A program made the position numbers and the translations under genes. From Fontimonas thermophila (GTDB lineage Bacteria; Pseudomonadota; Gammaproteobacteria; Nevskiales; Nevskiaceae), in assembly GCF_900113085.1 (NCBI RefSeq), contig NZ_FOOC01000006.1, positions 62,001 to 126,000 of the forward strand: a DNA stretch of 64,000 nucleotides. Reading direction: 5' to 3'. Position 1 is the first letter of the stretch. The number at the start of each line of letters is the position of its first letter. Positions 1-64,000 of the stretch are shown here, piece by piece. The notes beneath the pieces were generated by a model. That model had not been told where the DNA came from. It ran no database searches and was given only the letters and a program-made list of their open reading frames with translations.

Positions 1-2
1 GA

Positions 3-1730
<1,728 letters not shown>

Positions 1731-1743
1731 AGCTCGTCCGATC

Positions 1744-1777
1744 AGGTGGCACCCCCACGTGGGGTGCCACCTTTTTT
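1744..1777 (+). terminator. Rho-independent terminator of katG
   Basis: A perfect 12-bp stem (AGGTGGCACCCC pairing with GGGGTGCCACCT) with a 5-base loop is followed by six T. It lies 13 bases after the katG stop codon. Confidence 0.93.
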
Positions 1778-1905
1778 GCGTCTTGCGCCCAGCACGACCG
1801 CGGTGATCGGGATGGAGCGGATGCCGGGCTCACCCGTTTGTGGCAGGCCGTTGCCACGGGGCGGACGTTATCGTTGCCATCACCTCAGTCCAGCTCTGCC
1901 GATCC

Positions 1906-2340
1906 ATGACCGCTTCCAGCGACACGCCGCCGGTCTCCAAGCCCACACGCATCGCGCCGATCGTCACCCCCGACGCCAAGTTCTTCTGGGACGCCGCGGA
2001 CCGCGAGCAGTTCGTCGGCCAGAAGTGCGGTGACTGTGGCCGCTTCACGTTCCCGCCACGGCCGATGTGCCCGTTCTGTCACAGCCTCAAACGGCAGGAA
2101 GTACCCTTGTCCGGGCGCGGCACGGTGCATGCGTGGACGGTGCCGCGGCATCCGCAGCCCTTTGGGTTCAAGGAGGCGCCGATCGTCGCGGTGATCCAGC
2201 TCGAGGAAGGGATCCGCATGGTGTCCAATGTCGTCGGCATCGCTCCCGAGGACATGGTCATGGATCTGCCGGTCGAGGTGACCTTCGAGCCGACCATGAA
2301 CAACCACAAGGTGCCGGTGTTCAAGCCGCGCGCGCGATAG
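1906..2340 (+). CDS. DUF35 Zn-ribbon / OB-fold protein, likely partner of the adjacent thiolase-like aldolase
   Basis: A 144-residue protein with a rubredoxin-like zinc ribbon (CGDC, then CPFC 14 residues later) followed by an OB-fold; this is the DUF35/ChsH2 C-terminal architecture. Such proteins bind thiolase-superfamily enzymes: in actinobacterial steroid side-chain degradation the DUF35 domain of ChsH2 complexes with the aldolase Ltp2. Here it is free-standing, with no MaoC-type hydratase domain, and sits 9 bases upstream of an Ltp2-like gene, so the two probably form one complex. The frame is open upstream, but the ATG at 1906 gives a family-like N-terminus (MTASSDTPP); the upstream extension lacks family character. 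Confidence 0.88.
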   Translation: MTASSDTPPVSKPTRIAPIVTPDAKFFWDAADREQFVGQKCGDCGRFTFPPRPMCPFCHSLKRQEVPLSGRGTVHAWTVPRHPQPFGFKEAPIVAVIQLEEGIRMVSNVVGIAPEDMVMDLPVEVTFEPTMNNHKVPVFKPRAR

Positions 2341-2349
2341 GGACGGGAC

Positions 2350-3516
2350 ATGCCTCGTACATTCAAGGAAGCCGCGATTGCCGGCATCGGCGCAACCGAG
2401 TTCTCCAAGGCGTCCGGCCGCAGTGAGCTGCAGCTCGCCGCCGAATGCGCGCTCGCCGCCTGCCAGGATGCCGGTGTCGATCCGCACGAGATCGACGGCA
2501 TGATCACGTTCACGATCGACAACAGCGACGAGATCGGTCTTGCCCGCTGCCTCGGGGTCAAGGACCTCGCCTACACGACGCGCATTCCCGGCGGCGGCGC
2601 GGCCGCAGCGGCGACGATCGCGCAGGCGATGGCGGTGGTCAACGCCGGCCTGTGCAAGTACGTGCTGATCTGGCGCGCGATGAACGAGCGCAGCCAGTAC
2701 CGCTTCGGCCAGAATCCGACCAACCTGTCCGGCTACACCGGCGGCCACGGCACTGGTTCGCTCCTGTGGTGCATCCCCTTTGGCGCGATGACCCCGGCGA
2801 GCTGGGCGGCGTTGCAGGCCGCGCGCTACATGCATACCTACGGCATCACCAACCGCGATCTCGGGTATGTCTCGGTGCAGCAGCGCAAGTATGCGGCGAC
2901 CAATCCCAAGGCGTGGTTCTACCAGCGTCCGATCACGCTCGAGGATCACCAGAATTCCAAATGGATCCAGGAGCCCTGGCTGCGCCTGCTCGACTGCTGT
3001 CAGGAGTCCGATGGCGGGGTGGCCTTGCTCGTCACCAGCCTGGAGCGCGCGCGCGATCTCAAGCAGCCACCGGTGAGAATCGTCGGCGCCTGCCAGTCGA
3101 TTCCGTACAACGTCGAGGTCATCTCCAACTACTACCATGACGACTTGACGGTGATGCCGGAGGCCATCGGAACGGCCCGACGCCTGTATGCGCAGACGGG
3201 GCTGGGGCCAGCCGACATCCAGGCCGCGATGCTGTATGACGCCTTCACTCCGCACGTGCTGATGCAGCTCGAAGCCTTCGGTTTCTGCGGCAAAGGCGAG
3301 GCGGCGGAATTCGTCAAGCGCGGCGGGATTGCCATCGATGGCCGGCTGCCGGTCAACACGCATGGCGGGCTGATCGGCGAGGCCTACATCCACGGCATGA
3401 ACAGCATGGCCGAGGGGGTGCGCCAGGTGCGCGGCCAGTCCGTCAACCAGGTCAAGAACGTGACCCACGTGCTGGTTTCCTCCGGCATGGCCGGGGCGAT
3501 TCTGGGCAAGGCGTGA
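2350..3516 (+). CDS. Thiolase-superfamily protein (SCP-x / Ltp2-like aldolase type), catalytic cysteines absent
   Basis: A 388-residue thiolase-fold protein of the lipid-transfer-protein thiolase group. The place of the nucleophilic Cys is occupied by GGGAAAA (residues 81-87), and the C-terminal CxGMG Cys is replaced by Ser (SSGMAGA, near 377-383), so a classical thiolase reaction is unlikely. Tyr296 (LYDAFTP) and Tyr346 (GEAYIHG) have the same 50-residue spacing as the tyrosines I recall being assigned to catalysis in the steroid aldolase Ltp2 (Tyr294/Tyr344). I infer a retro-aldol cleavage of a beta-hydroxyacyl-CoA with the DUF35 partner encoded just upstream. The stop overlaps the start of the hydrolase gene. 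Confidence 0.85.
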   Translation: MPRTFKEAAIAGIGATEFSKASGRSELQLAAECALAACQDAGVDPHEIDGMITFTIDNSDEIGLARCLGVKDLAYTTRIPGGGAAAAATIAQAMAVVNAGLCKYVLIWRAMNERSQYRFGQNPTNLSGYTGGHGTGSLLWCIPFGAMTPASWAALQAARYMHTYGITNRDLGYVSVQQRKYAATNPKAWFYQRPITLEDHQNSKWIQEPWLRLLDCCQESDGGVALLVTSLERARDLKQPPVRIVGACQSIPYNVEVISNYYHDDLTVMPEAIGTARRLYAQTGLGPADIQAAMLYDAFTPHVLMQLEAFGFCGKGEAAEFVKRGGIAIDGRLPVNTHGGLIGEAYIHGMNSMAEGVRQVRGQSVNQVKNVTHVLVSSGMAGAILGKA

Positions 3517-4478
3517 AGGCCTGCCTCGAGCTGCGCTTCGATCCAGGCCCGTCCCCGGCGGACATCGCCGGGTTGCACGTCGCCGTTTCGGTCTGGCTGC
3601 CCGATGAACCACGTGCGGCGCGCACGCTGCTGGTCTGCCTGCCCGGCGGCAACATGAACCGCCGGTATTTCGATCTGCGAGCGGACGATGGCGACGATTC
3701 GTTTTCCTTCGCGGCGCAGATGACGGCGCGCGGCCATGTGGTCGCGGCGCTCGATCACCTCGGCCTTGGCGACAGCAGCAGGCCGGAGGATGGCTGGCAA
3801 CTGACGCCGGAGAGGCTCGTCGCCGCCAATGCGGCGGTGACGGCGCAGCTACAGGCGCGTCTGCGCGAAGGCCGGCTCGCTGCCGGCGTACCGGCGCTGC
3901 CGCATCTGCGCAGCGTCGGAGTCGGGCACTCGATGGGCGCGATGCTCACCGTGCTGCAGCAGCACGCTGCGCGCTCGCATGTTGCCGTCGTGCTGCTCGG
4001 GTTTTCCACGCGCGGCCTGCCGGAATATCTACCACCGGATTTGCGCACGCTCGCCGATCCGCGCGCCGTCCGTCCCCATCTGGTGGAATACGCGCGTCAG
4101 ATGTTCGGTCAGCCCTATCCCACGATCCATCGCGGCGGTCGCAGCGGCAACGCCGAGCTGTTCGGCAGCCGCAAGGCCGATCCGCGCGCAGTCGCCGCGC
4201 TCAAGGCGGCGACCGACTGCGTGCTGCCCGTGCCCGCGCTGATGTCGATGTTGCCGGGCAATGTCGCGCCCGAGGCGGCGGCGCTGGATGTCCCCGTTTT
4301 CCTCGGTATCGGGGAGCGCGACATGGTCGGCCCACCGCATGCCGTGCCGGCCGCGTTCACCGGCAGCGGCGACGTGACGCTCTACCTGCTGCCGGAGGCC
4401 GGACACAGCCACTTTCTGTTCCCTGCGCGCACGGCCTTGTTCGATCGCCTGTCCGTCTGGCTCGCCGGTCTGCCGTAA
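3513..4478 (+). CDS. Alpha/beta-fold hydrolase
   Basis: A 321-residue alpha/beta hydrolase with an oxyanion-hole segment CLPGG (42-46), nucleophile elbow GHSMG with Ser140 (138-142), a plausible acid in GERDMVG, and a catalytic His in PEAGHSHF near the C-terminus. There is no signal peptide, so it is cytoplasmic. The start is a GTG that overlaps the upstream thiolase stop (GTGA), which implies translational coupling. The gene position suggests thioester or ester hydrolysis of a product of the aldolase step; a lactonase or acyl-CoA thioesterase role is equally possible. Confidence 0.83.
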   Translation: MKACLELRFDPGPSPADIAGLHVAVSVWLPDEPRAARTLLVCLPGGNMNRRYFDLRADDGDDSFSFAAQMTARGHVVAALDHLGLGDSSRPEDGWQLTPERLVAANAAVTAQLQARLREGRLAAGVPALPHLRSVGVGHSMGAMLTVLQQHAARSHVAVVLLGFSTRGLPEYLPPDLRTLADPRAVRPHLVEYARQMFGQPYPTIHRGGRSGNAELFGSRKADPRAVAALKAATDCVLPVPALMSMLPGNVAPEAAALDVPVFLGIGERDMVGPPHAVPAAFTGSGDVTLYLLPEAGHSHFLFPARTALFDRLSVWLAGLP

Positions 4479-4612
4479 TACAACGCCGGGTGTGACCGCA
4501 GGCCAGGCACAGCAGAGCCGGCGCCTCATGCATGTGGACGGTGCGGCCACAGGCGTGCCATGCCTAGAGTCACACATACTTCGCATCGAACCATCCAGTG
4601 GAGAGACACGAC

Positions 4613-4927
4613 ATGCCAATGCCCCTCAAGGCCGGCGCGCGGCTCAAGAGCGCAGTCAGCGAGACGCAGGTCATGGTGGTGAAGGCTCCGCCCGGCGAAC
4701 ACGATCTGCGCTGCGGTGGCGTCGAGATGATCGCGGCAACGGCACCGCCGCCGGCCGGGGTGGCGCTCGACCCCGCGTATGCCGGCGAGACCTTGATCGG
4801 CAAGCGGTACGTCAATGCCGATGAGTCGCTCGAACTGCTGTGTACCAAGGGCGGCCAGGGCGTGCTGTCGTTCAATGGCACGCTGCTGGAGATCAAGCAG
4901 GCCAAGCAACTGCCGTCATCGGACTGA
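4613..4927 (+). CDS. Conserved small protein of unknown function
   Basis: A 104-residue protein I do not recognise. It begins MPMPLKAGARLKSAV and contains LRCGGVEM and VLSFNGTLLEIKQAK; it has no signal peptide or membrane segment. The predicted fold is beta-rich, with alternating hydrophobic strands and two Cys. The ATG at 4613 is preferred over one 15 bases upstream because GGAGAG lies about 8 bases ahead of it. It lies between the hydrolase and the acyl-CoA ligase, in the same direction. A substrate-binding or accessory role in that pathway is only a guess from position. Confidence 0.7.
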   Translation: MPMPLKAGARLKSAVSETQVMVVKAPPGEHDLRCGGVEMIAATAPPPAGVALDPAYAGETLIGKRYVNADESLELLCTKGGQGVLSFNGTLLEIKQAKQLPSSD

Positions 4928-5005
4928 TCCGCGCCCGCTGCCCATGATCGATGAAGGCTCGCGGCTGCGTCCACGTCGGGCTTTTTCCAGCGCACCCCTG
5001 CATCC

Positions 5006-6496
5006 ATGAACATCGCCACTATCCTCGACATGGCCGCCGAGGCTTTCGGCGAGCGCACCGCACTCGTCGCCGGCACGTCCCGCTACTGCTATGCCGACCT
5101 GCGCGCGCATGCGCTGCGTGCCGCGCGGATGTTCAAGGCCAGCGGCGCGGGATATGTCGCCCTGCTCGACGTCAACAGCCCGGCGGGGCCGGCCGCGCTG
5201 TTCGGCGCCGCCTACGCCGGGATCCCGTATGTGCCGATCAACTATCGGTTGACCCGCACCGAAATCAACGAGCTGCTCGGCCGGGTGGCCCCGGCGATCG
5301 TCGTCGTCGGGCCTGGGCAGCGGCCGCAGATCGATGAGCGTGCCGATCTGACGATCGTCGACCGCGATGACGTGCTCGCCCTCGCCGACACCGATGGCGA
5401 GCCGCCGGTGCCGCCGGAGGACGGGCGCGCGATCGCCGTGCAATTGTTCACGAGCGGCACGACCGGCAAGCCCAAGGCGGCGATCCTGCGGCACGAGAAC
5501 CTGATGAGCTACATCGTCGGCACCGTCGAATTCGCATCCGCCGACACCGACGATGCGATCATCGTCGCCGTGCCGCCGTACCACATCGCCGGCATCTCCG
5601 CGGTGCTCAGTTCCACCTACGCCTGCCGGCGCATGGTTCAGCTGGAGCGCTTCGATCCCGAGCTCTGGATCGAAACCGTGCGCCGCGAGCGCGTCACCCA
5701 TGCTTTTCTCGTGCCGACGATGCTGCAGCGGATCGTCGAGCAGCTGGAGGCTGGTGCATCGTCGATCGATCTGCCGACGCTGCGCGCGATCGCCTATGGC
5801 GGCGGCAAGATGCCGCTCGTGACGATCGAGAAGGCGATGCGCCTGCTGCCGCACGTCGATTTCACCAATGCCTACGGGCTGACCGAGACCAGCTCGACGA
5901 TTGCCGTCCTCACTCCCGAGGATCACCGCACGGCATTCGCCAGCCACGATCCGGCGATCCGCCGCCGGCTCGGCTCGGTGGGCAAGCCGGCGGCGGTCGA
6001 GATCCAGATCCGCGACGAGGCCGGCAAGGTGCTCGGCCCAGAGCAGGCCGGACTGGTGTTCGTACGCGGGCCGCAGGTGTCCGGCGAATACCTGGCGCTC
6101 GGCAGCCAGCTCGATGCCGACGGCTGGTTCCCGACCAAGGACCGCGGCTATATGGATGCCGACGGATATCTCTATCTCGACGGCCGTGCCGATGATGTCA
6201 TCGTCCGCGGCGGCGAGAACATCTCCCCCGGCGAGATCGAGGACGTGCTGCTCTCGCACCCTGCCGTCGCCGATGCCGTCTGCGTTGCGATGCCCGACGT
6301 GGAATGGGGCGAGGCGGTGGCCGCCGCCGTCGTGCTCAAGCCCGGCGCACAAGTGAGCGTCGCCGAGCTGCAGGAGCTGGTCCGCTCCAAGCTGCGCTCC
6401 TCGCGTGTGCCGCAGCGGATCGTCTTCAAGGACGCGCTCCCGTACAACGAAACCGGCAAGCTTCTGCGCCGCGTGATCCGGCAGGAATTCGCCTGA
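5006..6496 (+). CDS. Acyl-CoA synthetase (AMP-forming, class I adenylating enzyme)
   Basis: A 496-residue AMP-dependent ligase that activates a carboxylic acid to its CoA thioester through an acyl-adenylate. The P-loop-like motif TSGTTGKPK is at 149-157, the adenine-binding NAYGLTETSS follows, GRADDVIVRGGENISPGEIE marks the hinge, and the catalytic Lys is in the C-terminal ETGKLLRR. Length matches medium-chain or aromatic acyl-CoA ligases. In this cluster it probably supplies the CoA ester used by the aldolase, CoA-transferase and SRPBCC proteins. The substrate cannot be assigned; fadD-like steroid acid or fatty acid ligases are the closest functional idea. Confidence 0.92.
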   Translation: MNIATILDMAAEAFGERTALVAGTSRYCYADLRAHALRAARMFKASGAGYVALLDVNSPAGPAALFGAAYAGIPYVPINYRLTRTEINELLGRVAPAIVVVGPGQRPQIDERADLTIVDRDDVLALADTDGEPPVPPEDGRAIAVQLFTSGTTGKPKAAILRHENLMSYIVGTVEFASADTDDAIIVAVPPYHIAGISAVLSSTYACRRMVQLERFDPELWIETVRRERVTHAFLVPTMLQRIVEQLEAGASSIDLPTLRAIAYGGGKMPLVTIEKAMRLLPHVDFTNAYGLTETSSTIAVLTPEDHRTAFASHDPAIRRRLGSVGKPAAVEIQIRDEAGKVLGPEQAGLVFVRGPQVSGEYLALGSQLDADGWFPTKDRGYMDADGYLYLDGRADDVIVRGGENISPGEIEDVLLSHPAVADAVCVAMPDVEWGEAVAAAVVLKPGAQVSVAELQELVRSKLRSSRVPQRIVFKDALPYNETGKLLRRVIRQEFA

Positions 6497-6518
6497 TTTG
6501 CGCGCGTCTGGACGCATC

Positions 6519-6668
6519 GTGCGGACATGGACCACGGCCGGCTGTGAACAGGGACGCAAACGTGCGCTTGCCGAGGGTTTCCTGCTGCCGGAAGATGCCG
6601 CTGACCTGATGCAGCGCGCCCTGCGCGCCGCCAACCGCTGGCCGGTCGCGGGCGAACGAGCCTGCTGA
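6519..6668 (+). CDS. Possible small ORF in the ligase-SRPBCC gap
   Basis: A 49-codon frame starting with GTG encodes a protein-like stretch (ALAEGFLLPEDAADLMQR) with a balanced amphipathic helix pattern. There is no recognisable Shine-Dalgarno sequence. It could be a genuine micro-protein, a remnant of a decayed gene, or chance in GC-rich DNA. Confidence 0.2.
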   Translation: MRTWTTAGCEQGRKRALAEGFLLPEDAADLMQRALRAANRWPVAGERAC

Positions 6669-6695
6669 CCTGCTCCCATTCAAACCCGGATCGCC

Positions 6696-7157
6696 ATGTT
6701 TGTCATCGAAAAGACCGTCGAGATTTCGGCACCGCATACGATCGTCTGGGAGGTGATCACCGACCTTGCACGCTACCGGGAATGGAATCCGTTTTGCGTC
6801 GAATGCCGATCGACGCTCAAGCCGGGGGATCCGATCGACATGTGGGTCAAGCTGCGCGACAAGCCGCAGTTTCAGCGCGAATGGATGCTCGAATACGTCG
6901 AGGGGCGGCGTTTTGCGTACCGCATGAAGCCGGTGCCGGGCGGTGCGCTGTCGAGCCTGCGCTCCCACGATGTTGAGCCGCTCGGCGATGCGCGCACGCG
7001 CTACCGCTCGTATTTTCATCTGAAGGGTTGGCTGCGCTTTCTCGTGCTGGCCTTGTTCAAGCGCCGGCTCGAAACCGGATTCGCGGAGATGACCGCGGCC
7101 ATCGAGGCCCGCGCGGTGGCACTGTGGGCACAGCGGCGGCAGACGAAGACGGCCTGA
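6696..7157 (+). CDS. SRPBCC (START-like) family protein
   Basis: A 153-residue protein of the polyketide cyclase/dehydrase SRPBCC fold: N-terminal VEISAPHTIVWEVITDLARY, then WNPFCVECR, alternating strands and a long C-terminal helix. These domains form a deep cavity for hydrophobic ligands. No catalytic residue can be assigned. The next gene overlaps it by 34 bases, so the two are co-transcribed. A role in binding or carrying the hydrophobic pathway intermediate is an inference from fold and context. Confidence 0.85.
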   Translation: MFVIEKTVEISAPHTIVWEVITDLARYREWNPFCVECRSTLKPGDPIDMWVKLRDKPQFQREWMLEYVEGRRFAYRMKPVPGGALSSLRSHDVEPLGDARTRYRSYFHLKGWLRFLVLALFKRRLETGFAEMTAAIEARAVALWAQRRQTKTA

Positions 7158-8488
7158 GCGCACGCGCCTACGCGCAGGGTCTGCTCGACGAGCTCGGTGT
7201 CACCCCGCTGCGGCCACTGGCCTGCACTGAGGAAGACCCGGCGCTGGCGTGGGCGCGCAGCGGGCTGATGGCCCTCACCGGACGCGCCGATGGGCCGCCC
7301 GTGCTTTGCCCGGTGGCGATTCCGACTTGCGCGGACGGCGCGCTCGCCGCCCTGGCGAGTCTTGCTCCGGATGGCGCGCTCGCCGGATTGCGCGGGGCCG
7401 CATTGCTCGTCGAGCGCGCCGCCATCGCCGGCTACACGCGGCACGGCGCAATCGCCCCCGGCGGTGGGTGTCGTCTGCTGCCCACGCGCGACGGCTGGCT
7501 CGCGCTCAATCTCGCGCGTACCGACGACTGGAGCCTGCTGCCGGCCTGGCTCGAAACCGAAGTCGCCACCGACTGGGAAAGCCTCGCCGCGGCAGTGCGC
7601 ACGCGCACGCTGCACGATGCGATCGAACGCGGCCGCCTGCTGGGCCTGGCGGTTGCGCCCGTGGTGCCGCCGTGGCGCCGGCCGCAACCATGGTTCCAGC
7701 GCATGGTGCCTGGAGGCACGGGGCGAAAACCCCGCGGGCGGCGGCCGCGGGTCGTCGATTTGTCGTCGCTGTGGGCCGGACCGCTCGCCACCCATTTGTT
7801 GCAGCACTGCGGTGCCGAGGTCATCAAGGTCGAGAGCCTGACGCGCCCCGACGGCGCGCGTGGCGGGCCGCCGGCATTTTTCGATCTGCTCAACGCCGGC
7901 AAGCACAGTGTCGCGCTCGATTTCGGCAGCGCGCGTGACCGCGCGCGGCTGCGCACGCTGCTCGAACACGCCGACATCGTCATCGAGGCCTCGCGTCCGC
8001 GCGCCTTGCGCCAGCTCGGCATCGATGCCGAGGCACTGGTCCGCGAACGGCCGCACCTGAGCTGGATTAGCCTGACCGGTTACGGCCGCAGCGAGCCTGC
8101 GGCCCAGTGGATCGCTTACGGCGATGATGCCGCCACCGCCGCCGGGCTGGTCTGGCTGATGCAGCAGACCACCGGCGAGCCTCTGTTCGTCGGCGATGCG
8201 ATCGCCGATCCCTTGAGCGGGATGCATGCCGCGCTCGCCGCCTGGGCCGGCTGGTGCGCCGGCGGCGCAGGCTTGCTGTCGATCGCACTGGTCGATGTCG
8301 TGCGCCGGGTGGTGCGCTTTGCTGCGCCGCCATCCGCCGCGGGCTGGCGCGAGCGGGCGCAGCGATGGCGCGGGCGCATCGCCGGCGAGCCGGTGCGCGC
8401 ACCGCAGGCGCGCAGGCCCACGGCCGCAGCCCGACCGCTCGGTGCCGACACGGCGCACGTGTTCGATGCGCGGGGGTGCACATGCTGA
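7124..8488 (+). CDS. CaiB/BaiF (family III) CoA-transferase with permuted-looking domain order
   Basis: About 454 residues. The canonical family III N-terminus (RVVDLSSLWAGPLATHLL, then GAEVIKVE) begins only after about 200 residues. The preceding part resembles the middle and C-terminal half of a usual CaiB (ARSGLMALTGRADGPP; HGAIAPGGG; PTRDGWLAL). The second part ends at a region resembling the catalytic-Asp strand (GLLSIALVDVV). The order is therefore C-half then N-half, either a circular permutation or a remnant of a tandem fusion. The family moves CoA between carboxylic acids, or racemises 2-methylacyl-CoA. The GTG start at 7124 lies inside the SRPBCC gene; an upstream frame extension looks non-coding. 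Confidence 0.8.
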   Translation: MGTAAADEDGLSARAYAQGLLDELGVTPLRPLACTEEDPALAWARSGLMALTGRADGPPVLCPVAIPTCADGALAALASLAPDGALAGLRGAALLVERAAIAGYTRHGAIAPGGGCRLLPTRDGWLALNLARTDDWSLLPAWLETEVATDWESLAAAVRTRTLHDAIERGRLLGLAVAPVVPPWRRPQPWFQRMVPGGTGRKPRGRRPRVVDLSSLWAGPLATHLLQHCGAEVIKVESLTRPDGARGGPPAFFDLLNAGKHSVALDFGSARDRARLRTLLEHADIVIEASRPRALRQLGIDAEALVRERPHLSWISLTGYGRSEPAAQWIAYGDDAATAAGLVWLMQQTTGEPLFVGDAIADPLSGMHAALAAWAGWCAGGAGLLSIALVDVVRRVVRFAAPPSAAGWRERAQRWRGRIAGEPVRAPQARRPTAAARPLGADTAHVFDARGCTC

Positions 8489-9954
8489 TCCGCAATGTCG
8501 AGCTTGCGCCGGGTGAACGAATCGATGTGCGTATCGACGGCGCACGCATCGCTGAACTGGCGCCGCAACTGGCTTGGCACGCGCAGGAGCGCGTGTTCGA
8601 GGGCGGCGGTGCGGCCCTGTTGCCGGGGCTGCACGATCATCACATCCATCTGCGCGCACTCGCCGCCGCGTTTGCATCGGTCCACTGCGGTCCGCCGCAG
8701 GTGACGGATGCTGCTGCGCTCGCGGCGGTGTTGCGCGCTGCGAGTATCCGCCTTGCGCCGGGGCAGTGGTTGCGCGGCATCGGGTTCTGCGAGTCGGTGC
8801 TGGGTGCGGCCGGCATCGATGCCATCGACCGCGACTGGCTCGATGAACTCGTTGCCGATCGCCCGCTGCGCATCCAGCACCGCAGTGGCCGGCTCTGGCT
8901 GCTCAACAGCGCGGCGCTCGATGCATTGGCGCCGACGGCCGACGCGCCGCTGGAGCGCCGCAACGGGCGCTGGACCGGGCGGCTCTACGATGCCGACGAC
9001 TGGCTGAGGATGCGTCTGCGCGGTGCGCCGCCGAGTCTGCATGCGGTGAGCCGCTGGCTCGCGCGGCGCGGGGTGACCGGGGTCACCGATACCACGCACC
9101 ATAACGGGCCGGAGGCACTGCATGCTTTTGCCGCCGCACGCGCCAGCGGCGAGCTGTTGCAGCAGGTGCGCGTGATGGGCGATGCCCGGCTCGATGCGCA
9201 GACAGATCGGCCCGGAGCGCAGCGCGGCGAACACAAATTCCACCTGCATGCGCACGCGCTGCCGGAATTCGATGCCCTGGTCGCGGCCATCCGCGCGAGT
9301 CATGACGCCGGTCGCGCCGCGGCCTTCCACTGCGTGACCCGCACCGAGCTGGCCTTTGCGCTCGCAGCCCTGCGCGAAGCCGGTGTGTTGCCCGGGGATC
9401 GTATCGAGCACGCCTCGGTCGCGCCGCCAGAGCTCGTCGAGGTCATCGCCGCGCTCGGGTTGACGGTCGTCACCCAGCCGCATTTCATTGCCGAGCGCGG
9501 TGACGACTATCGCCGCGATGTCGATGCCGCGGATCAGCCATGGCTGTACCGCCTGCGCGGCTTTCTCGCTACCGGCGTCGGGCTTGCCGGCAGCACCGAT
9601 GCGCCGTTTGGCAGCGCCGATCCCTGGGCCGCGATGCAGGCCGCGATCGACCGGCGCACGCCCTCCGGCGCCGTGCTCGGCGCGGCGGAGGCACTGACGC
9701 CGGCACAGGCGCTGGACTTGTTTCTCGCTCCGCTCGAGGCGCCGGGTGGCGCGCCGCGGCGCGTCGCTGTCGGTGAGCCTGCCGATCTGTGCCTACTCGA
9801 TCGTCCGCTCGCTGCGGCGCTGCGGGCGCCGACGCAGGTCGAGGTGCGCTTGACGCTCGTCGCCGGTCAGGTGGTGTACACGCGGGAGGACGCCGACGTG
9901 CCGGACTATCCGCGCGGCAGCAGCGGCATGCCCGAAAGCCAGGGGTGCGCATAG
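8482..9954 (+). CDS. Metal-dependent amidohydrolase (YtcJ-like, amidohydrolase_3)
   Basis: A 490-residue TIM-barrel amidohydrolase. It has an N-terminal beta-sandwich strand set, the metal motif HDHHIHL, a probable bridging Lys in EHKFHLHAH, further ligands in FHCVTRTE and RIEHAS, and the terminal Asp in GSTDAPFG. The C-terminal part returns to the sandwich (VGEPADLCLLD). The ATG overlaps the CoA-transferase stop by 7 bases. Substrate unknown; relatives hydrolyse N-formyl or N-acyl amides. The last 49 bases overlap the convergent nnrU-like gene antisense, which is unusual. Confidence 0.85.
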   Translation: MLIRNVELAPGERIDVRIDGARIAELAPQLAWHAQERVFEGGGAALLPGLHDHHIHLRALAAAFASVHCGPPQVTDAAALAAVLRAASIRLAPGQWLRGIGFCESVLGAAGIDAIDRDWLDELVADRPLRIQHRSGRLWLLNSAALDALAPTADAPLERRNGRWTGRLYDADDWLRMRLRGAPPSLHAVSRWLARRGVTGVTDTTHHNGPEALHAFAAARASGELLQQVRVMGDARLDAQTDRPGAQRGEHKFHLHAHALPEFDALVAAIRASHDAGRAAAFHCVTRTELAFALAALREAGVLPGDRIEHASVAPPELVEVIAALGLTVVTQPHFIAERGDDYRRDVDAADQPWLYRLRGFLATGVGLAGSTDAPFGSADPWAAMQAAIDRRTPSGAVLGAAEALTPAQALDLFLAPLEAPGGAPRRVAVGEPADLCLLDRPLAAALRAPTQVEVRLTLVAGQVVYTREDADVPDYPRGSSGMPESQGCA

Positions 9955-10475
9955 ACCAGCACCGCGGCGAGGGCGAGGCCGATCAGGGCGCTGATGAGGG
10001 TTTTCGTGGCGCCGACCGGACCCGGTTTGACCCAGGCGCCGTCACGGCGGTTGATGGCAATCACCTCGAGCACTGCCCAGGCGAGCAGCCCGCCGAAGAG
10101 AACCACCGAGCGGATCTCGCCATTGCTGAGCAAATGGGCCACGGCCCAGAGCTTGACACCGGTGAGCTGCGGATGGCGGATGAACCGCTTGATGTCGGTC
10201 GGTGCCCGTGCGCTGATGAACAGGATCACCGCAATCGGCACCAGGAGCATGGTCACGTGACGCAGGAAAGCTGGCGGCTGCCACAGCGCCGTCGGCAGGG
10301 TTGCCTTCCAGCCGCTGACCATCAGGACGAGAGAGGCGACGATCAGCAGCGCGAACAGTCCCTTGTACGGCCACTCGCCGATGCGCGCGATCAGGCGCGC
10401 GCGGACATCGGCGCACAGTGCCTTGAACAGGTGCGTGGCGGACCACAGCAGGATGCCGGCAACCAGCAATGACAT
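9906..10475 (-). CDS. NnrU-family integral membrane protein
   Basis: A 189-residue multi-pass membrane protein of the NnrU family (N-terminal LLVAGILLWSATHLFKALCADVR, a motif HPQLTGVKLWAVAHLLSNG and about five hydrophobic segments). The family was first seen near nitrite and nitric oxide reductase genes, but it also contains isomerases related to 15-cis-zeta-carotene isomerase, so an isoprenoid-related role cannot be excluded. The ATG at 10475 precedes the first membrane helix; longer upstream reading adds charged, non-family residues. It runs opposite to both flanking catabolic blocks. Confidence 0.85.
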   Translation of the reverse strand: MSLLVAGILLWSATHLFKALCADVRARLIARIGEWPYKGLFALLIVASLVLMVSGWKATLPTALWQPPAFLRHVTMLLVPIAVILFISARAPTDIKRFIRHPQLTGVKLWAVAHLLSNGEIRSVVLFGGLLAWAVLEVIAINRRDGAWVKPGPVGATKTLISALIGLALAAVLVYAHPWLSGMPLLPRG

Positions 10476-10511
10476 GGGGCGCTCCGGACACACGGGTGAT
10501 TTTTGCCGGTG

Positions 10512-10540
10512 AGCATAGCGCTCTGTCGCGGGCTTGTCCC
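10512..10540 (-). promoter_or_regulatory. Candidate sigma-70 promoter of the nnrU-like gene
   Basis: Read on the minus strand: GGGACA, 17-base spacer, TATGCT, about 37 bases upstream of the ATG. Both hexamers match consensus at four of six positions. Confidence 0.35.
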
Positions 10541-10704
10541 ATCGACCGGGCGGGACGAGGATGAGCGGAGTTTGTGAACGCCCATCACCTAAATGGACGA
10601 GGACGAAGGATGGGCGCGCAGTCAGCATGGATCATCCCCGGATGCGCAGGACGGTTCGCCGATGCGCCCGGTTCGACATGCAAGCCGCAGGAGAGCTAGC
10701 CACC

Positions 10705-11715
10705 ATGGGTGCCATCGATCTCAAGCAGTTACTCGAATCGCAGACCTTGGAGCGTTGTCCGTTCCCGATTCCGGTCGGCTGGTTTTTCATCGACTATGCG
10801 GACACGCTCAAGCCCGGCGAGATGCGCAACGTCTTCGTCTTCGACCAGGAATGGGTGCTGTTCCGTACCGAATCCGGCAAGCCGGGAATGGCGGATCCGT
10901 ACTGTCCCCATCTGGGTGCCCACATGGGCCATGGCGGCAAGGTCTGCGGCGAGCATCTGCGCTGTCCGTTCCACCACTGGGAGTACGACACGGCCGGCTG
11001 GTGCAGGCACATCCCCTACGCCAAGCTGATGCCGCCGCAAACCAAGAAAGGCCCGATCCTGCGCACGCTGCCGATGGTCGAGAAGTACGGCATGTTGTGG
11101 GCTTGGTATCACCCGCAGTGCGAGCCGCCGAGCTTCGAGCTGCCGTACATCCCGGAAATGGAAGATCCGACCGGGTATGCCGGTACGCGCCGCGGCACCT
11201 GGACCGCGCATACCTGCATCCAGGAGATCGCCGAGAACGGCGTTGATACCGCGCACCTGAAATTCCTGCACGGCGCACCGGCGATCCCACCGGTAGAGGC
11301 GACGTACGAGGGTCCGATCATGAAGCTCGACATCGGTCGCGGCTATATCGTCGGTACCGCCTATGGGCCGGGACTCAATGTCATGCGCTTCACACAGCAA
11401 GGCGTGACCGCGACGATGATTTCGTACTCGGTGCCGATCACCCGGGAAAAGACGCAGATGAACATGTCGTTCCGTCACGTCGATTACCCAGAGGGCTCCA
11501 AAGAGCTGGCGATCTCCAAGAAGCTCATCGATCACATGATCGGCGCCGCCGAGGGCGAGGAGAGCGCCGGCTTCGAATCCGTCGATTTCATCGTCTGGAA
11601 CCACAAGAAATACCGTCCCAATCCGCTGCTGTGCGACGGTGACGGGCCGGTTCTGCAGTTCCGCAAGTGGTTCAAGCAGTTCTACCCGGGATTCGAACCC
11701 GCGGCGCAGGGCTGA
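10705..11715 (+). CDS. Rieske-type non-heme iron oxygenase, KshA/DAF-36-like
   Basis: A 336-residue terminal oxygenase. The Rieske [2Fe-2S] ligands are C67-P-H69 and C87-P-F-H90; the mononuclear iron motif is N178, D181, H184 and H189 in ENGVDTAHLKFLHG. This spacing and the YCPHLGAHMGHGG segment are typical of 3-ketosteroid 9alpha-hydroxylase (KshA) and cholesterol 7-desaturase relatives rather than aromatic-ring dioxygenases. The ATG at 10705 has GGAGAG about 9 bases upstream. It hydroxylates or desaturates a hydrophobic substrate with electrons from a ferredoxin and reductase; a ferredoxin gene follows, but no reductase is nearby. Confidence 0.9.
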   Translation: MGAIDLKQLLESQTLERCPFPIPVGWFFIDYADTLKPGEMRNVFVFDQEWVLFRTESGKPGMADPYCPHLGAHMGHGGKVCGEHLRCPFHHWEYDTAGWCRHIPYAKLMPPQTKKGPILRTLPMVEKYGMLWAWYHPQCEPPSFELPYIPEMEDPTGYAGTRRGTWTAHTCIQEIAENGVDTAHLKFLHGAPAIPPVEATYEGPIMKLDIGRGYIVGTAYGPGLNVMRFTQQGVTATMISYSVPITREKTQMNMSFRHVDYPEGSKELAISKKLIDHMIGAAEGEESAGFESVDFIVWNHKKYRPNPLLCDGDGPVLQFRKWFKQFYPGFEPAAQG

Positions 11716-11783
11716 TTCATCCACCACGCCGTTTCCGCGCGCAAGTTCGTCGGGAAGCGGCCTTCGTTTCGAGGACGGCAGCG

Positions 11784-12107
11784 ATGGCAGTGGTCCGTGT
11801 CACCGGTCGCGATGGCGTCGAGCGCAGGCTCGACGCCACCAATGGCTGCGCGCTCATGGAAGCCTTGCGCGACGCCAACACCGGCATCGACGGTACCTGC
11901 GGCGGCATGATGTCCTGCGGCACCTGCCACGTGTACGTCGATGCCGACTGGCTGGCCAAGCTGCCTCCCAAGAGCGAGGACGAGCAGATGATGCTCGATG
12001 CAATCGGTGAGCTGGTCGAGCTCGAGCCCGGCTCGCGGCTGTCCTGCCAGATTCAGGTCAGCGAGGCCCTCGAAGGACTGTCCATCCGCATCGCGCCGCC
12101 GGTCTGA
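11784..12107 (+). CDS. Adrenodoxin-type [2Fe-2S] ferredoxin
   Basis: A 107-residue ferredoxin with cluster ligands C39, C45 and C48 (C-x5-C-x2-C) and C88 (RLSCQI). The family passes electrons to cytochromes P450, and some members serve Rieske oxygenases. It sits between the Rieske oxygenase and the TetR-P450 pair, so either could be its partner. The ATG at 11784 lies 68 bases after the oxygenase stop and gives the usual family length. Confidence 0.93.
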   Translation: MAVVRVTGRDGVERRLDATNGCALMEALRDANTGIDGTCGGMMSCGTCHVYVDADWLAKLPPKSEDEQMMLDAIGELVELEPGSRLSCQIQVSEALEGLSIRIAPPV

Positions 12108-12200
12108 CCCGCGGCGGCGGGCATGGTCGTCCGTCTGGGGGAGGCGGCGTCCGTCCGCGTTTGCGAAGGTCATTCTCGAAATACCAGCGGAGTTTTCTGC

Positions 12201-12977
12201 ATGCGTGCCGCAGCCCAGCGCACACTGCCCGTGCAGACGCCAGCGCCCCGCGTCGGTCGGCCACCGCGGGTCAGCGCCCAGGCGATCATCGAGGCCGCCA
12301 TCGCGATCGGTCTGGAGGGGGTCACGCTCAAGCAAGTGGCCGACCGGCTGGGTGTGGCCGTCGCGACGCTCTATCGCCATGTGCGCAACCGCGACGAGCT
12401 GGTGCGTCTGGCAGCCTTTCGCATTGCATTGACGCGGCGTCTGCCGCAGGCCGACCAGAACCGGCCGATGCACTGGTCACAGATCGCGATCGGCTATGCC
12501 GAGAGCCTGTTCGAATCCTTCGTGCGCGAGCCGCAACTGCTCTACGAACTGACCAAGGGGCGGCTCGGCCCCGATGTCGAAGTCGATTTTCTCGAGCAAT
12601 TTCTCGCCGCGCTTGCCGCGCATGGATTTTCCGCAGACGAGGGCATCCGTCTGCACCATGCGATCGCGATGCTCGCGATCGGCGCCAGCGCCGGTGCACT
12701 GGCGGTCAGCGCCTGCGCCGCGGCCGGCGAGCCGCTCGATGCGGCGATGCGGCGCGCACTGGCCGAGCGCGACCGGCACGAACTGCCGCACCTGCGCAGC
12801 GCGATCGACGCGTACACGAATGTCGATCCGCGGCAATGGTTGTTTGCCTTGCGTGCCTTGCTCGCCGGTATCGCGCTCGCGCGCGGTGAGACGCTGCCGC
12901 CATGGGATGACCGATTCTCGTCCCCGACCCCAACACCGCCGCCGGCGTCGCCGGTGGATGTCAGGAGCCCGTCATGA
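12201..12977 (+). CDS. TetR-family transcriptional regulator with TetR-type C-terminal domain
   Basis: A 258-residue regulator. The N-terminal helix-turn-helix (GVTLKQVADRLGVAVATLYRHV) follows a basic arm (GRPPRVSAQ). The rest is helical and ligand-binding, ending in a proline-rich tail. The ATG at 12201 is chosen; upstream residues are not family-like. The stop overlaps the P450 start by 4 bases (ATGA), so regulator and P450 are translationally coupled and the regulator probably responds to the P450 substrate or product. Confidence 0.88.
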   Translation: MRAAAQRTLPVQTPAPRVGRPPRVSAQAIIEAAIAIGLEGVTLKQVADRLGVAVATLYRHVRNRDELVRLAAFRIALTRRLPQADQNRPMHWSQIAIGYAESLFESFVREPQLLYELTKGRLGPDVEVDFLEQFLAALAAHGFSADEGIRLHHAIAMLAIGASAGALAVSACAAAGEPLDAAMRRALAERDRHELPHLRSAIDAYTNVDPRQWLFALRALLAGIALARGETLPPWDDRFSSPTPTPPPASPVDVRSPS

Positions 12978-14251
12978 ACACAGCGCACAATCCCCGCGTC
13001 GAAATCGACGCGTCCATCTTCAACCCGTATTCCAAGGATTTCATCCGCAATCCGGACCCGACCTGGCAGATCCTGATCCGTGATTACCCGATCGCCTGGC
13101 ACAGGGATTTGCAGATGTGGATCGTCAGCAGTCACGAGCTGTGCGACCGTATCCTCAAGGATGCCCGGTTCTCGCCGAACTTCCGCGTCTGGGAACTCGC
13201 GCCGCCGCCCAAGCCGGAGGACCAGAAGACCGATTTCGACCGCGCCTTCGAGAAAGGCTTTTTCGCGGTGGGTCCGCAGGCGCATCTGCGGCTGCGCAAG
13301 CTGACGATGCCGGCCTTCTCCAAGCCGGTCATGAGCCAGATCGATGCCAAGATCCGCGATCTGATCATCGGCTGTTTCGATGCGATCGGCGATGCCGAGG
13401 AATTCGACGTCTATCAGGCGCTCGCCGTGAAGATCCCGGCGCGTTCGATCGCGCGCATGGTGGGCGTCCCGACGGATCTGGAGGATTTTTTCCACGAATT
13501 CGCCGTCAACGTGATCAAGTCCACGCGCATCAACTTAAGCGCGAAGGAGCGCGAGGCGTCTATGCACAAGACGCTGCCCGGCTTCAAGTACTTCCGCGAC
13601 GAGATCGCACGCCGCCGTGCGCTGTCGCATCCGGGCGACGACTTTCTCGGCAGCCTGATCGCGGCATCCGACGCCGGCTCGCAGCTCGACGACGACGAAA
13701 TCCTCTCCGTCGTGTTTGCGCTGATCACCGCCGGTTCCGACACCGCCACCGATCTGCACACCTATCTGCTCTACGCACTGCTGAGCCATCCAGACCAGTT
13801 CGAGCTGCTCAAGCAAAGGCCCGAGCTGATGGAGAACGCGATCATCGAGTGTCTGCGCTGGGGTTCGTTCGGCAAGGTGCCGTTCTTCCGCTTCGCCACC
13901 GAGGACATCGAATTCGCCGGCCAGCTGATCAAGAAAGGCCAGGCCATCGGCGTGAACATCCAGGCCGCCTGGCACGATCCGGCCAAGTGGGAAGATCCGC
14001 TCAAGCTCGATATCACCCGCCGTCTCGACGGCAATATCGTCTTCGGTGCCGGCGCGCACTTTTGCATCGGCACCTATCTGGTGCGCGTCCAGGGTAGCCT
14101 GATGCTGCAGGAGTTCATGCGGCGCTACCCCAATGCGACGCTCGCCGACGGTGATGGCCGCATCGACTACGAGTGGACGCACCACAATGCACGTCGCATC
14201 AACCGGCTGATCGTGAAAACCAACCGCGTTGCCGCGCGCAAGGCCGCGTAG
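12974..14251 (+). CDS. Cytochrome P450 monooxygenase (class I bacterial type)
   Basis: A 425-residue soluble P450. The I-helix oxygen-binding motif is AGSDTAT (253-259), ExxR is E292-R295, the meander contains HDPAKWEDP, and the heme loop FGAGAHFCIG places the thiolate at Cys364. No membrane anchor is present. Electron supply is probably the [2Fe-2S] ferredoxin two genes upstream. Substrate class is not readable; the neighbouring Rieske, sterol-desaturase and Ltp2-like genes make a steroid, terpene or fatty acid plausible. The start is fixed by the ATGA overlap with the TetR gene. Confidence 0.95.
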   Translation: MNTAHNPRVEIDASIFNPYSKDFIRNPDPTWQILIRDYPIAWHRDLQMWIVSSHELCDRILKDARFSPNFRVWELAPPPKPEDQKTDFDRAFEKGFFAVGPQAHLRLRKLTMPAFSKPVMSQIDAKIRDLIIGCFDAIGDAEEFDVYQALAVKIPARSIARMVGVPTDLEDFFHEFAVNVIKSTRINLSAKEREASMHKTLPGFKYFRDEIARRRALSHPGDDFLGSLIAASDAGSQLDDDEILSVVFALITAGSDTATDLHTYLLYALLSHPDQFELLKQRPELMENAIIECLRWGSFGKVPFFRFATEDIEFAGQLIKKGQAIGVNIQAAWHDPAKWEDPLKLDITRRLDGNIVFGAGAHFCIGTYLVRVQGSLMLQEFMRRYPNATLADGDGRIDYEWTHHNARRINRLIVKTNRVAARKAA

Positions 14252-14311
14252 GCGTGCGGCGGCACCGGACGCCGCGCCGGCCCAGCCCCACCTCAGGACG
14301 GGATGCACAGC

Positions 14312-14476
14312 ATGAAGAAATGGATTTGCGTGATCTGCGGGTTCATCTACGATCCGGCGGTCGGCTTGCCCGATCATGGGATCGCTCCGGGCACTGCCTT
14401 CGAGGATCTGCCGGCGGACTGGATTTGCCCCGAATGCGGATCGCCCAAGGATTCCTTCGAACCGTACACGGAATAG
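14312..14476 (+). CDS. Rubredoxin
   Basis: A 54-residue iron protein with both CxxC knuckles: C6-V-I-C9-G and C39-P-E-C42-G, plus the usual aromatic residues W4, Y13 and W37. It carries single electrons to oxygenases such as alkane hydroxylases. The ATG at 14312 is preferred over the in-frame ATG at 14303 because AGGACGGG is too close to the latter. No rubredoxin reductase or alkB is in the window; a non-heme partner such as the sterol-desaturase-type hydroxylase downstream is one possibility. Confidence 0.93.
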
Positions 14477-14695
14477 CGTTCGTTCTTTGACCGACCGTCT
14501 CGCCGTGGCGGGGGTGCACCGCCGCGCAGAGGCATTGCGTGGATACTCGGTTCGGACGATGCGCCGGATGACTGCTGTTCTACCATGGCGGCGGATCGGG
14601 CCGGACGCCGATCAGGCGCACAGCCTGATGAACGCGTACAGAGCCGCAGGCATAGGCACCGGCGACAGTGCCGCGGTATTACGAGGAGAGTCTGG

Positions 14696-16066
14696 ATGAA
14701 ATTCAAACTGGTTTTCGCGGTCGGGGTGCTCGTCGGCGGATTTTGCATCCCCCTGCAGCAGGCATCGGCCAAGGTGTCGCCGGAAAAGGCCGCTGAGCTG
14801 GACGGCCCCAAGTACACCTGCATGGGCGCCGAGCGCGCTGGCAGTCCGAGCGGCATTCCTGAATACACCGGTAAATGGGTCGGCAAATGGCCCGGCATGA
14901 CCAAGCCCTATGGCTACGAGCCAGGTCCGTACGCCGATGAAAAACCGCTGTTCAAGATCACCGCGCAGAACATGGCGCAGTACGAGGACAAGCTGACCGA
15001 AGGTCAGAAGGCCTTGCTCAAGCAGTATCCCGACTCGTACTACATGTACGTCTATCCCAGCCACCGCGACTTCGGCTTCCAGAGCTGGGTCTGCGACACG
15101 GCCAAGAAAAACGCGGTCGAAGCCGAGCTGATCGACGATGGCCTGGGGGTGAAGGGCACCGGCGGTGCGATCCCGTTCCCCTTTCCGGCCAATGGCACCG
15201 AGGCGGTCTGGAACATCATCAATCCGCATCGTGCATGGACCGAGAAGGCGGTCTGCGACATCGCCGACGTTTACGCCAACGGCAGCATCGCCTGGGGACG
15301 CAACAAGTTCATGACGATGAACCTGATGAACGATCCCAACGTGCGCCGTTCATACACCGAAAAGATCAACGCCTATTTCTACACCAGCTATCTGCTGCCC
15401 GAGCGCGACAAAGGTTTCACCGGCGTTGGCTTTCAGCCCAACAACTTCAAGACCGACGCGACCCAGGCCTGGCAGTACCAGCCGGGCATCCGCCGCGTGC
15501 GCCAGGCTCCGGAAGTCTGCTGTGATTACCCGGTGCCACCTGCCGGGTTGCGCACGGTCGATGACGACTATCTCTTCAACGGATCGCCCGAGCGCTATAC
15601 CTGGAAGCTGGTGGGCAAAAAAGAAATGTACGTTCCTTACCACAACTTCAAGGTCAACGATCCGGCGATCAAGTACAAGGATTTGATCAAACCCAACACG
15701 ATCAATCCCGAGTATGTGCGCTACGAGCTGCACCGCGTCTGGATCGTCGAGGGGTATTTGCGCGAGGGGTACCGCCATATCTACAGCAAGCGGCGGCTGT
15801 ATGCCGACGAGGACACCTGGTTGGTTCTTTGGGCAGATAACTACGATGCGCGCGGCCAGCTCTGGCGGACCTCCTTCGTGAACTATTTCTACTCGCAGGA
15901 ATCTGCCGCTTTCCATCGTGGAGTCTCGGTCTACCACGATTTGACGGCGAAAGCTTACGAGGCTGGCTATCTGGTTAACGAGCGCGGTGAAGACTGGTGG
16001 CGGATCAATATCCCGCTCACGCCCGCGATGTTCAGCCCGCAGGCCGCGGCGCGCGCAGGTCACTGA
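14696..16066 (+). CDS. Secreted DUF1329 protein
   Basis: A 456-residue exported protein: charged start MKFK, a hydrophobic core (LVFAVGVLVGGFCI) and a probable cleavage after QASA. The mature part is the DUF1329 domain, which has a LolA/LolB-like open beta-barrel fold expected to hold lipophilic ligands. GAGGAGAG stands just upstream of the ATG. DUF1329 genes are frequent in proteobacterial clusters for hydrocarbons, steroids and other hydrophobic substrates, so transport or binding of substrate in the periplasm or at the outer membrane is a reasonable inference. It is not a lipoprotein: no lipobox Cys near the cleavage site. Confidence 0.9.
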   Translation: MKFKLVFAVGVLVGGFCIPLQQASAKVSPEKAAELDGPKYTCMGAERAGSPSGIPEYTGKWVGKWPGMTKPYGYEPGPYADEKPLFKITAQNMAQYEDKLTEGQKALLKQYPDSYYMYVYPSHRDFGFQSWVCDTAKKNAVEAELIDDGLGVKGTGGAIPFPFPANGTEAVWNIINPHRAWTEKAVCDIADVYANGSIAWGRNKFMTMNLMNDPNVRRSYTEKINAYFYTSYLLPERDKGFTGVGFQPNNFKTDATQAWQYQPGIRRVRQAPEVCCDYPVPPAGLRTVDDDYLFNGSPERYTWKLVGKKEMYVPYHNFKVNDPAIKYKDLIKPNTINPEYVRYELHRVWIVEGYLREGYRHIYSKRRLYADEDTWLVLWADNYDARGQLWRTSFVNYFYSQESAAFHRGVSVYHDLTAKAYEAGYLVNERGEDWWRINIPLTPAMFSPQAAARAGH

Positions 16067-16139
16067 CGAGAACGCTGCGCGACGGGTATGCCCGCACCGG
16101 GCGCGGCATGCGTGCGTGCGCAAGAGGGGGATGACAGAG

Positions 16140-17006
16140 ATGGCGACGAAGAACGCATTCATCACCGGCTGCAACGTCGGACAGGCCAACCTGCTCGCCA
16201 AGGCGCTCGTGCAGCGCGGCTGGCGTGTGTTCGCCGGCGTGCTGCCGGGCGCACCCACGGATCTGAAGACGGGCGGAAATCTGACCGTCGTCGATCAGGA
16301 CGTCTCCAACACCGAGTCGGTGCGCCGCAGCGCCGAGATCGTCACGGAGGCGCTTGGCGGCGAGGGGCTGGATCTGCTGATGAACGTCGCCGGTGTCGCC
16401 AACATCGCCGTCGGGGTTCTCGAAGGGGTGGATCTGGCACAGGCGGAGCGGCTGTTTCACATCAACACCTTCGGTCAGCTGCGCGTGATCCAGGCCTTCC
16501 TGCCGCTGCTGCGCAAGAATGCTCCGGGGTCGCGCATCGCCAACTACAGCTCCGGCGCGATCATCGCCAACCCGGTCGGCGCTGGCATCTACAACATGAC
16601 CAAGCACGCGATTCACGGCATGACGCTGACCCTGCGTCACGAGCTGGCGCCGTTCGGCATCCAGGTGACGTCCATCGTGCCGGGCGGCGTGCTCACCGGA
16701 ATGTCCGCGAATGCGCACGAGAACACCCGGAAAAGCTGGGCCAGCCAGCCCGCGGAGATCCAGAAAATCTACGAGCCGCTGCGCCCGGTCATGTGCCAGG
16801 TGCTGCCCGACATGCTCGAAAAGACCGGTAGCACGCCGGAACAGGCGCTCGAAGGCACGCTGGCGATCCTCGACAAAAAGACGTGGGCGCCGATGGAGTA
16901 CCTGGGCAAGGACGTCAAGCCGATGGGGCTGATGCGCCGGATTTTCTCCGATCGCCAGCTCGAGGCGATCATGCGCCGGACGTTCAAGATTCCGGCGCAT
17001 GCCTAA
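16140..17006 (+). CDS. Short-chain dehydrogenase/reductase
   Basis: A 288-residue SDR with an unusual nucleotide motif TGCNVGQ (9-15, normally TGxxxGxG), NVAG at 82-85, and the catalytic Ser138, Tyr151 and Lys155 (YNMTK). The extended C-terminus has Lys/Arg-rich helices (MGLMRRIFSDRQLEAIMRR). It should oxidise an alcohol or reduce a ketone with NAD(P). The ATG at 16140 is preferred to the one at 16131 because the AGAGGGGG Shine-Dalgarno ends next to the latter. It lies between DUF1329 and an aldehyde dehydrogenase. Confidence 0.9.
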   Translation: MATKNAFITGCNVGQANLLAKALVQRGWRVFAGVLPGAPTDLKTGGNLTVVDQDVSNTESVRRSAEIVTEALGGEGLDLLMNVAGVANIAVGVLEGVDLAQAERLFHINTFGQLRVIQAFLPLLRKNAPGSRIANYSSGAIIANPVGAGIYNMTKHAIHGMTLTLRHELAPFGIQVTSIVPGGVLTGMSANAHENTRKSWASQPAEIQKIYEPLRPVMCQVLPDMLEKTGSTPEQALEGTLAILDKKTWAPMEYLGKDVKPMGLMRRIFSDRQLEAIMRRTFKIPAHA

Positions 17007-17111
17007 AGGGCGCGAGCGCATGCGCGATGCTCGACGCATCGGTGCGCTGGCCGGTTTTGGCGGTGTCGTTTCCGAACTTTGATTCGGGGCATTGAGCCGA
17101 GGAGGCAGACC

Positions 17112-18611
17112 ATGAACGCCGTACTCAAGGAGTCGAACCGCTTTCGCACACTGTTCGACCGGCTGCAGACGCGCGTGCATGCGCTGGCGCTGACCAGCGC
17201 CGAGGAGCGTGCCGACAAGATCCGCCGCCTGCTCAAGGCCACGCTCGAAGCGCGGCCCGCGATCCTCGCCGCGGCCCACAAGGAGCTGCGCGTCAATGAA
17301 ACCGACGTCGATGCACAGCTGCTGATGATCAAGTCGGAAGCCGAGTTCATCACGCGCAACCTGGCGGTGTGGATGGCGCCGCAACCGGTGCAGGGTTCGC
17401 TGATGACGCTCGGCAAGAAGTGCTACATCCGCTACGAGCCCAAGGGCGTCGTGCTGCATCTTTCGACCTGGAATGCGCCGATCGCCGAGGCCTTCGTCAT
17501 GGCCTATGGTGCGATCGCGGCAGGATGCACCTTCGTGCTCAAGCCGTCGGAACTGGCGCCGCATTCGGCACAGGTGCTCGCCGATATCTGCGCCAAGGTC
17601 TTGCCCGAAGACGAGCTGGCCGTCGTCAATGGCGGCGCGGATGTCGCCACCGAGCTGCTGCAGCTGCCGTTCAACCATATTTTCTACATTGGCGGGCATC
17701 AGGTTGGCCGCATCGTCATGCGCGCGGCGGCCGAGCATTTCGCGACCGTGACCCTGGAGATGGGCGGCAAGAATCCGGTGATCGTCGATGCCAGCGCCGA
17801 TCTCGACGAAGCCGGGCGCAAGATCGCCTGGGGGCGTGTGGCCAATGCCGGTCAGGTGTGCCTTGCGCCGGATTACGCCCTGGTGCATGCCAGCATCGTC
17901 GATGCTTTCGTCGCCGCACTCGCTCGGCATATGACCGCGATGTACAACGCCGATGGCCGGGGCTTCCAGCGCTCACCCGATCTGCCGCGCATCGTCAACC
18001 GTCGGCATTTCGATCGCATCAAGGCCTTGCTCGACGATGCGCTCGACAAGGGCGCGAAGCTCGAATTCGGCGGCGACACCGATGCCGACGATCTCTACAT
18101 CGCGCCGACCATCCTCACGTCGGTGACCGAAGACATGCGCATCATGCAGGAGGAAATCTTCGGGCCGATTCTTTGCGTGCTGCCGTTCAACGAGCGCGAG
18201 GAGGCGATCGCGACGATCCGGCGCCGGCCCAAGCCGCTGGGGGCCTACATCTTTGCCAAGGACCGTGCGGCGATCGACTGGTTCATGGCGCGCACGACCT
18301 CGGGCAGCTTGGTCGTCAATCACAACCTCATTCAGTCCGGCACCAATCCGCACCTGCCGTTTGGCGGCGTCAATGCCAGCGGTATAGGCCGGGTTGGCGG
18401 ACGCGCCACGTTCCTGGAGTGCTCGAATGCGCGCTCGGTCGTCGAGGATCAGTATCCGGCCGGCGATCCTAACATCATGTTCCCGCCGTATTCGGACAAA
18501 TACAAAAAGATGATCGCGCAGATGCTCGCCAAGGAAATCCGCGTGCCGGATGCGGCGATCGATCTCATCAACGGCATCATCAAACTCACCAGCGTGTTCA
18601 AGCGCCGGTAA
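17112..18611 (+). CDS. Aldehyde dehydrogenase (class 3 / coniferyl-type), copy 1
   Basis: A 499-residue NAD(P)-dependent aldehyde dehydrogenase. Catalytic Cys250 is in NAGQVCLAPDY, the general base Glu216 in TLEMGGKNP, and the oxyanion Asn121 in STWNAPI (usual PWNYP altered). GAGGAGG is just upstream of ATG 17112. The C-terminal tail (IAQMLAKEIRVP then LINGIIKL) is longer than in soluble class 3 enzymes and could associate with membranes, as in fatty aldehyde dehydrogenases. It converges with the TetR gene. It probably oxidises an aldehyde formed by the P450 and SDR steps. Confidence 0.93.
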   Translation: MNAVLKESNRFRTLFDRLQTRVHALALTSAEERADKIRRLLKATLEARPAILAAAHKELRVNETDVDAQLLMIKSEAEFITRNLAVWMAPQPVQGSLMTLGKKCYIRYEPKGVVLHLSTWNAPIAEAFVMAYGAIAAGCTFVLKPSELAPHSAQVLADICAKVLPEDELAVVNGGADVATELLQLPFNHIFYIGGHQVGRIVMRAAAEHFATVTLEMGGKNPVIVDASADLDEAGRKIAWGRVANAGQVCLAPDYALVHASIVDAFVAALARHMTAMYNADGRGFQRSPDLPRIVNRRHFDRIKALLDDALDKGAKLEFGGDTDADDLYIAPTILTSVTEDMRIMQEEIFGPILCVLPFNEREEAIATIRRRPKPLGAYIFAKDRAAIDWFMARTTSGSLVVNHNLIQSGTNPHLPFGGVNASGIGRVGGRATFLECSNARSVVEDQYPAGDPNIMFPPYSDKYKKMIAQMLAKEIRVPDAAIDLINGIIKLTSVFKRR

Positions 18612-18623
18612 TGTCCCGCGGCG

Positions 18624-19343
18624 TCAGCGGACGGCGATCGCGAGGGCCGCGCCGTCCGGCGTGAGCAGGCGCCGGGCGATCTCGGGACGGCAAAAGCAGC
18701 GCACGAAATCCGCCTGGATCAGCGCGATGACGGCGTCGTGCGCCGCGCGCATCCCGTCGGCGACCCAGCCGGCGAGGCGGGCCTGCTGCTGCGCCAGTAG
18801 CAGGCGGGCGTGGTCTTCCGCGCTGCCGGGGACGAACACCCCGTTGGCGGTTCCCCAATCGAACACCTGCCGCATCATCGCCAATCCCCGTTCCCAGATG
18901 CGTTGTTCGGCAACGCTGGGGCGGGCGGCGCTGTGATACCACGCACGACCGTCTTGCAGTTGCATGCGCAGGTAGTCCGGGTGTTCCAGCAAAAAGCGCA
19001 GGTGTGACTCCATCAGCGTCAGTATCTGTTCGATGCGCAGTGGTGAACGCAGATGCGTCTGCGCTGCCGCAGCGATGTGATCGAGCATCTCGGTGTCGCG
19101 CGCGATCAGGATCTCCCGGTAGAGCGCGTCTTTGCCTTCGAACTGCTGATACAGGGTGCCGAGCGACACGCCGGCCGCCTGCGCGATCGCCTGCATGCGG
19201 CTTTGCGCAAAGCCTTCTTCGGCAAAGATTTTCTCGGCCGCCGCCATGATGTGCTGGCGGTATAGCTCGGCGCGGGCATCGCGCAGCTCGCGGCCGGCCG
19301 GCGCGGCGTTCTTGCGGATGGCAGGAGGACGAGAGGCGGGCAT
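18624..19343 (-). CDS. TetR/AcrR-family regulator, divergent from the ALDH-hydroxylase-SDR operon
   Basis: A 239-residue regulator with an N-terminal basic segment, then the HTH (RMQAIAQAAGVSLGTLYQQFEG) and an all-helical ligand domain. The gene is divergent from the aldehyde dehydrogenase at 19439. The 95-base gap holds a well-formed promoter and three short palindromes, one of them over the -35 element, so autorepression and repression of the divergent operon are likely. The inducer is unknown; an aldehyde, fatty acid or acyl-CoA would fit. Confidence 0.92.
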   Translation of the reverse strand: MPASRPPAIRKNAAPAGRELRDARAELYRQHIMAAAEKIFAEEGFAQSRMQAIAQAAGVSLGTLYQQFEGKDALYREILIARDTEMLDHIAAAAQTHLRSPLRIEQILTLMESHLRFLLEHPDYLRMQLQDGRAWYHSAARPSVAEQRIWERGLAMMRQVFDWGTANGVFVPGSAEDHARLLLAQQQARLAGWVADGMRAAHDAVIALIQADFVRCFCRPEIARRLLTPDGAALAIAVR

Positions 19344-19355
19344 TGGCTCAGGTAT

Positions 19356-19428
19356 TGGACTTGACGTCCATGAAATTTAAGTTTCTAATCGAGAAATAGC
19401 AATTCTAAAAATGGAAACGCAAGTTTCC
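19356..19428. promoter_or_regulatory. Candidate operator palindromes between tetR and the ALDH operon
   Basis: Three inverted repeats in 73 bases: TGGAC-TTGAC-GTCCA (19356-19370), TTTCT-AATCG-AGAAA (19382-19396) and GGAAAC-GCAA-GTTTCC (19413-19428). The first covers the -35 element and the second the -10 element of the rightward promoter. TetR operators are usually such palindromes, but which one is bound cannot be told. Confidence 0.5.
19361..19389 (+). promoter_or_regulatory. Sigma-70 promoter of the ALDH-hydroxylase-SDR operon
   Basis: TTGACG, a 17-base spacer, then TCTAAT: five of six consensus matches in each hexamer. Predicted transcription start is about 40 bases before the ATG at 19439. 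The surrounding AT-rich tract contrasts with the GC-rich genes. Confidence 0.72.
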
Positions 19429-19438
19429 GGAGTCGGCA

Positions 19439-21076
19439 ATGGCCATGAACCGTCTCGTGGATGCCCCTGGTCCCGTGCCTGCTGCAGCCGTTACCGGTTA
19501 CGCAACCGGCGCGGTTTCGTCACGCATCATCGAATGCTTCAATCCTGCGACCGGTGTCCGTCTGGGGAGCGTACCCGCAGCGACGCCCGAGGAGGTCGTC
19601 GCTGCGGTGCAGCGGGCGCGCATCGCCCAGCGGGCCTGGGCAGCGAGCCGTTTTGCCGAGCGTCGCGCCGTGCTCGGCCATCTGCTCGATCACATCCTGG
19701 TGCACGTCGATGAGATCTGTGCGGCGATCGTCGAGGTCAGCGGCAAGACCTGGGAGCATGCGCTGCTCGGCGAGATCATGCCGGTGTGCACGAAGATCCG
19801 ATGGATGCTGCGCAACGCCGAGCGATACTTAAAACCGGAACACGTTTCATCCGGGTGGCTGCTGCACAAAAAGGCGCGGATCGAATACCACCCGCTGGGC
19901 GTGGTCGCCTGCATCGTGCCGTGGAACTATCCATTCCAGAACGTCTTCGGTTCGCTGCTGGCGCCGCTGATGGCTGGCAATGCGGTGATCGTCAAGCCGT
20001 CGGAGATGGTCGCGTGGGCCTCGGCGCGCTTTCGCCGCATCCTCGATGAAGCGCTGACACGCGCCGGCTTCTCACCGGATACGGTGCAAATCGTCGATGG
20101 CACTGGCGAGACGGGCGCAGCACTGGTGAAAAGCGGCGTGCAGAAGATCCTGTTCATCGGATCGGTCGGTAATGGCCGGCGTATCGTCGAGGGCAGCGCG
20201 CAGACGCTGACGCCGGTGGTGATGGAGCTCGGCGGAAAAGACCCGCTCATCGTCTGTGACGATGCCGATCTCGACCAGGCCGTGCATGCATCGCTCGGTG
20301 GCTGTTTCATCAACCTCGGACAGAACTGCATCGCTGCCGAGCGTCTATTCGTGCACGCCGGTATCTACGAGCGCTTCGTCGAAGCCGTGCAGCGGCGTAC
20401 GGCCGCGCTGCGCCAGGGCGTGCCGCACAGGCCGGGTGTGTTCGACGTCGGGGCGATCACCTCGCCGGCGCAGCTTCAGATCATCGACACGCTGGTTCAG
20501 GATGCCATCGCACGCGGTGCGCGTGCGCTCGTCGGTGGCCGGCGCGGGGAGGGTCCGGGCCTGTTCTATCCGCCGACGATACTGGTCGATGTCACGCCCG
20601 ACATGCGCATCGCCCGCGAGGAAGTGTTTGGTCCGGTGATGTTGATTTTCAAGGTCGCCGACGATGCCGAGGCGATCCGTCTGGCCAACGATTCCGCGTT
20701 TGGCCTGCAGTCGTGCGTATTCACGCGCGACCGCGCCCGCGGCGAGCGGATCGCCGCCGCGCTCCAAGCCGGGGGCACCTGCATCAACGATTTCGGTCTG
20801 TGTTACCTGGCGCAGGATCTGCCGTTTGGCGGGATCAAGGCATCCGGCTATGGGCGCATGAATGGCCGCGATGGGCTCCGTGCCTACACCAACGCCAAGG
20901 CCGTGCTGACCGACCGCTTTGCCTTCAGCGTGCCGCCGAAGGTTTTCCCGGTGGGGCCGGACGATTATGTGCGTGCCCGCTGGGGTCTGCGTCTGCTGTT
21001 TGCGCGCCGCTGGCGCGACCGTCTGCGCTACTTGTTCGCGCCTCGTTCATCCGCTCGCCCGGAGCTGTCGTCATGA
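19439..21076 (+). CDS. Aldehyde dehydrogenase, copy 2 (membrane-tail type)
   Basis: A 545-residue NAD(P) aldehyde dehydrogenase: Asn163 in PWNYP (161-165), general base Glu263 (MELGGKDP), nucleophile Cys297 (NLGQNCIAAER). Beyond the catalytic domain a basic extension (ARWGLRLLFARRWRDRLRYLF) looks like an amphipathic membrane-surface helix. An in-frame ATG two codons downstream is an alternative start. The stop overlaps the hydroxylase start (ATGA). It is likely to oxidise a long-chain or terpenoid aldehyde generated by its operon partners. Confidence 0.93.
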   Translation: MAMNRLVDAPGPVPAAAVTGYATGAVSSRIIECFNPATGVRLGSVPAATPEEVVAAVQRARIAQRAWAASRFAERRAVLGHLLDHILVHVDEICAAIVEVSGKTWEHALLGEIMPVCTKIRWMLRNAERYLKPEHVSSGWLLHKKARIEYHPLGVVACIVPWNYPFQNVFGSLLAPLMAGNAVIVKPSEMVAWASARFRRILDEALTRAGFSPDTVQIVDGTGETGAALVKSGVQKILFIGSVGNGRRIVEGSAQTLTPVVMELGGKDPLIVCDDADLDQAVHASLGGCFINLGQNCIAAERLFVHAGIYERFVEAVQRRTAALRQGVPHRPGVFDVGAITSPAQLQIIDTLVQDAIARGARALVGGRRGEGPGLFYPPTILVDVTPDMRIAREEVFGPVMLIFKVADDAEAIRLANDSAFGLQSCVFTRDRARGERIAAALQAGGTCINDFGLCYLAQDLPFGGIKASGYGRMNGRDGLRAYTNAKAVLTDRFAFSVPPKVFPVGPDDYVRARWGLRLLFARRWRDRLRYLFAPRSSARPELSS

Positions 21077-21747
21077 CCACTACCTTCATCGTGATCTGGA
21101 TCGCCATCTTGGTTTTCGACGCCGTGCTGATGGGCACGCTGACCTGGATGACACGCGCACCGCGCTTTGCCCGCTACCGTATCCCGCCGCCGGGCGAGAA
21201 CCGCATGCCCCGCCTGCGCCGGCTGATCAACACCAATCTGAACAACCTGATGGCGCTGTGCATTTTTGCTGCCTTTCTGTACCACTTCGGGGCGCGTCTG
21301 CTCGAACCGGGCTGGCCCGGCGTCACGCGCCTGCTCGGCGAGACGCTGGGTGTGCTGCTGCTCTATGACCTCGCCTATTACGCCTATCACCGCGCGCTGC
21401 ATCATCCGAAGCTGATGCGCTTCGTGCACGGCGTGCACCACCACGTGCGGTTCCCGACTGCCGCGGAGAGCAACTACCTGCACCCGGCCGAGCAGATCGG
21501 CGCGCTGGTCATGCTGCTCGGTGCGATCGCCCTGCTCGGGCCGATCAGTGCCGCTTCGTTTTTGGCCATTTTCTTCATCTACTCGACGGTCAACATCGTC
21601 GTGCACAGCAATCTGGTGTTCCCGCACCCGGCGCTGCGGCTGTTCAATTTCTGGTCCGTGCGCCATGACATCCATCACCGTCAGGTGCGGCATAACTACG
21701 CCTCGATCTTCCCGTTCTGGGATCAGGCGTTCGGAACCTTCAAGTGA
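21073..21747 (+). CDS. Fatty acid hydroxylase / sterol desaturase family membrane di-iron protein
   Basis: A 224-residue membrane protein with the eight-histidine pattern of the family: HRALHH (106-111), HGVHHH (119-124), an isolated H178 in VHSN, and HDIHHRQ (198-204). At least four hydrophobic segments surround them. The family uses a di-iron centre for hydroxylation or desaturation of sterols, fatty acids or carotenoids. It overlaps both neighbours by 4 bases, so it is translationally coupled to the aldehyde dehydrogenase and the SDR. The rubredoxin upstream could donate electrons, which is an inference. Confidence 0.92.
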   Translation: MTTTFIVIWIAILVFDAVLMGTLTWMTRAPRFARYRIPPPGENRMPRLRRLINTNLNNLMALCIFAAFLYHFGARLLEPGWPGVTRLLGETLGVLLLYDLAYYAYHRALHHPKLMRFVHGVHHHVRFPTAAESNYLHPAEQIGALVMLLGAIALLGPISAASFLAIFFIYSTVNIVVHSNLVFPHPALRLFNFWSVRHDIHHRQVRHNYASIFPFWDQAFGTFK

Positions 21748-22805
21748 GCCGTGCCGTGGGCCGTAGGATCTTGATCACCGGCGGGCAGGGTTTCGTCGGC
21801 CGCGCACTGGTCGAGCGGTTCGCCGATCTGGGACATGAAATCATCTGCGCCGACGTGCGCGGCTCTGCCTATCGCGACGACGTGCGTTTCCTGACGCTCG
21901 ACATCCGCGATGCATCGGCGCTACGCGCTGCCTGCAGCGGGATCGATAGCGTGATCCACAGCGCCTCTCTGGTGCACACCAAGCACAACCGCCAGGCCGA
22001 CGTCTGGGCAGTCAACCTCACGGGCACGCAGAATGTGCTCGATGCCTGCCGGGCGCAGGGCGTCGCGCGGCTGGTTTACATCAGCTCGGCCAGCGTCGTG
22101 TACGAGGGCCGGGATATCGAGAACGGGGACGAACGTTTGCCCTATGCGCGGATCGCCCAGGCACCGTATGCCGACAGCAAGCTCTCCGCGGAAAAAGCGG
22201 TCCTCGCCGCCAGCGGGCGCGACGGCGTGCTGACCTGCGCGCTGCGGCCGCACGTCGTCTTCGGCCCCGGCGACAACCGCTTCATCCCGGCGATCGTACG
22301 CAAGGCGCAGCAGGGCAGGCTCAGACGCGAAATCGGCCGGCGCGACAAGCTGTCCGACTTCACCTACATCGACAATCTCGTCGATGCGGTCGTCGCCGCC
22401 GAGGCGCGACTGCGGCCAGGATCGGTGGTCGCCGGGCAGGCTTACTTCATCACCAACGGCGAGCCGATGGCGTTCTTCACCTTCGTCGAGCGGTTTCTCG
22501 CCGAACTCGGTTATCCGCCGATCCGTGGCCGCGTGCCGTACTGGCTCGCCTATGGTGTCGCCGCATTCGCCGAGGCGCTCGATACGCTCAAGGGCGGCAC
22601 GCTGGGTGCCGAGGACGGCCTCACCCGCTTCGCAGTGCGCTATCTGCACACGCACCACTATTTTTGCATCGACAAGGCACGGCGCGACCTGGACTACCGG
22701 CCCGCCGTCAGCCTCGACGACGGCATTCGCGCGACGGCGCAGGCGCTGCGCGGGGGCAGCGCTTGGGCGCACGCGCGTACTTGTGGTGCGTTCACTGCGT
22801 CTTGA
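21744..22805 (+). CDS. NAD-dependent epimerase/dehydratase, 3beta-hydroxysteroid dehydrogenase-like
   Basis: A 353-residue extended SDR: glycine motif TGGQGFVG (12-19), Ser115 in ISSASVVYEG, Tyr142 and Lys146 (YADSK), and a C-terminal substrate domain with FTFVERFL and YWLAYGVAAFAEALD. Segments such as FTYIDNLVDAVVAAE and the hydrophobic region after VPYW are typical of 3beta-HSD and sterol-4alpha-carboxylate dehydrogenase relatives. The GTG start overlaps the hydroxylase stop. It should oxidise a ring hydroxyl or decarboxylate a sterol-like acid, but sugar epimerases share the fold, so the steroid assignment is tentative. The last 14 bases overlap the convergent ALDH gene. Confidence 0.85.
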   Translation: MSRAVGRRILITGGQGFVGRALVERFADLGHEIICADVRGSAYRDDVRFLTLDIRDASALRAACSGIDSVIHSASLVHTKHNRQADVWAVNLTGTQNVLDACRAQGVARLVYISSASVVYEGRDIENGDERLPYARIAQAPYADSKLSAEKAVLAASGRDGVLTCALRPHVVFGPGDNRFIPAIVRKAQQGRLRREIGRRDKLSDFTYIDNLVDAVVAAEARLRPGSVVAGQAYFITNGEPMAFFTFVERFLAELGYPPIRGRVPYWLAYGVAAFAEALDTLKGGTLGAEDGLTRFAVRYLHTHHYFCIDKARRDLDYRPAVSLDDGIRATAQALRGGSAWAHARTCGAFTAS

Positions 22806-24246
22806 TCATCAGATCGAGCAGCTTGCGTTTGAAGTTCGTATACGGCGGGAACAGCGTGCGCGCCATCATGAAGCGGGTGCGTACCACCGCCCGTTCGTGC
22901 GAGAACGCCTTGAAGCCGTAGATCCCGTGGGCACTGCCGATGCCGGAGTTGTTGACGCCGCCGAACGGCAGACGGCCATGCGCGTATTGGACGACGCAGT
23001 GGTTGATGCAGGTGCCGCCGGCGCTGGTCCTCTTCAGCGTCTTTTCGATGTTGGCTTCGGTCTTGCTCCAGATGTAGAGCGCGAGCGGCTTGGGTTGCGC
23101 GTTGATCTCGTCGATGACCCGGTCGAGATCCGTGTACGGGATGATCGGCAGCAGCGGGCCGAAGATCTCCTCCGACTGGATCTTGGCGTCGGCAGGGATG
23201 TTGTCGAGCAGGGTCGGCTGGATGAAGCAGTCTTTCTCGCTGACCGCTCCGCCGCAGAGCACGCGGGCGCCGCGCTGCTGGGCATCGGCGAGCAGGTTAT
23301 GGATGCGCTGGGTGTGGCGTTCGTTGACGACGCGCGCCAGATACGGCGATTGCATCTGCTCGGCGGCGGTCTTGCCGTAGCACGACTCGATCACGGCGAT
23401 GCATTCCTTGACGAAGGCGTCCTTGACCGAGGCATGGACATAGACATAGTCCGGCGCGATGCAGGTCTGGCCGTTGTTCGTGTACTTGCCCCACATCAGC
23501 GTGCGCGCCGCGAGCTTGATGTCGGCATCGGCATCGATGATTGTCGGCGACTTGCCGCCCAGCTCCAGCGTCACCGACGCGAGATGTTTGGCCGCCGCGG
23601 CCATCACGATCTTGCCGACTGCCGGCGAGCCGGTGAAAAAGATGTGATCGAACGGCAAGGCCAACAGTGCCGTGGCGACACTCACGTCGCCCTCGAACAG
23701 CGCAACCTCATCGGGCGGGAAGATCTCCTTGATGATCTTGGCCATCAGGGCCGACAGGTGCGGAGTCATTTCCGAGGGCTTGAGGATCGCCGTATTGCCG
23801 GCGGCGATACAGGACACCAGCGGGCTGAAGCACAGATTGACGTTGTAGTTCCACGGCGAAATGATCAGGCAGCGGCCCTTGGGTTCGTATTGCACCCAGG
23901 ACTTCAGGCCGATGGTCAGGCTCGTCGGCCAGACGTGCTGGGGCTTCATCCATTTCTTCAGCGAACGCATCGCGTGTTTGGCTTCGCTGATGACCGGAAG
24001 CACTTCGGCCAGATCGACCTCCGCTGGCGGCTTCTTGAAGTCTTGATAGGCGGCCTCATAAAACGCCTCGCGGTGCGCCATCACGGCATCGTGCAGGCGC
24101 TTGATTTTGGCGATGCGCTCCTCGGCGGTGGACGTGCGCAGGCGCAGCGCGGTCTCGCGCTGCAGATCGAAGATGCGCCGGATCTCGGATTCGAGGGTGG
24201 TGACCGCCGGGGCGGCCCCGGGCAGATAGGAAACGACCGTGTTCAT
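22792..24246 (-). CDS. Aldehyde dehydrogenase (class 3 / coniferyl-type), copy 3
   Basis: A 484-residue aldehyde dehydrogenase with SPWNYNVNL, the general base in TLELGGKSP and nucleophile Cys in NNGQTCIAPDY. It resembles copy 1 along its whole length (both have IAPDY or LAPDY after the Cys and a basic tail ending NFKRKLLDLMIK), so the two are probably paralogues with different substrates. GGAGAGAC precedes the ATG on the minus strand. It is divergent from the wax ester synthase/DGAT gene. Confidence 0.94.
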   Translation of the reverse strand: MNTVVSYLPGAAPAVTTLESEIRRIFDLQRETALRLRTSTAEERIAKIKRLHDAVMAHREAFYEAAYQDFKKPPAEVDLAEVLPVISEAKHAMRSLKKWMKPQHVWPTSLTIGLKSWVQYEPKGRCLIISPWNYNVNLCFSPLVSCIAAGNTAILKPSEMTPHLSALMAKIIKEIFPPDEVALFEGDVSVATALLALPFDHIFFTGSPAVGKIVMAAAAKHLASVTLELGGKSPTIIDADADIKLAARTLMWGKYTNNGQTCIAPDYVYVHASVKDAFVKECIAVIESCYGKTAAEQMQSPYLARVVNERHTQRIHNLLADAQQRGARVLCGGAVSEKDCFIQPTLLDNIPADAKIQSEEIFGPLLPIIPYTDLDRVIDEINAQPKPLALYIWSKTEANIEKTLKRTSAGGTCINHCVVQYAHGRLPFGGVNNSGIGSAHGIYGFKAFSHERAVVRTRFMMARTLFPPYTNFKRKLLDLMIKTQ

Positions 24247-24306
24247 GCTGTCTCTCCAGGCGTCCGGGGATCTAAGCGCAACCGATCCCCTCGATGTGGG
24301 AGGTCG

Positions 24307-24336
24307 AGTATAGGCCGCTCGCCGAAATCATGACAC
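24307..24336 (-). promoter_or_regulatory. Candidate promoter of the third ALDH gene
   Basis: Read on the minus strand: GTGTCA, 18-base spacer, TATACT, about 60 bases ahead of the ATG. The nearby self-complementary CGGATCGATCCG (24345-24356) lies upstream of the -35 element and could be a regulator site. Confidence 0.5.
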
Positions 24337-24430
24337 CCCCGTCACGGATCGATCCGGGGGTCCCATCGGCGCTTGCCGTCCGTTATGGTTGTCGTCCGCA
24401 TCCGGAACGCGAGTCGAAAGGAGGGGAGCA

Positions 24431-25894
24431 ATGAGCCGCAAAATGCGGATCCTAAAGCCGCTGGACGCGGCGTGGATGTATGTCGATACCGTGGATACGC
24501 CGATGCAGGTCGCCTGCCTTGCGATCTTCTCGCTGCCCGCGGATGCACCCGACGATTTCATCAAAGAGCTGTTCGCGCACCTGCGCTCGGTGCAGCGCTT
24601 CGCTCCGCCGTTCAATCTCAAGCTGCGTTCGCCCAGGCTCAAGGCGCTGCTGCCGGCCTGGGTGGAGGACGAGCACATCGACCTGGACTACCACCTGCGC
24701 CACTCGGCCCTGCCCAAGCCGGGAGGGGAGCGCGAGCTCGGCGTGCTGATTTCGCGCCTGCACTCGCACCCGATGGATTTCAACCGCCCGCTCTGGGAGT
24801 GCCACATCATCGAGGGGCTGGAGAACAACCGGTTCGCGCTGTACATGAAGATGCACCACGCGCTCGTCGACGGTATCGGCGGCATGCGCATGCTACAGCG
24901 CATGCTTTCGCCCGATCCGCAGGCGCGCACCTTGCCGCCACCCTGGGCAGTGGGCTGTGGCGCGGCGGCGCAGCGCGACGATGCGCCCAGTGATTTCGAC
25001 GCGCGGCTGCGCCAGCTCGCCGCTGCCGCGCGCACGCAACTGGAAATCGCGCCAGCCGTGGCCAAGGCCCTGGGGCATGTGGTGCGGGAAACCGTACAGC
25101 GGCATGAGCCGCAGGAAGCCCTGCCGTTCGCCGCCCCGCACTCGGTGCTCAATGCCCGGGTTTCCGCACAGCGCAGGTTTGCGACCCAGCATTACGAGCT
25201 GGAACGCGTCCGCGCCGTCGCCAAGGCGTCGGATGCGACGCTCAACGACGTTTTTCTCGCGCTCTGCGCCGCTGCGCTGCGCCGGTATCTGCTGGAGATC
25301 GATGCACTGCCGGAACAGCCGCTGACCGCCGGCGTGCCGGTGTCGGTGCGGCCGGCGGACGATCAGAATGCCGGCAATGCGATCAGCTTCATCATCGCCA
25401 ACCTCAACACCGACGTCGAGGATCCGCTCGAGCGGTTGCGCCGGATCCGCGAATCCACGCATCTGGCCAAGGCGCATCTGCAGCGCCTGCCCAAAGCCGG
25501 TATCGACAGTTACACGATGATTTTCATGGCGCCGTTCATCCTGCAGCTGCTCGTGGGCCTGGCCGGCAAGGCGCGGCCGATGTTCAACGTGACCATCTCC
25601 AACGTGCCCGGTCCCAAGCATGCGCTGTATTTCAACGGCGCGCGCATGGAGCAGATGTATCCCGTCTCCCTGCTCTCGCACGGGCAGGCGCTGAACATCA
25701 CGGCGGTCAGCTATGACGGTCAGTTCAACATCGGCTACACCGGGTGTCGCGATACGCTGCCGAGCATGCAGCGTCTCGCGGTCTATACCGGTGAGGCGCT
25801 CGAGGAGCTGGAACGGGCGCTGGGCATCGCCGCGCGGCGGCAACCGGAGCCGGCGAGGAAGACGGCACGCAAGCGCGAAAAAGTCGCGGTCTAG
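24431..25894 (+). CDS. Wax ester synthase / diacylglycerol acyltransferase (WS/DGAT)
   Basis: A 487-residue acyltransferase that esterifies fatty alcohols or diacylglycerol with acyl-CoA, making storage wax esters or triacylglycerol. The catalytic HHALVDG is at 142-148. The N-terminal PLDAAWMYVDT and the C-terminal NVTISNVPGP and YPVSLLSHG blocks are characteristic of the family. GGAGGGGAG precedes the ATG at 24431. The C-terminus is strongly basic (KTARKREKVAV), which suits membrane or lipid-droplet surface contact. It stands alone behind its own upstream region, divergent from an aldehyde dehydrogenase. Confidence 0.95.
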   Translation: MSRKMRILKPLDAAWMYVDTVDTPMQVACLAIFSLPADAPDDFIKELFAHLRSVQRFAPPFNLKLRSPRLKALLPAWVEDEHIDLDYHLRHSALPKPGGERELGVLISRLHSHPMDFNRPLWECHIIEGLENNRFALYMKMHHALVDGIGGMRMLQRMLSPDPQARTLPPPWAVGCGAAAQRDDAPSDFDARLRQLAAAARTQLEIAPAVAKALGHVVRETVQRHEPQEALPFAAPHSVLNARVSAQRRFATQHYELERVRAVAKASDATLNDVFLALCAAALRRYLLEIDALPEQPLTAGVPVSVRPADDQNAGNAISFIIANLNTDVEDPLERLRRIRESTHLAKAHLQRLPKAGIDSYTMIFMAPFILQLLVGLAGKARPMFNVTISNVPGPKHALYFNGARMEQMYPVSLLSHGQALNITAVSYDGQFNIGYTGCRDTLPSMQRLAVYTGEALEELERALGIAARRQPEPARKTARKREKVAV

Positions 25895-25916
25895 GGAACC
25901 CCTGATCCAGTGGGAC

Positions 25917-25955
25917 CGGCCCGGCGTGCGCTCTCGCGCGCGTAATTCCGGGCCG
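25917..25955. other. GC-rich stem-loop between convergent genes
   Basis: CGGCCCGG and CCGGGCCG enclose about 23 bases that can fold further (GTGCGC with GCGCGC). It may help terminate both convergent transcripts, but there is no T tract. Confidence 0.25.
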
Positions 25956-25984
25956 CGACGCGGGCATGAGGGGGCAGCCTGCTC

Positions 25985-26998
25985 CTAGGCTCCCCACAAG
26001 TGCAGGCCGTATTTCCAGTACCCGTGAACGTTGTTGAGGCGCGCGTCCTGGTCGGCGGGCATCGGCAGCACCTCGCCTTCGAGCAGGGGCGCCAGATACG
26101 CCGACAAGGCCGCACCGCCGCCGCCGGTGATGACGATGGCGTCCAGATCCCAGTCGTCCGACCAGAGGCGGTTGACTTCCTGGGCGATGCGCGTGGCCAG
26201 TTGCTGAAAGGCCTGCTGCACGAGTCCGGTCAGGTCGTAGCGCTTGCCCTTGATCTTGATCGTGCCTCTGCTGACGCCTTCGTAGAGCCGGTACAGCTCC
26301 ACGTTCACGCCGCTTTTCTCCTGCAGCACGTTGGCGATCGCCGTATAGGCGACGGCGATTCCGGAATCGGACGACTGGCTGCCGCGTTCGGAATAGCGCG
26401 TCTTGTCGCTGATCGTGTAGTCGGCGGTACGAAAGCCGATGTCGATGATGCCGATTTTCTCGGTGATGAAGCGCTGGCTCGCCGGTTTGCCGATGTCATT
26501 GAGCATCAGGTTGAACATCGAGCCGAAGGGTTGCGGGATCACGCGCACTTTTTCGACGTTGATCACCTTTTCTTCGCGCTCACCGGTGCCTGGTTTGACC
26601 ACGGTGACGGTGTGGCGCTGCTGTAGCAATGTCGTGAGCGGATCCTTGTAGCGGCGGAAAAAGCTGATCGGCAGCCCGGTGACCAGACGCACCGGATCGC
26701 CGCTGGCCACGAATGGCGCCAGCGCGGTGAGGGCGAGCGGTTTGGCGTATTGCGCGAGGAACTGGTTCTGATCGAGCGTGAAACCGCGTCCGCGCGACTG
26801 CTGCTCGGCGAGTTCGCCGACAAAGTAGGACTGGTTGCCGATCGCGATATGGCGGGGGAACTGCGGTACGCCGGGTAGCAGGCTCTCGCCGAACTGAGCT
26901 TCGTTGGCCTCGCCGACGATCGATTTGAAGACCTGATACTGCTTACCGTCCGTGGCTTTCGTATACCCAAAGCCGATGTCCGCGCCGAGCACCTTCAC
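25985..26998 (-). CDS. ParM/StbA-family actin-like ATPase, chromosomal
   Basis: A 337-residue actin-like protein. Nucleotide-binding blocks are visible: phosphate-1 GADIGFGYTK, phosphate-2 GIIDIGFRTADY, and the adenosine motif ITGGGGAAL. Archetypes polymerise to separate plasmid copies, but there is no parR-like partner, repeated parC site or replication gene here, and the neighbours are chromosomal. The start is GTG with AGGGGG five bases upstream. Possible roles are a cytoskeletal filament or a domesticated segregation protein. Base composition is like that of its surroundings. Confidence 0.9.
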   Translation of the reverse strand: MKVLGADIGFGYTKATDGKQYQVFKSIVGEANEAQFGESLLPGVPQFPRHIAIGNQSYFVGELAEQQSRGRGFTLDQNQFLAQYAKPLALTALAPFVASGDPVRLVTGLPISFFRRYKDPLTTLLQQRHTVTVVKPGTGEREEKVINVEKVRVIPQPFGSMFNLMLNDIGKPASQRFITEKIGIIDIGFRTADYTISDKTRYSERGSQSSDSGIAVAYTAIANVLQEKSGVNVELYRLYEGVSRGTIKIKGKRYDLTGLVQQAFQQLATRIAQEVNRLWSDDWDLDAIVITGGGGAALSAYLAPLLEGEVLPMPADQDARLNNVHGYWKYGLHLWGA

Positions 26999-27028
26999 GG
27001 TAACCCCCTGATGCCGATGGTGCGGCTG

Positions 27029-27057
27029 TTTCTAGCATGCAGCCTCGTGAAATACAA
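27029..27057 (-). promoter_or_regulatory. Candidate promoter of the parM-like gene
   Basis: Minus strand: TTGTAT, 17-base spacer, TAGAAA, about 30 bases upstream of the GTG start. It lies in the only AT-rich part of the gap, so the gene is probably transcribed separately from the VOC gene upstream. Confidence 0.5.
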
Positions 27058-27082
27058 AAACGCGCCGGGGCCGTGCCCATGT

Positions 27083-27475
27083 TCACGGCTGCAGGCGTTC
27101 TGCGCCGCTGCCGTTGCGCGCCACGAAATTGAGGACGGTGCCGGCCGGATCGACGACGGTGAAGGCATCTTCGCCGTTGGCAAAGCGTTTGAGCGTGCCC
27201 AGCGGCACGATCCCGCGCCGCGTGAGCATTTCGAATGCGCCGGCGACGTCATCGACTTCGATCACCAGGCACAGGCCGCGGGTCTGGGTCGTATGCGGGA
27301 ACACCGGCAGCGGCACTGGCGGCTGTGGACGCACCAAGCCGATCTCCCAGTCGCCGAGAGCGATTTGCACGTAATGCTCGCTGCGAAACACGATGTGCGC
27401 GTCGAAGGCGCGCTGGTAGAACTCGCAGCACTCGCGCAGGGCCGTGGTGGTGATGAGCGGGTACCAGGCTCTCAT
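27083..27475 (-). CDS. VOC-family (glyoxalase/bleomycin resistance-like) protein
   Basis: A 130-residue protein with the vicinal-oxygen-chelate fold: two beta-alpha-beta-beta-beta units, the first with YPLITTTALRECCEFYQRAF, the second with LCLVIEVDDVAGAFEML and FTVVDPAGTVLNFV. A Cys pair lies in the first helix. Metal ligands are not conserved clearly enough to name an enzyme. The ATG overlaps the stop of the upstream GFA gene (ATGA), so the two form an operon. Confidence 0.82.
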   Translation of the reverse strand: MRAWYPLITTTALRECCEFYQRAFDAHIVFRSEHYVQIALGDWEIGLVRPQPPVPLPVFPHTTQTRGLCLVIEVDDVAGAFEMLTRRGIVPLGTLKRFANGEDAFTVVDPAGTVLNFVARNGSGAERLQP

Positions 27476-27870
27476 CGCGGGCGTGATAGCGCAGCGAGCG
27501 TGTGTCCGGCCCGTTCCCAGTTGCGGCCGTCGAAGTCTTCGTAATCGACGCCGGTGAGCGTCCCTGGGTCGAGGCAACGCAGATTCACCGACCAGCCGTC
27601 CGGGTTGGACCGCGGTACGTAGAACGACTTGATGCCGCAGATACGGCAGAACAGATGCCGGGCGACGCCGGTGTTGAAGGTATAGCAGCTGAGCACGTCC
27701 TGCCCCTGCAGCAGGCGAAAATCGGCGGCCGGGACGATCAGATGCTCGAATCCCGTCATCCGGCAGATCGAGCAATTGCAGCGCAGCACGCGTGGGTGTG
27801 CCGGTGCGCGCACCTCGAAGCGCACGCGTCCGCAATGGCAGCCTCCACGGTGAGTGACCCAGTCGTCCAT
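27472..27870 (-). CDS. GFA-family protein (glutathione-dependent formaldehyde-activating fold)
   Basis: A 132-residue zinc protein of the GFA/CENP-V fold. Ligand cysteines are in GGCHCGRVRFEV, CNCSIC and FCRICGIKSFY, the complete three-motif set. Start ATG 27870 is preceded by GGAGGCTGC. Some members accelerate S-hydroxymethylglutathione formation, but most have no proven reaction, so formaldehyde detoxification is not assured. It is translationally coupled to the VOC gene and divergent from dapF. Confidence 0.88.
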   Translation of the reverse strand: MDDWVTHRGGCHCGRVRFEVRAPAHPRVLRCNCSICRMTGFEHLIVPAADFRLLQGQDVLSCYTFNTGVARHLFCRICGIKSFYVPRSNPDGWSVNLRCLDPGTLTGVDYEDFDGRNWERAGHTLAALSRPR

Positions 27871-27968
27871 CGCAGCCTCCAGTGCGCAGGTGCCGCCAAC
27901 GGCGTAGCGGCGTGCAAAACGGCTGGCTATCGTGCCGCGAAAAACCTGCAAGCGGCAAGCATGGCGAC

Positions 27969-27974
27969 TACAAT
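27969..27974 (+). promoter_or_regulatory. -10 element of dapF, six bases before the start codon
   Basis: TACAAT ends six bases before the dapF ATG, which puts the predicted transcription start at the start codon itself. A poor -35 (CTGCAA) is 17 bases upstream. No Shine-Dalgarno is present. Confidence 0.4.
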
Positions 27975-27980
27975 CCCGGC

Positions 27981-28820
27981 ATGAGACTCGCGTTCACCAA
28001 GATGCATGGTGCCGGCAACGATTTCGTCGTCATCGATGCCACGCGCACGCCGTTCGCGCCGACGCCGGCCTTGCTGCGCCGCCTGACCGACCGTCGGTTC
28101 GGCGTCGGCTGCGATCAAGTGTTGGTGATCGAGCCGCCCTCTACGCCCGACGTCGACTTCGATTACCGCATTTTCAATGCCGACGGATCCGAGGCCGGCC
28201 AGTGCGGGAATGGCGCGCGAGCGCTGGCGCGCTACGTGCGGGAGGCCGGGCTGTCGGACAAAGACCGGATCCGTGTGCGGACCTCGACCTCGGTGCTGGA
28301 GCTCGGCTATGCCGGCGACGGGCTTTACACGGTCGACATGGGGGTGCCGCGCCTGGACCCGGATGAAATCCCGTTGCGGGTTGGCGCGCGCGCCATACGG
28401 TATGCGCTGACGCTCGACGGCATCGGAGCCGTGGAATTCGGCGCAGTGAGCATGGGCAATCCGCACGCGGTGCTGCCGGTTGCGGCGGTCGAGACCGCAC
28501 CGGTCGAGTCGCTGGGCGCGGCCCTGCAGGCGCATCCCGCATTTCCGCAGAGCGTCAACGTGGGTTTTCTGCAGGTGATTTCCCGCGAACGGGCGCGGCT
28601 GCGCGTTTGTGAGCGGGGCGTCGGCGAGACCCTGGCCTGCGGCAGCGGTGCCTGCGCGGCGGCCGTGATCGGGCAGTTGTGGGGGCTGCTCGGCGAAGAC
28701 GTCGCGATGGAACTGCGCGGCGGGGTACTGCGCATCCGCTGGCCGGGAGAGGGGCATCCGGTGCAGATGACCGGACCGGCCGAAACCGTATTCCGGGGGG
28801 AAATCGAATGGCCGAGCTGA
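27981..28820 (+). CDS. dapF: Diaminopimelate epimerase
   Basis: A 279-residue cofactor-independent epimerase converting LL- to meso-diaminopimelate for lysine and peptidoglycan synthesis. The two catalytic cysteines are C75 (GQCGNGAR) and C220 (LACGSGACA). The N-terminus MRLAFTKMHGAGNDF is the family start and fixes the ATG at 27981. The stop overlaps the DUF484 gene by 13 bases. The order dapF-DUF484-xerC is a classic gammaproteobacterial arrangement. Confidence 0.98.
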   Translation: MRLAFTKMHGAGNDFVVIDATRTPFAPTPALLRRLTDRRFGVGCDQVLVIEPPSTPDVDFDYRIFNADGSEAGQCGNGARALARYVREAGLSDKDRIRVRTSTSVLELGYAGDGLYTVDMGVPRLDPDEIPLRVGARAIRYALTLDGIGAVEFGAVSMGNPHAVLPVAAVETAPVESLGAALQAHPAFPQSVNVGFLQVISRERARLRVCERGVGETLACGSGACAAAVIGQLWGLLGEDVAMELRGGVLRIRWPGEGHPVQMTGPAETVFRGEIEWPS

Positions 28821-29512
28821 CCGTATCCAAAGGAGAGGGCAATGCCCCTGCGCTCAACGAGCGCGAGGTCGTCGCTTATCTCAAAGCGCATCCCGATTTC
28901 TTGAACCGTCATCCGGATTTGCTCGAAAGCATCGAGCTTCGCCACAGGGCCGGCTCGGCGGTGTCGCTGATCGAAAAGCAGGTGGACATGCTGCGCGCCA
29001 AGAACCAGCGCCTCGAGGACCGCCTGCAACGGCTCATGGACGCGGCGCGCGAGAACGAGCGGCGCAGCGCGCACGTGCAACGGCTCGCGCGCACGCTGAT
29101 CCGCGCGCCATCGCTGGCGGCCGTCGCGGCTGGCCTTGCGCGCTGCATGCGCGAGGATTTCGGCATCGAGGAGGTGTTCGTGGGCATCGCCGCGGCCCAG
29201 TTCAAGCGGCGCGACATCGAAGGGATCCATCCGATCGAGCCGGATGGACGGCTGGCGCGCGCCTTCGACGATTTCTTCCGTACGCGCCTGATCGAATGCG
29301 GGCCGATCGCGCCGGACAAGGCGCGGCTGCTGTTTCCCAAGGCCGCGCGGCCGGTGCTGTCGGCTGCCATCGTGCCGCTGGAGAAGGACAAGAGCCTGGG
29401 CATGCTGGCGCTGGGCAGCGGTGATGCACAGCGCTTTCAGCCGCGACAGGGCAAGTTTTTTCTCGAGCTGACCGCGGACCTGGTGGCCGCGGCCGTGCGC
29501 GCGCGCCTTTGA
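28808..29512 (+). CDS. DUF484 family protein
   Basis: A 234-residue protein of the DUF484 family. The N-terminal helical part contains the signature VVAYLKAHPDFLNRHPDLL and a coiled coil (VDMLRAKNQRLEDRLQRL), followed by a GAF-like domain. Function is unproven; the gene is conserved between dapF and xerC in gammaproteobacteria. It overlaps dapF and shares one base with xerC. Confidence 0.92.
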   Translation: MAELTVSKGEGNAPALNEREVVAYLKAHPDFLNRHPDLLESIELRHRAGSAVSLIEKQVDMLRAKNQRLEDRLQRLMDAARENERRSAHVQRLARTLIRAPSLAAVAAGLARCMREDFGIEEVFVGIAAAQFKRRDIEGIHPIEPDGRLARAFDDFFRTRLIECGPIAPDKARLLFPKAARPVLSAAIVPLEKDKSLGMLALGSGDAQRFQPRQGKFFLELTADLVAAAVRARL

Positions 29513-30462
29513 TGGAGCACGGCGGCGCGCGCGACCGGGCGCCGGCGGTGCCGCCGGCGCTGGCTGCGCTGTTTCAGGACTATGTCGAGCATTTGCGCCA
29601 CCAGAAGCGGTATTCCGCGCATACCTGCGCGGCGAGCGCACGTGATCTCGCCGCTTTCGGACGCTACTGCGCGCGCGCCGGCGTGCAGGCGCTCACGCAG
29701 ATCGACCTGCACCTCGTGCGCGGCTTCGTTGCCCACCGCCACCGCGGGGGCGCACAGCCGGCGACACTGCAGCGCGCGCTCTCGACACTGCGCGGATTCT
29801 TCCGCCACCAGATCCGTGAGGGGCGGCTGCAGGCCAACCCGGCGCAGACCGTGCGCGCACCCCGGCTGCGCCGCAAGCTGCCGGGCGTGATCGATGCCGA
29901 GCGGCTGAACGAAGCGCTCGCGTACGTCCCCGAGGATGCGCTGACCGAGCGTGACCAGGCGATGGTCGAACTGTTTTATTCGGCGGGGCTGCGCCTGGCC
30001 GAGCTGCATGCGCTCGATGTCGGCGATGTCGCCGGGGAGCGTGCGGAGATCACGATCACCGGCAAGGGTCGCAAGGACCGTGTCGTCCTGATCGGGCGTG
30101 CCGCGCGCGCGGCGTTGGCGCGATGGCTGGCGCTGCGCCCGGCGTATGCCAAGGCCGACGAGCCGGCGCTCTTCGTGTCCGCGCGCGGTAGCCGGCTGTC
30201 GCGACGTGCCATCGGTCTGCGGCTGCGGGCCTGGGCCCTGAAAGCAGGGCTGGGCGTGCACTTGCATCCGCACCGGCTGCGCCATGCGTTTGCGACACAT
30301 CTGCTTGAATCCAGCGGAGACCTTCGGGCCGTGCAAGAGCTTCTCGGGCATGCCCACCTGAGTACCACGCAGGTCTATACGCAGCTCGACTGGAAACGCC
30401 TGGCGGCAGTTTACGATCAAGCGCATCCGCGCGCTCGGCGCAGGCAACCCGCCGGGGGCTGA
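29512..30462 (+). CDS. xerC: Tyrosine recombinase XerC
   Basis: A 316-residue site-specific recombinase that, with XerD, resolves chromosome dimers at dif. Catalytic residues are R161 (SAGLRLAEL), K185 (GKGRKDR), H254 and R257 (HPHRLRH), H280 (LLGH) and the nucleophile Y289 (TQVYTQL). The N-terminal SAM-like core-binding domain is intact. ATG 29512 shares its first base with the DUF484 stop. Confidence 0.96.
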   Translation: MEHGGARDRAPAVPPALAALFQDYVEHLRHQKRYSAHTCAASARDLAAFGRYCARAGVQALTQIDLHLVRGFVAHRHRGGAQPATLQRALSTLRGFFRHQIREGRLQANPAQTVRAPRLRRKLPGVIDAERLNEALAYVPEDALTERDQAMVELFYSAGLRLAELHALDVGDVAGERAEITITGKGRKDRVVLIGRAARAALARWLALRPAYAKADEPALFVSARGSRLSRRAIGLRLRAWALKAGLGVHLHPHRLRHAFATHLLESSGDLRAVQELLGHAHLSTTQVYTQLDWKRLAAVYDQAHPRARRRQPAGG

Positions 30463-30593
30463 GGATCCGGTGTGGCTGGTGGGTGCTTGTGCGCCGCCAG
30501 ATTCTGCGTATCATCCGCGGCCGTCGATCCCTGTGTATCGGGATCGCCAACCCTTGCGCTGTCCGTCCATACGAAACTCTGGGAGTCTTGATC

Positions 30594-30947
30594 ATGAATC
30601 GTCACATTATCACCGCGATGGGCCTGGCCTTCGCGCTGGCTCTGAGCGCCTGCGGCAAGAAGGAAGAGGCCGCTCCTGCGCCGGCCCCCGAGGCTGCCGC
30701 ACCGGCGGCCGCGCCCGCCGCGCCCGCCGCCGAAGCCGCGGCCGATGCCAGCGCCGCCGCGCAGTCCTGCACGCAGGATTGCGGTGATGGCGTCGTCGCC
30801 ACCATCCAGTGCGCGGCTGGTGAAACCGCGGTCTGCGACTGCGCCGCCGAGCCCAAGGCCAAGTGCGAGCCGGCTGCTGCCGCCCCAGCCCAGGCGCCGG
30901 CTGCCGCCCAGCCGGAGGCCGCTGCCCCGGCCGAGCAGGCCCACTGA
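30594..30947 (+). CDS. Small Cys-rich, Ala/Pro-rich lipoprotein
   Basis: A 117-residue predicted lipoprotein: signal peptide MNRHIITAMGLAFALALSAC with a lipobox LSAC, then a long Ala/Pro/Glu-rich linker, a core with six Cys (SCTQDCGDG, IQCAAGE, VCDCAAE, KCEP), and an Ala/Pro-rich tail. I recognise no family. The even Cys number suggests disulfides in the periplasm or a bound metal. GGGAG lies 10 bases upstream. It is a single-gene unit ended by a strong terminator. Confidence 0.78.
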   Translation: MNRHIITAMGLAFALALSACGKKEEAAPAPAPEAAAPAAAPAAPAAEAAADASAAAQSCTQDCGDGVVATIQCAAGETAVCDCAAEPKAKCEPAAAAPAQAPAAAQPEAAAPAEQAH

Positions 30948-30969
30948 AGTCCGGCGTCTGGCCGTGTGG

Positions 30970-30999
30970 AAAGGGCGCTTCGGCGCCCTTTTCCGTTTA
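30970..30999 (+). terminator. Rho-independent terminator of the Cys-rich lipoprotein gene
   Basis: AAAGGGCGC pairs with GCGCCCTTT across a TTCG tetraloop, followed by TTCCGTTTA. It lies 22 bases after the stop. Confidence 0.85.
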
Positions 31000-31063
31000 T
31001 TGTGCTTGAAAGACCGGCACAGTGCCCTCACGATCATCTTTCCACCCCCGACCATCCGGGCGC

Positions 31064-31606
31064 ATGAGACAGTTTGACGGCACGACGATCCTGAGTGTGC
31101 GCCGCGGCGGCCAAGTCGCCGTCGGCGGCGACGGCCAGGTTTCGCTTGACAAGACGCGGATCAAGGGCAACGCGCGCAAGGTGCGGCGACTCTACGGCGA
31201 TAAAGTCATCGCCGGATTCGCAGGCGGTACGGCGGATGCGTTCACCCTGTTCGAGCGCTTCGAGGGCAAACTGGAAAAGCACAGCGGCCAGCTGGTGCGG
31301 GCGGCCGTCGAGATGGCCAAGGACTGGCGCACCGACCGCTACCTGCGCCGGCTCGAAGCGCTGCTGATCGTCGCCGATCGGGACACATCGCTGATGATCA
31401 CGGGCAATGGGGATGTCATGGAACCGGAAGCACACGGCGTGCTCGCGATCGGCTCCGGCGGCGCCTACGCCCAGGCGGCGGCGCGCGCGCTGGTCGAGAA
31501 CACCGACCTCGACGCCCGCACGATCACCGAAAAGGCGCTGCACATCGCTGCGGACATCTGCATCTACACCAACCACACGCTGACGATCGAAACGATCGGG
31601 CCATGA
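31064..31606 (+). CDS. hslV: ATP-dependent protease proteolytic subunit HslV (ClpQ)
   Basis: A 180-residue proteasome-beta-like threonine protease, the degradative core of HslUV. The catalytic Thr is expected at residue 7 (after MRQFDG, in TTILSVRR) and requires removal of a six-residue prosequence, as in other proteobacteria with extended N-termini. The fold-defining [10 protein letters not shown] and GSGGAYA motifs are present. hslU follows after a 66-base gap with a stem-loop. Confidence 0.97.
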
Positions 31607-31612
31607 GATAAC

Positions 31613-31656
31613 GCGGGCGCGGATCGGATTTCGCATGCGGATTCCTGCGCGCCCGC
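31613..31656 (+). other. Intercistronic stem-loop between hslV and hslU
   Basis: GCGGGCGCG (31613-31621) pairs perfectly with CGCGCCCGC (31648-31656), enclosing 26 bases. There is no T tract, so it is more likely an RNA-stability or attenuation element than a full terminator. Confidence 0.4.
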
Positions 31657-31672
31657 ATCGCAGGATCGAACC

Positions 31673-33028
31673 ATGGACGCATCTGCTCATTCCTCGCCTC
31701 CGATGACGCCGCGGGAAATCGTCGCCGAACTCGACCGCCACATCGTCGGCCAGCAGGCTGCCAAGCGTGCGGTCGCCATCGCTTTGCGCAACCGCTGGCG
31801 CCGCGCGCAGCTCGATGCGCCGCTGCGTGCCGAGATCCATCCGAAAAACATCCTGATGATCGGACCCACCGGTGTCGGCAAGACCGAGATTGCGCGCCGT
31901 CTCGCGCGGCTTGCGAATGCGCCGTTCGTCAAGGTCGAGGCGACCAAGTTCACCGAAGTCGGCTATGTCGGCAAGGACGTGGACACGATCGTGCGCGATC
32001 TCGTCGACGTCGCGGTCAAGATGACCCGCGAGCAGGCGATGCGGCGGGTGCGTGACCAGGCCGAACTCGCGGCCGAGGAGCGTATCCTCGATGCACTGCT
32101 GCCGCCACCGAAGGATTTCGGCGAACCCAGCCCGCAGCGCCATCAAGAATTCAGCGCCGCGCGGCAGGTCTTCCGCAAGCAGTTGCGGGAGGGCCGCCTC
32201 GCCGACAAGGAGATCGACATCCGGTTGTCGCAGACCTTGCCGCGCATCGAGCTGATGGGCCCACCGGGCATGGAGGAGATGACCCAGCAGTTGCAGTCAC
32301 TGTTCGCCAACCTGGGCCAGGGCCGGCAGAAGACGCGCAAGATGAGAATCGCCGATGCCCTTCCGCAGCTTATCGAGGAAGAAGCCGCCAAGCTCATCGA
32401 CGACGAGGCAATCAAGGCCGAGGCGCTGCGCAACGCCGAGGAGAATGGCATCGTCTTCATCGACGAGATCGACAAGATCTGCAAGCGCGGCGAATACACC
32501 GGTGCCGATGTCTCGCGCGAAGGCGTGCAGCGCGACCTGCTGCCGCTGATCGAGGGCTGCACGGTGACGACCAAGTACGGTGCGGTCAAGACCGACCACA
32601 TCCTGTTCATCGCCTCGGGCGCGTTCCACCTGGCCAAGCCGTCCGATCTCATCCCGGAGCTGCAGGGCCGCCTGCCGATCCGCGTTGAGCTCGACCCGCT
32701 CACCGCCGAGGATTTTTTGCGCATCCTCACCGAGCCCAATTACGCGCTGACCGAACAGTACCGGGCCTTGATGAAGACCGAAGGGGTCGATGTGGAATTC
32801 ACACGCGAGGGCCTCGCCCGCATCGCCGAGATCGCCTGGCAGGTCAACGAGCGCACCGAGAACATCGGCGCGCGCCGCCTGCACACGGTGATGGAGCGGC
32901 TGATGGAGGACATCGCGTTCGAGGCGCCCGAGCGCAGCGGTAGCCGGATCACGATCGATGTCGCCTATGTCAATGAGCGTCTGGCGACGCTCGCCGGCAA
33001 CGACGACTTGAGCCGCTACATCCTGTGA
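31673..33028 (+). CDS. hslU: HslU (ClpY), AAA+ unfoldase of the HslUV protease
   Basis: A 451-residue AAA+ ATPase: Walker A GPTGVGKT (64-71), pore loop GYVGKD (97-102), Walker B IVFIDEID, the I-domain with LPPPKDFGE and the C-terminal sensor-2 region. It feeds unfolded proteins into HslV. The stop overlaps the GTG of the DUF971 gene. Confidence 0.98.
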
Positions 33029-33453
33029 GCACGCCCGCACCGACCTCGATCCGCCTGCACCGCCAGTCGCGCCTGCTGGAAGTGAGCTGGCCCGACGGTG
33101 TGCGCCATGCGCTGCCCTGCGAATATCTGCGCGTGTTCTCGCCGAGCGCCGAGTTGCAGGGGCATGGGCTGCCCGAACCGATGCTGATCGGTGGCAAGCG
33201 TAACGTGAACATCGTGCGCATCGAGCCGGTCGGACGTTATGCGGTCAGACTGGTTTTCGATGACGGCCACGATACCGGGCTTTATTCCTGGAGTGTGCTG
33301 CGCACGCTCGGCGAGCGGTACGCGGAGAACTGGGCGCGCTATCTCGAGCGGCTAGAGCAACACGGCATGTCACGCGAATCCGACGTGGTCAAGCTGTCGG
33401 CCCTGGTGAAAACCTACACGCCGCCCGCTGCCGGGAAGGACCGAAGCGAATAG
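33025..33453 (+). CDS. DUF971 / gamma-butyrobetaine hydroxylase-like N-terminal domain protein
   Basis: A 142-residue protein with the DUF971 domain: [19 protein letters not shown], and [18 protein letters not shown]. The domain occurs alone in proteobacteria and at the N-terminus of gamma-butyrobetaine hydroxylases; here no dioxygenase domain follows. The GTG start overlaps the hslU stop. The gene is usually found between hslU and ubiE, so co-transcription is likely, but its job is unknown. Confidence 0.88.
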
Positions 33454-33523
33454 CCGAAATCCCGGCGCGGCGGCCTGCCGCCGGGCAGCCGCTACAATGG
33501 CAATCCGATCAGGATTGCTTGCC

Positions 33524-34282
33524 ATGGCTTCCGAGCACAAACCCGGCTATACGCATTTCGGTTACGAACAGGTGCCCGTGCATGAGAAGCGGGCGCGGGT
33601 CGCCGGCGTGTTTACGTCGGTGGCGCGACGCTACGACCTGATGAACGACCTGATGTCGCTGGGCATTCATCGCTTGTGGAAGCGCTTCGTCATCGATCTG
33701 GCCGGGGTGCGGCCGGGCGAGCGGGTGCTCGACGTCGCCGGCGGCACGGGCGATCTGGTGCGCGAATTCGCGCGCGCCGTGGGTCCGCAGGGTCTGGCCG
33801 TACTCTCCGACATCAACGCGATGATGCTCGGCGAAGGCCGCCGGCGTCTGCTCGACCGGGGAATCGTCGGTGTGCCGTTGGTACAGGCCGATGCCGAGAA
33901 GCTGCCTTTCGCAGAGGGCAGTTTCGATTGCATCACGATTGGTTTTGGGTTGCGCAACGTCACCGACAAAGACGCCGCACTGCGCTCGATGCGCGCCTGC
34001 CTCAAGCCGGGTGGGCGCCTGCTCGTGCTCGAGTTCTCCAAGCCGCTGAATTCGGCGCTGTCCAAGGTTTACGACGAATATTCGTTCAAGGTCCTGCCGC
34101 TGATGGGGCGGCTCGTCGCCAACGACGAGGCATCTTACCGTTACCTGGCGGAATCGATCCGCATGCATCCCGATCAGGCGACGCTCAAGCGGATGATGGA
34201 AGAGGCGGGTTTGGCGCGCGTGCAGGTGTACAACTTGACCGGCGGCATCGTCGCCGTGCATCGCGGGTTTCGGCTCGAATGA
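33524..34282 (+). CDS. ubiE: Ubiquinone/menaquinone C-methyltransferase UbiE
   Basis: A 252-residue SAM-dependent methyltransferase in ubiquinone synthesis. Motifs: [19 protein letters not shown] near the N-terminus, the SAM site [10 protein letters not shown], then [15 protein letters not shown] and LVLEFSKP. The ATG at 33524 has AGGA about 10 bases upstream; a start nine codons earlier adds atypical residues. A TACAAT hexamer (33495-33500) is a possible -10. ubiJ follows with a 4-base overlap. Confidence 0.97.
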
Positions 34283-34923
34283 CCGCAGACGAGCAGCGTA
34301 CGCCGAATGCACCCCCGGCGCTGTTGTGCGCGGCGCTGGAGATCGCGCTCAACCGGTATCTCTCGCTCGAGAATACGGCGCTTGCGGCCTGCGCCGAACT
34401 TTCCGGCCGGTGCATCGAGCTGCGCACATACGTGCCGGCCTGGTCCTTCTTCATCGAGTTTCATGGCGGTGGCGTGCGTGTCGGCGCAGAGCCGGTGGCG
34501 CCGCCCGATGTGCGGGTCAGCGGCGCCTTGAGCAATCTGCTGCGGCTTGCGCTGGCCACGGCGCAGCCCGGCGGCGAAACCGAGATCCCGCGCGGCTTGC
34601 AGATCGACGGTGACGTCGAATTGCTCCAGCGCTTCAGCCGCATCCTCGCCGGCGTCGGCTTTGATGCGGAGGAGCTGGCCGCGCGCGTGCTCGGGGATGC
34701 CGCAGCGCACCGCGCAGTCGGAGGTTTGCGCGTCCTGCTCGACTGGGGGCGGCGCGGGCTCGATACCTTGGGGCTTGATGTCGCCGAATATCTGCGCGAG
34801 GAAACGGGCGATCTGGCGCGCGCAGCCGACGTAGAAGAATGGATGCAGGCGGTCGAGCGTCTGCGCGACGATGTCGCCCGCTTCGAGGCGCGCCTGCGCC
34901 GCCTTGAGACGAGGGCCGGCTGA
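34279..34923 (+). CDS. ubiJ: Ubiquinone biosynthesis accessory factor UbiJ (SCP2 domain)
   Basis: A 214-residue protein with an N-terminal SCP2 lipid-binding domain ([16 protein letters not shown], then [14 protein letters not shown]) and a helical C-terminus with [13 protein letters not shown]. UbiJ scaffolds the soluble Ubi complex and holds the hydrophobic intermediates. It overlaps ubiE by 4 bases and ubiB by one base, the conserved ubiE-ubiJ-ubiB order. Confidence 0.93.
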
Positions 34924-36548
34924 TGAGGGCGCTGCTGGATTTTTCGCGCCTGCGCAGGATCTGGCAGATCCGCAGGGTCGTGGCCCGTTATGGCCTGCGC
35001 GAGTTTCTCGATCCGCGCCATGCCGGCCGCGATCCGCGGCCGCGCGGCGAGCGGCTGCGACTGGCGCTCGAGGAACTCGGTCCGGTGTTCATCAAGTTTG
35101 GCCAGGCTTTGTCGACGCGTCCGGATCTCGTGCCGCCGGACATCGCCGAGGAGCTGGCCAAGCTGCAGGATCGGGTGCCGCCCTTTCCGGGCGAGCAGGC
35201 GGCGGCGATCATCGAACGGGAGCTGGGGCGCCCGCTGGGCGAGCTGTTCGCCGAATTCGATCCTGTGCCGCTGGCTTCGGCGTCCGTCGCCCAGGTGCAC
35301 GCGGCGCGCTTGCGCAACGACGACGGCAGCCCGGGACTCGAGGTCGTGGTCAAGGTGCTGCGTCCGGGTATCGAGACCGTCATCGCCGGCGACATCGAGC
35401 TGCTGCGCACGCTCGCCCAGCTCGCGCACCGGTTCTCGCCGACGGCGCGGCGTCTGCGGCCGATGGAAGTCGTCGCCGAGTACGAAAAAGTTTTGCTCGA
35501 CGAACTGGATTTGATGCGCGAGGGGGCCAACTGCGCGCAACTGCGTCGCAATTGGCTCGGGTCCGAGCTGATCTACCACCCGCTGGTTTACTGGGATTAC
35601 ACGCGGACGCGGGTGCTCGTGATGGAGCGCATCCGCGGCGTCTCGATCCGCGAGCTCGACAAGCTGCGCGCGCTCGGGGTGGATTTCCAGGTGTTGTCGG
35701 AACGCGGGGTCGAGATCTTCTTCAAGCAGACCTTCCGCGACAATTTCTTCCACGCCGACATGCACCCGGGCAATATCTTCGTCGATGTCTCCGACCCCAA
35801 GAGGCCGAGCTATCTTGCGGTCGATTTCGGCATCGTCGGCCAACTGACACCGTCGGATCAGCGTTATCTCGCCGAGAATTTCTACGCGTTCTTCAATCGC
35901 GATTACCGGCGCGTCGCCGAGTTGCACGTCGAGAGCCAGTGGATCCCACCGGGTACGCGCGTCGAGGAATTCGAGGCTGCGATCCGCACCGTCTGCGAGC
36001 CGATTTTCCAGCGCCCGCTCAAGGAAATCTCCTTCGGGTTTTTCCTCGTACGCCTGTTCCAGATCGCGCGCCGGTTCAACTACCAGGTGCAGCCGCAGCT
36101 CGTGCTGCTGCAAAAAACACTGCTACAGATCGAGGGGCTCGGACGCCAGCTCAATCCCGACCTCGATCTGTGGAAGACGGCCAAGCCGATCATGGAGGAA
36201 TGGATGCGCCGGCGGCTGGGGCCGGCGGCGACGCTCGAGCGGCTGCGCGCGAATCTGCCGCTGCTGGTGGAATCGCTTCCCGAGCTCACCCACCGCGCAC
36301 TGCGCCAAATCGCCAGCGGCGATGGTCCGGGCGCTGTGTCGCGGCAGGCGCTGGAGGATTTGCGCGCGGAAGTGCGGCAGTCCAACCGTCGCCAGTTACG
36401 GATGATCGCCGCCGCTGCGCTCGCTTTCTGCGCGGCCTTGATTTACGTCTCCGGCAAGGGCTGGGTCGTCGCCGGCGCACCGCTGCCGAGCTGGTTGCTC
36501 GGCGCACTGGCGCTGGCGCTGGGCATCAGCGCGTTGCGGCGGCGCTGA
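34923..36548 (+). CDS. ubiB: UbiB, atypical protein kinase-like ATPase of ubiquinone synthesis
   Basis: A 541-residue ABC1/ADCK-family protein. The family KxGQ block is [16 protein letters not shown], followed by the Ala-rich nucleotide loop [20 protein letters not shown] with the Lys, and [10 protein letters not shown] with the catalytic Asp. Two C-terminal membrane segments follow ([15 protein letters not shown] and [14 protein letters not shown]). Its last 23 bases overlap the convergent yibQ-like gene. Confidence 0.96.
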
Positions 36549-37371
36549 GATCCGCGGCTGGCAGGCTGGGGATCGGCAGGGTGAGCGCCGTGCTCATCCG
36601 CAGCATCACCGGTTGTACGAGCAGACGCTGCTCGGTGCGACGGATCAACTGGGAAGGCGGGACCAATTCGACCCCCAGTGCGGAGAGGCGCGGGAGCATT
36701 TCCGTCAGTACCGCATAGGTTTCGTGGTACGGGTGGGCGATGGCGAGCGCGCCGCCCTGCTGGCGTGCGATCGCGATCAGGCGCTGGAACTGTGCCCGGA
36801 TCGGTTCGATGCCCCGATCGTGGTCGAGGAACACGCGGCGGCGTGTCGCCGGGATGCCGTAGGCCCGGGCCAGAGGATAGGCGACGCTGTCGGCGGTGGT
36901 CATGCTGTCGACAAAGTAGCCGCTGCCCCGGCGCGACAGCTCGCGCATCAACCAGTGCATGGCGCTGCGGTTGGCGGTGGCACGGCTGCCTTGATGGTTG
37001 TTGACCCCAACAGCGTGCGGCACGCTGGCGAGCAGGCGGGCCAGTTGCGCGCTGTTGGCGGCATACGGGGGCTGTGCCGACAGGGCCAGCGGGTGCGCGC
37101 GGCCGGCGAGCGGCTCCAGCGGCAGATGCACGAGGATTTCCTTGCCGGCGCGGAAAGCCGATTCCGCGAGCCGGCGCGTATGGGGCGATTCGGGCAAGAA
37201 CGCGCAGGCCACGGGGCCGGGCAGGGCCACGGCGGCGCGGCCTTCATCCCAGTTGTCGCCCAGATCGTCGACGATGATGCTGATCCAGGGGCGCTGCGCC
37301 GCCGCGGCTGCTGGCATCAGGCCGCCGAGCAGGATCGCAAGGGCGGCGGCCAGAGGCCACAGGCGCGACAT
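36526..37371 (-). CDS. Divergent polysaccharide deacetylase family protein (YibQ-like)
   Basis: A 281-residue periplasmic protein with a signal peptide ([20 protein letters not shown]) and the divergent NodB-fold: [45 protein letters not shown] and [11 protein letters not shown]. Members are found with envC and peptidases but lack proven deacetylase activity. ATG 37371 is chosen; a GTG at 37377 overlapping the ctp stop is an alternative. The gene is in an operon after ctp and envC. Confidence 0.88.
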
Positions 37372-37373
37372 GG

Positions 37374-38720
37374 TCACGGCGCCCTGGCGATCACCAGGCC
37401 CTTGAGCAGATTCAGTGCCTCGTACAGCGCGTAATCGGATTCGGCGAGCGCGCGCGCCTGTTGGGCCTGCCGCTCGGCCGCCTCGCGTTTCTTCGCGAGC
37501 TCATCCTTGTGCGCGGGATCGCCATTTTCGTTGGCGAGGCTCTTGGCGAGGTCGGCTTCGGAGACCGGCTCGAAGGCGTTTTCCGAGTCGTTGTCGTCGC
37601 GCGCGATCCGCAGCGGCCGGATGATGATGTCGGGTTCGATCCCCTCGGCCTGGATCGAGCGGCCGGAAGGCGTGTAATAGCGCGCGGTCGTGATCTTGAT
37701 CGCCCCTTCGTTGGACAGCGGCAGGATCGTCTGCACCGAGCCTTTGCCGAAGCTGCGGCTGCCGACGAGCACGCCGCGTTTGTGGTCCTGCAAGGCGCCG
37801 GCGACGATTTCCGAGGCCGACGCCGAGCCGGCATTGATCATGACGATGATCGGTTTACCGTCGAGCAGATCACCCGGCGTGGCTTCGAAGTCGCGCCCGT
37901 CGCGGCCATCGCGCCCGCGGATCGTGACGATCTTGCCGTGTTCGAGGAAACTGTCGCTGACCTTGACTGCGGCGTCGAGCACGCCGCCTGGATTGTTGCG
38001 CAGGTCGAGGATCATGCCTTTGAGCGCACCGCCGGATTCGGATTTCAGCCGGGCCAGTTCTTTGCCCAGCATCGGTGCGGTTTCAGTGGTGAAGCTGGAG
38101 ATGCGCAGATACGCCATGCCGGGTTCGAGCAGGCGTCCGCGCACGCTCGACACCTTGATCACGTCGCGCTTGAGTTCGATGACCTTGGGCGCCGGTTCGC
38201 CTTCACGCACCAGTGTCAGCTTGACCGTGCTGCCCGGTTCGCCGCGCATTTTGTTCACGGCCTCGCTCAGGGTCAGGCCTTTCACCGGGGTGTCGTCGAT
38301 CTTGACGATGAGGTCACCGGGCTGGATGCCGGCCCTGGCGGCGGGGGTGTCGTCGATCGGTGCGACGACCTTGACGAAGCCGTCCTGCATCTGCACCTCG
38401 ATGCCCAGCCCTCCGAACTTGCCGGAGGTGGCGATGTTCATTTCCTTGAACTCGTCCTTGTCCAGATAGGCCGAGTGCGGATCGAGACCGGAGAGCATGC
38501 CGCGCACGGCGTTCTCCAGCAGCACCTTGTCCTCGACCGGTTCGACGTAGTCGGTCTTCACGCGGTTGAGGATTTCGACGAAAGTCTGCAGATCCTTGAC
38601 CGGCAGGGATTCCGGCGGCGACTTGGTTTTGTCGGCGAGAACGCCGGAGGTGAGACTGACCGATGCGCCGATGAGGATGCCGGCTGCGAGCGCCAGCGGA
38701 ACGCGATACGAAAATGACAT
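37374..38720 (-). CDS. C-terminal processing peptidase (S41 family, CtpA/Prc type)
   Basis: A 448-residue periplasmic protease. A signal segment (VPLALAAGILIGASVSL) is followed by the PDZ domain (VKVVAPIDDTPAARAGIQPGDLIVKID is the core) and the S41 catalytic domain with Ser in GSASASEIV and Lys in GSRSFGKGSVQT. The C-terminus is Gln/Ala/Glu-rich. It lies between envC and yibQ, all on the minus strand. It may process cell-wall enzymes; that function is inferred from family and context. Confidence 0.95.
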   Translation of the reverse strand: MSFSYRVPLALAAGILIGASVSLTSGVLADKTKSPPESLPVKDLQTFVEILNRVKTDYVEPVEDKVLLENAVRGMLSGLDPHSAYLDKDEFKEMNIATSGKFGGLGIEVQMQDGFVKVVAPIDDTPAARAGIQPGDLIVKIDDTPVKGLTLSEAVNKMRGEPGSTVKLTLVREGEPAPKVIELKRDVIKVSSVRGRLLEPGMAYLRISSFTTETAPMLGKELARLKSESGGALKGMILDLRNNPGGVLDAAVKVSDSFLEHGKIVTIRGRDGRDGRDFEATPGDLLDGKPIIVMINAGSASASEIVAGALQDHKRGVLVGSRSFGKGSVQTILPLSNEGAIKITTARYYTPSGRSIQAEGIEPDIIIRPLRIARDDNDSENAFEPVSEADLAKSLANENGDPAHKDELAKKREAAERQAQQARALAESDYALYEALNLLKGLVIARAP

Positions 38721-38817
38721 GGAGAAAGCTGCGGGTCGGAAAAAGCTGATGATGGCACGATAGCAAGTGTAGGACGGCGCGGAAAGCGCCGGGTTCCCGC
38801 ATCGGCGGTGCAGATCG

Positions 38818-39969
38818 TCAGCGCGCGAGCCACAGCCGCGGATCGATCGGCTCGGTCCCCTTGCGCAGTTCGAAATAGACCCCCGGCTGATCATGGCCGC
38901 CGGTACTGCCGGCGCTGGCGATCACCTGTCCGGCACGCACCTTGTCGCCGATGGCGACGTTGGCGGCCTGTGCATGTCCGTACAGGCTGTAATAACCGCC
39001 TTCGTGTTCCAGCAGGACGATCAGGCCATAGCGGTGCATCCAGCCGACATAGACGACGCGGCCGCGCGCGACGGCCTTGATCGCGGTGCCTTCCTGGGTG
39101 CCGATCCAATGGCCCTTCCAGGTCAGCTTGCCGCCGGCCTTGGGCTCCCCATAGCGTGCGATCAGGCGGCCACGCACGGGCCACGGCAGCTTGCCGCGCA
39201 GGGATGCGAAGGGCTGATCGGAGAAGCCGACATCCGGCGGCAGGTCGGCGAAGCTGTCCTGCAGGCGCTCGATGAGCTGGCGGATCGCGCGTTCATCGGC
39301 CTGCAGCCGCTTGAGCTCGCCCTCTTCGTCGGCGAGACGCGCGCGCAACTGCTGCAGGAGTTTGGCGCGCTGGTCGCGCGACACCTTGAGCTGGGCGAGG
39401 GCGGCTTCCTGCTGGGCTTTGAGTTCCGTCAGCCGCGCCACTTCCGCCTGCAGACGTTCCGACAATGCCTCGAGCGTATCGACGCGGGCGCGGATTCCTT
39501 CGATCGCCGTGCGCTGGGCGCGCTGCAGGTAGTCGTAATAGACCAGTACACGGCCGACTTTGTGCACATCGCTCTGGTTGAGCAGGAGCTGGGTCCGCCC
39601 CTGGCGGCCGATCACATAGGCCGCCCGCAGCTGCTGGCGCAGGTTCGCGGTGTGCCGCTCCAGCGCGCGCCGTGCGGCGAGGATCTCGGTTTCGGTGTCG
39701 TGGATGCGGCTGCGCTGTGCCGCGGCCTGCTGCTGCAGGGCCTTGAGTTCGCGGCCGGTTGCGGCGATCCGCCGTTCCAGGTCCTGGAGGTCGGCGGCGA
39801 GGGCATCGCGCTGGGCCTGATCGGCCTCGATCGATTTCGTCAGCTCGGCGATCCGCGCCTGCACTTGCTCCAGCGCCTCTTGCCTCTGGCGCAGTTCTGT
39901 ACTCGCAGATAGCGCCGTGCCGGCGGCCAGCCAGCACAACAGGACGGCGAGGAGCCCCAAGCGGTTCAT
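38818..39969 (-). CDS. envC: EnvC-like murein hydrolase activator (degenerate LytM/M23 domain)
   Basis: A 383-residue exported protein: signal peptide (LLAVLLCWLAAGTALSAS), a long coiled coil over the first 230 residues (for example LRQRQEALEQVQARIAELT), then an M23/LytM domain. The metalloprotease ligands are missing: the first His-x3-Asp is replaced by WKGHWIGTQE, and the HxH is GVYFELRKG. This matches EnvC, which activates amidases at the division septum rather than cutting peptidoglycan. It is divergent from the rhodanese gene, as in the yibN-envC-yibQ locus of Escherichia coli, but gpmI is absent. Confidence 0.92.
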   Translation of the reverse strand: MNRLGLLAVLLCWLAAGTALSASTELRQRQEALEQVQARIAELTKSIEADQAQRDALAADLQDLERRIAATGRELKALQQQAAAQRSRIHDTETEILAARRALERHTANLRQQLRAAYVIGRQGRTQLLLNQSDVHKVGRVLVYYDYLQRAQRTAIEGIRARVDTLEALSERLQAEVARLTELKAQQEAALAQLKVSRDQRAKLLQQLRARLADEEGELKRLQADERAIRQLIERLQDSFADLPPDVGFSDQPFASLRGKLPWPVRGRLIARYGEPKAGGKLTWKGHWIGTQEGTAIKAVARGRVVYVGWMHRYGLIVLLEHEGGYYSLYGHAQAANVAIGDKVRAGQVIASAGSTGGHDQPGVYFELRKGTEPIDPRLWLAR

Positions 39970-40027
39970 GCGATAATGCTAGCGGTTTTATTCCTGCATC
40001 CGCGCACGGCGCGGCGGTTTTTCGTTC

Positions 40028-40453
40028 ATGGCCCAGTTCATCGAGTTTGTCAGCAACCACCCCGTGCTGTTCGCACTGCTCGGCGTGCTGCTGATACTGT
40101 TCATCGCCAACGAGATCCATGGCGCGATCGCCGGCGGCAAGCGTCTGTCGGTACCCGAGGCGGTACGCCTGATCAACGACCGCGATCCGATCATCCTCGA
40201 CGTGCGCCCCCCGGCCGATTTCAAGAAAGGCCACCTGCTGCACGCCTACAACGCGCCGATCACCAAGCTGGACGAGCACATCGGCCAGTTCGGCAAGGAC
40301 AAGACGCGGCCGATCCTCGTCTACTGCGCGCTCGGCTCCACCGCCGTGACCGCGGCCGAACGGCTGCGCAAGAACGGCTTTGCCGAGGTTTACCCGCTGC
40401 GCGGTGGACTCAACGCCTGGCTCGGTGCCAATCTGCCGGTGACGACCCGATGA
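40028..40453 (+). CDS. Membrane-anchored rhodanese-like protein (YibN-like)
   Basis: A 141-residue protein with one N-terminal membrane segment (VLFALLGVLLILFIANEI) and a cytoplasmic rhodanese domain: VRPPADFKKGHLLHAYNAP, active-site Cys in VYCALGSTA, and PLRGGLNAW. It carries a persulfide and may take part in sulfur transfer. It overlaps grxC by 4 bases and leads the grxC-secB-gpsA operon. Confidence 0.92.
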   Translation: MAQFIEFVSNHPVLFALLGVLLILFIANEIHGAIAGGKRLSVPEAVRLINDRDPIILDVRPPADFKKGHLLHAYNAPITKLDEHIGQFGKDKTRPILVYCALGSTAVTAAERLRKNGFAEVYPLRGGLNAWLGANLPVTTR

Positions 40454-40704
40454 AAGCGGTGCGAATGTACAGTACGCGCCATTGCCCGTTCTGCGTGATG
40501 GCCAAGCGCCTGCTCGCCGCCAAGGGGGTGCAGGTCGAGGAAATCCGGATCGACGAGCAGCCCGAGCAGCGCGACGAGATGATGCGCATCACCGGCCGGC
40601 GCACCGTGCCGCAGATTTTCGTCGGCGATGTCCACGTCGGCGGTTGTGACGACTTGTATGCCCTCGACCGCGCCGGCGGGCTCGATCCACTCCTGCGAGA
40701 CTGA
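40450..40704 (+). CDS. grxC: Glutaredoxin 3
   Basis: An 84-residue glutaredoxin with a CPFC active site (HCPFCVMAKRLL), the cis-Pro TVPQIFVGDVHVGG, and a C-terminal GGLDPLL helix. It reduces protein disulfides with glutathione. It overlaps the rhodanese stop (ATGA) and is six bases from secB. Confidence 0.97.
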   Translation: MKAVRMYSTRHCPFCVMAKRLLAAKGVQVEEIRIDEQPEQRDEMMRITGRRTVPQIFVGDVHVGGCDDLYALDRAGGLDPLLRD

Positions 40705-40710
40705 AACGAC

Positions 40711-41199
40711 ATGACCGATCCCAAACCGACCAGTGGCGTGCCGCAGCGCCAGGTGCTGCTGCAGAAGATCTACGTCAAGGATGCTTCGCTGGAGGTGCCG
40801 CTGGCGCCGCAGATCTTCACGCGGCCGTGGCAGCCCCAGGTGGACGTGCAAATCAACACCGAGGTCAAGAACCTCGACGGCGACAACGTCCAGGTCATGC
40901 TGTCGGTGACCGTCACCGCCCGCCTCGGCGACGACGTGGCCTTCCTTGCCGAGGCGCATCAGGCCGGAATCTTTCTGGTGCGCGGATTCCCGGACGCATC
41001 CGAGCGCCAGGCGGTGCTCGGCGGATACTGCCCCAGCCTGATCTTCCCGTTCGCGCGCGAAACCATCGCCGATCTCGTGCAGCGCGGCGGTTTTCCGCAG
41101 TTATTGCTGCAGCCGATCAATTTCGAGGCCTTGTATCTCGAACATCTGAACCGCTCGCGCGCGCAAGTGCCTCCGGCTGCGGCCGCTGCCGCCCACTGA
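40711..41199 (+). CDS. secB: Protein-export chaperone SecB
   Basis: A 162-residue homotetrameric chaperone that keeps preproteins unfolded and hands them to SecA. Family blocks: LLQKIYVKDASLEVP, VDVQINTEVK, GYCPSLIFPFARETI and FPQLLLQPINFEALY. The tail is Ala/Pro-rich. It is the third gene of the rhodanese-grxC-secB-gpsA operon. Confidence 0.98.
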   Translation: MTDPKPTSGVPQRQVLLQKIYVKDASLEVPLAPQIFTRPWQPQVDVQINTEVKNLDGDNVQVMLSVTVTARLGDDVAFLAEAHQAGIFLVRGFPDASERQAVLGGYCPSLIFPFARETIADLVQRGGFPQLLLQPINFEALYLEHLNRSRAQVPPAAAAAAH

Positions 41200-41203
41200 G
41201 GTG

Positions 41204-42229
41204 ATGGCGACGCCTGATCCACACCCGGAGGAGTGCCCGATCGGCGTGATCGGCGCCGGGTCGTTCGGCACGGCGCTGGCGATCCATCTTGCGCGGCGCA
41301 ATGGTCCGACCCTGTTATGGGGCCGTGACGGCGAGCGGATCGCGGCGATGCAGGCGGCGCGCGAGAACGCGCAATACCTGCCAGGCTGTGCGTTCCCGGC
41401 CAAGCTCACCGCGACGGCAGATTTGCCGGCACTGGTGACGGCCTGCGCGGACTTGCTGCTTGCAACGCCCGCGCATGCCTTGCGCGAGACTTTGCGCAGA
41501 CTCGCGCCGCTGCTGCGCCCCCGACAGGGGATCGTCGTCGCCTGCAAGGGCTTGGAGCCCGGCAGTGGCCGGTTGATCCACGAAGTCTTCGCCGACGAGC
41601 TGGCCGGTTCACGCCCGCTCGCCGTGTTGTCGGGGCCGACGTTTGCCAAGGAGTTGGGGCTGGGGTTGCCGACCGCGGTCACGATCGCCTCGACCGACCA
41701 GGCTTTTGCCGAGAAGATCGCCAAGCATCTGCATGGCGGCGGCTTCCGCGCCTACTGGACCGACGATCTGGTCGGCGTGCAGATCGGCGGCGCCGCCAAG
41801 AACGTCATGGCCATCGGCGTGGGCATCGCCGACGGTCTGGCCCTGGGTGCGAATACGCGCGCTGCGCTGATCACGCGCGGGCTTGCCGAGATCATGCGGC
41901 TCGCGGAAGCGCTGGGCGCGCGCGCCGAGACGCTGATGGGGCTGGCCGGCATGGGCGATCTCGTGCTCACCTGCACGGATAACCAGTCGCGCAACCGCCG
42001 TCTGGGGCTGCTGCTGGCGCAGGGCAAATCGGTCGAGGAGGCCAGCCGGGAGATCCGCCAGGTCGTCGAAGGCGTGCGTGCCGCGCCGGAGGTGCTGCGG
42101 CTCGCGCACAGACACAGCATCGAGATGCCGATCACCGCCGCCGTTGCTGCCGTGCTCGCGGGGCAGATGAGCCCGGTGGAGGCAGTGCGGGCGCTGGCGA
42201 CACGCCCGGCCAAGGCCGAGACGGGTTAG
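41204..42229 (+). CDS. gpsA: Glycerol-3-phosphate dehydrogenase [NAD(P)+]
   Basis: A 341-residue enzyme that makes sn-glycerol 3-phosphate for phospholipids. The N-terminal Rossmann motif is [17 protein letters not shown], the catalytic Lys is in [18 protein letters not shown], and [14 protein letters not shown] and [10 protein letters not shown] are family signatures. ATG 41204 follows an adjacent GTG. The gene order secB-gpsA-trmL, with trmL convergent, is typical of gammaproteobacteria. Confidence 0.97.
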
Positions 42230-42693
42230 GCTCTGCTGCCATCGAATCCCATCTGCCGCCACGCCTCATAGACGGCGATGGCCACTGCGTTTGCGAGGTT
42301 TAAGCTGCGGCTGGCTGCGCGCATCGGCAGATACAGGCGCTGGGACGCCGGCAATGTCTCCAGCACGGCATCCGGCAGACCCCGCGTCTCTGGTCCGAAC
42401 AGCAAGACGTCGCCCGCGCAATATGCAACACGGTCATAGCGCAGCACGCCGCGTGTGCTGAAGGCGAGCCAGCGCGCCTGCGGCAGCGCCGCGCGCAGGC
42501 GCTCAAGCGAGGCGTGTTCGTGCACCATCGCAAGATCGTGATAATCCAGACCGGCGCGGCGCAGGGCCTTGTCGGTGAGCTGAAAGCCGAGCGGGTGAAT
42601 CAGGTGCAGTTGTGCGCCGGTGTTGGCGCACAGCCGGATGATGTTGCCGGTGTTCGGCGGGATCTCGGGCTGATAGAGCGCGACGTGAAACAT
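42226..42693 (-). CDS. trmL: tRNA (cytidine/uridine-34 2'-O)-methyltransferase TrmL
   Basis: A 155-residue SPOUT methyltransferase with the trefoil-knot signature: [32 protein letters not shown] and [21 protein letters not shown]. It methylates the wobble base of tRNA-Leu isoacceptors. It overlaps the gpsA stop by 4 bases in convergent orientation. Confidence 0.96.
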
Positions 42694-42802
42694 GCTTTTT
42701 CAGGATGCCAAGGCCGGGGACGCCGTAGCGGGTGCACGGCCGACCGGAGCGGGGCGCGCCGCAAACCAGATGCAAGCCATTGTAGAAGCGGTCTTTAGTT
42801 CA

Positions 42803-42831
42803 TTGACAGCGTTGAGAACGGCTTCTAAGCT
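42803..42831 (+). promoter_or_regulatory. Promoter of the small exported protein
   Basis: TTGACA (perfect), 17-base spacer, TAAGCT, about 30 bases upstream of the ATG at 42864. The whole element lies between TAGAAGC (42783) and GCTTCTA (ending 42828), an inverted repeat that overlaps the -10. Confidence 0.6.
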
Positions 42832-42863
42832 CTTGTCGAGCTTGGCAAAACGCGGAGATCTCC

Positions 42864-43160
42864 ATGAAGGCCCTGAATCTGTTCGCTGCCGCGGTCGTTT
42901 TTGCGCTGACCGCATCTGTCGCGCGGGCCCAGAGCGATCTCGACAGCATCGACGAATCGCCGTCCGCGGCGGCGATGGCCTTTGACCTCGTCATCGTGCG
43001 GCCGCTGAGCATCGTGGCGGCGGTGGCGGGCGTTGGCCTGTTCGTGGTCCAGTTGCCGCTGTCGATCCTCCAGGGCGAACCGCCGGTGGAGCCGGCGCGC
43101 CGCTTCGTCGTCGAGCCGGTCAAGTATGCGATCGCCCGCCCGCTCGGCGACATGCAATAA
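42864..43160 (+). CDS. Small exported protein with one membrane segment, unknown function
   Basis: A 98-residue protein with a signal peptide (MKALNLFAAAVVFALTASVARA, cleaved before QSD) and one later hydrophobic segment (PLSIVAAVAGVGLFVVQLPL). The short C-terminal region is positively charged. Small proteins of this kind (signal peptide, DLDSID acidic patch, hydrophobic stretch, then EPPVEPARRFV) occur in gammaproteobacteria without known function. GGAGAT precedes the ATG. It has its own good promoter and no operon partner. Confidence 0.75.
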   Translation: MKALNLFAAAVVFALTASVARAQSDLDSIDESPSAAAMAFDLVIVRPLSIVAAVAGVGLFVVQLPLSILQGEPPVEPARRFVVEPVKYAIARPLGDMQ

Positions 43161-43275
43161 ACGCAAGTGAGCACCTGTCGGAGATGGATCCTCGACACGG
43201 GGCAGATGCGGCGTTGCGCGGCGCTGGCCCGCCCGCGTGCATGAAAAGCCTGCGCCGGGCCGGCGGCCAAACGCT

Positions 43276-46035
43276 TTAGCGCAGGCGCTTGCCGTCGGCG
43301 TCGAGCACCATCACCTCGCCCCAGCCGAGCTCGCGGATCGGCTGCTCGATGCGGGCGAGATCGCCGACGACGATCCAGGTCAGCGCATCCGGATGGACGA
43401 GCCGACGCGCCGCGGCGTTGATCGCTGCGGGCGACAAGCCCTCGACGCGGTCGACGAACGTATTCCAGTAATCGTCGGGCAGCTCGTGCACGAGCACGGT
43501 CGTGTACGACTCGGCGATTTCGGCGGCGGTTTCGTTCTCGCCCGGCAATGACCGCACGAGGCTGTTGCGTGCGAAGGCGATTTCATCCGCCGTCAGCGGC
43601 CGGCCGTCGCGCACCGTCGCAAGCTCTGTGCGCATCTCGCGCAGCGACTCGACGGTCTTGTCGGTCTGCACGGGCGCATAGGCAATGAATGGGCGCTGCG
43701 CCTTGGCTCCGGAGATGACCGTAAACGCTCCATAGGACCAGCGCTTGTCCTCGCGCAGATTCATGTTCAGCCGCGAGACGAAGTTACCACCGAGGGCGGT
43801 GTTGACCAGTTGCATCGCCAGGTCGTCCGGGTCGGACTTCGGCGGCGCGAGATGAGCGGCGAGGATCAACGATTGTTCGGCACCGGTGCGATTCACCAGC
43901 ACGATGCGCGGCTGGCGCGGCAGTGCGACCTCGGCGAGATTCTTTTGGGGCAATGGCACATCCGGTGCCTTCCAGGCGCCGAGCCGGCGTTCGAGCAACG
44001 GCCGGATTTCTTCAAGCGTGGTGTCGCCGACGATGAGCAGAGTGGCATTGTCGGGGCGCAGCCAGCGCTGGTAGAACGCGCGCAGGTCGTCGACGGTGAT
44101 GGCGGCGACGCTGTCCTCGGTGCCGGTACCGCTGCGCGGGTTGGCGTAGGCGTGACCCGCACCGTAGATCAGCTGCGGATACAGCCGCGAGGCGATGCCG
44201 TAAGGCTGGGCTTTTTCCTGCTGGATCGCGGCGAGCTGCTGTTGGCGCAGACGCTCGAGCTCCCGCGCATCGAAGCGCGGACGCAGCAGCACGTCGGCGA
44301 ACAGGTCGAGGCTGGGTTCGAGTCTGGCCTTAAGGGCATTGAGCCGCACAAAGGATGTATCGAGCGTGGAGCCGGCGGAGATCAAGGCGCCGAGTTCCTC
44401 GCTGCGCGCGGCCAGTGCCAGCGCGTCGTAGCGGCCTGCGCCTTCGTCGAGCATGTCCAGCGTCAGCCGGGCAGTGCCGGCCTTGATGCCTGCATCGGCG
44501 GCATAGCCGGCATCGGCGATCAGGCTCAGTTGCACGATGGGTGCCGCGTGGCGCTCGACGAGCACGAGCTTAAGGCCATTGGACAGGGTTGCGCGCTGCA
44601 GCGGTGGCAGCGATAGCGATGGTGGCTCGCCGAGCGGCGGCAGCCGGCTGCGATCGGCGCCCGTCGATGCGACCGTGTATTCCGGGAATGGCTCGACCTG
44701 GAGCACGAAAACACCGTCGGACAGCCAGCGCCGGGCGACATCACGCACCTGCTGCGGCGTGGCCTCGCGCACCTCGCGCAGCTCCTCGGTATAGCGATCC
44801 GGCGTGCCGCAATACACCTGGTATTGCGCGAGGATGGCCGATTTGCCGCCGAAGCCGTCGATGCGTTCGAGCCCGCGCAGGGCGCTTGCAAACACCTTGG
44901 TGCGCACGCGCGCGAGTTCGGCCGCGGTTGGACCTTCGCGCAGGAAGCGCTGGAGTTCCTCGTCGATCGCGCGTTCGACCGCGGCAATGTCGCCGCCGGG
45001 CTTGACCATCGCATCGATCATGAACTGCGAGCCGATCTCGAAAGGTCCGACACCGACGTCGACGTCGGTCGCGAGCTGGTCGCGGTACACCAGGCGCTCA
45101 TAGAGCCGGCTGTTCTTGCCGCTGCCGAGCACGGCGGCGGCGATGCCGAGCATATTGGCGTCCGTTTCGCAGAACCCGGGGACGTTCCAGACCTTGAAGA
45201 GCCGCGCCTGGGGTACACGGTCTTGCAGCGTCGCCCGTTTTTCGCCGCTCATCTTCGCGATCCAGCGGCCATGGCGTTTGCGCACCGGCCCGGGCGGAAT
45301 GTCGCCGAAGTAGTGCTCGACCTTGGCCTTCACTGCGGCGGGATTGACGTCGCCGGCAATCACCAGCACGGCATTGGCTGCGCCGTAGTGCTCGCGGAAC
45401 CATTCCTTGACGTCATCGAGCGTCGCGGCCTTCAGATCTTCGTAGGAACCGATCGTGGTCCACGAGTACGGATGCCCGGCCGGATAGGTCGCCGCCGCGA
45501 TCACTTCGTCGACCTTGCCATAGGGCTCGTTCTCGCCCTGACGTTTTTCGTTGAGCACGACTTCACGCTGCTCGTCGAGCTTGTTCTGGTCGATCGCGCC
45601 GAGCAGATGTCCCATGCGGTCCGATTCCAGCCACAGCGTCAGATCGAGCGCGCTGGTCGGTACGTTCTGGAAATAATTGGTGCGGTCGTACCAGGTGGTA
45701 CCGTTCATCTTGGTCGCGCCGGCCGGTTCGAGCGGGCGGAAAAACTCGTCGTTGTGGTGTTCTGAACCGTTGAACATCAGATGTTCGAACAGGTGCGCAA
45801 ATCCAGTGCGACCCGGGCGCTCGTCCTTGCTGCCGACGTGATACCAGACGTTGACGGCGACGATCGGCGCCTTGTGATCCTCATGGATCAGCAGCGTCAA
45901 TCCATTGGGCAGCACATGGCGTTCGTAGGGGATGCGCACGTCTGGGAATTCGGATGCAGAGGGCTTGCCGTGTGCCGGCACAAGCGCCAGCACTCCCAGC
46001 AGTGCCGCAGTGACGGCCGCGATGACGTTCTTCAT
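43276..46035 (-). CDS. Periplasmic M16-family zinc protease (two-domain pitrilysin-like)
   Basis: A 919-residue protease with a signal peptide (VIAAVTAALLGVLALVPAHG). The inverted zinc motif is H81-LF-E84-H85 in the first repeat, with the distal Glu in DEQREVVLNEKRQ. Two further M16-like domains follow, the second inactive and carrying DGRPLTADEI near the end. Such enzymes degrade peptides in the periplasm. ATG 46035 is preferred because the signal peptide starts there. It is divergent from ampD. Confidence 0.95.
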   Translation of the reverse strand: MKNVIAAVTAALLGVLALVPAHGKPSASEFPDVRIPYERHVLPNGLTLLIHEDHKAPIVAVNVWYHVGSKDERPGRTGFAHLFEHLMFNGSEHHNDEFFRPLEPAGATKMNGTTWYDRTNYFQNVPTSALDLTLWLESDRMGHLLGAIDQNKLDEQREVVLNEKRQGENEPYGKVDEVIAAATYPAGHPYSWTTIGSYEDLKAATLDDVKEWFREHYGAANAVLVIAGDVNPAAVKAKVEHYFGDIPPGPVRKRHGRWIAKMSGEKRATLQDRVPQARLFKVWNVPGFCETDANMLGIAAAVLGSGKNSRLYERLVYRDQLATDVDVGVGPFEIGSQFMIDAMVKPGGDIAAVERAIDEELQRFLREGPTAAELARVRTKVFASALRGLERIDGFGGKSAILAQYQVYCGTPDRYTEELREVREATPQQVRDVARRWLSDGVFVLQVEPFPEYTVASTGADRSRLPPLGEPPSLSLPPLQRATLSNGLKLVLVERHAAPIVQLSLIADAGYAADAGIKAGTARLTLDMLDEGAGRYDALALAARSEELGALISAGSTLDTSFVRLNALKARLEPSLDLFADVLLRPRFDARELERLRQQQLAAIQQEKAQPYGIASRLYPQLIYGAGHAYANPRSGTGTEDSVAAITVDDLRAFYQRWLRPDNATLLIVGDTTLEEIRPLLERRLGAWKAPDVPLPQKNLAEVALPRQPRIVLVNRTGAEQSLILAAHLAPPKSDPDDLAMQLVNTALGGNFVSRLNMNLREDKRWSYGAFTVISGAKAQRPFIAYAPVQTDKTVESLREMRTELATVRDGRPLTADEIAFARNSLVRSLPGENETAAEIAESYTTVLVHELPDDYWNTFVDRVEGLSPAAINAAARRLVHPDALTWIVVGDLARIEQPIRELGWGEVMVLDADGKRLR

Positions 46036-46076
46036 GATGTCCCCACAGTGGGTCGGTTTTCGAGAATATACGGACG

Positions 46077-46664
46077 ATGGCAAAGACGCCGCACGCAGGC
46101 AAAGGTTCCGCTGGCATCGACGCCGACGGCTGGCTCGTCGGGGTACGCCGTGTCCTGTCGCCGAACTGCGACGAGCGGCCTGATCCGCAGGATATCAGCC
46201 TGCTCGTGATCCACGGCATTTCGCTGCCGCCCGGCGAATTCGGCGGGCCGTGGATCGATGCGCTGTTCACGAACACGCTGGATGCGGGCGCGCACCCGTA
46301 TTTCGCGGCGATCGCGCAGCTGCGGGTCTCGGCGCATCTGTGCATTCGCCGCGATGGCGGCCTTACCCAGTATGTGCCGTTTCTCCGGCGCGCCTGGCAT
46401 GCCGGCGTGTCGTGTTTCGAGGGCCGATCACGCTGCAATGATTTTTCCATCGGCATCGAATTGGAGGGCACGGATACACGGCCTTATACCGCCCGCCAAT
46501 ACGCGCGCCTGGCGGCGGTGACGCGCCGTCTGCTCGCAGCCTATCCGCGCATCACGCCGGCGCGGATCGTCGGGCACAGCGACATCGCCCCCGGCCGCAA
46601 GACCGATCCGGGCCCGGCTTTCGACTGGACGCGTTATCGACGTGCGTTAGCATCTGTGTCATGA
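46077..46664 (+). CDS. ampD: 1,6-anhydro-N-acetylmuramyl-L-alanine amidase AmpD
   Basis: A 195-residue cytoplasmic zinc amidase for recycling muropeptides. Zinc ligands: His in VIHGISLPP, His and Asp in GHSDIAPGRKTDPG. SAHLCIRRDGGLTQYVPF and CNDFSIGIELEG are family blocks. It overlaps ampE by 4 bases. Confidence 0.96.
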   Translation: MAKTPHAGKGSAGIDADGWLVGVRRVLSPNCDERPDPQDISLLVIHGISLPPGEFGGPWIDALFTNTLDAGAHPYFAAIAQLRVSAHLCIRRDGGLTQYVPFLRRAWHAGVSCFEGRSRCNDFSIGIELEGTDTRPYTARQYARLAAVTRRLLAAYPRITPARIVGHSDIAPGRKTDPGPAFDWTRYRRALASVS

Positions 46665-47527
46665 CCCTGATCGGGATTCTTCTTGCCCTCGGCCTGGAGC
46701 GCATGCTCGGCCACCTGCACGGCTTTCGGCAGCCGCTGCTGTTTCTGACGGCGATGCGCAGGCTGCAGGCCGTGCTGCCGGCGGGGCTGTGGCGGTCCCC
46801 GCTGCTGCCGCTCGGTGTCGTGGCGCTGCCGACGGTTGCCGTCGGATGGGCGTTCGGCCAGATCGAAGGGCCGATCGTGGATTTGATTCTGTCGGCGGGT
46901 GTTCTGCTGCTGTGCCTCGGTCCGCGCGATCTCGCCGCAGACGTGCACGATTGGCTGCGCGCGCGTGCCGACGGCGATGTCGTGCGTGCTGCGCAAATCG
47001 CCCGTGCCCTGCAACGCGGACCTGAGCCGGACGAGACCCACCGCTCCCTCACCGGTGCGTTGTTCATCCAGTCGCACGAAAAGCTATTCGGCGTGTTGCT
47101 GTGGTTTTTCGTCTTCGGTCCGGCGGGTGCAGTGGCTTATCGGCTGGCGAGCCGTCTGCCGCGGTATCTCGCCGAAACGGTGCCGGAGAGCTCCGCACTG
47201 GCCGTGGCCGATGCGTTGCACGCGGGGCTGGCCTGGCTGCCGGCCCGGATCACCGCCCTGCTGTATGGGCTGGCCGGCAGCCTCGACGATGCACTCTTGG
47301 CCTGGCGGCGTCTGCTGCGCGACCCCGCGCACGGCTGGCGCGCGCAGACCTGGGCCGTGCTCGCCGAGGTAGCGACCGCGGCGCTCGGGGTCGAGGAGTC
47401 CGACGGTGGGGTCGTCGTGCCCGCCTCGCTGGACGCGCTGCTCGACGAGGTTCTCAACATGCAGCGGCGCGCGTTGCTGATTCTGCTCGCCGCGTTTGCA
47501 CTGTTCGCGACCGGGACGCTGCTCTGA
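46661..47527 (+). CDS. ampE: AmpE-like regulatory signalling membrane protein
   Basis: A 288-residue membrane protein of the AmpE/CobD-like family, with about four membrane segments (LIGILLALGLERML; VDLILSAGVLLLCLG; VLLWFFVFGPAGAVAYRLA; LLILLAAFALFATGTLL). It follows ampD with ATGA overlap and is followed by the BtuF-like gene with one-base overlap. The ampDE pair links cell-wall recycling with beta-lactamase control in other species; no ampC or ampR is visible here. Confidence 0.9.
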   Translation: MTLIGILLALGLERMLGHLHGFRQPLLFLTAMRRLQAVLPAGLWRSPLLPLGVVALPTVAVGWAFGQIEGPIVDLILSAGVLLLCLGPRDLAADVHDWLRARADGDVVRAAQIARALQRGPEPDETHRSLTGALFIQSHEKLFGVLLWFFVFGPAGAVAYRLASRLPRYLAETVPESSALAVADALHAGLAWLPARITALLYGLAGSLDDALLAWRRLLRDPAHGWRAQTWAVLAEVATAALGVEESDGGVVVPASLDALLDEVLNMQRRALLILLAAFALFATGTLL

Positions 47528-48357
47528 TGCGGCATGGCGCGTGGTGGGCGGCGGTGCTCGCTCTGGTCTGCGGTGGCGCCGTCGCCGCCGAGCGGATCGT
47601 TACCCTGGCCCCGCATCTCGCCGAGCTGGTGTGCGCGGTGGAGCGCTGCGCGCAGTTGGTCGGCGTCGCCGCCTATACCGACGCGCCGCCGCAGGCCGCG
47701 GCGCAGGTGCGCATCGGCGATGCCTTCAACGTCAACCTCGAGGCAGTCGTTGCCTTGCGGCCGGATCTCGTGCTCGCCTGGGATGGCGGCACGCCGCAGC
47801 CGACCGTGGAGCGCTTGCGCCGGCTGGGTTTGCGCACCGAGGCGATCGCGGTGCGCCGGCTCGACGACGTCGCGGTGGCATTGGAGCGGGTCGGCGTTCT
47901 CGCCGGCGCCGCGGACGCCGGGGTTGCCGCGGCCACGCGTTACCGGCAGCGCTTGCAGGCCTTGCGCCGCCAGTACGCGGGCCGCGCGCGTTTGCGGGTG
48001 TTCTACCAGATCGAGACCGATCCAGCCTACAGCATCAACCGCCACAGCCCGATCCATGAGGCGCTCGAGCTGTGCGGTGGCGACAATGTTTTCGCCGACT
48101 TGCCGGCGCTGGCGGCGCCGGTGAGCCGAGAGGCCGTGCTGGCGGCACGGCCGCAAGTCGTCGTGCATGCGCAGCAGGAAGACCCTGCGCAGATCGGCCG
48201 CTATTGGGCGCGCCTGCCGGGGCTGGCGCCGGCCGACCCGGCGCACCGGGTCGTCGTCGATGCCAATGCGCTGACGCGGCAGTCCCCGCGCGTGCTCGAC
48301 GGGGTGCAGGCGCTGTGCGAGGGCCTGGACCGGGTGCGCCTCAGCGTCGCCAGGTGA
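47527..48357 (+). CDS. Periplasmic cobalamin-binding protein (BtuF-like)
   Basis: A 276-residue ABC-type periplasmic binding protein (TroA/BtuF fold) with signal peptide (WWAAVLALVCGGAVAA). It has RIVTLAPHLAELVCAV, VGVAAYTDAPP, LEAVVALRPDLVLAW and YQIETDPAYSINRHSPIHEALELCGG. The last block is typical of BtuF, and the gene faces a cobalamin adenosyltransferase and btuB. No BtuCD permease or ATPase is present in the window, so it may use a transporter elsewhere or act with ECF-type partners. It overlaps the convergent adenosyltransferase gene by 17 bases. Confidence 0.85.
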   Translation: MRHGAWWAAVLALVCGGAVAAERIVTLAPHLAELVCAVERCAQLVGVAAYTDAPPQAAAQVRIGDAFNVNLEAVVALRPDLVLAWDGGTPQPTVERLRRLGLRTEAIAVRRLDDVAVALERVGVLAGAADAGVAAATRYRQRLQALRRQYAGRARLRVFYQIETDPAYSINRHSPIHEALELCGGDNVFADLPALAAPVSREAVLAARPQVVVHAQQEDPAQIGRYWARLPGLAPADPAHRVVVDANALTRQSPRVLDGVQALCEGLDRVRLSVAR

Positions 48358-48877
48358 CTTCTTGTCCGTGCAGACGCGCGAGCTGGCGCGCGATCACGAA
48401 CAGCAGGTCGGAGAGGCGGTTGAGATAGCGCAGCGACTGCGGATTCACCGGCGCGATCTCGTTGACACGCCAGAGGCTGCGCTCGGCGCGGCGCGCCACG
48501 GCGCGCGCGAAATGGGCATGGGCTGCGCCGCCGCCCCCGCCCGGCAGCACGAATTCCTTGAGCGGTGGCAGGTCGGCGTTGAAATCCGCAAGCCACTGGT
48601 CGAGCTGGAGGACCTGGGCCTCGCCGAGGACCGGGTGTTGCGGCAACGCCAGTTCGCCGCCAATGTCGAACAACCGATGCTGCACTTCGGCGAGCGGCTC
48701 GGCAAAGCGCGGCGGCGGGTGTGTGGCGAGCACGACGCCGATCGCACTGTTGAGTTCGTCGAGATCGCCCATCGCCGCGAAGCGCAGGTCGGTCTTGGGC
48801 AGGCGCTCGCCGGTGGCGAGCCCGGAGGTGCCGGTGTCGCCGGTTCGCGTCGCGATCTTGCTGAGTCGGTGTCCCAT
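48341..48877 (-). CDS. PduO-type cob(I)yrinic acid a,c-diamide adenosyltransferase
   Basis: A 178-residue ATP:cob(I)alamin adenosyltransferase that makes adenosylcobalamin. The family N-terminus is KIATRTGDTGTSGLATGERLPK, followed by DLDELNSAIG, FVLPGGGGGAAHAHFARAVARRAER and NRLSDLLFVIARQL. It lies 60 bases downstream of btuB on the same strand and is probably under the same riboswitch, subject to the stem-loop between them. Confidence 0.95.
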   Translation of the reverse strand: MGHRLSKIATRTGDTGTSGLATGERLPKTDLRFAAMGDLDELNSAIGVVLATHPPPRFAEPLAEVQHRLFDIGGELALPQHPVLGEAQVLQLDQWLADFNADLPPLKEFVLPGGGGGAAHAHFARAVARRAERSLWRVNEIAPVNPQSLRYLNRLSDLLFVIARQLARLHGQEVTWRR

Positions 48878-48895
48878 GCCGGTTTTGCGAAAGTG

Positions 48896-48921
48896 GCGGC
48901 CCGGTTTCGCAACCGGACCGC
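48896..48921 (-). terminator. Stem-loop between btuB and the adenosyltransferase gene
   Basis: Minus strand: GCGGTCCGGTT pairs with AACCGGGCCGC (one G-U) across a four-base loop. Only three T follow shortly after, so it may be a leaky terminator lowering expression of the second gene. Confidence 0.5.
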
Positions 48922-48937
48922 CGGGCGATCGGATCGA

Positions 48938-50728
48938 TCAATACGTGAATTGCAGCATCAAGTAGCCGGCGGCGCCGTCCTGCCGATAACCGTAGACGGT
49001 CTGGTACTGCTTGTCGAGCAGATTGTCCAGCCGGGCGCGCAGTTGCCACTGCGGCGATAGCCGCAGCTTGGCGTGGGCGCCGACCAGGGCATAGCCGCCG
49101 ACCGTCACCGTCGAAGCCGGGAACGTCGAGAAATCGGTGTCCGGACGGCTGCTGCTGGCGCCGACGTCGATGCCGGCGCTGTGCGCGCCGAACTGCCGCG
49201 CCAGCTTCAGACCGGCGGTGCGCCGCGCCCGGCGCTGCAGGGCTTGTCCGGTGTCGCGGTTCACCGGGTCTTGCCACAGGCCGGTGAGCGTGAGCGACCA
49301 CGGCTCAAGCTCCAGCCGGTAGCTCAGGTCGACGCCCTCGTTGCGGTACGACGGAACGTTGCGGTTCTGCCCGCCGATGAAGGCGATCAGATCGTCGGTA
49401 TCGGTGCGGAACAGGCGCACATCGACGAGCTGGTATGCGCCGAGGCGCTGGCGCAGACCCAGCTCGACATTGCGCGAGGATTCGGGCTTGAGATCCGGAT
49501 TGCCGCCAAAGCCGGTGAATCGCTCGAAGACATTCGGAGCGCGAAAGCCGGTGCCGGCGGCAGCGAGCAGTTCGCCGCCGCGCCAGAGGTCGAGGCCATA
49601 CTCGGCGGTCCAGGTCGTCTTCGAGCCGAAGTTGTCGTGGTCATCCCAGGCTGCGGCGAGCAGCAGCCGCTGGCGCGTGAGCGCGAGCTGATACTGCAGG
49701 CGCAGGGCATAGAGCTCGCGGTTTTCCTCGATCGGTGTGCCGAAGATCAGCACCGAGGCATCCTCCTCGGCAGCGCTGGCACGCAGGCCCAGCGTGCCGG
49801 CCGGAAGTTCGATCTGGTTGTCGAGCTCGATCTGCGGCCGCATCGTGCGGATGTAGTCGTCGGACTGGTTTTGCTGCAGATCGTCCTTGAGTCGGCTGAT
49901 GGTCGTGCGCAGGCGCCAGGATGGCAGCGGATGCGTATCGAGCTCGACGGCAAGCATCTGCTGCTTGAAATCCTGGTCCAGCGGGTTGTTGCCGAAGGGG
50001 CCGCAGAAATCGACGTATTCGGTATTGCCGCGATTGTCGTAAGCACGCAGCGAGAAGAGGGTTTCGCCGCGCGTGAGGCTGCCGTTGAAGTTCACGCTGG
50101 TGCGGTCGAAACCCCGTGGCATCCCGCCGTCGCTGCACACCGGAATGCCGTCGGAGCGAATCTGGCCGATGCCAAGGGCGAATCGCTTGTCGGTATCGGC
50201 ATAGCGCAGATCGGCCACACCCTCGCGGGTGGCATGTGTGCCCGCGCGCAGGCGCAGGTCGGCACTGCTGGATGTGCCCTGGCGGGTGACGATGTTGATC
50301 ACGCCCGCAACCGCGTCGCTGCCGTACAGGGTCGAACGCGGTCCCTTGATGATCTCGATGCGTTCGATCATCGCCGGCGAGAGACGTTCCAGTGCCGGCG
50401 CGCCGGTGGCCGGATTGGCGCGCACGCCGTCGATGAGAATCAGCGTGTGGTCGGTTTCGCCGCCCCGGATGCGAACGAAGGCCAGCTGGCCCGGGCCGCC
50501 GGAGCGTTCGATCTCGAGTCCGGCGTAGAACTGCAGCAGGTCGGCGATGTCGAAAGCCTGCGCGCGCTCGATGTCCTCGCGCGTGATCACCAGCATGTTG
50601 GTGCTCAGCGCCGACAGCCGGGTTTCTGCGCCGGTGGCGGTGACGACGATGGGGTCGAGTGGGGTCGGATCCTGCGCCCATGCGAATGCGGGCGCCGCCG
50701 CGAGAGCGGCGAGTGCAAAGCGTTTCAT
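48938..50728 (-). CDS. btuB: TonB-dependent vitamin B12 receptor BtuB
   Basis: A 596-residue outer-membrane receptor. Signal peptide MKRFALAALAAAPAFAWAQ, a TonB-box-like DPIVVTATG, plug domain with QLAFVRIRGGETDHTLILIDG and GSDAVAGVINIVT, and a beta-barrel ending in aromatic Tyr (YLMLQFTY). Its length and the upstream cobalamin riboswitch support B12 import. ATG 50728 has GGAGC 11 bases upstream. The adenosyltransferase gene follows it. Confidence 0.94.
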   Translation of the reverse strand: MKRFALAALAAAPAFAWAQDPTPLDPIVVTATGAETRLSALSTNMLVITREDIERAQAFDIADLLQFYAGLEIERSGGPGQLAFVRIRGGETDHTLILIDGVRANPATGAPALERLSPAMIERIEIIKGPRSTLYGSDAVAGVINIVTRQGTSSSADLRLRAGTHATREGVADLRYADTDKRFALGIGQIRSDGIPVCSDGGMPRGFDRTSVNFNGSLTRGETLFSLRAYDNRGNTEYVDFCGPFGNNPLDQDFKQQMLAVELDTHPLPSWRLRTTISRLKDDLQQNQSDDYIRTMRPQIELDNQIELPAGTLGLRASAAEEDASVLIFGTPIEENRELYALRLQYQLALTRQRLLLAAAWDDHDNFGSKTTWTAEYGLDLWRGGELLAAAGTGFRAPNVFERFTGFGGNPDLKPESSRNVELGLRQRLGAYQLVDVRLFRTDTDDLIAFIGGQNRNVPSYRNEGVDLSYRLELEPWSLTLTGLWQDPVNRDTGQALQRRARRTAGLKLARQFGAHSAGIDVGASSSRPDTDFSTFPASTVTVGGYALVGAHAKLRLSPQWQLRARLDNLLDKQYQTVYGYRQDGAAGYLMLQFTY

Positions 50729-50740
50729 TGACGTGCTCCA

Positions 50741-50760
50741 CTGCCGCATCCCCGCGGCAG
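50741..50760 (-). promoter_or_regulatory. Candidate expression-platform hairpin at the btuB ribosome-binding site
   Basis: Minus strand: CTGCCGC-GGGGAT-GCGGCAG, a perfect 7-bp stem that ends directly against the GGAG Shine-Dalgarno of btuB (50736-50739). It lies between the aptamer and the start codon, where a translational expression platform is expected. Confidence 0.5.
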
Positions 50761-50796
50761 AACAGTCACAGCGAATCCGGCTTTAGCGCCGGGCCT

Positions 50797-50962
50797 CGCA
50801 GGCCGGTCTCCGGACTTCTGGCGTGTTGACGCCCGACCGTCTTCCCAGCGAATGGCCAGTGACAGGGGGCTTGGTATGCCAGTTACCGTTGCGGGGGCAG
50901 TGTCCGCCTCTCACGGACTTCCCGTTTCACCGCGCCGGAGGATCCCGGCAGCGGCACCTGCG
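50797..50962 (-). promoter_or_regulatory. Cobalamin (AdoCbl-type) riboswitch upstream of btuB
   Basis: On the minus strand the conserved blocks appear in order: CAGGTGCC, GGTGAAACGGGAA, CTGCCCCCGCAACGGTAA, GTCACTGG (the B12 box), TGGGAAGACGG, and AGTCCGGAGACCGGCCTG at the 3' end. A TACAAT hexamer just upstream (50971-50976) is a likely -10, which places the transcript start near the aptamer start. The aptamer ends about 70 bases before the btuB ATG. Confidence 0.95.
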
Positions 50963-51015
50963 TGGCATGCATTGTAGCGGCTATCATGCCCGCCCCGCCT
51001 CGTCCGTTTGTTGGA

Positions 51016-51819
51016 ATGCCCATGGCCAGCGCCGAACTCGAAGCCGCCCTGCATGCCGCCCGCGCCGCCAGCGACATCATCCGCAAAGCGTTTCGCGGCA
51101 ATTTCGACGTGCGCTACAAAGCCGACGCCAGCCCGGTCACCGAGGTCGATATTGCCGCCGAGCGCGCGATCAAGGCCGAGCTCAAGGCGCGTTTTCCGGC
51201 GCATGGCTTCTACGGTGAGGAAACCGGGCCCGATCAGGCCGGTGCGGAATTCCTATGGCTGGTTGATCCGATCGACGGTACCAAGGCGTTTGTCCGCGGA
51301 TACCCCCTTTTCTCGGTGCAGATCGCGCTGATGCGCCGCGGCGAGCTCGTGCTCGGCGTCTCCTGTGCGCCGTGCTGGAACGAAGGGTTGGGAGAACTGG
51401 TCTGGGCCGAGCATGGCCAAGGTGCCTGGCGTGGCTTGCTCGATACGCCGCTCGCGCAGTTTGAACGTCTGCGCGTCTCGACGGTGGACACGCTGGCCAA
51501 GGCGACACTGTCAACCGGCAATCTGGCGACGCTGGCGCGCTCGCCGCGCTGGGCGGAGCTGGGCCGGCTGATTCCGCAGTTGCACCGCATCCGCGGCTAC
51601 GGGGACTTTCTGCATTACCACTATCTGGCGGCCGGCAAGATCGATGCCGTGGTCGAATCCGACGTTAACATCCTCGACATCGCCGCGCTCGCGGTGATCG
51701 TGCACGAGGCCGGCGGTCGCTTTACCGACCTCAATGGCGCGCCGCTGTCGCTGGCGACGCGCACGGTGTTGGCCACGAACGGCCATTTGCACGATGCGTT
51801 CTCGACGCTTGCGCTGTGA
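51016..51819 (+). CDS. Inositol monophosphatase-fold phosphatase, probable histidinol-phosphatase (HisN-like)
   Basis: A 267-residue Mg-dependent phosphatase. Metal ligands: Glu in YGEETGPD, Asp in LVDPIDGTKAFVRG, and ESDVNILDIAAL near the end. DPIDGTKAF with a preceding EE is the HisN-type signature rather than SuhB or CysQ. The N-terminus MPMASAELEAALHAAR contains two adjacent ATGs; the first is used. It is divergent from the btuB riboswitch, and no other his gene is nearby. Confidence 0.9.
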   Translation: MPMASAELEAALHAARAASDIIRKAFRGNFDVRYKADASPVTEVDIAAERAIKAELKARFPAHGFYGEETGPDQAGAEFLWLVDPIDGTKAFVRGYPLFSVQIALMRRGELVLGVSCAPCWNEGLGELVWAEHGQGAWRGLLDTPLAQFERLRVSTVDTLAKATLSTGNLATLARSPRWAELGRLIPQLHRIRGYGDFLHYHYLAAGKIDAVVESDVNILDIAALAVIVHEAGGRFTDLNGAPLSLATRTVLATNGHLHDAFSTLAL

Positions 51820-51846
51820 GGGCACCGCGCAGGGCGGGTAGGGTCT

Positions 51847-52497
51847 TCAGCGCAGGCTGATCACCGGCCAGCCGCGCGCCCGGGCGAGCGCGGCGAGTAC
51901 CGGGTCGGGATCCACGGCCACCGGCCGGTCCGCGAGTTCGAGCAGCGGGATGTCGTTGTGCGAATCGCTGTAGCAGCTCATGTGAGTGCATGCCGGGCGG
52001 TCTGCCAGCCATTGGCGCAGGCGCAGCACCTTGCCGCTCTGGAAATTCGGGATGCCGGCGATACGCCCGGTATAGCGGCCATCGACGATCTCCGGCTCGG
52101 TGGCGAGCAGATGCTCGACGCCCAGCAGTTCAGCGATCGGTTCGACGACGAAGCGGTGCGTGGCCGTGGTGATGAGCAGGCAGTCGCCGTCGCGGCGGTG
52201 GCGCTCGAGCAGCGCGCGCGCTCCGGGCGCGACGATCGGGGCGATGCGCTCGGCGACGAAGCGCGCGCGCAGGGCCCGTAGCATGTCCAGATCGCCATCG
52301 ACCAGCGCTTGCAGCGCGAACGCCGCATAGGCGTGGATGTCGAGCGTGCCGGCCTGGTACTCGCGGTAGAAGCGCTCGTTCTCGCGCGCGTAAGTGTCGC
52401 CATCGACGAGGCCGTGCTCGACCAGGTAGCGGCCCCAGAGATAGTCGCTGTCACCGGCGAGCAGGGTGTTGTCGAGGTCGAAGACGGCAAGACGCAT
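51847..52497 (-). CDS. HAD-IB family hydrolase (phosphoserine phosphatase-like)
   Basis: A 216-residue HAD phosphatase: motif [16 protein letters not shown], motif II ITTATH, motif III Lys in [10 protein letters not shown], motif [16 protein letters not shown]. It is close to the SerB/HAD-IB group of orphan phosphatases in gammaproteobacteria. Substrate unknown. It is divergent from rppH. Confidence 0.92.
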
Positions 52498-52606
52498 GGC
52501 GGCGGGGGTGTCGGGGCGGCGCAGGATAGCAGCTTGCCGCGCGCGTTGCCGGGTTTTTACAGGCTATGGAAAAATGGCTGCAAAATGGCCAGCACGCAGA
52601 CCCCAA

Positions 52607-53119
52607 GTGATTGATCTGGATGGCTTCAGACCCAACGTCGGGATCGTGCTCAGCAGCGCGCGAGGCCAGCTTTTGTGGGCCAAGCGCATCCAGCAGGATG
52701 CCTGGCAGTTCCCGCAAGGCGGTATCCAGCGCGGCGAATCCCCGCGCGATGCCTTGTTCCGCGAGCTGTACGAGGAGCTGGGTTTAAGGCCCGAGCAGGT
52801 CCAGGTTTTGGGCGTGACCGCCGGCTGGCTGCGCTACCGCCTGCCTGGTCGCCATTTGCGTCGCTCGCGCGGGCGCGTCTGCATCGGTCAAAAGCAAAAA
52901 TGGTTCGCGCTGCGCCTGCTCGGGCCCGACGATGCCGTGCGTCTCGACGCCACCGACAAGCCCGAGTTCGACGGCTGGCGCTGGGTCGATTACTGGCATC
53001 CGCTCAGCGAGGTTGTCGAATTCAAACGCGAGGTCTATCGCCGCGCGCTCAACGAGCTGGCGCCGTTGCTGGGCGTTGTGCCGCGCGAGCCGGTGCGGCG
53101 CAAGGCGATCGCCGCCTAA
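52607..53119 (+). CDS. rppH: RNA pyrophosphohydrolase RppH (Nudix)
   Basis: A 170-residue Nudix enzyme that converts 5'-triphosphate mRNA to monophosphate and so triggers decay. The Nudix box is [20 protein letters not shown] followed by LGL. The GTG start at 52607 gives the family N-terminus ([14 protein letters not shown]); an upstream ATG at 52574 adds 11 residues not seen in the family. Its stop lies two bases from the convergent fbpC-like gene. Confidence 0.94.
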
Positions 53120-53121
53120 AT

Positions 53122-54153
53122 TCATCCGTTCTCGAATGCCGTTACCTCGGTGACGGCAAGACGGATACCGACGGTTTCGCCCACGCGGAAATCAAGATGG
53201 CTGGGCAACAGCGCCAGGACCGTACTGCCGCCGCCCAGGCGCAGCGTGTATAGCGTCTCTGCACCGCGGAAGGCCTTGTGGACGATGGTTGCGCGCACCG
53301 GGCTTTTCTCGTCGTGGGTCACATCGCCCGGGCGCAGCAACACCTGCACCGCGCCGGGGCGCCCCGGCGTCGGGCACCGGGCACGCCCCAGTTCCATGCG
53401 CACCACACCGGTTTCGTCCCGTTCGCCGGGTACCAAGGCACCTTCGCCGACAAAATCGGCGACGAAGCGGTCGGCAGGGCGGTGATACAGGGTGTAGGCG
53501 CTGTCCCACTGGCGCAGGCGGCCGCGTTCGATCACGCCGATGACATCGGCCATGGCGAACGCCTCCTGTTGTGAGTGTGTGACCAGCAGGGCAGTGGTGC
53601 CGCGCTGCTGCAGGATGCGGCGCAGCTCCTGGCCGAGCCGTTCGCGCAGCTCGGCGTCGAGGCTCGAGAAGGGTTCATCGAGCAGCAGCAGGGGTGGCTG
53701 CGGTGCCAGGGCGCGGGCCAGCGCCACCCGCTGCTGCTGACCGCCGGACAGCTCGTGCGGATAAGCCCGCGCGTGGTCTCTTAGGCCGACCAGTTCGAGC
53801 AGCGCAAGGGCCCGGGCCAGTCGTTTGCGGCGCGGCCAACGCTGCAGCCCGAAGGCGACGTTGGCAAGCGTATCCAGATGTGGCAGCAATGCCAGATCCT
53901 GGAACACCATGCCGATTGCGCGAGCCTCCGGCGGGACATGCCACCCCGGCGCCGAGAGCAGCCGGCCATCGCCGAGGATCCGCCCGCTGCGCACTGGCTC
54001 GAAACCCGCGATGGCGCGCAGCGCGGTGGTCTTGCCCGAGCCGGAAGGGCCGAGCAGGCAGCCGATGCTGCCGCGCGGCAGCTCAAAGCTCAATTCTCGG
54101 ATGACGTCCGCGCCCGCATACCCGGCGCTGACGGATTCAAGCTGCAGGTGCAC
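53122..54153 (-). CDS. fbpC: Iron(III) ABC transporter ATP-binding protein (FbpC-like)
   Basis: A 343-residue ATPase: Walker A GPSGSGKTT, signature LSGGQQQRVALARAL, Walker B LLLLDEPFSSLD, and a C-terminal TOBE-like regulatory domain (LLRPGDV). It is last in the receptor-FbpA-FbpB-FbpC series and overlaps the permease by 17 bases. Thiamin and spermidine ATPases look similar, but the companion proteins support iron. Confidence 0.9.
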   Translation of the reverse strand: MHLQLESVSAGYAGADVIRELSFELPRGSIGCLLGPSGSGKTTALRAIAGFEPVRSGRILGDGRLLSAPGWHVPPEARAIGMVFQDLALLPHLDTLANVAFGLQRWPRRKRLARALALLELVGLRDHARAYPHELSGGQQQRVALARALAPQPPLLLLDEPFSSLDAELRERLGQELRRILQQRGTTALLVTHSQQEAFAMADVIGVIERGRLRQWDSAYTLYHRPADRFVADFVGEGALVPGERDETGVVRMELGRARCPTPGRPGAVQVLLRPGDVTHDEKSPVRATIVHKAFRGAETLYTLRLGGGSTVLALLPSHLDFRVGETVGIRLAVTEVTAFENG

Positions 54154-55777
54154 GCCGTCTCCCGGAGATTCCCGCGTCGATGCCGCGGTCGAGCCAGAGC
54201 ACGGGCAACAGGCCGGCCAGCACGATTGTGAGCGATGGCCACGCCGCGCGTGCCCATTCGCCTTCCTGGGTCAGTTCGAACACCCGGATGGCCAGCGTAT
54301 CCCAGCCAAACGGGCGGGTCATCAGGGTGATCGGCATCTCTTTCATCACATCGACGAACACCAGCAGCATGGCCGTGGCCAGACTGCCGCGTAGCAAGGG
54401 GAGATGGACCTTCCAGATCAAGGAGATTCCGCGCACACCGTGCAGGCGCGCCGCTTCATCGAGCGAGGGGCGTATCCGCAGCAATGCGGCAGCCAGCGGT
54501 GTATGGGCTACCGCAAGAAAACGCACGCCGTATGCGAGCACGAGCAAAAGCAGGCTCGTTTGCACGGTAGTCGCGATACCCCAAGTATCGCTGATGAACG
54601 CAGTGCCACGTGCGAGCGGCACGTACAGACCGACGGCCAGCAGCGCCCCGGGCAGCGCATAGCCGAGCGTCGCCAGCCGTGCGCAGACCTGCGTGAAACG
54701 ATCGGCCTGATGGCGTACGGCATAGGCCAGCAGCACGGCTGCTGTGATGGTCATGGTGGCTGCAACCAGGCCCAGCGATACGGAATGGACCGCCAAGCGT
54801 AAATCATGCATGCCGATGTCGTGACGGTGCGTCCATGACCACTGCAGCAGCTGGACGAGCGGGAGTACGAAACCCAGGGCGAGGACGAGCAGACATGCCG
54901 CCGTCGCCAGCCAGCGCCAGCGTCCCAGCGGCAGCCGGCGCGGCAAGGCCACACCGAGCGCGGTGTATTCTCGGTGCGCACGCAATTTGCTCTCCGCGGT
55001 GAGCAGGACCAGCACCAGCAGGATGAGCACGCCGGCCACCGACAGCGCGGCATCGAGCGAAAACAGTCCGAACCAGGCTTTGTAGATCGCCGTCGTCAGC
55101 GTGTCGTAATTGAATGCAGCGACGGCGCCGAAGTCCGCGAGCGTTTCCATCAGCACCAGCAGCGTGCCGCCGGCGATCCATGGCCGCGCCAGCGGCAGGC
55201 TCGCGCGCAGGAACGCACGGAACGGCCCCATGCCCAGCGCGCGCCCCACCTCCAGCACGCGCAAGCCTTGGCTCGCGAACGCGGGACGCGCCACCAGGTA
55301 GACGTACGGGTAGAGAGCAAGCGTCATCACCAGGATCACACCGCCGCGCGAACGGATATCGGGAAATCCGACGCCCAGAGCACGCAAGGCGCTCGGCAAC
55401 GGCGCTGCGTAGTCGAGCAGGCCAACGGCGGCCACGGCGAGCACATAGGTCGGCATCGCCAGCGGCAGCAGCAGTGCCCACGATAACCAGCGACGCCCCG
55501 GAAACTCGCACAGCGCGACCAGTGCAGCGAGCAGCGTGCCGAGCACGGCCGTGCCCAGCCCGACACCGAGCAGCAGCCATGCAGTATTGACCAGCGCCTG
55601 CGGTAGCACGTGCTCGGCCAGATGCGCCCACACCGCGCGCTCGACGCCGACTGCGCAGACCGCCACCACCCCCAGCGGCAGCATCACGGGTGTAGCGATC
55701 AGCGCGGTGACGACATGCCAGCGAGCGAGCCGTGGCCGCAGCCAGCTGCGGGGGGTGACCTCAGCGGTAGCCGACAC
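54137..55777 (-). CDS. fbpB: Iron(III) ABC transporter fused permease (FbpB-like)
   Basis: A 546-residue membrane protein with two fused permease modules and about twelve transmembrane segments. The two EAA-type loops are visible as EVGRALGMGPFRAFLRASLPLARP and DEAARLHGVRGISLIWKVHLP. It moves ferric iron across the inner membrane. It overlaps both the binding protein and the ATPase genes by 17 bases each. Confidence 0.92.
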   Translation of the reverse strand: MSATAEVTPRSWLRPRLARWHVVTALIATPVMLPLGVVAVCAVGVERAVWAHLAEHVLPQALVNTAWLLLGVGLGTAVLGTLLAALVALCEFPGRRWLSWALLLPLAMPTYVLAVAAVGLLDYAAPLPSALRALGVGFPDIRSRGGVILVMTLALYPYVYLVARPAFASQGLRVLEVGRALGMGPFRAFLRASLPLARPWIAGGTLLVLMETLADFGAVAAFNYDTLTTAIYKAWFGLFSLDAALSVAGVLILLVLVLLTAESKLRAHREYTALGVALPRRLPLGRWRWLATAACLLVLALGFVLPLVQLLQWSWTHRHDIGMHDLRLAVHSVSLGLVAATMTITAAVLLAYAVRHQADRFTQVCARLATLGYALPGALLAVGLYVPLARGTAFISDTWGIATTVQTSLLLLVLAYGVRFLAVAHTPLAAALLRIRPSLDEAARLHGVRGISLIWKVHLPLLRGSLATAMLLVFVDVMKEMPITLMTRPFGWDTLAIRVFELTQEGEWARAAWPSLTIVLAGLLPVLWLDRGIDAGISGRRRAPAA

Positions 55778-56753
55778 GGTCCATCAGCTTGACGGCCTCT
55801 GCTTGCAATGCGCCGGCCTGTGCCACATTGATCGGGTTCTGTCGGAAGCTGCCCCAGGCGGCGACGGCCGGATCGGGTGGGACATCCGGGTTCGCCGGGT
55901 ACTCGAGATTGAGCGCCGCGAACATGTGCTGCGCTGGGCCGGCCGAGAGCCATTCGAGCAGCGCTTGCGCCGCCTGCGGATGTTTGGCATGCCGGGTCAC
56001 GCCGGCGCCAGAGACGTTCACATGGACGCCGCGGCCGTTTTCGCCTTGATCCGGCCAGAACAGCGCCAGCTCGAGCTCGGGTTTTTCCCGGAGCAGCCGT
56101 CCGAAGTAATACGTGTTGACGATGCCGACGTCACAGCGACGCGCGACGATTGCGTCCATGACCTCGTTGTCGCTGGCAAACGGAGGCGCGGCGAGGTTGG
56201 CGACCCAGCCACGCACGATCTGCTCGGTACGTGCCATCCCAAGCTCGGCGATCATCATCGCAACCAGGGACTGGTTGTAGACCTTCTTCGAGGTACGCAG
56301 ACACAGCCGCCCGCGCCAGCGCCCGTCTGCAAGGGCGGCATAGCTGTCGAGATCCGATGGCTGCACGCGGTCGCGCGCATAGACGATCGTGCGTGCGCGC
56401 ACGGAGAGCCCGTACCAGCGGCCCTCGGGGTCGCGCAGGTGTTCGGGAATGTTCGCGGCCAGTGTTGCCGATTGCAGGGGGCGCAGCAGCCCCAGTTCCG
56501 CGGCTTGCCAGAGGTTGCCGGCATCCACCGTGAGCAGCAGGTCGGCGGGGGTGTTGCGGCCTTCGGCCCTCAGCCGTTCAATCAACGGCGCTTCCTTGTC
56601 GGTCAGATAGCGGATCTTGATCCCGCGCTCACGCTCGTAGCGTTCGAAGATCGGTTTGATCAAAGACTCGGCACGCGCCGAGTAGACGACCAACTCCGCC
56701 GCCTGGGCGACGGGGGTCAGCATCATGGCAAGAACGGGCAGCAGACGACGCAT
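55761..56753 (-). CDS. fbpA: Iron(III) ABC transporter substrate-binding protein (FbpA-like)
   Basis: A 330-residue periplasmic binding protein: signal peptide LLPVLAMMLTPVAQA, then AELVVYSARAESLIKPIFERYE. The family iron-binding tyrosines are plausible in VNTYYFGRLL, and VYNQSLVAMMI and GRGVHVNVSGAGV are typical. ATG 56753 is preferred because the signal peptide begins there. It lies 92 bases after the TonB-dependent receptor gene, with a hairpin between. Confidence 0.93.
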   Translation of the reverse strand: MRRLLPVLAMMLTPVAQAAELVVYSARAESLIKPIFERYERERGIKIRYLTDKEAPLIERLRAEGRNTPADLLLTVDAGNLWQAAELGLLRPLQSATLAANIPEHLRDPEGRWYGLSVRARTIVYARDRVQPSDLDSYAALADGRWRGRLCLRTSKKVYNQSLVAMMIAELGMARTEQIVRGWVANLAAPPFASDNEVMDAIVARRCDVGIVNTYYFGRLLREKPELELALFWPDQGENGRGVHVNVSGAGVTRHAKHPQAAQALLEWLSAGPAQHMFAALNLEYPANPDVPPDPAVAAWGSFRQNPINVAQAGALQAEAVKLMDRVGYR

Positions 56754-56803
56754 GGGCGGAACGGTTTTCAAGAGCAGACCGGCGGATGCGCGTGAGTTTA
56801 AGA

Positions 56804-56837
56804 CACCGGTGCGCGCTGGTTTTTGCGCGCACCGGTG
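56804..56837 (-). terminator. Perfect 13-bp hairpin between the TonB receptor gene and fbpA
   Basis: CACCGGTGCGCGC pairs with GCGCGCACCGGTG around an 8-base loop. It begins 8 bases after the receptor stop. The run after it on the minus strand is only TCTTAAAC, so it is probably a transcription attenuator or RNA-processing stem rather than a full terminator. Confidence 0.55.
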
Positions 56838-56845
56838 CCGGCTCC

Positions 56846-59014
56846 TTACTCGAAGCGGTATGACACGCCGCCGTGCACCAGGCGCGGCTGCCCGGGCAGG
56901 ATGCCGCGCGTGCGATCGACGATGTAAGTTTTGTCGAACAGGTTCTTTGCCGCGATGAACACGCTCCAGTTGCGGCTCGGCATGGTATAGGTCGCCGCCG
57001 CGTTCCACACGGTCGCTCCGGGAATGCGGCCGTTTTGACCCGTGCCGTCGGGATTGGGGCTGTTGGCGAAGTCCGCGAACTGCTCGCCGATGTACTGAGC
57101 CTCGAGGCGGGCGTCCAGGCCCAGCGGGTGCGCATAGCCGAGATTGGCGGTGAGCAGGTGTTTGGGCGCATAGGGCATGCGTCGGCCCGGTGCGCTGCCA
57201 TTGACCGGTGTGCCGTTATCGACACGGACGAACGCGCTCTGCGCATCGGCCTCGGGCAGCCAAGTGTATGCCAGTTCGAAGAAGGGATTGTGCGCCGAAT
57301 CGAGCAGATGGCCGAGGTCGATGCGCGCGAGCAGCTCGGCACCCCGGTAAGCGGCTTCGCCGGTCGCCAGCGGCACGCCGCCGGCTGCGATCGAGCCGAC
57401 CGCGATCTGGCGCCCAAAATCATTGATGAAGCCAGTGGCATCAAAGCTGATGCCACGCCATGGCCGGCCGCGCAGGCCCAGCTCGTAGTTGCGGCTGTCC
57501 TCGGCCTCCAGATCGACGGCCGTGCCCGTGTTGGTGAGGATGTCCTCGACGCGTGGCGGCGCAAACCCCCGGTGCACGCCGGCATAGAGCGTATAGGCGC
57601 CGGCGAAGTCGTATGTCACTCCCAGGCTGGGGATCGGCTCGGTAAGCTCGGTGTCGCCGCGGGCGCCGTTGAGCCGGTTCTGGCGTTCGTAGCGGATGTG
57701 TTCGACGCGCAGGCCCGGTGTCACCGCGGCGGCGCCGAAGGCAAAGCGGTTCTGCACGAACGCGCTGTAGGCCTCGGTCAAGCGGCGATTGTTTTCGGCG
57801 GTCGTGCCGGTGGTCGCTGTCGGTGACGTGCCGTTGATCTGCAGTCGGCGCTGGGACTCTGCGTGCACGCGTAACCCGGTGGTCAGTTCGTGCGTCTTGC
57901 CCCAGACGACGCGCAAGCGGGGTTCGATGCCATACGTGTAGTACTCGCGCAGACGGCCTTGGCGGCTGTTGCAGCTGTCGGGATCGACGGCGAGACCGGC
58001 GATGCGGTCATCCCTGAACTGGGTTCCGCACTGCGTGTCGGTCGTGGTGCTGGATTGCCGCCACCAGTCGCGCGCGAATTCGGCATAGTACAGGCTGGTA
58101 GTGAGCTGCGCACGCTCGGTCATGGCCCATTCGTGAGTCAACGAGCTGCCGCTGCGCCGGGCATCGAAAGTGTCGTTGCGGAACGGGTTGTAACGCGGGC
58201 CGAAATTGGCATATTCAGCGTCCGTCAGGCCCGAGTAGGTGACCTGCGAATCCTCGATGTAGTGATTGGCACGCGCGATGAGCCTTTGTCCGGATTCAAG
58301 CTCGAACACGCCCTTGATGTTGTAGTCCTGTAACTCCGATTCGGTGTTGTCGCGCGCGCCCTCGCCGCGTTTGTGGATCGCATCCAGCAGCAGACCATGA
58401 CCGCCGATGCGGGCATGGCCGTTGAAGTAGTCGCGGCTGCCGCCCGAGAGCGCAAGCAGGCCGGAGAGTCGTTCCGGCGGGGTCGGCGTCATGTAGTTGA
58501 TGACACCACTGATCGTTTGCGGGCCATACAGATTCGTCGCCGATCCTTTGAGGACTTCGATTCGGTCGAAGCGGTCGATCGGCGGATGGTAGTAGCTCGC
58601 GTTGTCGCCGTAGGGCGCGTAAGCCAGCGGCAGTCCGTCTTCGAGCAGCAACACCTTGGTCGAACGCGTGGGATTGAGCCCGCGGATACCGATATTCGGG
58701 CGCAGCCCCAGGCCTTCTTCGTCGCGGACGTGGATGCCCGGCAGCTTACGCAGGGCCTCGTTCGTCGTGAAGACATGTGCGGCTTCGAGCATCTGTCCGT
58801 CCAGCACGGCATGACTGCTCGGCAGCGCACGCGCCTGTTCCGGTGTGCCGATCACGGTCATCGACTCGAGTCGTGTACTGCCCGGGGGCGCTGCGGCGGT
58901 GTGATTGTCTTCCTCGGCGCGTTGCTCGATGGGCTCGGAGGGCGGATCGGCAGCCATGGCCGGTGCCCCGATGAGCAAGCAAGCTGCGGCGAAATAAGTT
59001 TTTTTCAACGACAC
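56846..59014 (-). CDS. TonB-dependent receptor, FecA-like iron-compound type
   Basis: A 722-residue outer-membrane receptor. Signal peptide ends at PAMAADPP, a TonB-box-like ESMTVIGT follows, then the plug (GLRPNIGIRGLNPTRSTKVL; GPQTISGVINYMTP) and a 22-strand barrel ending in Phe-Glu (GVSYRFE). The start is GTG 59014 with AGGAG seven bases upstream; the frame is open further upstream through the promoter region but is not coding there. A Fur-box promoter lies upstream and FbpABC follows, so it imports an iron chelate. The chelate is unknown. Confidence 0.92.
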   Translation of the reverse strand: MSLKKTYFAAACLLIGAPAMAADPPSEPIEQRAEEDNHTAAAPPGSTRLESMTVIGTPEQARALPSSHAVLDGQMLEAAHVFTTNEALRKLPGIHVRDEEGLGLRPNIGIRGLNPTRSTKVLLLEDGLPLAYAPYGDNASYYHPPIDRFDRIEVLKGSATNLYGPQTISGVINYMTPTPPERLSGLLALSGGSRDYFNGHARIGGHGLLLDAIHKRGEGARDNTESELQDYNIKGVFELESGQRLIARANHYIEDSQVTYSGLTDAEYANFGPRYNPFRNDTFDARRSGSSLTHEWAMTERAQLTTSLYYAEFARDWWRQSSTTTDTQCGTQFRDDRIAGLAVDPDSCNSRQGRLREYYTYGIEPRLRVVWGKTHELTTGLRVHAESQRRLQINGTSPTATTGTTAENNRRLTEAYSAFVQNRFAFGAAAVTPGLRVEHIRYERQNRLNGARGDTELTEPIPSLGVTYDFAGAYTLYAGVHRGFAPPRVEDILTNTGTAVDLEAEDSRNYELGLRGRPWRGISFDATGFINDFGRQIAVGSIAAGGVPLATGEAAYRGAELLARIDLGHLLDSAHNPFFELAYTWLPEADAQSAFVRVDNGTPVNGSAPGRRMPYAPKHLLTANLGYAHPLGLDARLEAQYIGEQFADFANSPNPDGTGQNGRIPGATVWNAAATYTMPSRNWSVFIAAKNLFDKTYIVDRTRGILPGQPRLVHGGVSYRFE

Positions 59015-59034
59015 GAAAACACTCCTTGCAGCGC

Positions 59035-59053
59035 TCAAACGAGAATGATTATC
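59035..59053 (-). promoter_or_regulatory. Fur box near the TonB receptor transcription start
   Basis: The 19-base window matches the Fur consensus at 13 positions, with AGAATGATTATC as the core. It lies just downstream of the receptor -10, where Fur would block initiation. Confidence 0.65.
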
Positions 59054-59060
59054 GGCTGTG

Positions 59061-59089
59061 ATTCTACGGCGCACGTTAACAATTGACAA
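59061..59089 (-). promoter_or_regulatory. Promoter of the TonB receptor-fbpABC operon
   Basis: Minus strand: TTGTCA, 17-base spacer, TAGAAT (five of six in both hexamers). The -35 overlaps the -35 of the divergent bfd promoter. Confidence 0.75.
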
Positions 59090-59111
59090 TCATTTTCATT
59101 AACGTTTTAAT
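59083..59111 (+). promoter_or_regulatory. bfd: Promoter of bfd
   Basis: TTGACA (perfect), 17-base spacer, TTTAAT (five of six). The predicted transcription start coincides with the bfd ATG. Confidence 0.75.
59085..59103. promoter_or_regulatory. Fur box over the shared -35 elements
   Basis: The 19-base window matches the Fur consensus at 14 positions (core CAATCATTTTCATTA). It covers most of both -35 elements, so Fur would shut both promoters under iron sufficiency. Confidence 0.72.
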
Positions 59112-59117
59112 CCGTGC

Positions 59118-59348
59118 ATGATCATCTGTGTCTGCAAGGCTGTTTCTGAACGCACCATCCGGCGCGCGGTGCGCGAGGACGGTATCGTGTCCCTGCGCGA
59201 GCTGTCGCGCGAATGCGGTTTGGGTACTTGCTGTGGCAAGTGTGTGCCGCTGGCCCGCGAGGTGCTCGCCGCCGAGCTGGCTGCGCTCGGCGCGGCGCAG
59301 GTCGCGAGCGCGGCTTCACAGGTTGGGCCGGCATCCGCCGCGGCGTGA
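59118..59348 (+). CDS. bfd: Bacterioferritin-associated ferredoxin
   Basis: A 76-residue [2Fe-2S] protein that reduces and mobilises iron from bacterioferritin. Ligands C4 and C6 (ICVC) and C39 and C42 (CCGKC). The C-terminus is Ala-rich and longer than usual. There is no Shine-Dalgarno, and the -10 is six bases upstream, so a leaderless transcript is predicted. bfr follows 118 bases later. Confidence 0.95.
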   Translation: MIICVCKAVSERTIRRAVREDGIVSLRELSRECGLGTCCGKCVPLAREVLAAELAALGAAQVASAASQVGPASAAA

Positions 59349-59466
59349 GGGGCGTATCGTCCGCCTGCGACTGAGAATCCGAAGCGATACAACTTTTTCC
59401 GCTGTTTCGTCACTGCCGCGCGTGGCTGCCTATACTCGCGCTCACAAGCAATGACGGAGCACGACG

Positions 59467-59949
59467 ATGCGCGGCGACACCAAGGTCATCGAGTACTTAA
59501 ACCAGGCGCTCAAGAACGAACTCACCTCGATCAACCAGTACTTCCTGCATGCGCGCATGCTCGACAACTGGGGCTTCAAGCGCCTGGGCAAGATCGAATA
59601 CAAGGAATCGATCGATGAGATGAAGCATGCCGACGAGCTGATCGAGCGCATCCTGTTCCTCGAGGGGCTCCCGAACCTGCAGGATCTCGGCAAGCTTTAC
59701 ATCGGCGAGGATGTCAAGGAAATCCTCGAATGCGATCTCAAACGCGAGAAGGAAGCGCATCCGATGTACCAGGAGGCGATTGCCCATTGCGAAAGCGTGC
59801 GCGACTTCGTCACCCGCGAGCTTTTGGTGCGCATCCAGAAAAGCGAGGAGGCGCACATCAATTGGATCGAGGAGCAACTCGGCCTGATCGAGCGCATGGG
59901 TTTGCCGAACTACCTGCAGAGTGCCGCCGGCGAGATTGCGGAAGGCTAG
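59467..59949 (+). CDS. bfr: Bacterioferritin
   Basis: A 160-residue heme-containing ferritin subunit that stores iron. Ferroxidase ligands E18, E51, H54, E94, E127 and H130 are all present, and M52 is the heme axial ligand (DEMKHAD). A TATACT hexamer 30 bases upstream (59431-59436) may be its own -10, and GGAGCACG precedes the ATG. A strong terminator follows. Confidence 0.98.
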
Positions 59950-59975
59950 AACCGTTGCGGATGAGCATGCCGCTG

Positions 59976-60003
59976 ACGCCCCGGCCGCCGGGGCGTTTTC
60001 GTT
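59976..60003 (+). terminator. Rho-independent terminator of bfr
   Basis: ACGCCCCGG pairs with CCGGGGCGT across CCG, with a T-rich tail. It lies 26 bases after the stop. The stem could also serve the convergent hemJ transcript. Confidence 0.85.
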
Positions 60004-60024
60004 TCGGTTGTCTGGATCCAGTCG

Positions 60025-60459
60025 TCAGAAAGGTTTGACGACCACGAGAATCACGATCGCCACCAGGACCAACGCCGGCACTTCGTTGACGATGCGATAA
60101 AAGCGTGCGCTCTTGTCGTTGCGTTGTTCGGCAAAGGCGCGCACGCGGGTCTTGAGCCAGCCGTGGTACCCGGACAGCCCCACGACGAGCGCGAGTTTGG
60201 CATGCAGCCAGCCGGCCGAGAGCCATTGCGGGATCAAGAGCAGCAGCCAGATGCCGAAGATCCAGGTGCCGAGCATGCCGATCGTGGTGATGCCATAAAG
60301 TCGCCGTTCCATCACGCAGAAACGTTCGTGCCCGGCGGCATCCCGCGTGTCGGCGTGATAGACGAACAGCCGCGGCAGGTAGAACAGCCCGGCGAACCAG
60401 CTGACGACGAAGACGATGTGGAAGGCCTTGACCCAGAGCATCGGAACAGGTGCCGGCAT
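60025..60459 (-). CDS. hemJ: Protoporphyrinogen IX oxidase HemJ
   Basis: A 144-residue membrane protein with four transmembrane segments (UPF0093/CopD-like). The conserved MLWVKAFHIVFVVSWFAGLFYLPRLFVYH carries the heme-ligand His, and MERRLY and SGYHGWLK are family marks. It performs the penultimate heme step. The ATG at 60459 is used; one six codons in (MLWVKAF) is also plausible. It is divergent from argC. Confidence 0.93.
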   Translation of the reverse strand: MPAPVPMLWVKAFHIVFVVSWFAGLFYLPRLFVYHADTRDAAGHERFCVMERRLYGITTIGMLGTWIFGIWLLLLIPQWLSAGWLHAKLALVVGLSGYHGWLKTRVRAFAEQRNDKSARFYRIVNEVPALVLVAIVILVVVKPF

Positions 60460-60518
60460 GAAGGAATGACAGTGTACTCCGCGGGGCGCGCTAGAATCCG
60501 CCCTCGCACTTTCTTCGG

Positions 60519-61565
60519 ATGCTGCGCGCCGTGATCAAGGTCGGTATCGTCGGGGGCACGGGTTATACCGGTGCAGAGCTTTTGCGCATTCTCGTGCGCC
60601 ATCCGCACGCGCAGGTGGTGATGCTGACCTCGCGCCAGGAGGCGGGCCGCCGCGCCGACCAGCTATTCCCGCAGCTGCGCGGACATTGCGCGCTCGCGTT
60701 CGAGCCGCCCGATGTGACGCGCCTGTGCGCGTGCGATGCCGTATTTTTCGCCACGCCGCATGGAACCGCGATGCAGATGGCCCCCGCGCTCGTGGATGCG
60801 GGCGTGCGGGTGATCGATTTGTCGGCCGACTTCCGGTTCGCCGATCCCGCGGTGTTCAAGCGCTGGTACGGACTCGATCATGCCTGTCCGCAGCTGCTTG
60901 CCGAAGCCGTCTATGGTTTGCCGGAGGTGAACCGCGCGCGCATCCGTACCGCACGCGTCGTCGGTAATCCCGGGTGTTATCCGACCGCCGTCCAGCTCGG
61001 TTATCTGCCGCTGCTCGAAGCAGGCCTGGTCGATTGCGACACGCTGATCGCCGATTGCAAGTCCGGAGTCAGTGGGGCCGGGCGTGAAGCCAAGTTGGGG
61101 TCGATGTTCAGCGAGGTTGCGGATTCACTGAAGGCTTATGGTGTGGGCGGGCACCGGCACTGGCCGGAGATCGTCCAGGGCCTGACGCGAATGGCGGGAT
61201 CGGCGATAGGCCTGAGCTTCGTGCCGCACTTGGTGCCGATGGTTCGTGGCATCCACGCGACGCTGTATGCGCGGTTGCATCGACCCGGTGCGGCGGATCT
61301 GCAGGCTTTGTTCGAGCGCCGCTATGCCAGCGAGCCCTTCGTCGATGTGCTGGCATCCGGCGATCATCCCGAGACGCGAGGCGTACGGGGATCCAACGTC
61401 TGCCGCATCGCCGTGCATGTCGCGCCTGACGGACGCACCGTCATCGTGCTGAGCGTGATCGACAATCTGGTCAAGGGGGCATCCGGCCAGGCGGTGCAGA
61501 ATTTCAATCTGATGTTTGGACTGGATGAGACGCTGGGGCTCGTATCGCCGCCACTGTCACCCTGA
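60519..61565 (+). CDS. argC: N-acetyl-gamma-glutamyl-phosphate reductase
   Basis: A 348-residue arginine biosynthesis enzyme. NADP motif [15 protein letters not shown], catalytic Cys153 in [17 protein letters not shown], and the catalytic His in [14 protein letters not shown] 60519 is used, but the GTG four codons in (VIKVGIVGG) matches most relatives. A TAGAAT hexamer (60492-60497) upstream may be its -10. Confidence 0.96.
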
Positions 61566-61577
61566 TGCGATAGGCAG

Positions 61578-62330
61578 ATGGAACACCGCATCGTCATCAC
61601 GCGCCACCGGCCGTGGCTCAAGCCGGCGCTGATCGGCGGCGGCAGCTTCGTGCTGGCGCTGGCCGCGTGGGGACTGTATGTCTATACGCGGGCCTCGACG
61701 GTCAGCGACTTCGAGCGCGCGCAACTCGAGGTGGAGCGATTGCGCGAGGAGCGCCGTGAACTGACGCGCCAGTTGCGTGCCGCCAGGGATGAGATCAAAC
61801 GCCTGCAGGAGCAGGTGGTGTACGTGCAGCGCTCGCAGGACATCGACGCACAGGCCTGCAGCGTGGTGCGGGAATCATTGGCGCAACTGCAGGCGGAGGC
61901 TTCGGATTTGCGCGAACAGCTGGCGTTTTACCGCGGCATCGTCGCGCCGGAGCAATCGCGGGTCGGTGTGCGCGTGCACGAGTTCAAACTCGTCGCCGCT
62001 GCCGAGCCGGGGCGGTTCCGTTATGGTCTGGTGCTGATCCAGGCGGTGCGCCACGACAAGCGCGTCGGCGGGCGCATCGACCTTCAGCTGGTCGGGGAGC
62101 GGTCCGGTGCCGAGGAGCGTCTGCCCTGGGCGGCCATCGCGGCCGATGGGGCAGCGGAAAATCTGCTATTTTCCTTGAAGTATTTCGAAGAGTTCTCTGG
62201 TGAAATCGTGGTCCCGCAGGGTTTCAAGCCCATGCGCGTCGTTGTCACCCTGATCCCTGAGGGTGACGACGCCACCCGGATCGAAGAATCCTTCGACTGG
62301 GATCGCATCTTGAGCGGAGCAGGCGCATGA
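61578..62330 (+). CDS. DUF6776 family membrane-anchored coiled-coil protein
   Basis: A 250-residue protein: one N-terminal transmembrane segment (PALIGGGSFVLALAAWGLYVY), a coiled coil (FERAQLEVERLREERRELTRQ region) and a C-terminal beta-rich domain outside the cytoplasm (GLVLIQAVRHDKRVGGRIDL and FEEFSGEIVVPQGF). This family is regularly encoded between argC and bactofilin. It overlaps the bactofilin start (ATGA), so it may form a complex with bactofilin filaments. Confidence 0.88.
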   Translation: MEHRIVITRHRPWLKPALIGGGSFVLALAAWGLYVYTRASTVSDFERAQLEVERLREERRELTRQLRAARDEIKRLQEQVVYVQRSQDIDAQACSVVRESLAQLQAEASDLREQLAFYRGIVAPEQSRVGVRVHEFKLVAAAEPGRFRYGLVLIQAVRHDKRVGGRIDLQLVGERSGAEERLPWAAIAADGAAENLLFSLKYFEEFSGEIVVPQGFKPMRVVVTLIPEGDDATRIEESFDWDRILSGAGA

Positions 62331-62815
62331 AAATGTTCGGTGGCAGCAACAGCAAGAGTGGCTCCAGCGGCAGCGTCGGGGTCGATACCTTGATCGGCCG
62401 GCAGACCGAGGTGCTCGGTGACGTTCGCTTCACCGGGGGGCTTCATGTCGACGGCAAGATCAAGGGCAAGGTGATCGCATCCGCGGACAAGGCCTCGGCC
62501 CTGTCGGTGAGCGAGCACGGTTCGATCGAGGGCGACGTGCGCGTGCCCAACGTCGTGCTCAATGGGTCGGTGGTGGGTGACGTCCATGCGTCGCAGAAGA
62601 TCACCCTGGCATCGAAGGCCCGCGTCACCGGCAACGTTTACTACCGCATCATCGAGATGGAAGGCGGAGCGCAGGTCAACGGCCAACTGGTGCACGACGG
62701 TGGCGCCGGGGCTGCCGAGAACATGAGCGGCATCGTGCCCAGGCCGGGGGCCGAAGCAGCCTCGACCGATGAACTGAGCGAAGCGCGCCGGGTCAAAGGC
62801 ATCGTCAACGGTTGA
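62327..62815 (+). CDS. Bactofilin
   Basis: A 162-residue cytoskeletal polymer protein. A short disordered N-terminus (GGSNSKSGSSGS) precedes the right-handed beta-helix of repeated G-V/K-V turns (DTLIGRQTEVLGDVRFTG; VDGKIKGKV; GSIEGDVR; LNGSVVGDV), followed by a disordered tail. Translation overlaps the upstream DUF6776 gene. Likely roles are cell shape or localisation of wall enzymes. Confidence 0.93.
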   Translation: MKMFGGSNSKSGSSGSVGVDTLIGRQTEVLGDVRFTGGLHVDGKIKGKVIASADKASALSVSEHGSIEGDVRVPNVVLNGSVVGDVHASQKITLASKARVTGNVYYRIIEMEGGAQVNGQLVHDGGAGAAENMSGIVPRPGAEAASTDELSEARRVKGIVNG

Positions 62816-62827
62816 GAGGACGAAGCA

Positions 62828-63178
62828 ATGTCCGCGGACACGGCATCCGACGAGGCCGTCATCTTCACCGAGGCGGCCGCAACGAAGGTGCATGCGCTGC
62901 TGCAGGAAGAAGAGGATCCGCAGCAGATGCTGCGCGTATTCGTCACGGGTGGCGGCTGCTCCGGGTTCCAGTATGGCTTCAAGTTTGAGAAGCAGGCCGA
63001 GGAGGACGATACCCGGATCACCCGCTGCGGTGTGACGCTGCTCGTCGATCCGATGAGCCTGCAGTATCTCCAGGGCGCTGAGATCGATTACAAGGAAACG
63101 GTCGAGGGTGCCCAGTTCGTGATCCGTAACCCCAACGCCACGACCACCTGCGGCTGCGGCAATTCTTTCTCGGTCTAG
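62828..63178 (+). CDS. erpA: Iron-sulfur cluster insertion protein ErpA
   Basis: A 116-residue A-type carrier protein. Cluster cysteines: C44 ([11 protein letters not shown]), C108 and C110 (TCGCGNSF). It inserts [4Fe-4S] and [2Fe-2S] clusters into apoproteins. GAGAGGA precedes the ATG. Confidence 0.97.
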
Positions 63179-63217
63179 TGACGGCTCTTTGCCCTGTGGC
63201 TTACGCGGGCGGGATGC

Positions 63218-64000
63218 TCATCCACGATAGATGCCCCCCAGAATCGCCGGGCTGCGCGCGCCAGTGACGCTGGGCAGATTGCCCGGGCGCCCATGTAGCG
63301 TGCATAGCGCAAGCCAGGCGAATGCCGCAGCCTCGACCCAGAGGGCATCGACGCCATGGTCAGCGGTGTCGTCGAGCGCAATGCTGTCTCCCAGCACCTC
63401 GCCCAACCGTGTCCGTAGGAACGTGTTGCGGGCGCCGCCGCCGCAGATCAGCACCCGGCGTGTGGCCGGCGCATGGTCGAGGATGGCGTGCGCGATGGTC
63501 AGCGCGGTCAGCTCGCAGAATGTGCGTTGCACGTCCGCGCGCGCCAGTTGATCGAGCCGCGGGTAGCGGTGCCGGACCCAGGCGAGGTTGAATTGGCCGC
63601 GGCCGGTGCTCTTGGGGGGCGGGCGTGCGAAATAAGAGTCATTCAGCAGGACATCCAGTAACGCGGGCTGCACACTGCCACTTGCCGCCCAATGACCATC
63701 CCTGTCGTAGGGCTCGTTCAAATGGAGTTCCGCCCATTCGTCCATCAACGCGTTGCCCGGGCCGGTGTCGAAGCCGCGGACGGCGGCCTGATCCTCGCCG
63801 GGCAGCACCGTGATATTGGCGATGCCGCCGATGTTGACGACGCAGCGTGGTTCTCCGGCATCGGCAAAGAGCGCGTGGTGGAAGGCCGGGACCAGCGGTG
63901 CGCCGTGCCCGCCGCGGGCGATGTCGGCGCGGCGAAAGTCCGCGACGGTCGTGATGCTGGTGCGTGCCGCGATCAGCGCCGGATTGCCGAGCTGCAGGCT
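63218..64000 (-). CDS. anmK: Anhydro-N-acetylmuramic acid kinase, N-terminus cut by the window edge
   Basis: The C-terminal 260 residues of a muropeptide-recycling sugar kinase. Visible family blocks are NPALIAARTSITTVADFRRA, GAPLVPAFHHALFAD, CVVNIGGIANITVL, DTGPGNALMDEW and CGGGARNTFL, with the ASKHA nucleotide-binding fold. The frame is open to the window edge, so about 100 N-terminal residues lie outside. Together with ampD it recycles peptidoglycan. Confidence 0.95.
   Translation of the reverse strand, partial: SLQLGNPALIAARTSITTVADFRRADIARGGHGAPLVPAFHHALFADAGEPRCVVNIGGIANITVLPGEDQAAVRGFDTGPGNALMDEWAELHLNEPYDRDGHWAASGSVQPALLDVLLNDSYFARPPPKSTGRGQFNLAWVRHRYPRLDQLARADVQRTFCELTALTIAHAILDHAPATRRVLICGGGARNTFLRTRLGEVLGDSIALDDTADHGVDALWVEAAAFAWLALCTLHGRPGNLPSVTGARSPAILGGIYRG

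Follow-up and report, generated by a model that had tools for sequence, protein, structure and literature searches.

The closest described relatives of the locus analysed here are aldolases in which a thiolase-fold protein works together with a DUF35 partner. In TcLtp2, the catalytic pair consists of Tyr294, which acts as the base, and Tyr344, which acts as the acid, and replacing the His of the YDHF motif causes a modest 14-fold drop (PMC12329534, excerpt). According to the same excerpt, a C4 zinc ribbon is typical of the compared DUF35 proteins other than Shy.

Here, we compare with these systems an eight-gene block of Fontimonas thermophila (Nevskiales), located in a 64-kb window, i.e., the whole stretch of 64,000 nucleotides that was analysed. 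We propose that this block is probably the portion of a steroid catabolic supercluster that deals with the side chain. All eight ORFs were confirmed in the ORF list of the window, on the + strand between 1906 and 9954 (Table 1), as stated in the first-pass annotation, which described eight genes running in one direction with overlaps or short gaps. The overlaps do exist, but the intergenic distances are, in order, 9, -4, 140, 78, 199, -34 and -7 nt, and those of 140, 78 and 199 nt are too long to be called short. Seven of the eight proteins exceed a Pfam cut-off, and the start codons are uncertain for several genes. The hairpin that likely borders the block upstream (a 12-pair stem with 9 G-C pairs, followed by TTTTT) is a pattern match of a kind observed seven times in the region; shuffled sequences give 4.1 (sd 2.0). 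As regards a horizontal island, the GC content of the 2-kb bins of the block ranges from 0.667 to 0.718, compared with 0.606 to 0.718 for all bins of the window. The maximum falls in the final bin of the block, the others are ordinary, and no tRNA was found within the 64-kb window.

Table 1. Features of the block and of its surroundings (positions in the window)
Feature	Position	Strand	Basis or remark
Terminator-like hairpin and T tail	1744..1772	+	Between katG and the block; pattern match only
DUF35 / ChsH2 C-terminal-like subunit, stand-alone	1906..2340	+	PF01796, PF12172 above Pfam cut-off
Ltp2-like aldolase, thiolase fold, PRK07855	2350..3516	+	6ok1 match, NCBIfam, YDAF motif, Tyr296/Tyr346
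Alpha/beta hydrolase, GTG start	3513..4478	+	PF12697; 4-nt overlap with the aldolase gene
SMALL, 102 aa, no family, predicted all-beta	4619..4927	+	No Pfam/NCBIfam match
LIG, AMP-forming acyl-CoA ligase	5006..6496	+	PF00501, PF13193
SRPBCC / Polyketide_cyc2 protein	6696..7157	+	Pfam
CoAT*, family III CoA-transferase	about 7124..8488	+	Start TTG 7028 or GTG 7124
AmdH3, Amidohydro_3 metal-dependent hydrolase	about 8482..9954	+	Pfam; 7-nt overlap with CoAT*
Rieske oxygenase with KshA_C domain	10705..11715	+	Second such gene; 30% identical to KshA on C16
2Fe-2S ferredoxin	11784..12107	+	Pfam; adjoins the Rieske gene
Putative TetR-type regulator	12231..12977	+	Orthologs clustered from 8/19 relative regions
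Cytochrome P450	12974..14251	+	Nearest solved structures include EpoK and vitamin D3 25-hydroxylase
DUF1329 protein	14696..16066	+	Orthologs in most fetched regions
Short-chain dehydrogenase	16140..17006	+	
Aldehyde dehydrogenase	17112..18611	+	

The probable aldolase pair and the steroid-type genes of the genome

The Ltp2-like protein matches 6ok1 in the PDB with E=1.6e-134 (next best, 3.2e-51) and reaches 539 bits against PRK07855, for an NCBIfam cut-off of 469. Its Tyr296 and Tyr346 align with the catalytic tyrosine pair of TcLtp2 described above, and neither varies in any of the 16 rows (the truncated G021 sequence was left out of the Ltp2 alignment, A2). Among 36 Ltp2 sequences, the acid-tyrosine motif GE[AG]YIH was parsed in 35, and the equivalent of YDHF reads YDAF in 28, YEAF in four and YDNF in three, one being unparsed. 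The window protein is of the YDAF kind and has Ala where TcLtp2 has His. Because of this substitution, and since replacing the His has a limited effect in TcLtp2, we consider the window aldolase as a variant and not as a strict Ltp2 member. It had been called Cys-less, which is literally wrong, since the protein contains several cysteines, and can concern the thiolase nucleophile only. In the PDB comparison, an Ala run occupies residues 84-88 of the window protein. The zinc ribbon of the DUF35 protein is of the C4 type (Cx2Cx10Cx2C), which speaks against a Sal-Shy type and, this type being common, is unspecific for a steroid retro-aldolase. In the best reading, DUF35 and Ltp2 would form a steroid retro-aldolase in a C17 side-chain module.

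The genome carries a 9,10-seco-type steroid ring pathway set (KstD, KshA, HsaC, FadD3, IpdAB and IpdC-type genes). It contains a KstD-like gene (604 bits for an NCBI curated cut-off of 788), an HsaC-like gene (284 bits for 450), a KshA_C gene on contig C16 (205 bits), a FadD3-family ligase (744 bits, above its cut-off) and, by Pfam only, CoA_trans and NMO genes, which we take to be IpdA-like and IpdC-like, respectively. A MaoC gene of 151 aa and a tandem CoA-transferase are located on contig C8. In one relative, G024, seven of the eight block orthologs lie in a single stretch of ~67 kb with steroid ring-degradation genes, i.e., orthologs of the KstD-like, FadD3-family, HsaC-like, CoA_trans, NMO, thiolase, MaoC, MMPL and tandem CoA-transferase genes of C16 and C8; the SRPBCC ortholog was not found in this stretch, and a KshA ortholog is missing among its steroid orthologs. 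The counterparts of this stretch are spread over three contigs in the genome of the window. Hence, with this gene set and these contiguous orthologs, the first-pass view that no pathway matches does not hold for the whole block. The same annotation considered key steroid genes as absent: the block does lack MaoC and KstD, but MaoC, KstD-like, KshA and HsaC-like genes are found elsewhere in the genome, and the window itself contains, downstream of the block, a second KshA_C-type Rieske gene. Orthologs of the latter occur in 4 of the 19 fetched regions, in some other loci and in the G024 steroid stretch, and it possibly belongs to a wider module.

A KstD-like match of at least 575 bits was obtained in 27 of 41 genomes. 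The Ltp2 ortholog (at least 638 bits) is present in 26 of these 27 and in none of the 14 others; the remaining one, G022, is a draft of 280 contigs that yielded no SMALL match either. As all 41 genomes belong to one order, this co-distribution is not independent per genome.

Ibuprofen is deacylated in a CoA-dependent way by ipfDEF, whose layout comprises a stand-alone DUF35, a thiolase-like protein, a ligase and an oxygenase. Similar gene types are present here, and mhpA/mhpB-type annotations accompany related genes in a Rhodococcus stretch (see below), which would suit a block degrading a non-steroid acid in the ibuprofen manner, such as a terpenoid acid or a propionate branched with an aryl or cycloalkyl group. 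This is unlikely, since in G024 the block orthologs share one stretch with steroid ring genes and since Ltp2 is co-distributed with KstD-like genes.

Gene content, conservation, catalytic residues and the shared stretch with ring genes in a relative are read directly from the sequences; the exact substrate, each reaction and what SMALL, the SRPBCC protein, CoAT*, AmdH3 and the alpha/beta hydrolase do are predictions. LIG, with the probable help of SMALL, would activate a steroid side-chain acid to its CoA thioester. The beta-hydroxyacyl-CoA would then arise through a dehydrogenase and a hydratase (MaoC on C8 or ECH*, a crotonase, on C19) encoded outside the block, and DUF35-Ltp2 would split it by retro-aldol cleavage, which gives a 17-ketosteroid along with a short acyl-CoA. 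Transfer of CoA from one acid to another would fall to CoAT* and the tandem CoA-transferase on C8, and the opening of esters or lactones to the hydrolases; the SRPBCC, MMPL and DUF1329 proteins would deal with the hydrophobic nature of the substrate. The KstD/KshA/HsaC/IpdAB-type ring pathway would finally take up the ketosteroid. Side-chain activation and cleavage, already suggested in the first-pass annotation, is the best reading for genes that do co-occur elsewhere, the reactions themselves being deduced from sequence. Several observations count against the steroid reading: no acyl-CoA dehydrogenase or hydratase (MaoC) gene was detected by Pfam among the eight, the KstD-like and HsaC-like genes score below their cut-offs, the aldolase carries YDAF, the block can be split, Ltp2 is rare in SMALL loci outside Nevskiales, some of which are short, and many of the genomes with these loci give no strong KstD-family match (see below).

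Conservation of the block and of a five-protein set

Of 19 regions fetched from relatives because they carry CoAT*, 14 contain the complete set of eight genes; among the 22 full-length Nevskiales-like loci within the best 80 of 214 SMALL relatives, the number is also 14. The eight genes, presented from the outset as one cluster, do recur together, and the proposal of the first-pass annotation thereby withstands the refuting condition it had set, a lack of co-occurrence in other genomes. A chance run of unrelated genes would account for the 78- to 199-nt gaps and for the insertions seen between block members in some relatives, and is extremely improbable with such counts; we consider that this synteny rules out a chance neighbourhood. 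The locus L074, from Hydrocarboniphaga, carries all eight genes, and steroid degradation was predicted from genomes for this genus (PMC4810484, excerpt). The block can nevertheless split, since Ltp2 sits elsewhere in the genome, away from the CoAT* region, in G001, G009 and G015: the DUF35-Ltp2-hydrolase trio is absent from the fetched region around CoAT* in the first two, and the trio plus SMALL and LIG in the third.

Beyond Nevskiales, SMALL, LIG, ECH*, CoAT* and AmdH3 recur, often incompletely, in Acidimicrobiales, Pseudomonadales, Sphingomonadales and Rhodococcus plasmids. Among the best 80 of 214 SMALL relatives, 45 loci are non-Nevskiales: four or five members of the set are present in 25 of them, all five in just 5, and Ltp2 in 3, some loci being short; moreover, 19 of the 45 genomes, mostly drafts, have no KstD-family match better than 1e-40. 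The thresholds for gene content and adjacency in SMALL loci were set by us, and five loci (L115, L127, L136, L143, L144) were scored by tblastn and ORF lists alone. In a Rhodococcus stretch that carries the five proteins, some genes bear mhpA/mhpB-type annotations.

These distributions raise the quite reasonable possibility, to which we give somewhat less than even chances, that two modules adjoin in the block: DUF35-Ltp2-hydrolase for steroid side chains, and SMALL/LIG/ECH*/CoAT*/AmdH3, recruited, for another polycyclic or branched carboxylic acid. The rarity of Ltp2 beside frequent sets of four or five members, the genomes devoid of a strong KstD-family match, the unlinked position of ECH* relative to the block in Nevskiales, and Rhodococcus sp. 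DK180, in which the five members are present and Ltp2 was not matched within the stretch examined, all go in this direction. Conversely, both modules are found together in L143, in L115 (without AmdH3) and in one run on pRop44186_a of Rhodococcus opacus, where the Ltp-like protein is 40% identical, and CoAT* and ECH* occupy the identical 28 of 41 genomes, 27 of them with a KstD-like match of at least 575 bits. As regards the aldolase, this two-part view is compatible with the side-chain part of a steroid supercluster.

SMALL, CoAT*, ECH* and AmdH3

SMALL matches no Pfam or NCBIfam family and no PDB sequence up to E=1. For its structure model (pLDDT 95.2), the best Foldseek hit had E=0.66, far from the 0.001 limit, and a second fold comparison retained three chains only (Z 2.0-2.1); this does not prove a new fold. 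Its gene adjoins that of LIG, whose best PDB relatives are feruloyl-CoA synthetase and FadD13, in 67 of the 68 loci having both among the best 80 of 214 relatives; 39 of the 80 loci make up, with the window, alignment A3. MbtH-like proteins are small partners of adenylating enzymes. SMALL resembles them as a small protein nearly always adjoining an adenylate-forming enzyme; it is longer, and the likeness is one of gene placement.

The CoA-transferase, said to be permuted-looking, is indeed so, and more precisely appears in hhalign comparisons with 32 full-length templates as a fusion of two reciprocally truncated family III copies, whose segments correspond, in turn, to canonical positions 137-310, 8-205 and, weakly, 347-369. 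Its N-part scores 68.7, against a maximum of 18.6 in 40 column shuffles, these controls covering the N-part, and goes unseen by hhalign with 10 or 2 template sequences. Asp362, aligned to the Frc Asp169-type nucleophilic Asp, is invariant in 28 rows (alignment A4, i.e., 27 of 54 CoAT* sequences plus the window). CoAT* shares with family III enzymes (CaiB/Frc) the large domain, the invariant Asp and VIA Z 21.5 to 4ed9, and differs in its small domain, which precedes the large one and belongs to the other, degenerate copy. Racemases also resemble it in fold (Z 17-18); in the alpha-methylacyl-CoA racemase MCR, the catalytic His is His126.

The ECH* gene lies outside the block. Like crotonase enoyl-CoA hydratases, ECH* keeps in its catalytic half both Glu positions (E144/E164) in 21 of 21 sequences; it differs from them by the loss of the C-terminal part and by an N-terminal extension weakly resembling an inner crotonase segment. 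ECH* may be a similar fusion of truncated copies, although the indication is weak. A clean permutation was set aside, and the case left as weak, because the N-part match (31.9, against a shuffle maximum of 18.3) extends over 37 columns only and the expected C-terminal match, at 17.7, does not exceed the shuffles. AmdH3 has weak PDB relatives (3icj, 3igh) and is located at most 300 nt from CoAT* in 30 of the 31 loci having both among the best 80 of 214 SMALL relatives.

Speculatively, these five proteins could constitute an undescribed cross-phylum CoA-thioester module, used whole or in part by several polycyclic-isoprenoid pathways, in which two enzymes would have arisen by tandem duplication and reciprocal loss, SMALL would be an obligate MbtH-like partner of LIG, and a ring- or lactone-opening step would be new to known steroid pathways.

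Comparison with described systems

A search of the open-licence PMC literature, which does not prove absence, found no description of the block, of permuted CoA-transferases or of permuted crotonases. An orphan-looking block would now find its place in proteobacterial steroid side-chain degradation, a field in which, in our judgement, less is known about the genes of sterol-type degraders other than actinobacteria. SMALL, CoAT*, ECH* and AmdH3 form a defined and testable set recurring from Nevskiales to Rhodococcus plasmids, and CoAT*, built of two half-lost copies, illustrates in nature how circular permutation can come about by duplication.

The window pair shares the thiolase fold and the DUF35 partner with actinobacterial Ltp2-ChsH2(DUF35) (6ok1), together with the TcLtp2 base and acid tyrosines, and with ORF43/ORF40 of Comamonas testosteroni TA441 (PMC12502768, excerpt). 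It differs from both by a DUF35 unfused to MaoC, by YDAF instead of YDHF and by neighbours that are not of the ChsE/ChsH type. Compared with the igr-type operon (ChsE1E2, ChsH1H2, Ltp2), the block is devoid of dehydrogenase and MaoC hydratase genes. The Sal-Shy bile acid aldolase is likewise a thiolase-fold protein with a DUF35 partner from Proteobacteria; in the excerpt of PMC12329534, however, Sal has YDCY with a catalytic Cys and Gln for the second Tyr, and the ribbon of Shy is C3H1, whereas the window proteins display the Tyr/Tyr pair and a C4 ribbon.

The eight-gene block and its conservation in Nevskiales

The first-pass annotation had described eight ORFs running in one direction. All of them are present on the + strand in the order given there: DUF35, Ltp2-like aldolase, alpha/beta hydrolase, small protein, AMP-forming acyl-CoA ligase, SRPBCC, family III CoA-transferase (CoAT*) and Amidohydro_3 hydrolase (AmdH3), with intergenic gaps of -34 to +199 nt. 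Seven of the eight match Pfam families over cut-off, and the small protein gave no match in Pfam or NCBIfam. Its structure model is all-beta and of high confidence, its two halves look alike in this model (strands 8-32 and 63-85), and no PDB fold match was found for it. The hairpin that follows katG (Table) is probably the upstream border of the block. Further downstream is a wax ester synthase/DGAT gene, orthologs of which occur in three other fetched regions.

We searched for CoAT* in 41 genomes (own, genus, family and order), which gave a strong match (best E <1e-80) in 28 and generic matches only in 13. Regions of 20 to 40 kb from 19 of the 27 strong-match relatives, selected for carrying the CoA-transferase, were compared. 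Tabulated across these genomes, co-occurrence bears out the proposed cluster, the complete block being present in 14 of the 19 regions. AmdH3 was not found in the region of genome G023, nor SRPBCC in that of G024, nor the DUF35-Ltp2-hydrolase trio in those of G001 and G009; in the G015 region, this trio, the small protein and the ligase were all not found. The small protein, used as an independent search handle, has 214 relatives in the collection of named genomes, which include, among the matches listed, Solimonas, Sinimarinibacterium, Hydrocarboniphaga, Nevskia, Stagnimonas, Panacagrimonas and others. The best 80 were compared, and among their 22 Nevskiales-like loci with a full 20 kb, 14 carry all eight genes and 17 at least seven. 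Other genes (RND-efflux-like as read) separate the ligase and CoAT* in G024, and other genes separate the hydrolase and the small protein in G006 and G008 (loci L059-L060 and L049-L052); the block therefore has insertion-prone joints.

A five-protein set beyond Nevskiales

Among the best 80 loci, 45 are non-Nevskiales, and for 24 of them the 20 kb surrounding the small protein is complete. These 24 hold the ligase (19), the crotonase ECH* (20), CoAT* (16), AmdH3 (9) and Ltp2 (2). All five of small protein, ligase, ECH*, CoAT* and AmdH3 are found in 4 of the 24 and in 5 of the 45 overall, and four or five members in 25 of the 45. Within the stretches compared, AmdH3 was not found in Acidimicrobiales loci, nor CoAT* in most Pseudomonadales-type loci. 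Small protein and ligase share a strand and lie at most 600 nt apart in 67 of the 68 loci with both (best 80 of 214); a ligase match is absent from 12 of the 80, some of them short. CoAT* and AmdH3 are at most 300 nt apart in 30/31 loci where both were found. ECH* is unlinked to the block in the 41-genome set and occurs in the identical 28 genomes as CoAT* (in two pieces in G028). In the window's genome, its ORF ends at 2406 of locus L179 (contig C19) and adjoins a gene read as an acyl-CoA dehydrogenase, an arrangement repeated in L180.

Across 72,556 plasmid records, CoAT* matches 15 and the small protein 17; the 14 records with both are mostly related Rhodococcus megaplasmids, on which the two are sometimes far apart. 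About 24 kb of Rhodococcus opacus pRop44186_a carry the ligase, small protein, ECH*, CoAT* and amidohydrolase, together with dehydrogenases, a thiolase, two OB-fold/zinc-ribbon proteins, an Ltp-like protein, two CoA-transferases, a P450 and a ferredoxin. Rhodococcus sp. DK180 has all five members and no Ltp2 match in the stretch examined, the set is represented by small protein and ligase only in the stretch examined of R. erythropolis X5, and in Sphingobium RAC03 CoAT* is adjoined by genes annotated as amidohydrolase and enoyl-CoA hydratase. KstD-family matches better than 1e-40 were not found in 19 of the 45 genomes that carry the non-Nevskiales loci (many of these are drafts from Gammaproteobacteria/Pseudomonadales and Acidimicrobiales), so the set does not require KstD.

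The ligase of a Pseudomonadales genome carries a fused C-terminal glyoxalase (VOC) domain (L146), and ligase ORFs in L124, L126, L129 and L133 are of similar length (632-635 aa). Upstream of the small protein, L113 has hydantoinase A and B genes on the other strand, and genes of these two families recur in L118.

CoAT* was aligned by profile against 32 canonical domains. Its residues 42-182 correspond to canonical 137-310 (score 68.7; 40 column shuffles reach at most 18.6), residues 207-399 to canonical 8-205 (268.5 when the C-part is scored by itself) and, weakly, the tail 431-453 to canonical 347-369 (31.4). Its structure model (pLDDT 94.2) matches family III enzymes, 4ed9 with Z 21.5 and rmsd 3.0 over 248 aligned residues (ranges 83..451 and 2..379). 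The canonical segments stand in changed order in CoAT*. From this order and the fold match, the protein reads as one copy that has shed its large domain and, after it, a second that has shed its small domain. Asp362, in the second copy, is invariant in 28 sequences. For ECH*, the signal is of this kind but weak.

Steroid-type genes in the genome and in relatives

Several steroid-type genes are carried elsewhere in the window's genome (2.73 Mb, 28 contigs). From their hits (Table), genes on contig C8 are read as putative IpdA, IpdC, EchA20 and FadA6.

Table. Features of the window, of other contigs of its genome and of compared loci
Feature	Location	Match or note
Terminator-like hairpin, 3' of katG	window 1744-1772	
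Small protein	window 4619-4927	
Wax ester synthase/DGAT	window 24443-25894	
KstD-like gene	C16	604 bits vs cut-off 788
KshA	C16	KshA_C 205 bits
FadD3-family ligase	C16	744 bits, over cut-off
HsaC-like dioxygenase	C8	284 bits vs cut-off 450
CoA_trans and NMO genes	C8, beside HsaC-like dioxygenase	
Crotonase	C8, beside HsaC-like dioxygenase	PRK07938, over cut-off
Thiolase	C8, beside HsaC-like dioxygenase	PRK07801, over cut-off
Second Ltp-like protein with own DUF35-type gene	C8, L163:17920-19535, in ring-degradation cluster, beside HsaC-like dioxygenase	PRK06059, over cut-off
Tandem family III CoA-transferase	C8	853 aa
Amidohydro_2, MMPL and MaoC genes	C8	MaoC 151 aa
Ligase-VOC fusion	L146:10345-12246	
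Hydantoinase A and B genes	L113:2096-6591	

Genes of C16, C8 and C25 have orthologs that stand together in one stretch of ~67 kb in G024, where the tandem CoA-transferase immediately precedes DUF35 and KstD runs off the end of the fetched stretch; SRPBCC and the C16 KshA have no match there. KstD-like matches of at least 575 bits occur in 27 of the 41 genomes. An Ltp2 ortholog (at least 638 bits) is found in 26 of these 27 and in none of the 14 others; the sole exception is G022, a 280-contig draft in which the small-protein match was also not found. In G036, we found the small protein, ECH* and a CoA-transferase with two internal TGA, a weaker KstD-like match (459 bits) and no Ltp2 ortholog. 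None of the 41 genomes passes the curated KstD cut-off. Hydrocarboniphaga is a predicted steroid degrader in PMC4810484, and the literature searched held no report of Nevskiales growth on steroids.

The aldolase and a candidate route

The best solved relative of the window aldolase is Thermomonospora curvata Ltp2 (6ok1, E=1.6e-134). According to PMC12329534, the base of TcLtp2 is Tyr294 and its acid Tyr344, Sal has Tyr302/Cys304, and the zinc ribbon is C3H1 in Shy versus C4 in the remaining DUF35 proteins of that comparison. Tyr296 and Tyr346 of the window aldolase occupy the TcLtp2 base and acid positions and are invariant in 16 orthologs, and the window DUF35 has a C4 ribbon. At the third position of the YDHF motif, 32 of 36 sequences have Ala (28 YDAF, 4 YEAF) and 3 have Asn; one was not parsed. 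Because of these two tyrosines, the C4 ribbon and the altered YDHF residue, the window protein is, as judged from sequence, an aldolase of the Ltp2 type in which an oxyanion-hole residue has changed, and is predicted to be closer to the C3-side-chain enzyme than to the bile-acid enzyme.

In the order that we propose, the ligase would act first, followed by a dehydrogenase and then a hydratase; the retro-aldol step would come next, and its product would pass into the ring pathway. This order is modelled on the C22 route of Comamonas and Mycobacterium, as given in PMC12502768. At the aldol step, the window enzyme shares both tyrosines with TcLtp2, whereas the YDHF His is mostly Ala in its group; it differs from Sal-Shy, which PMC12329534 describes with Tyr302/Cys304 and C3H1, by Tyr296/Tyr346 and C4.
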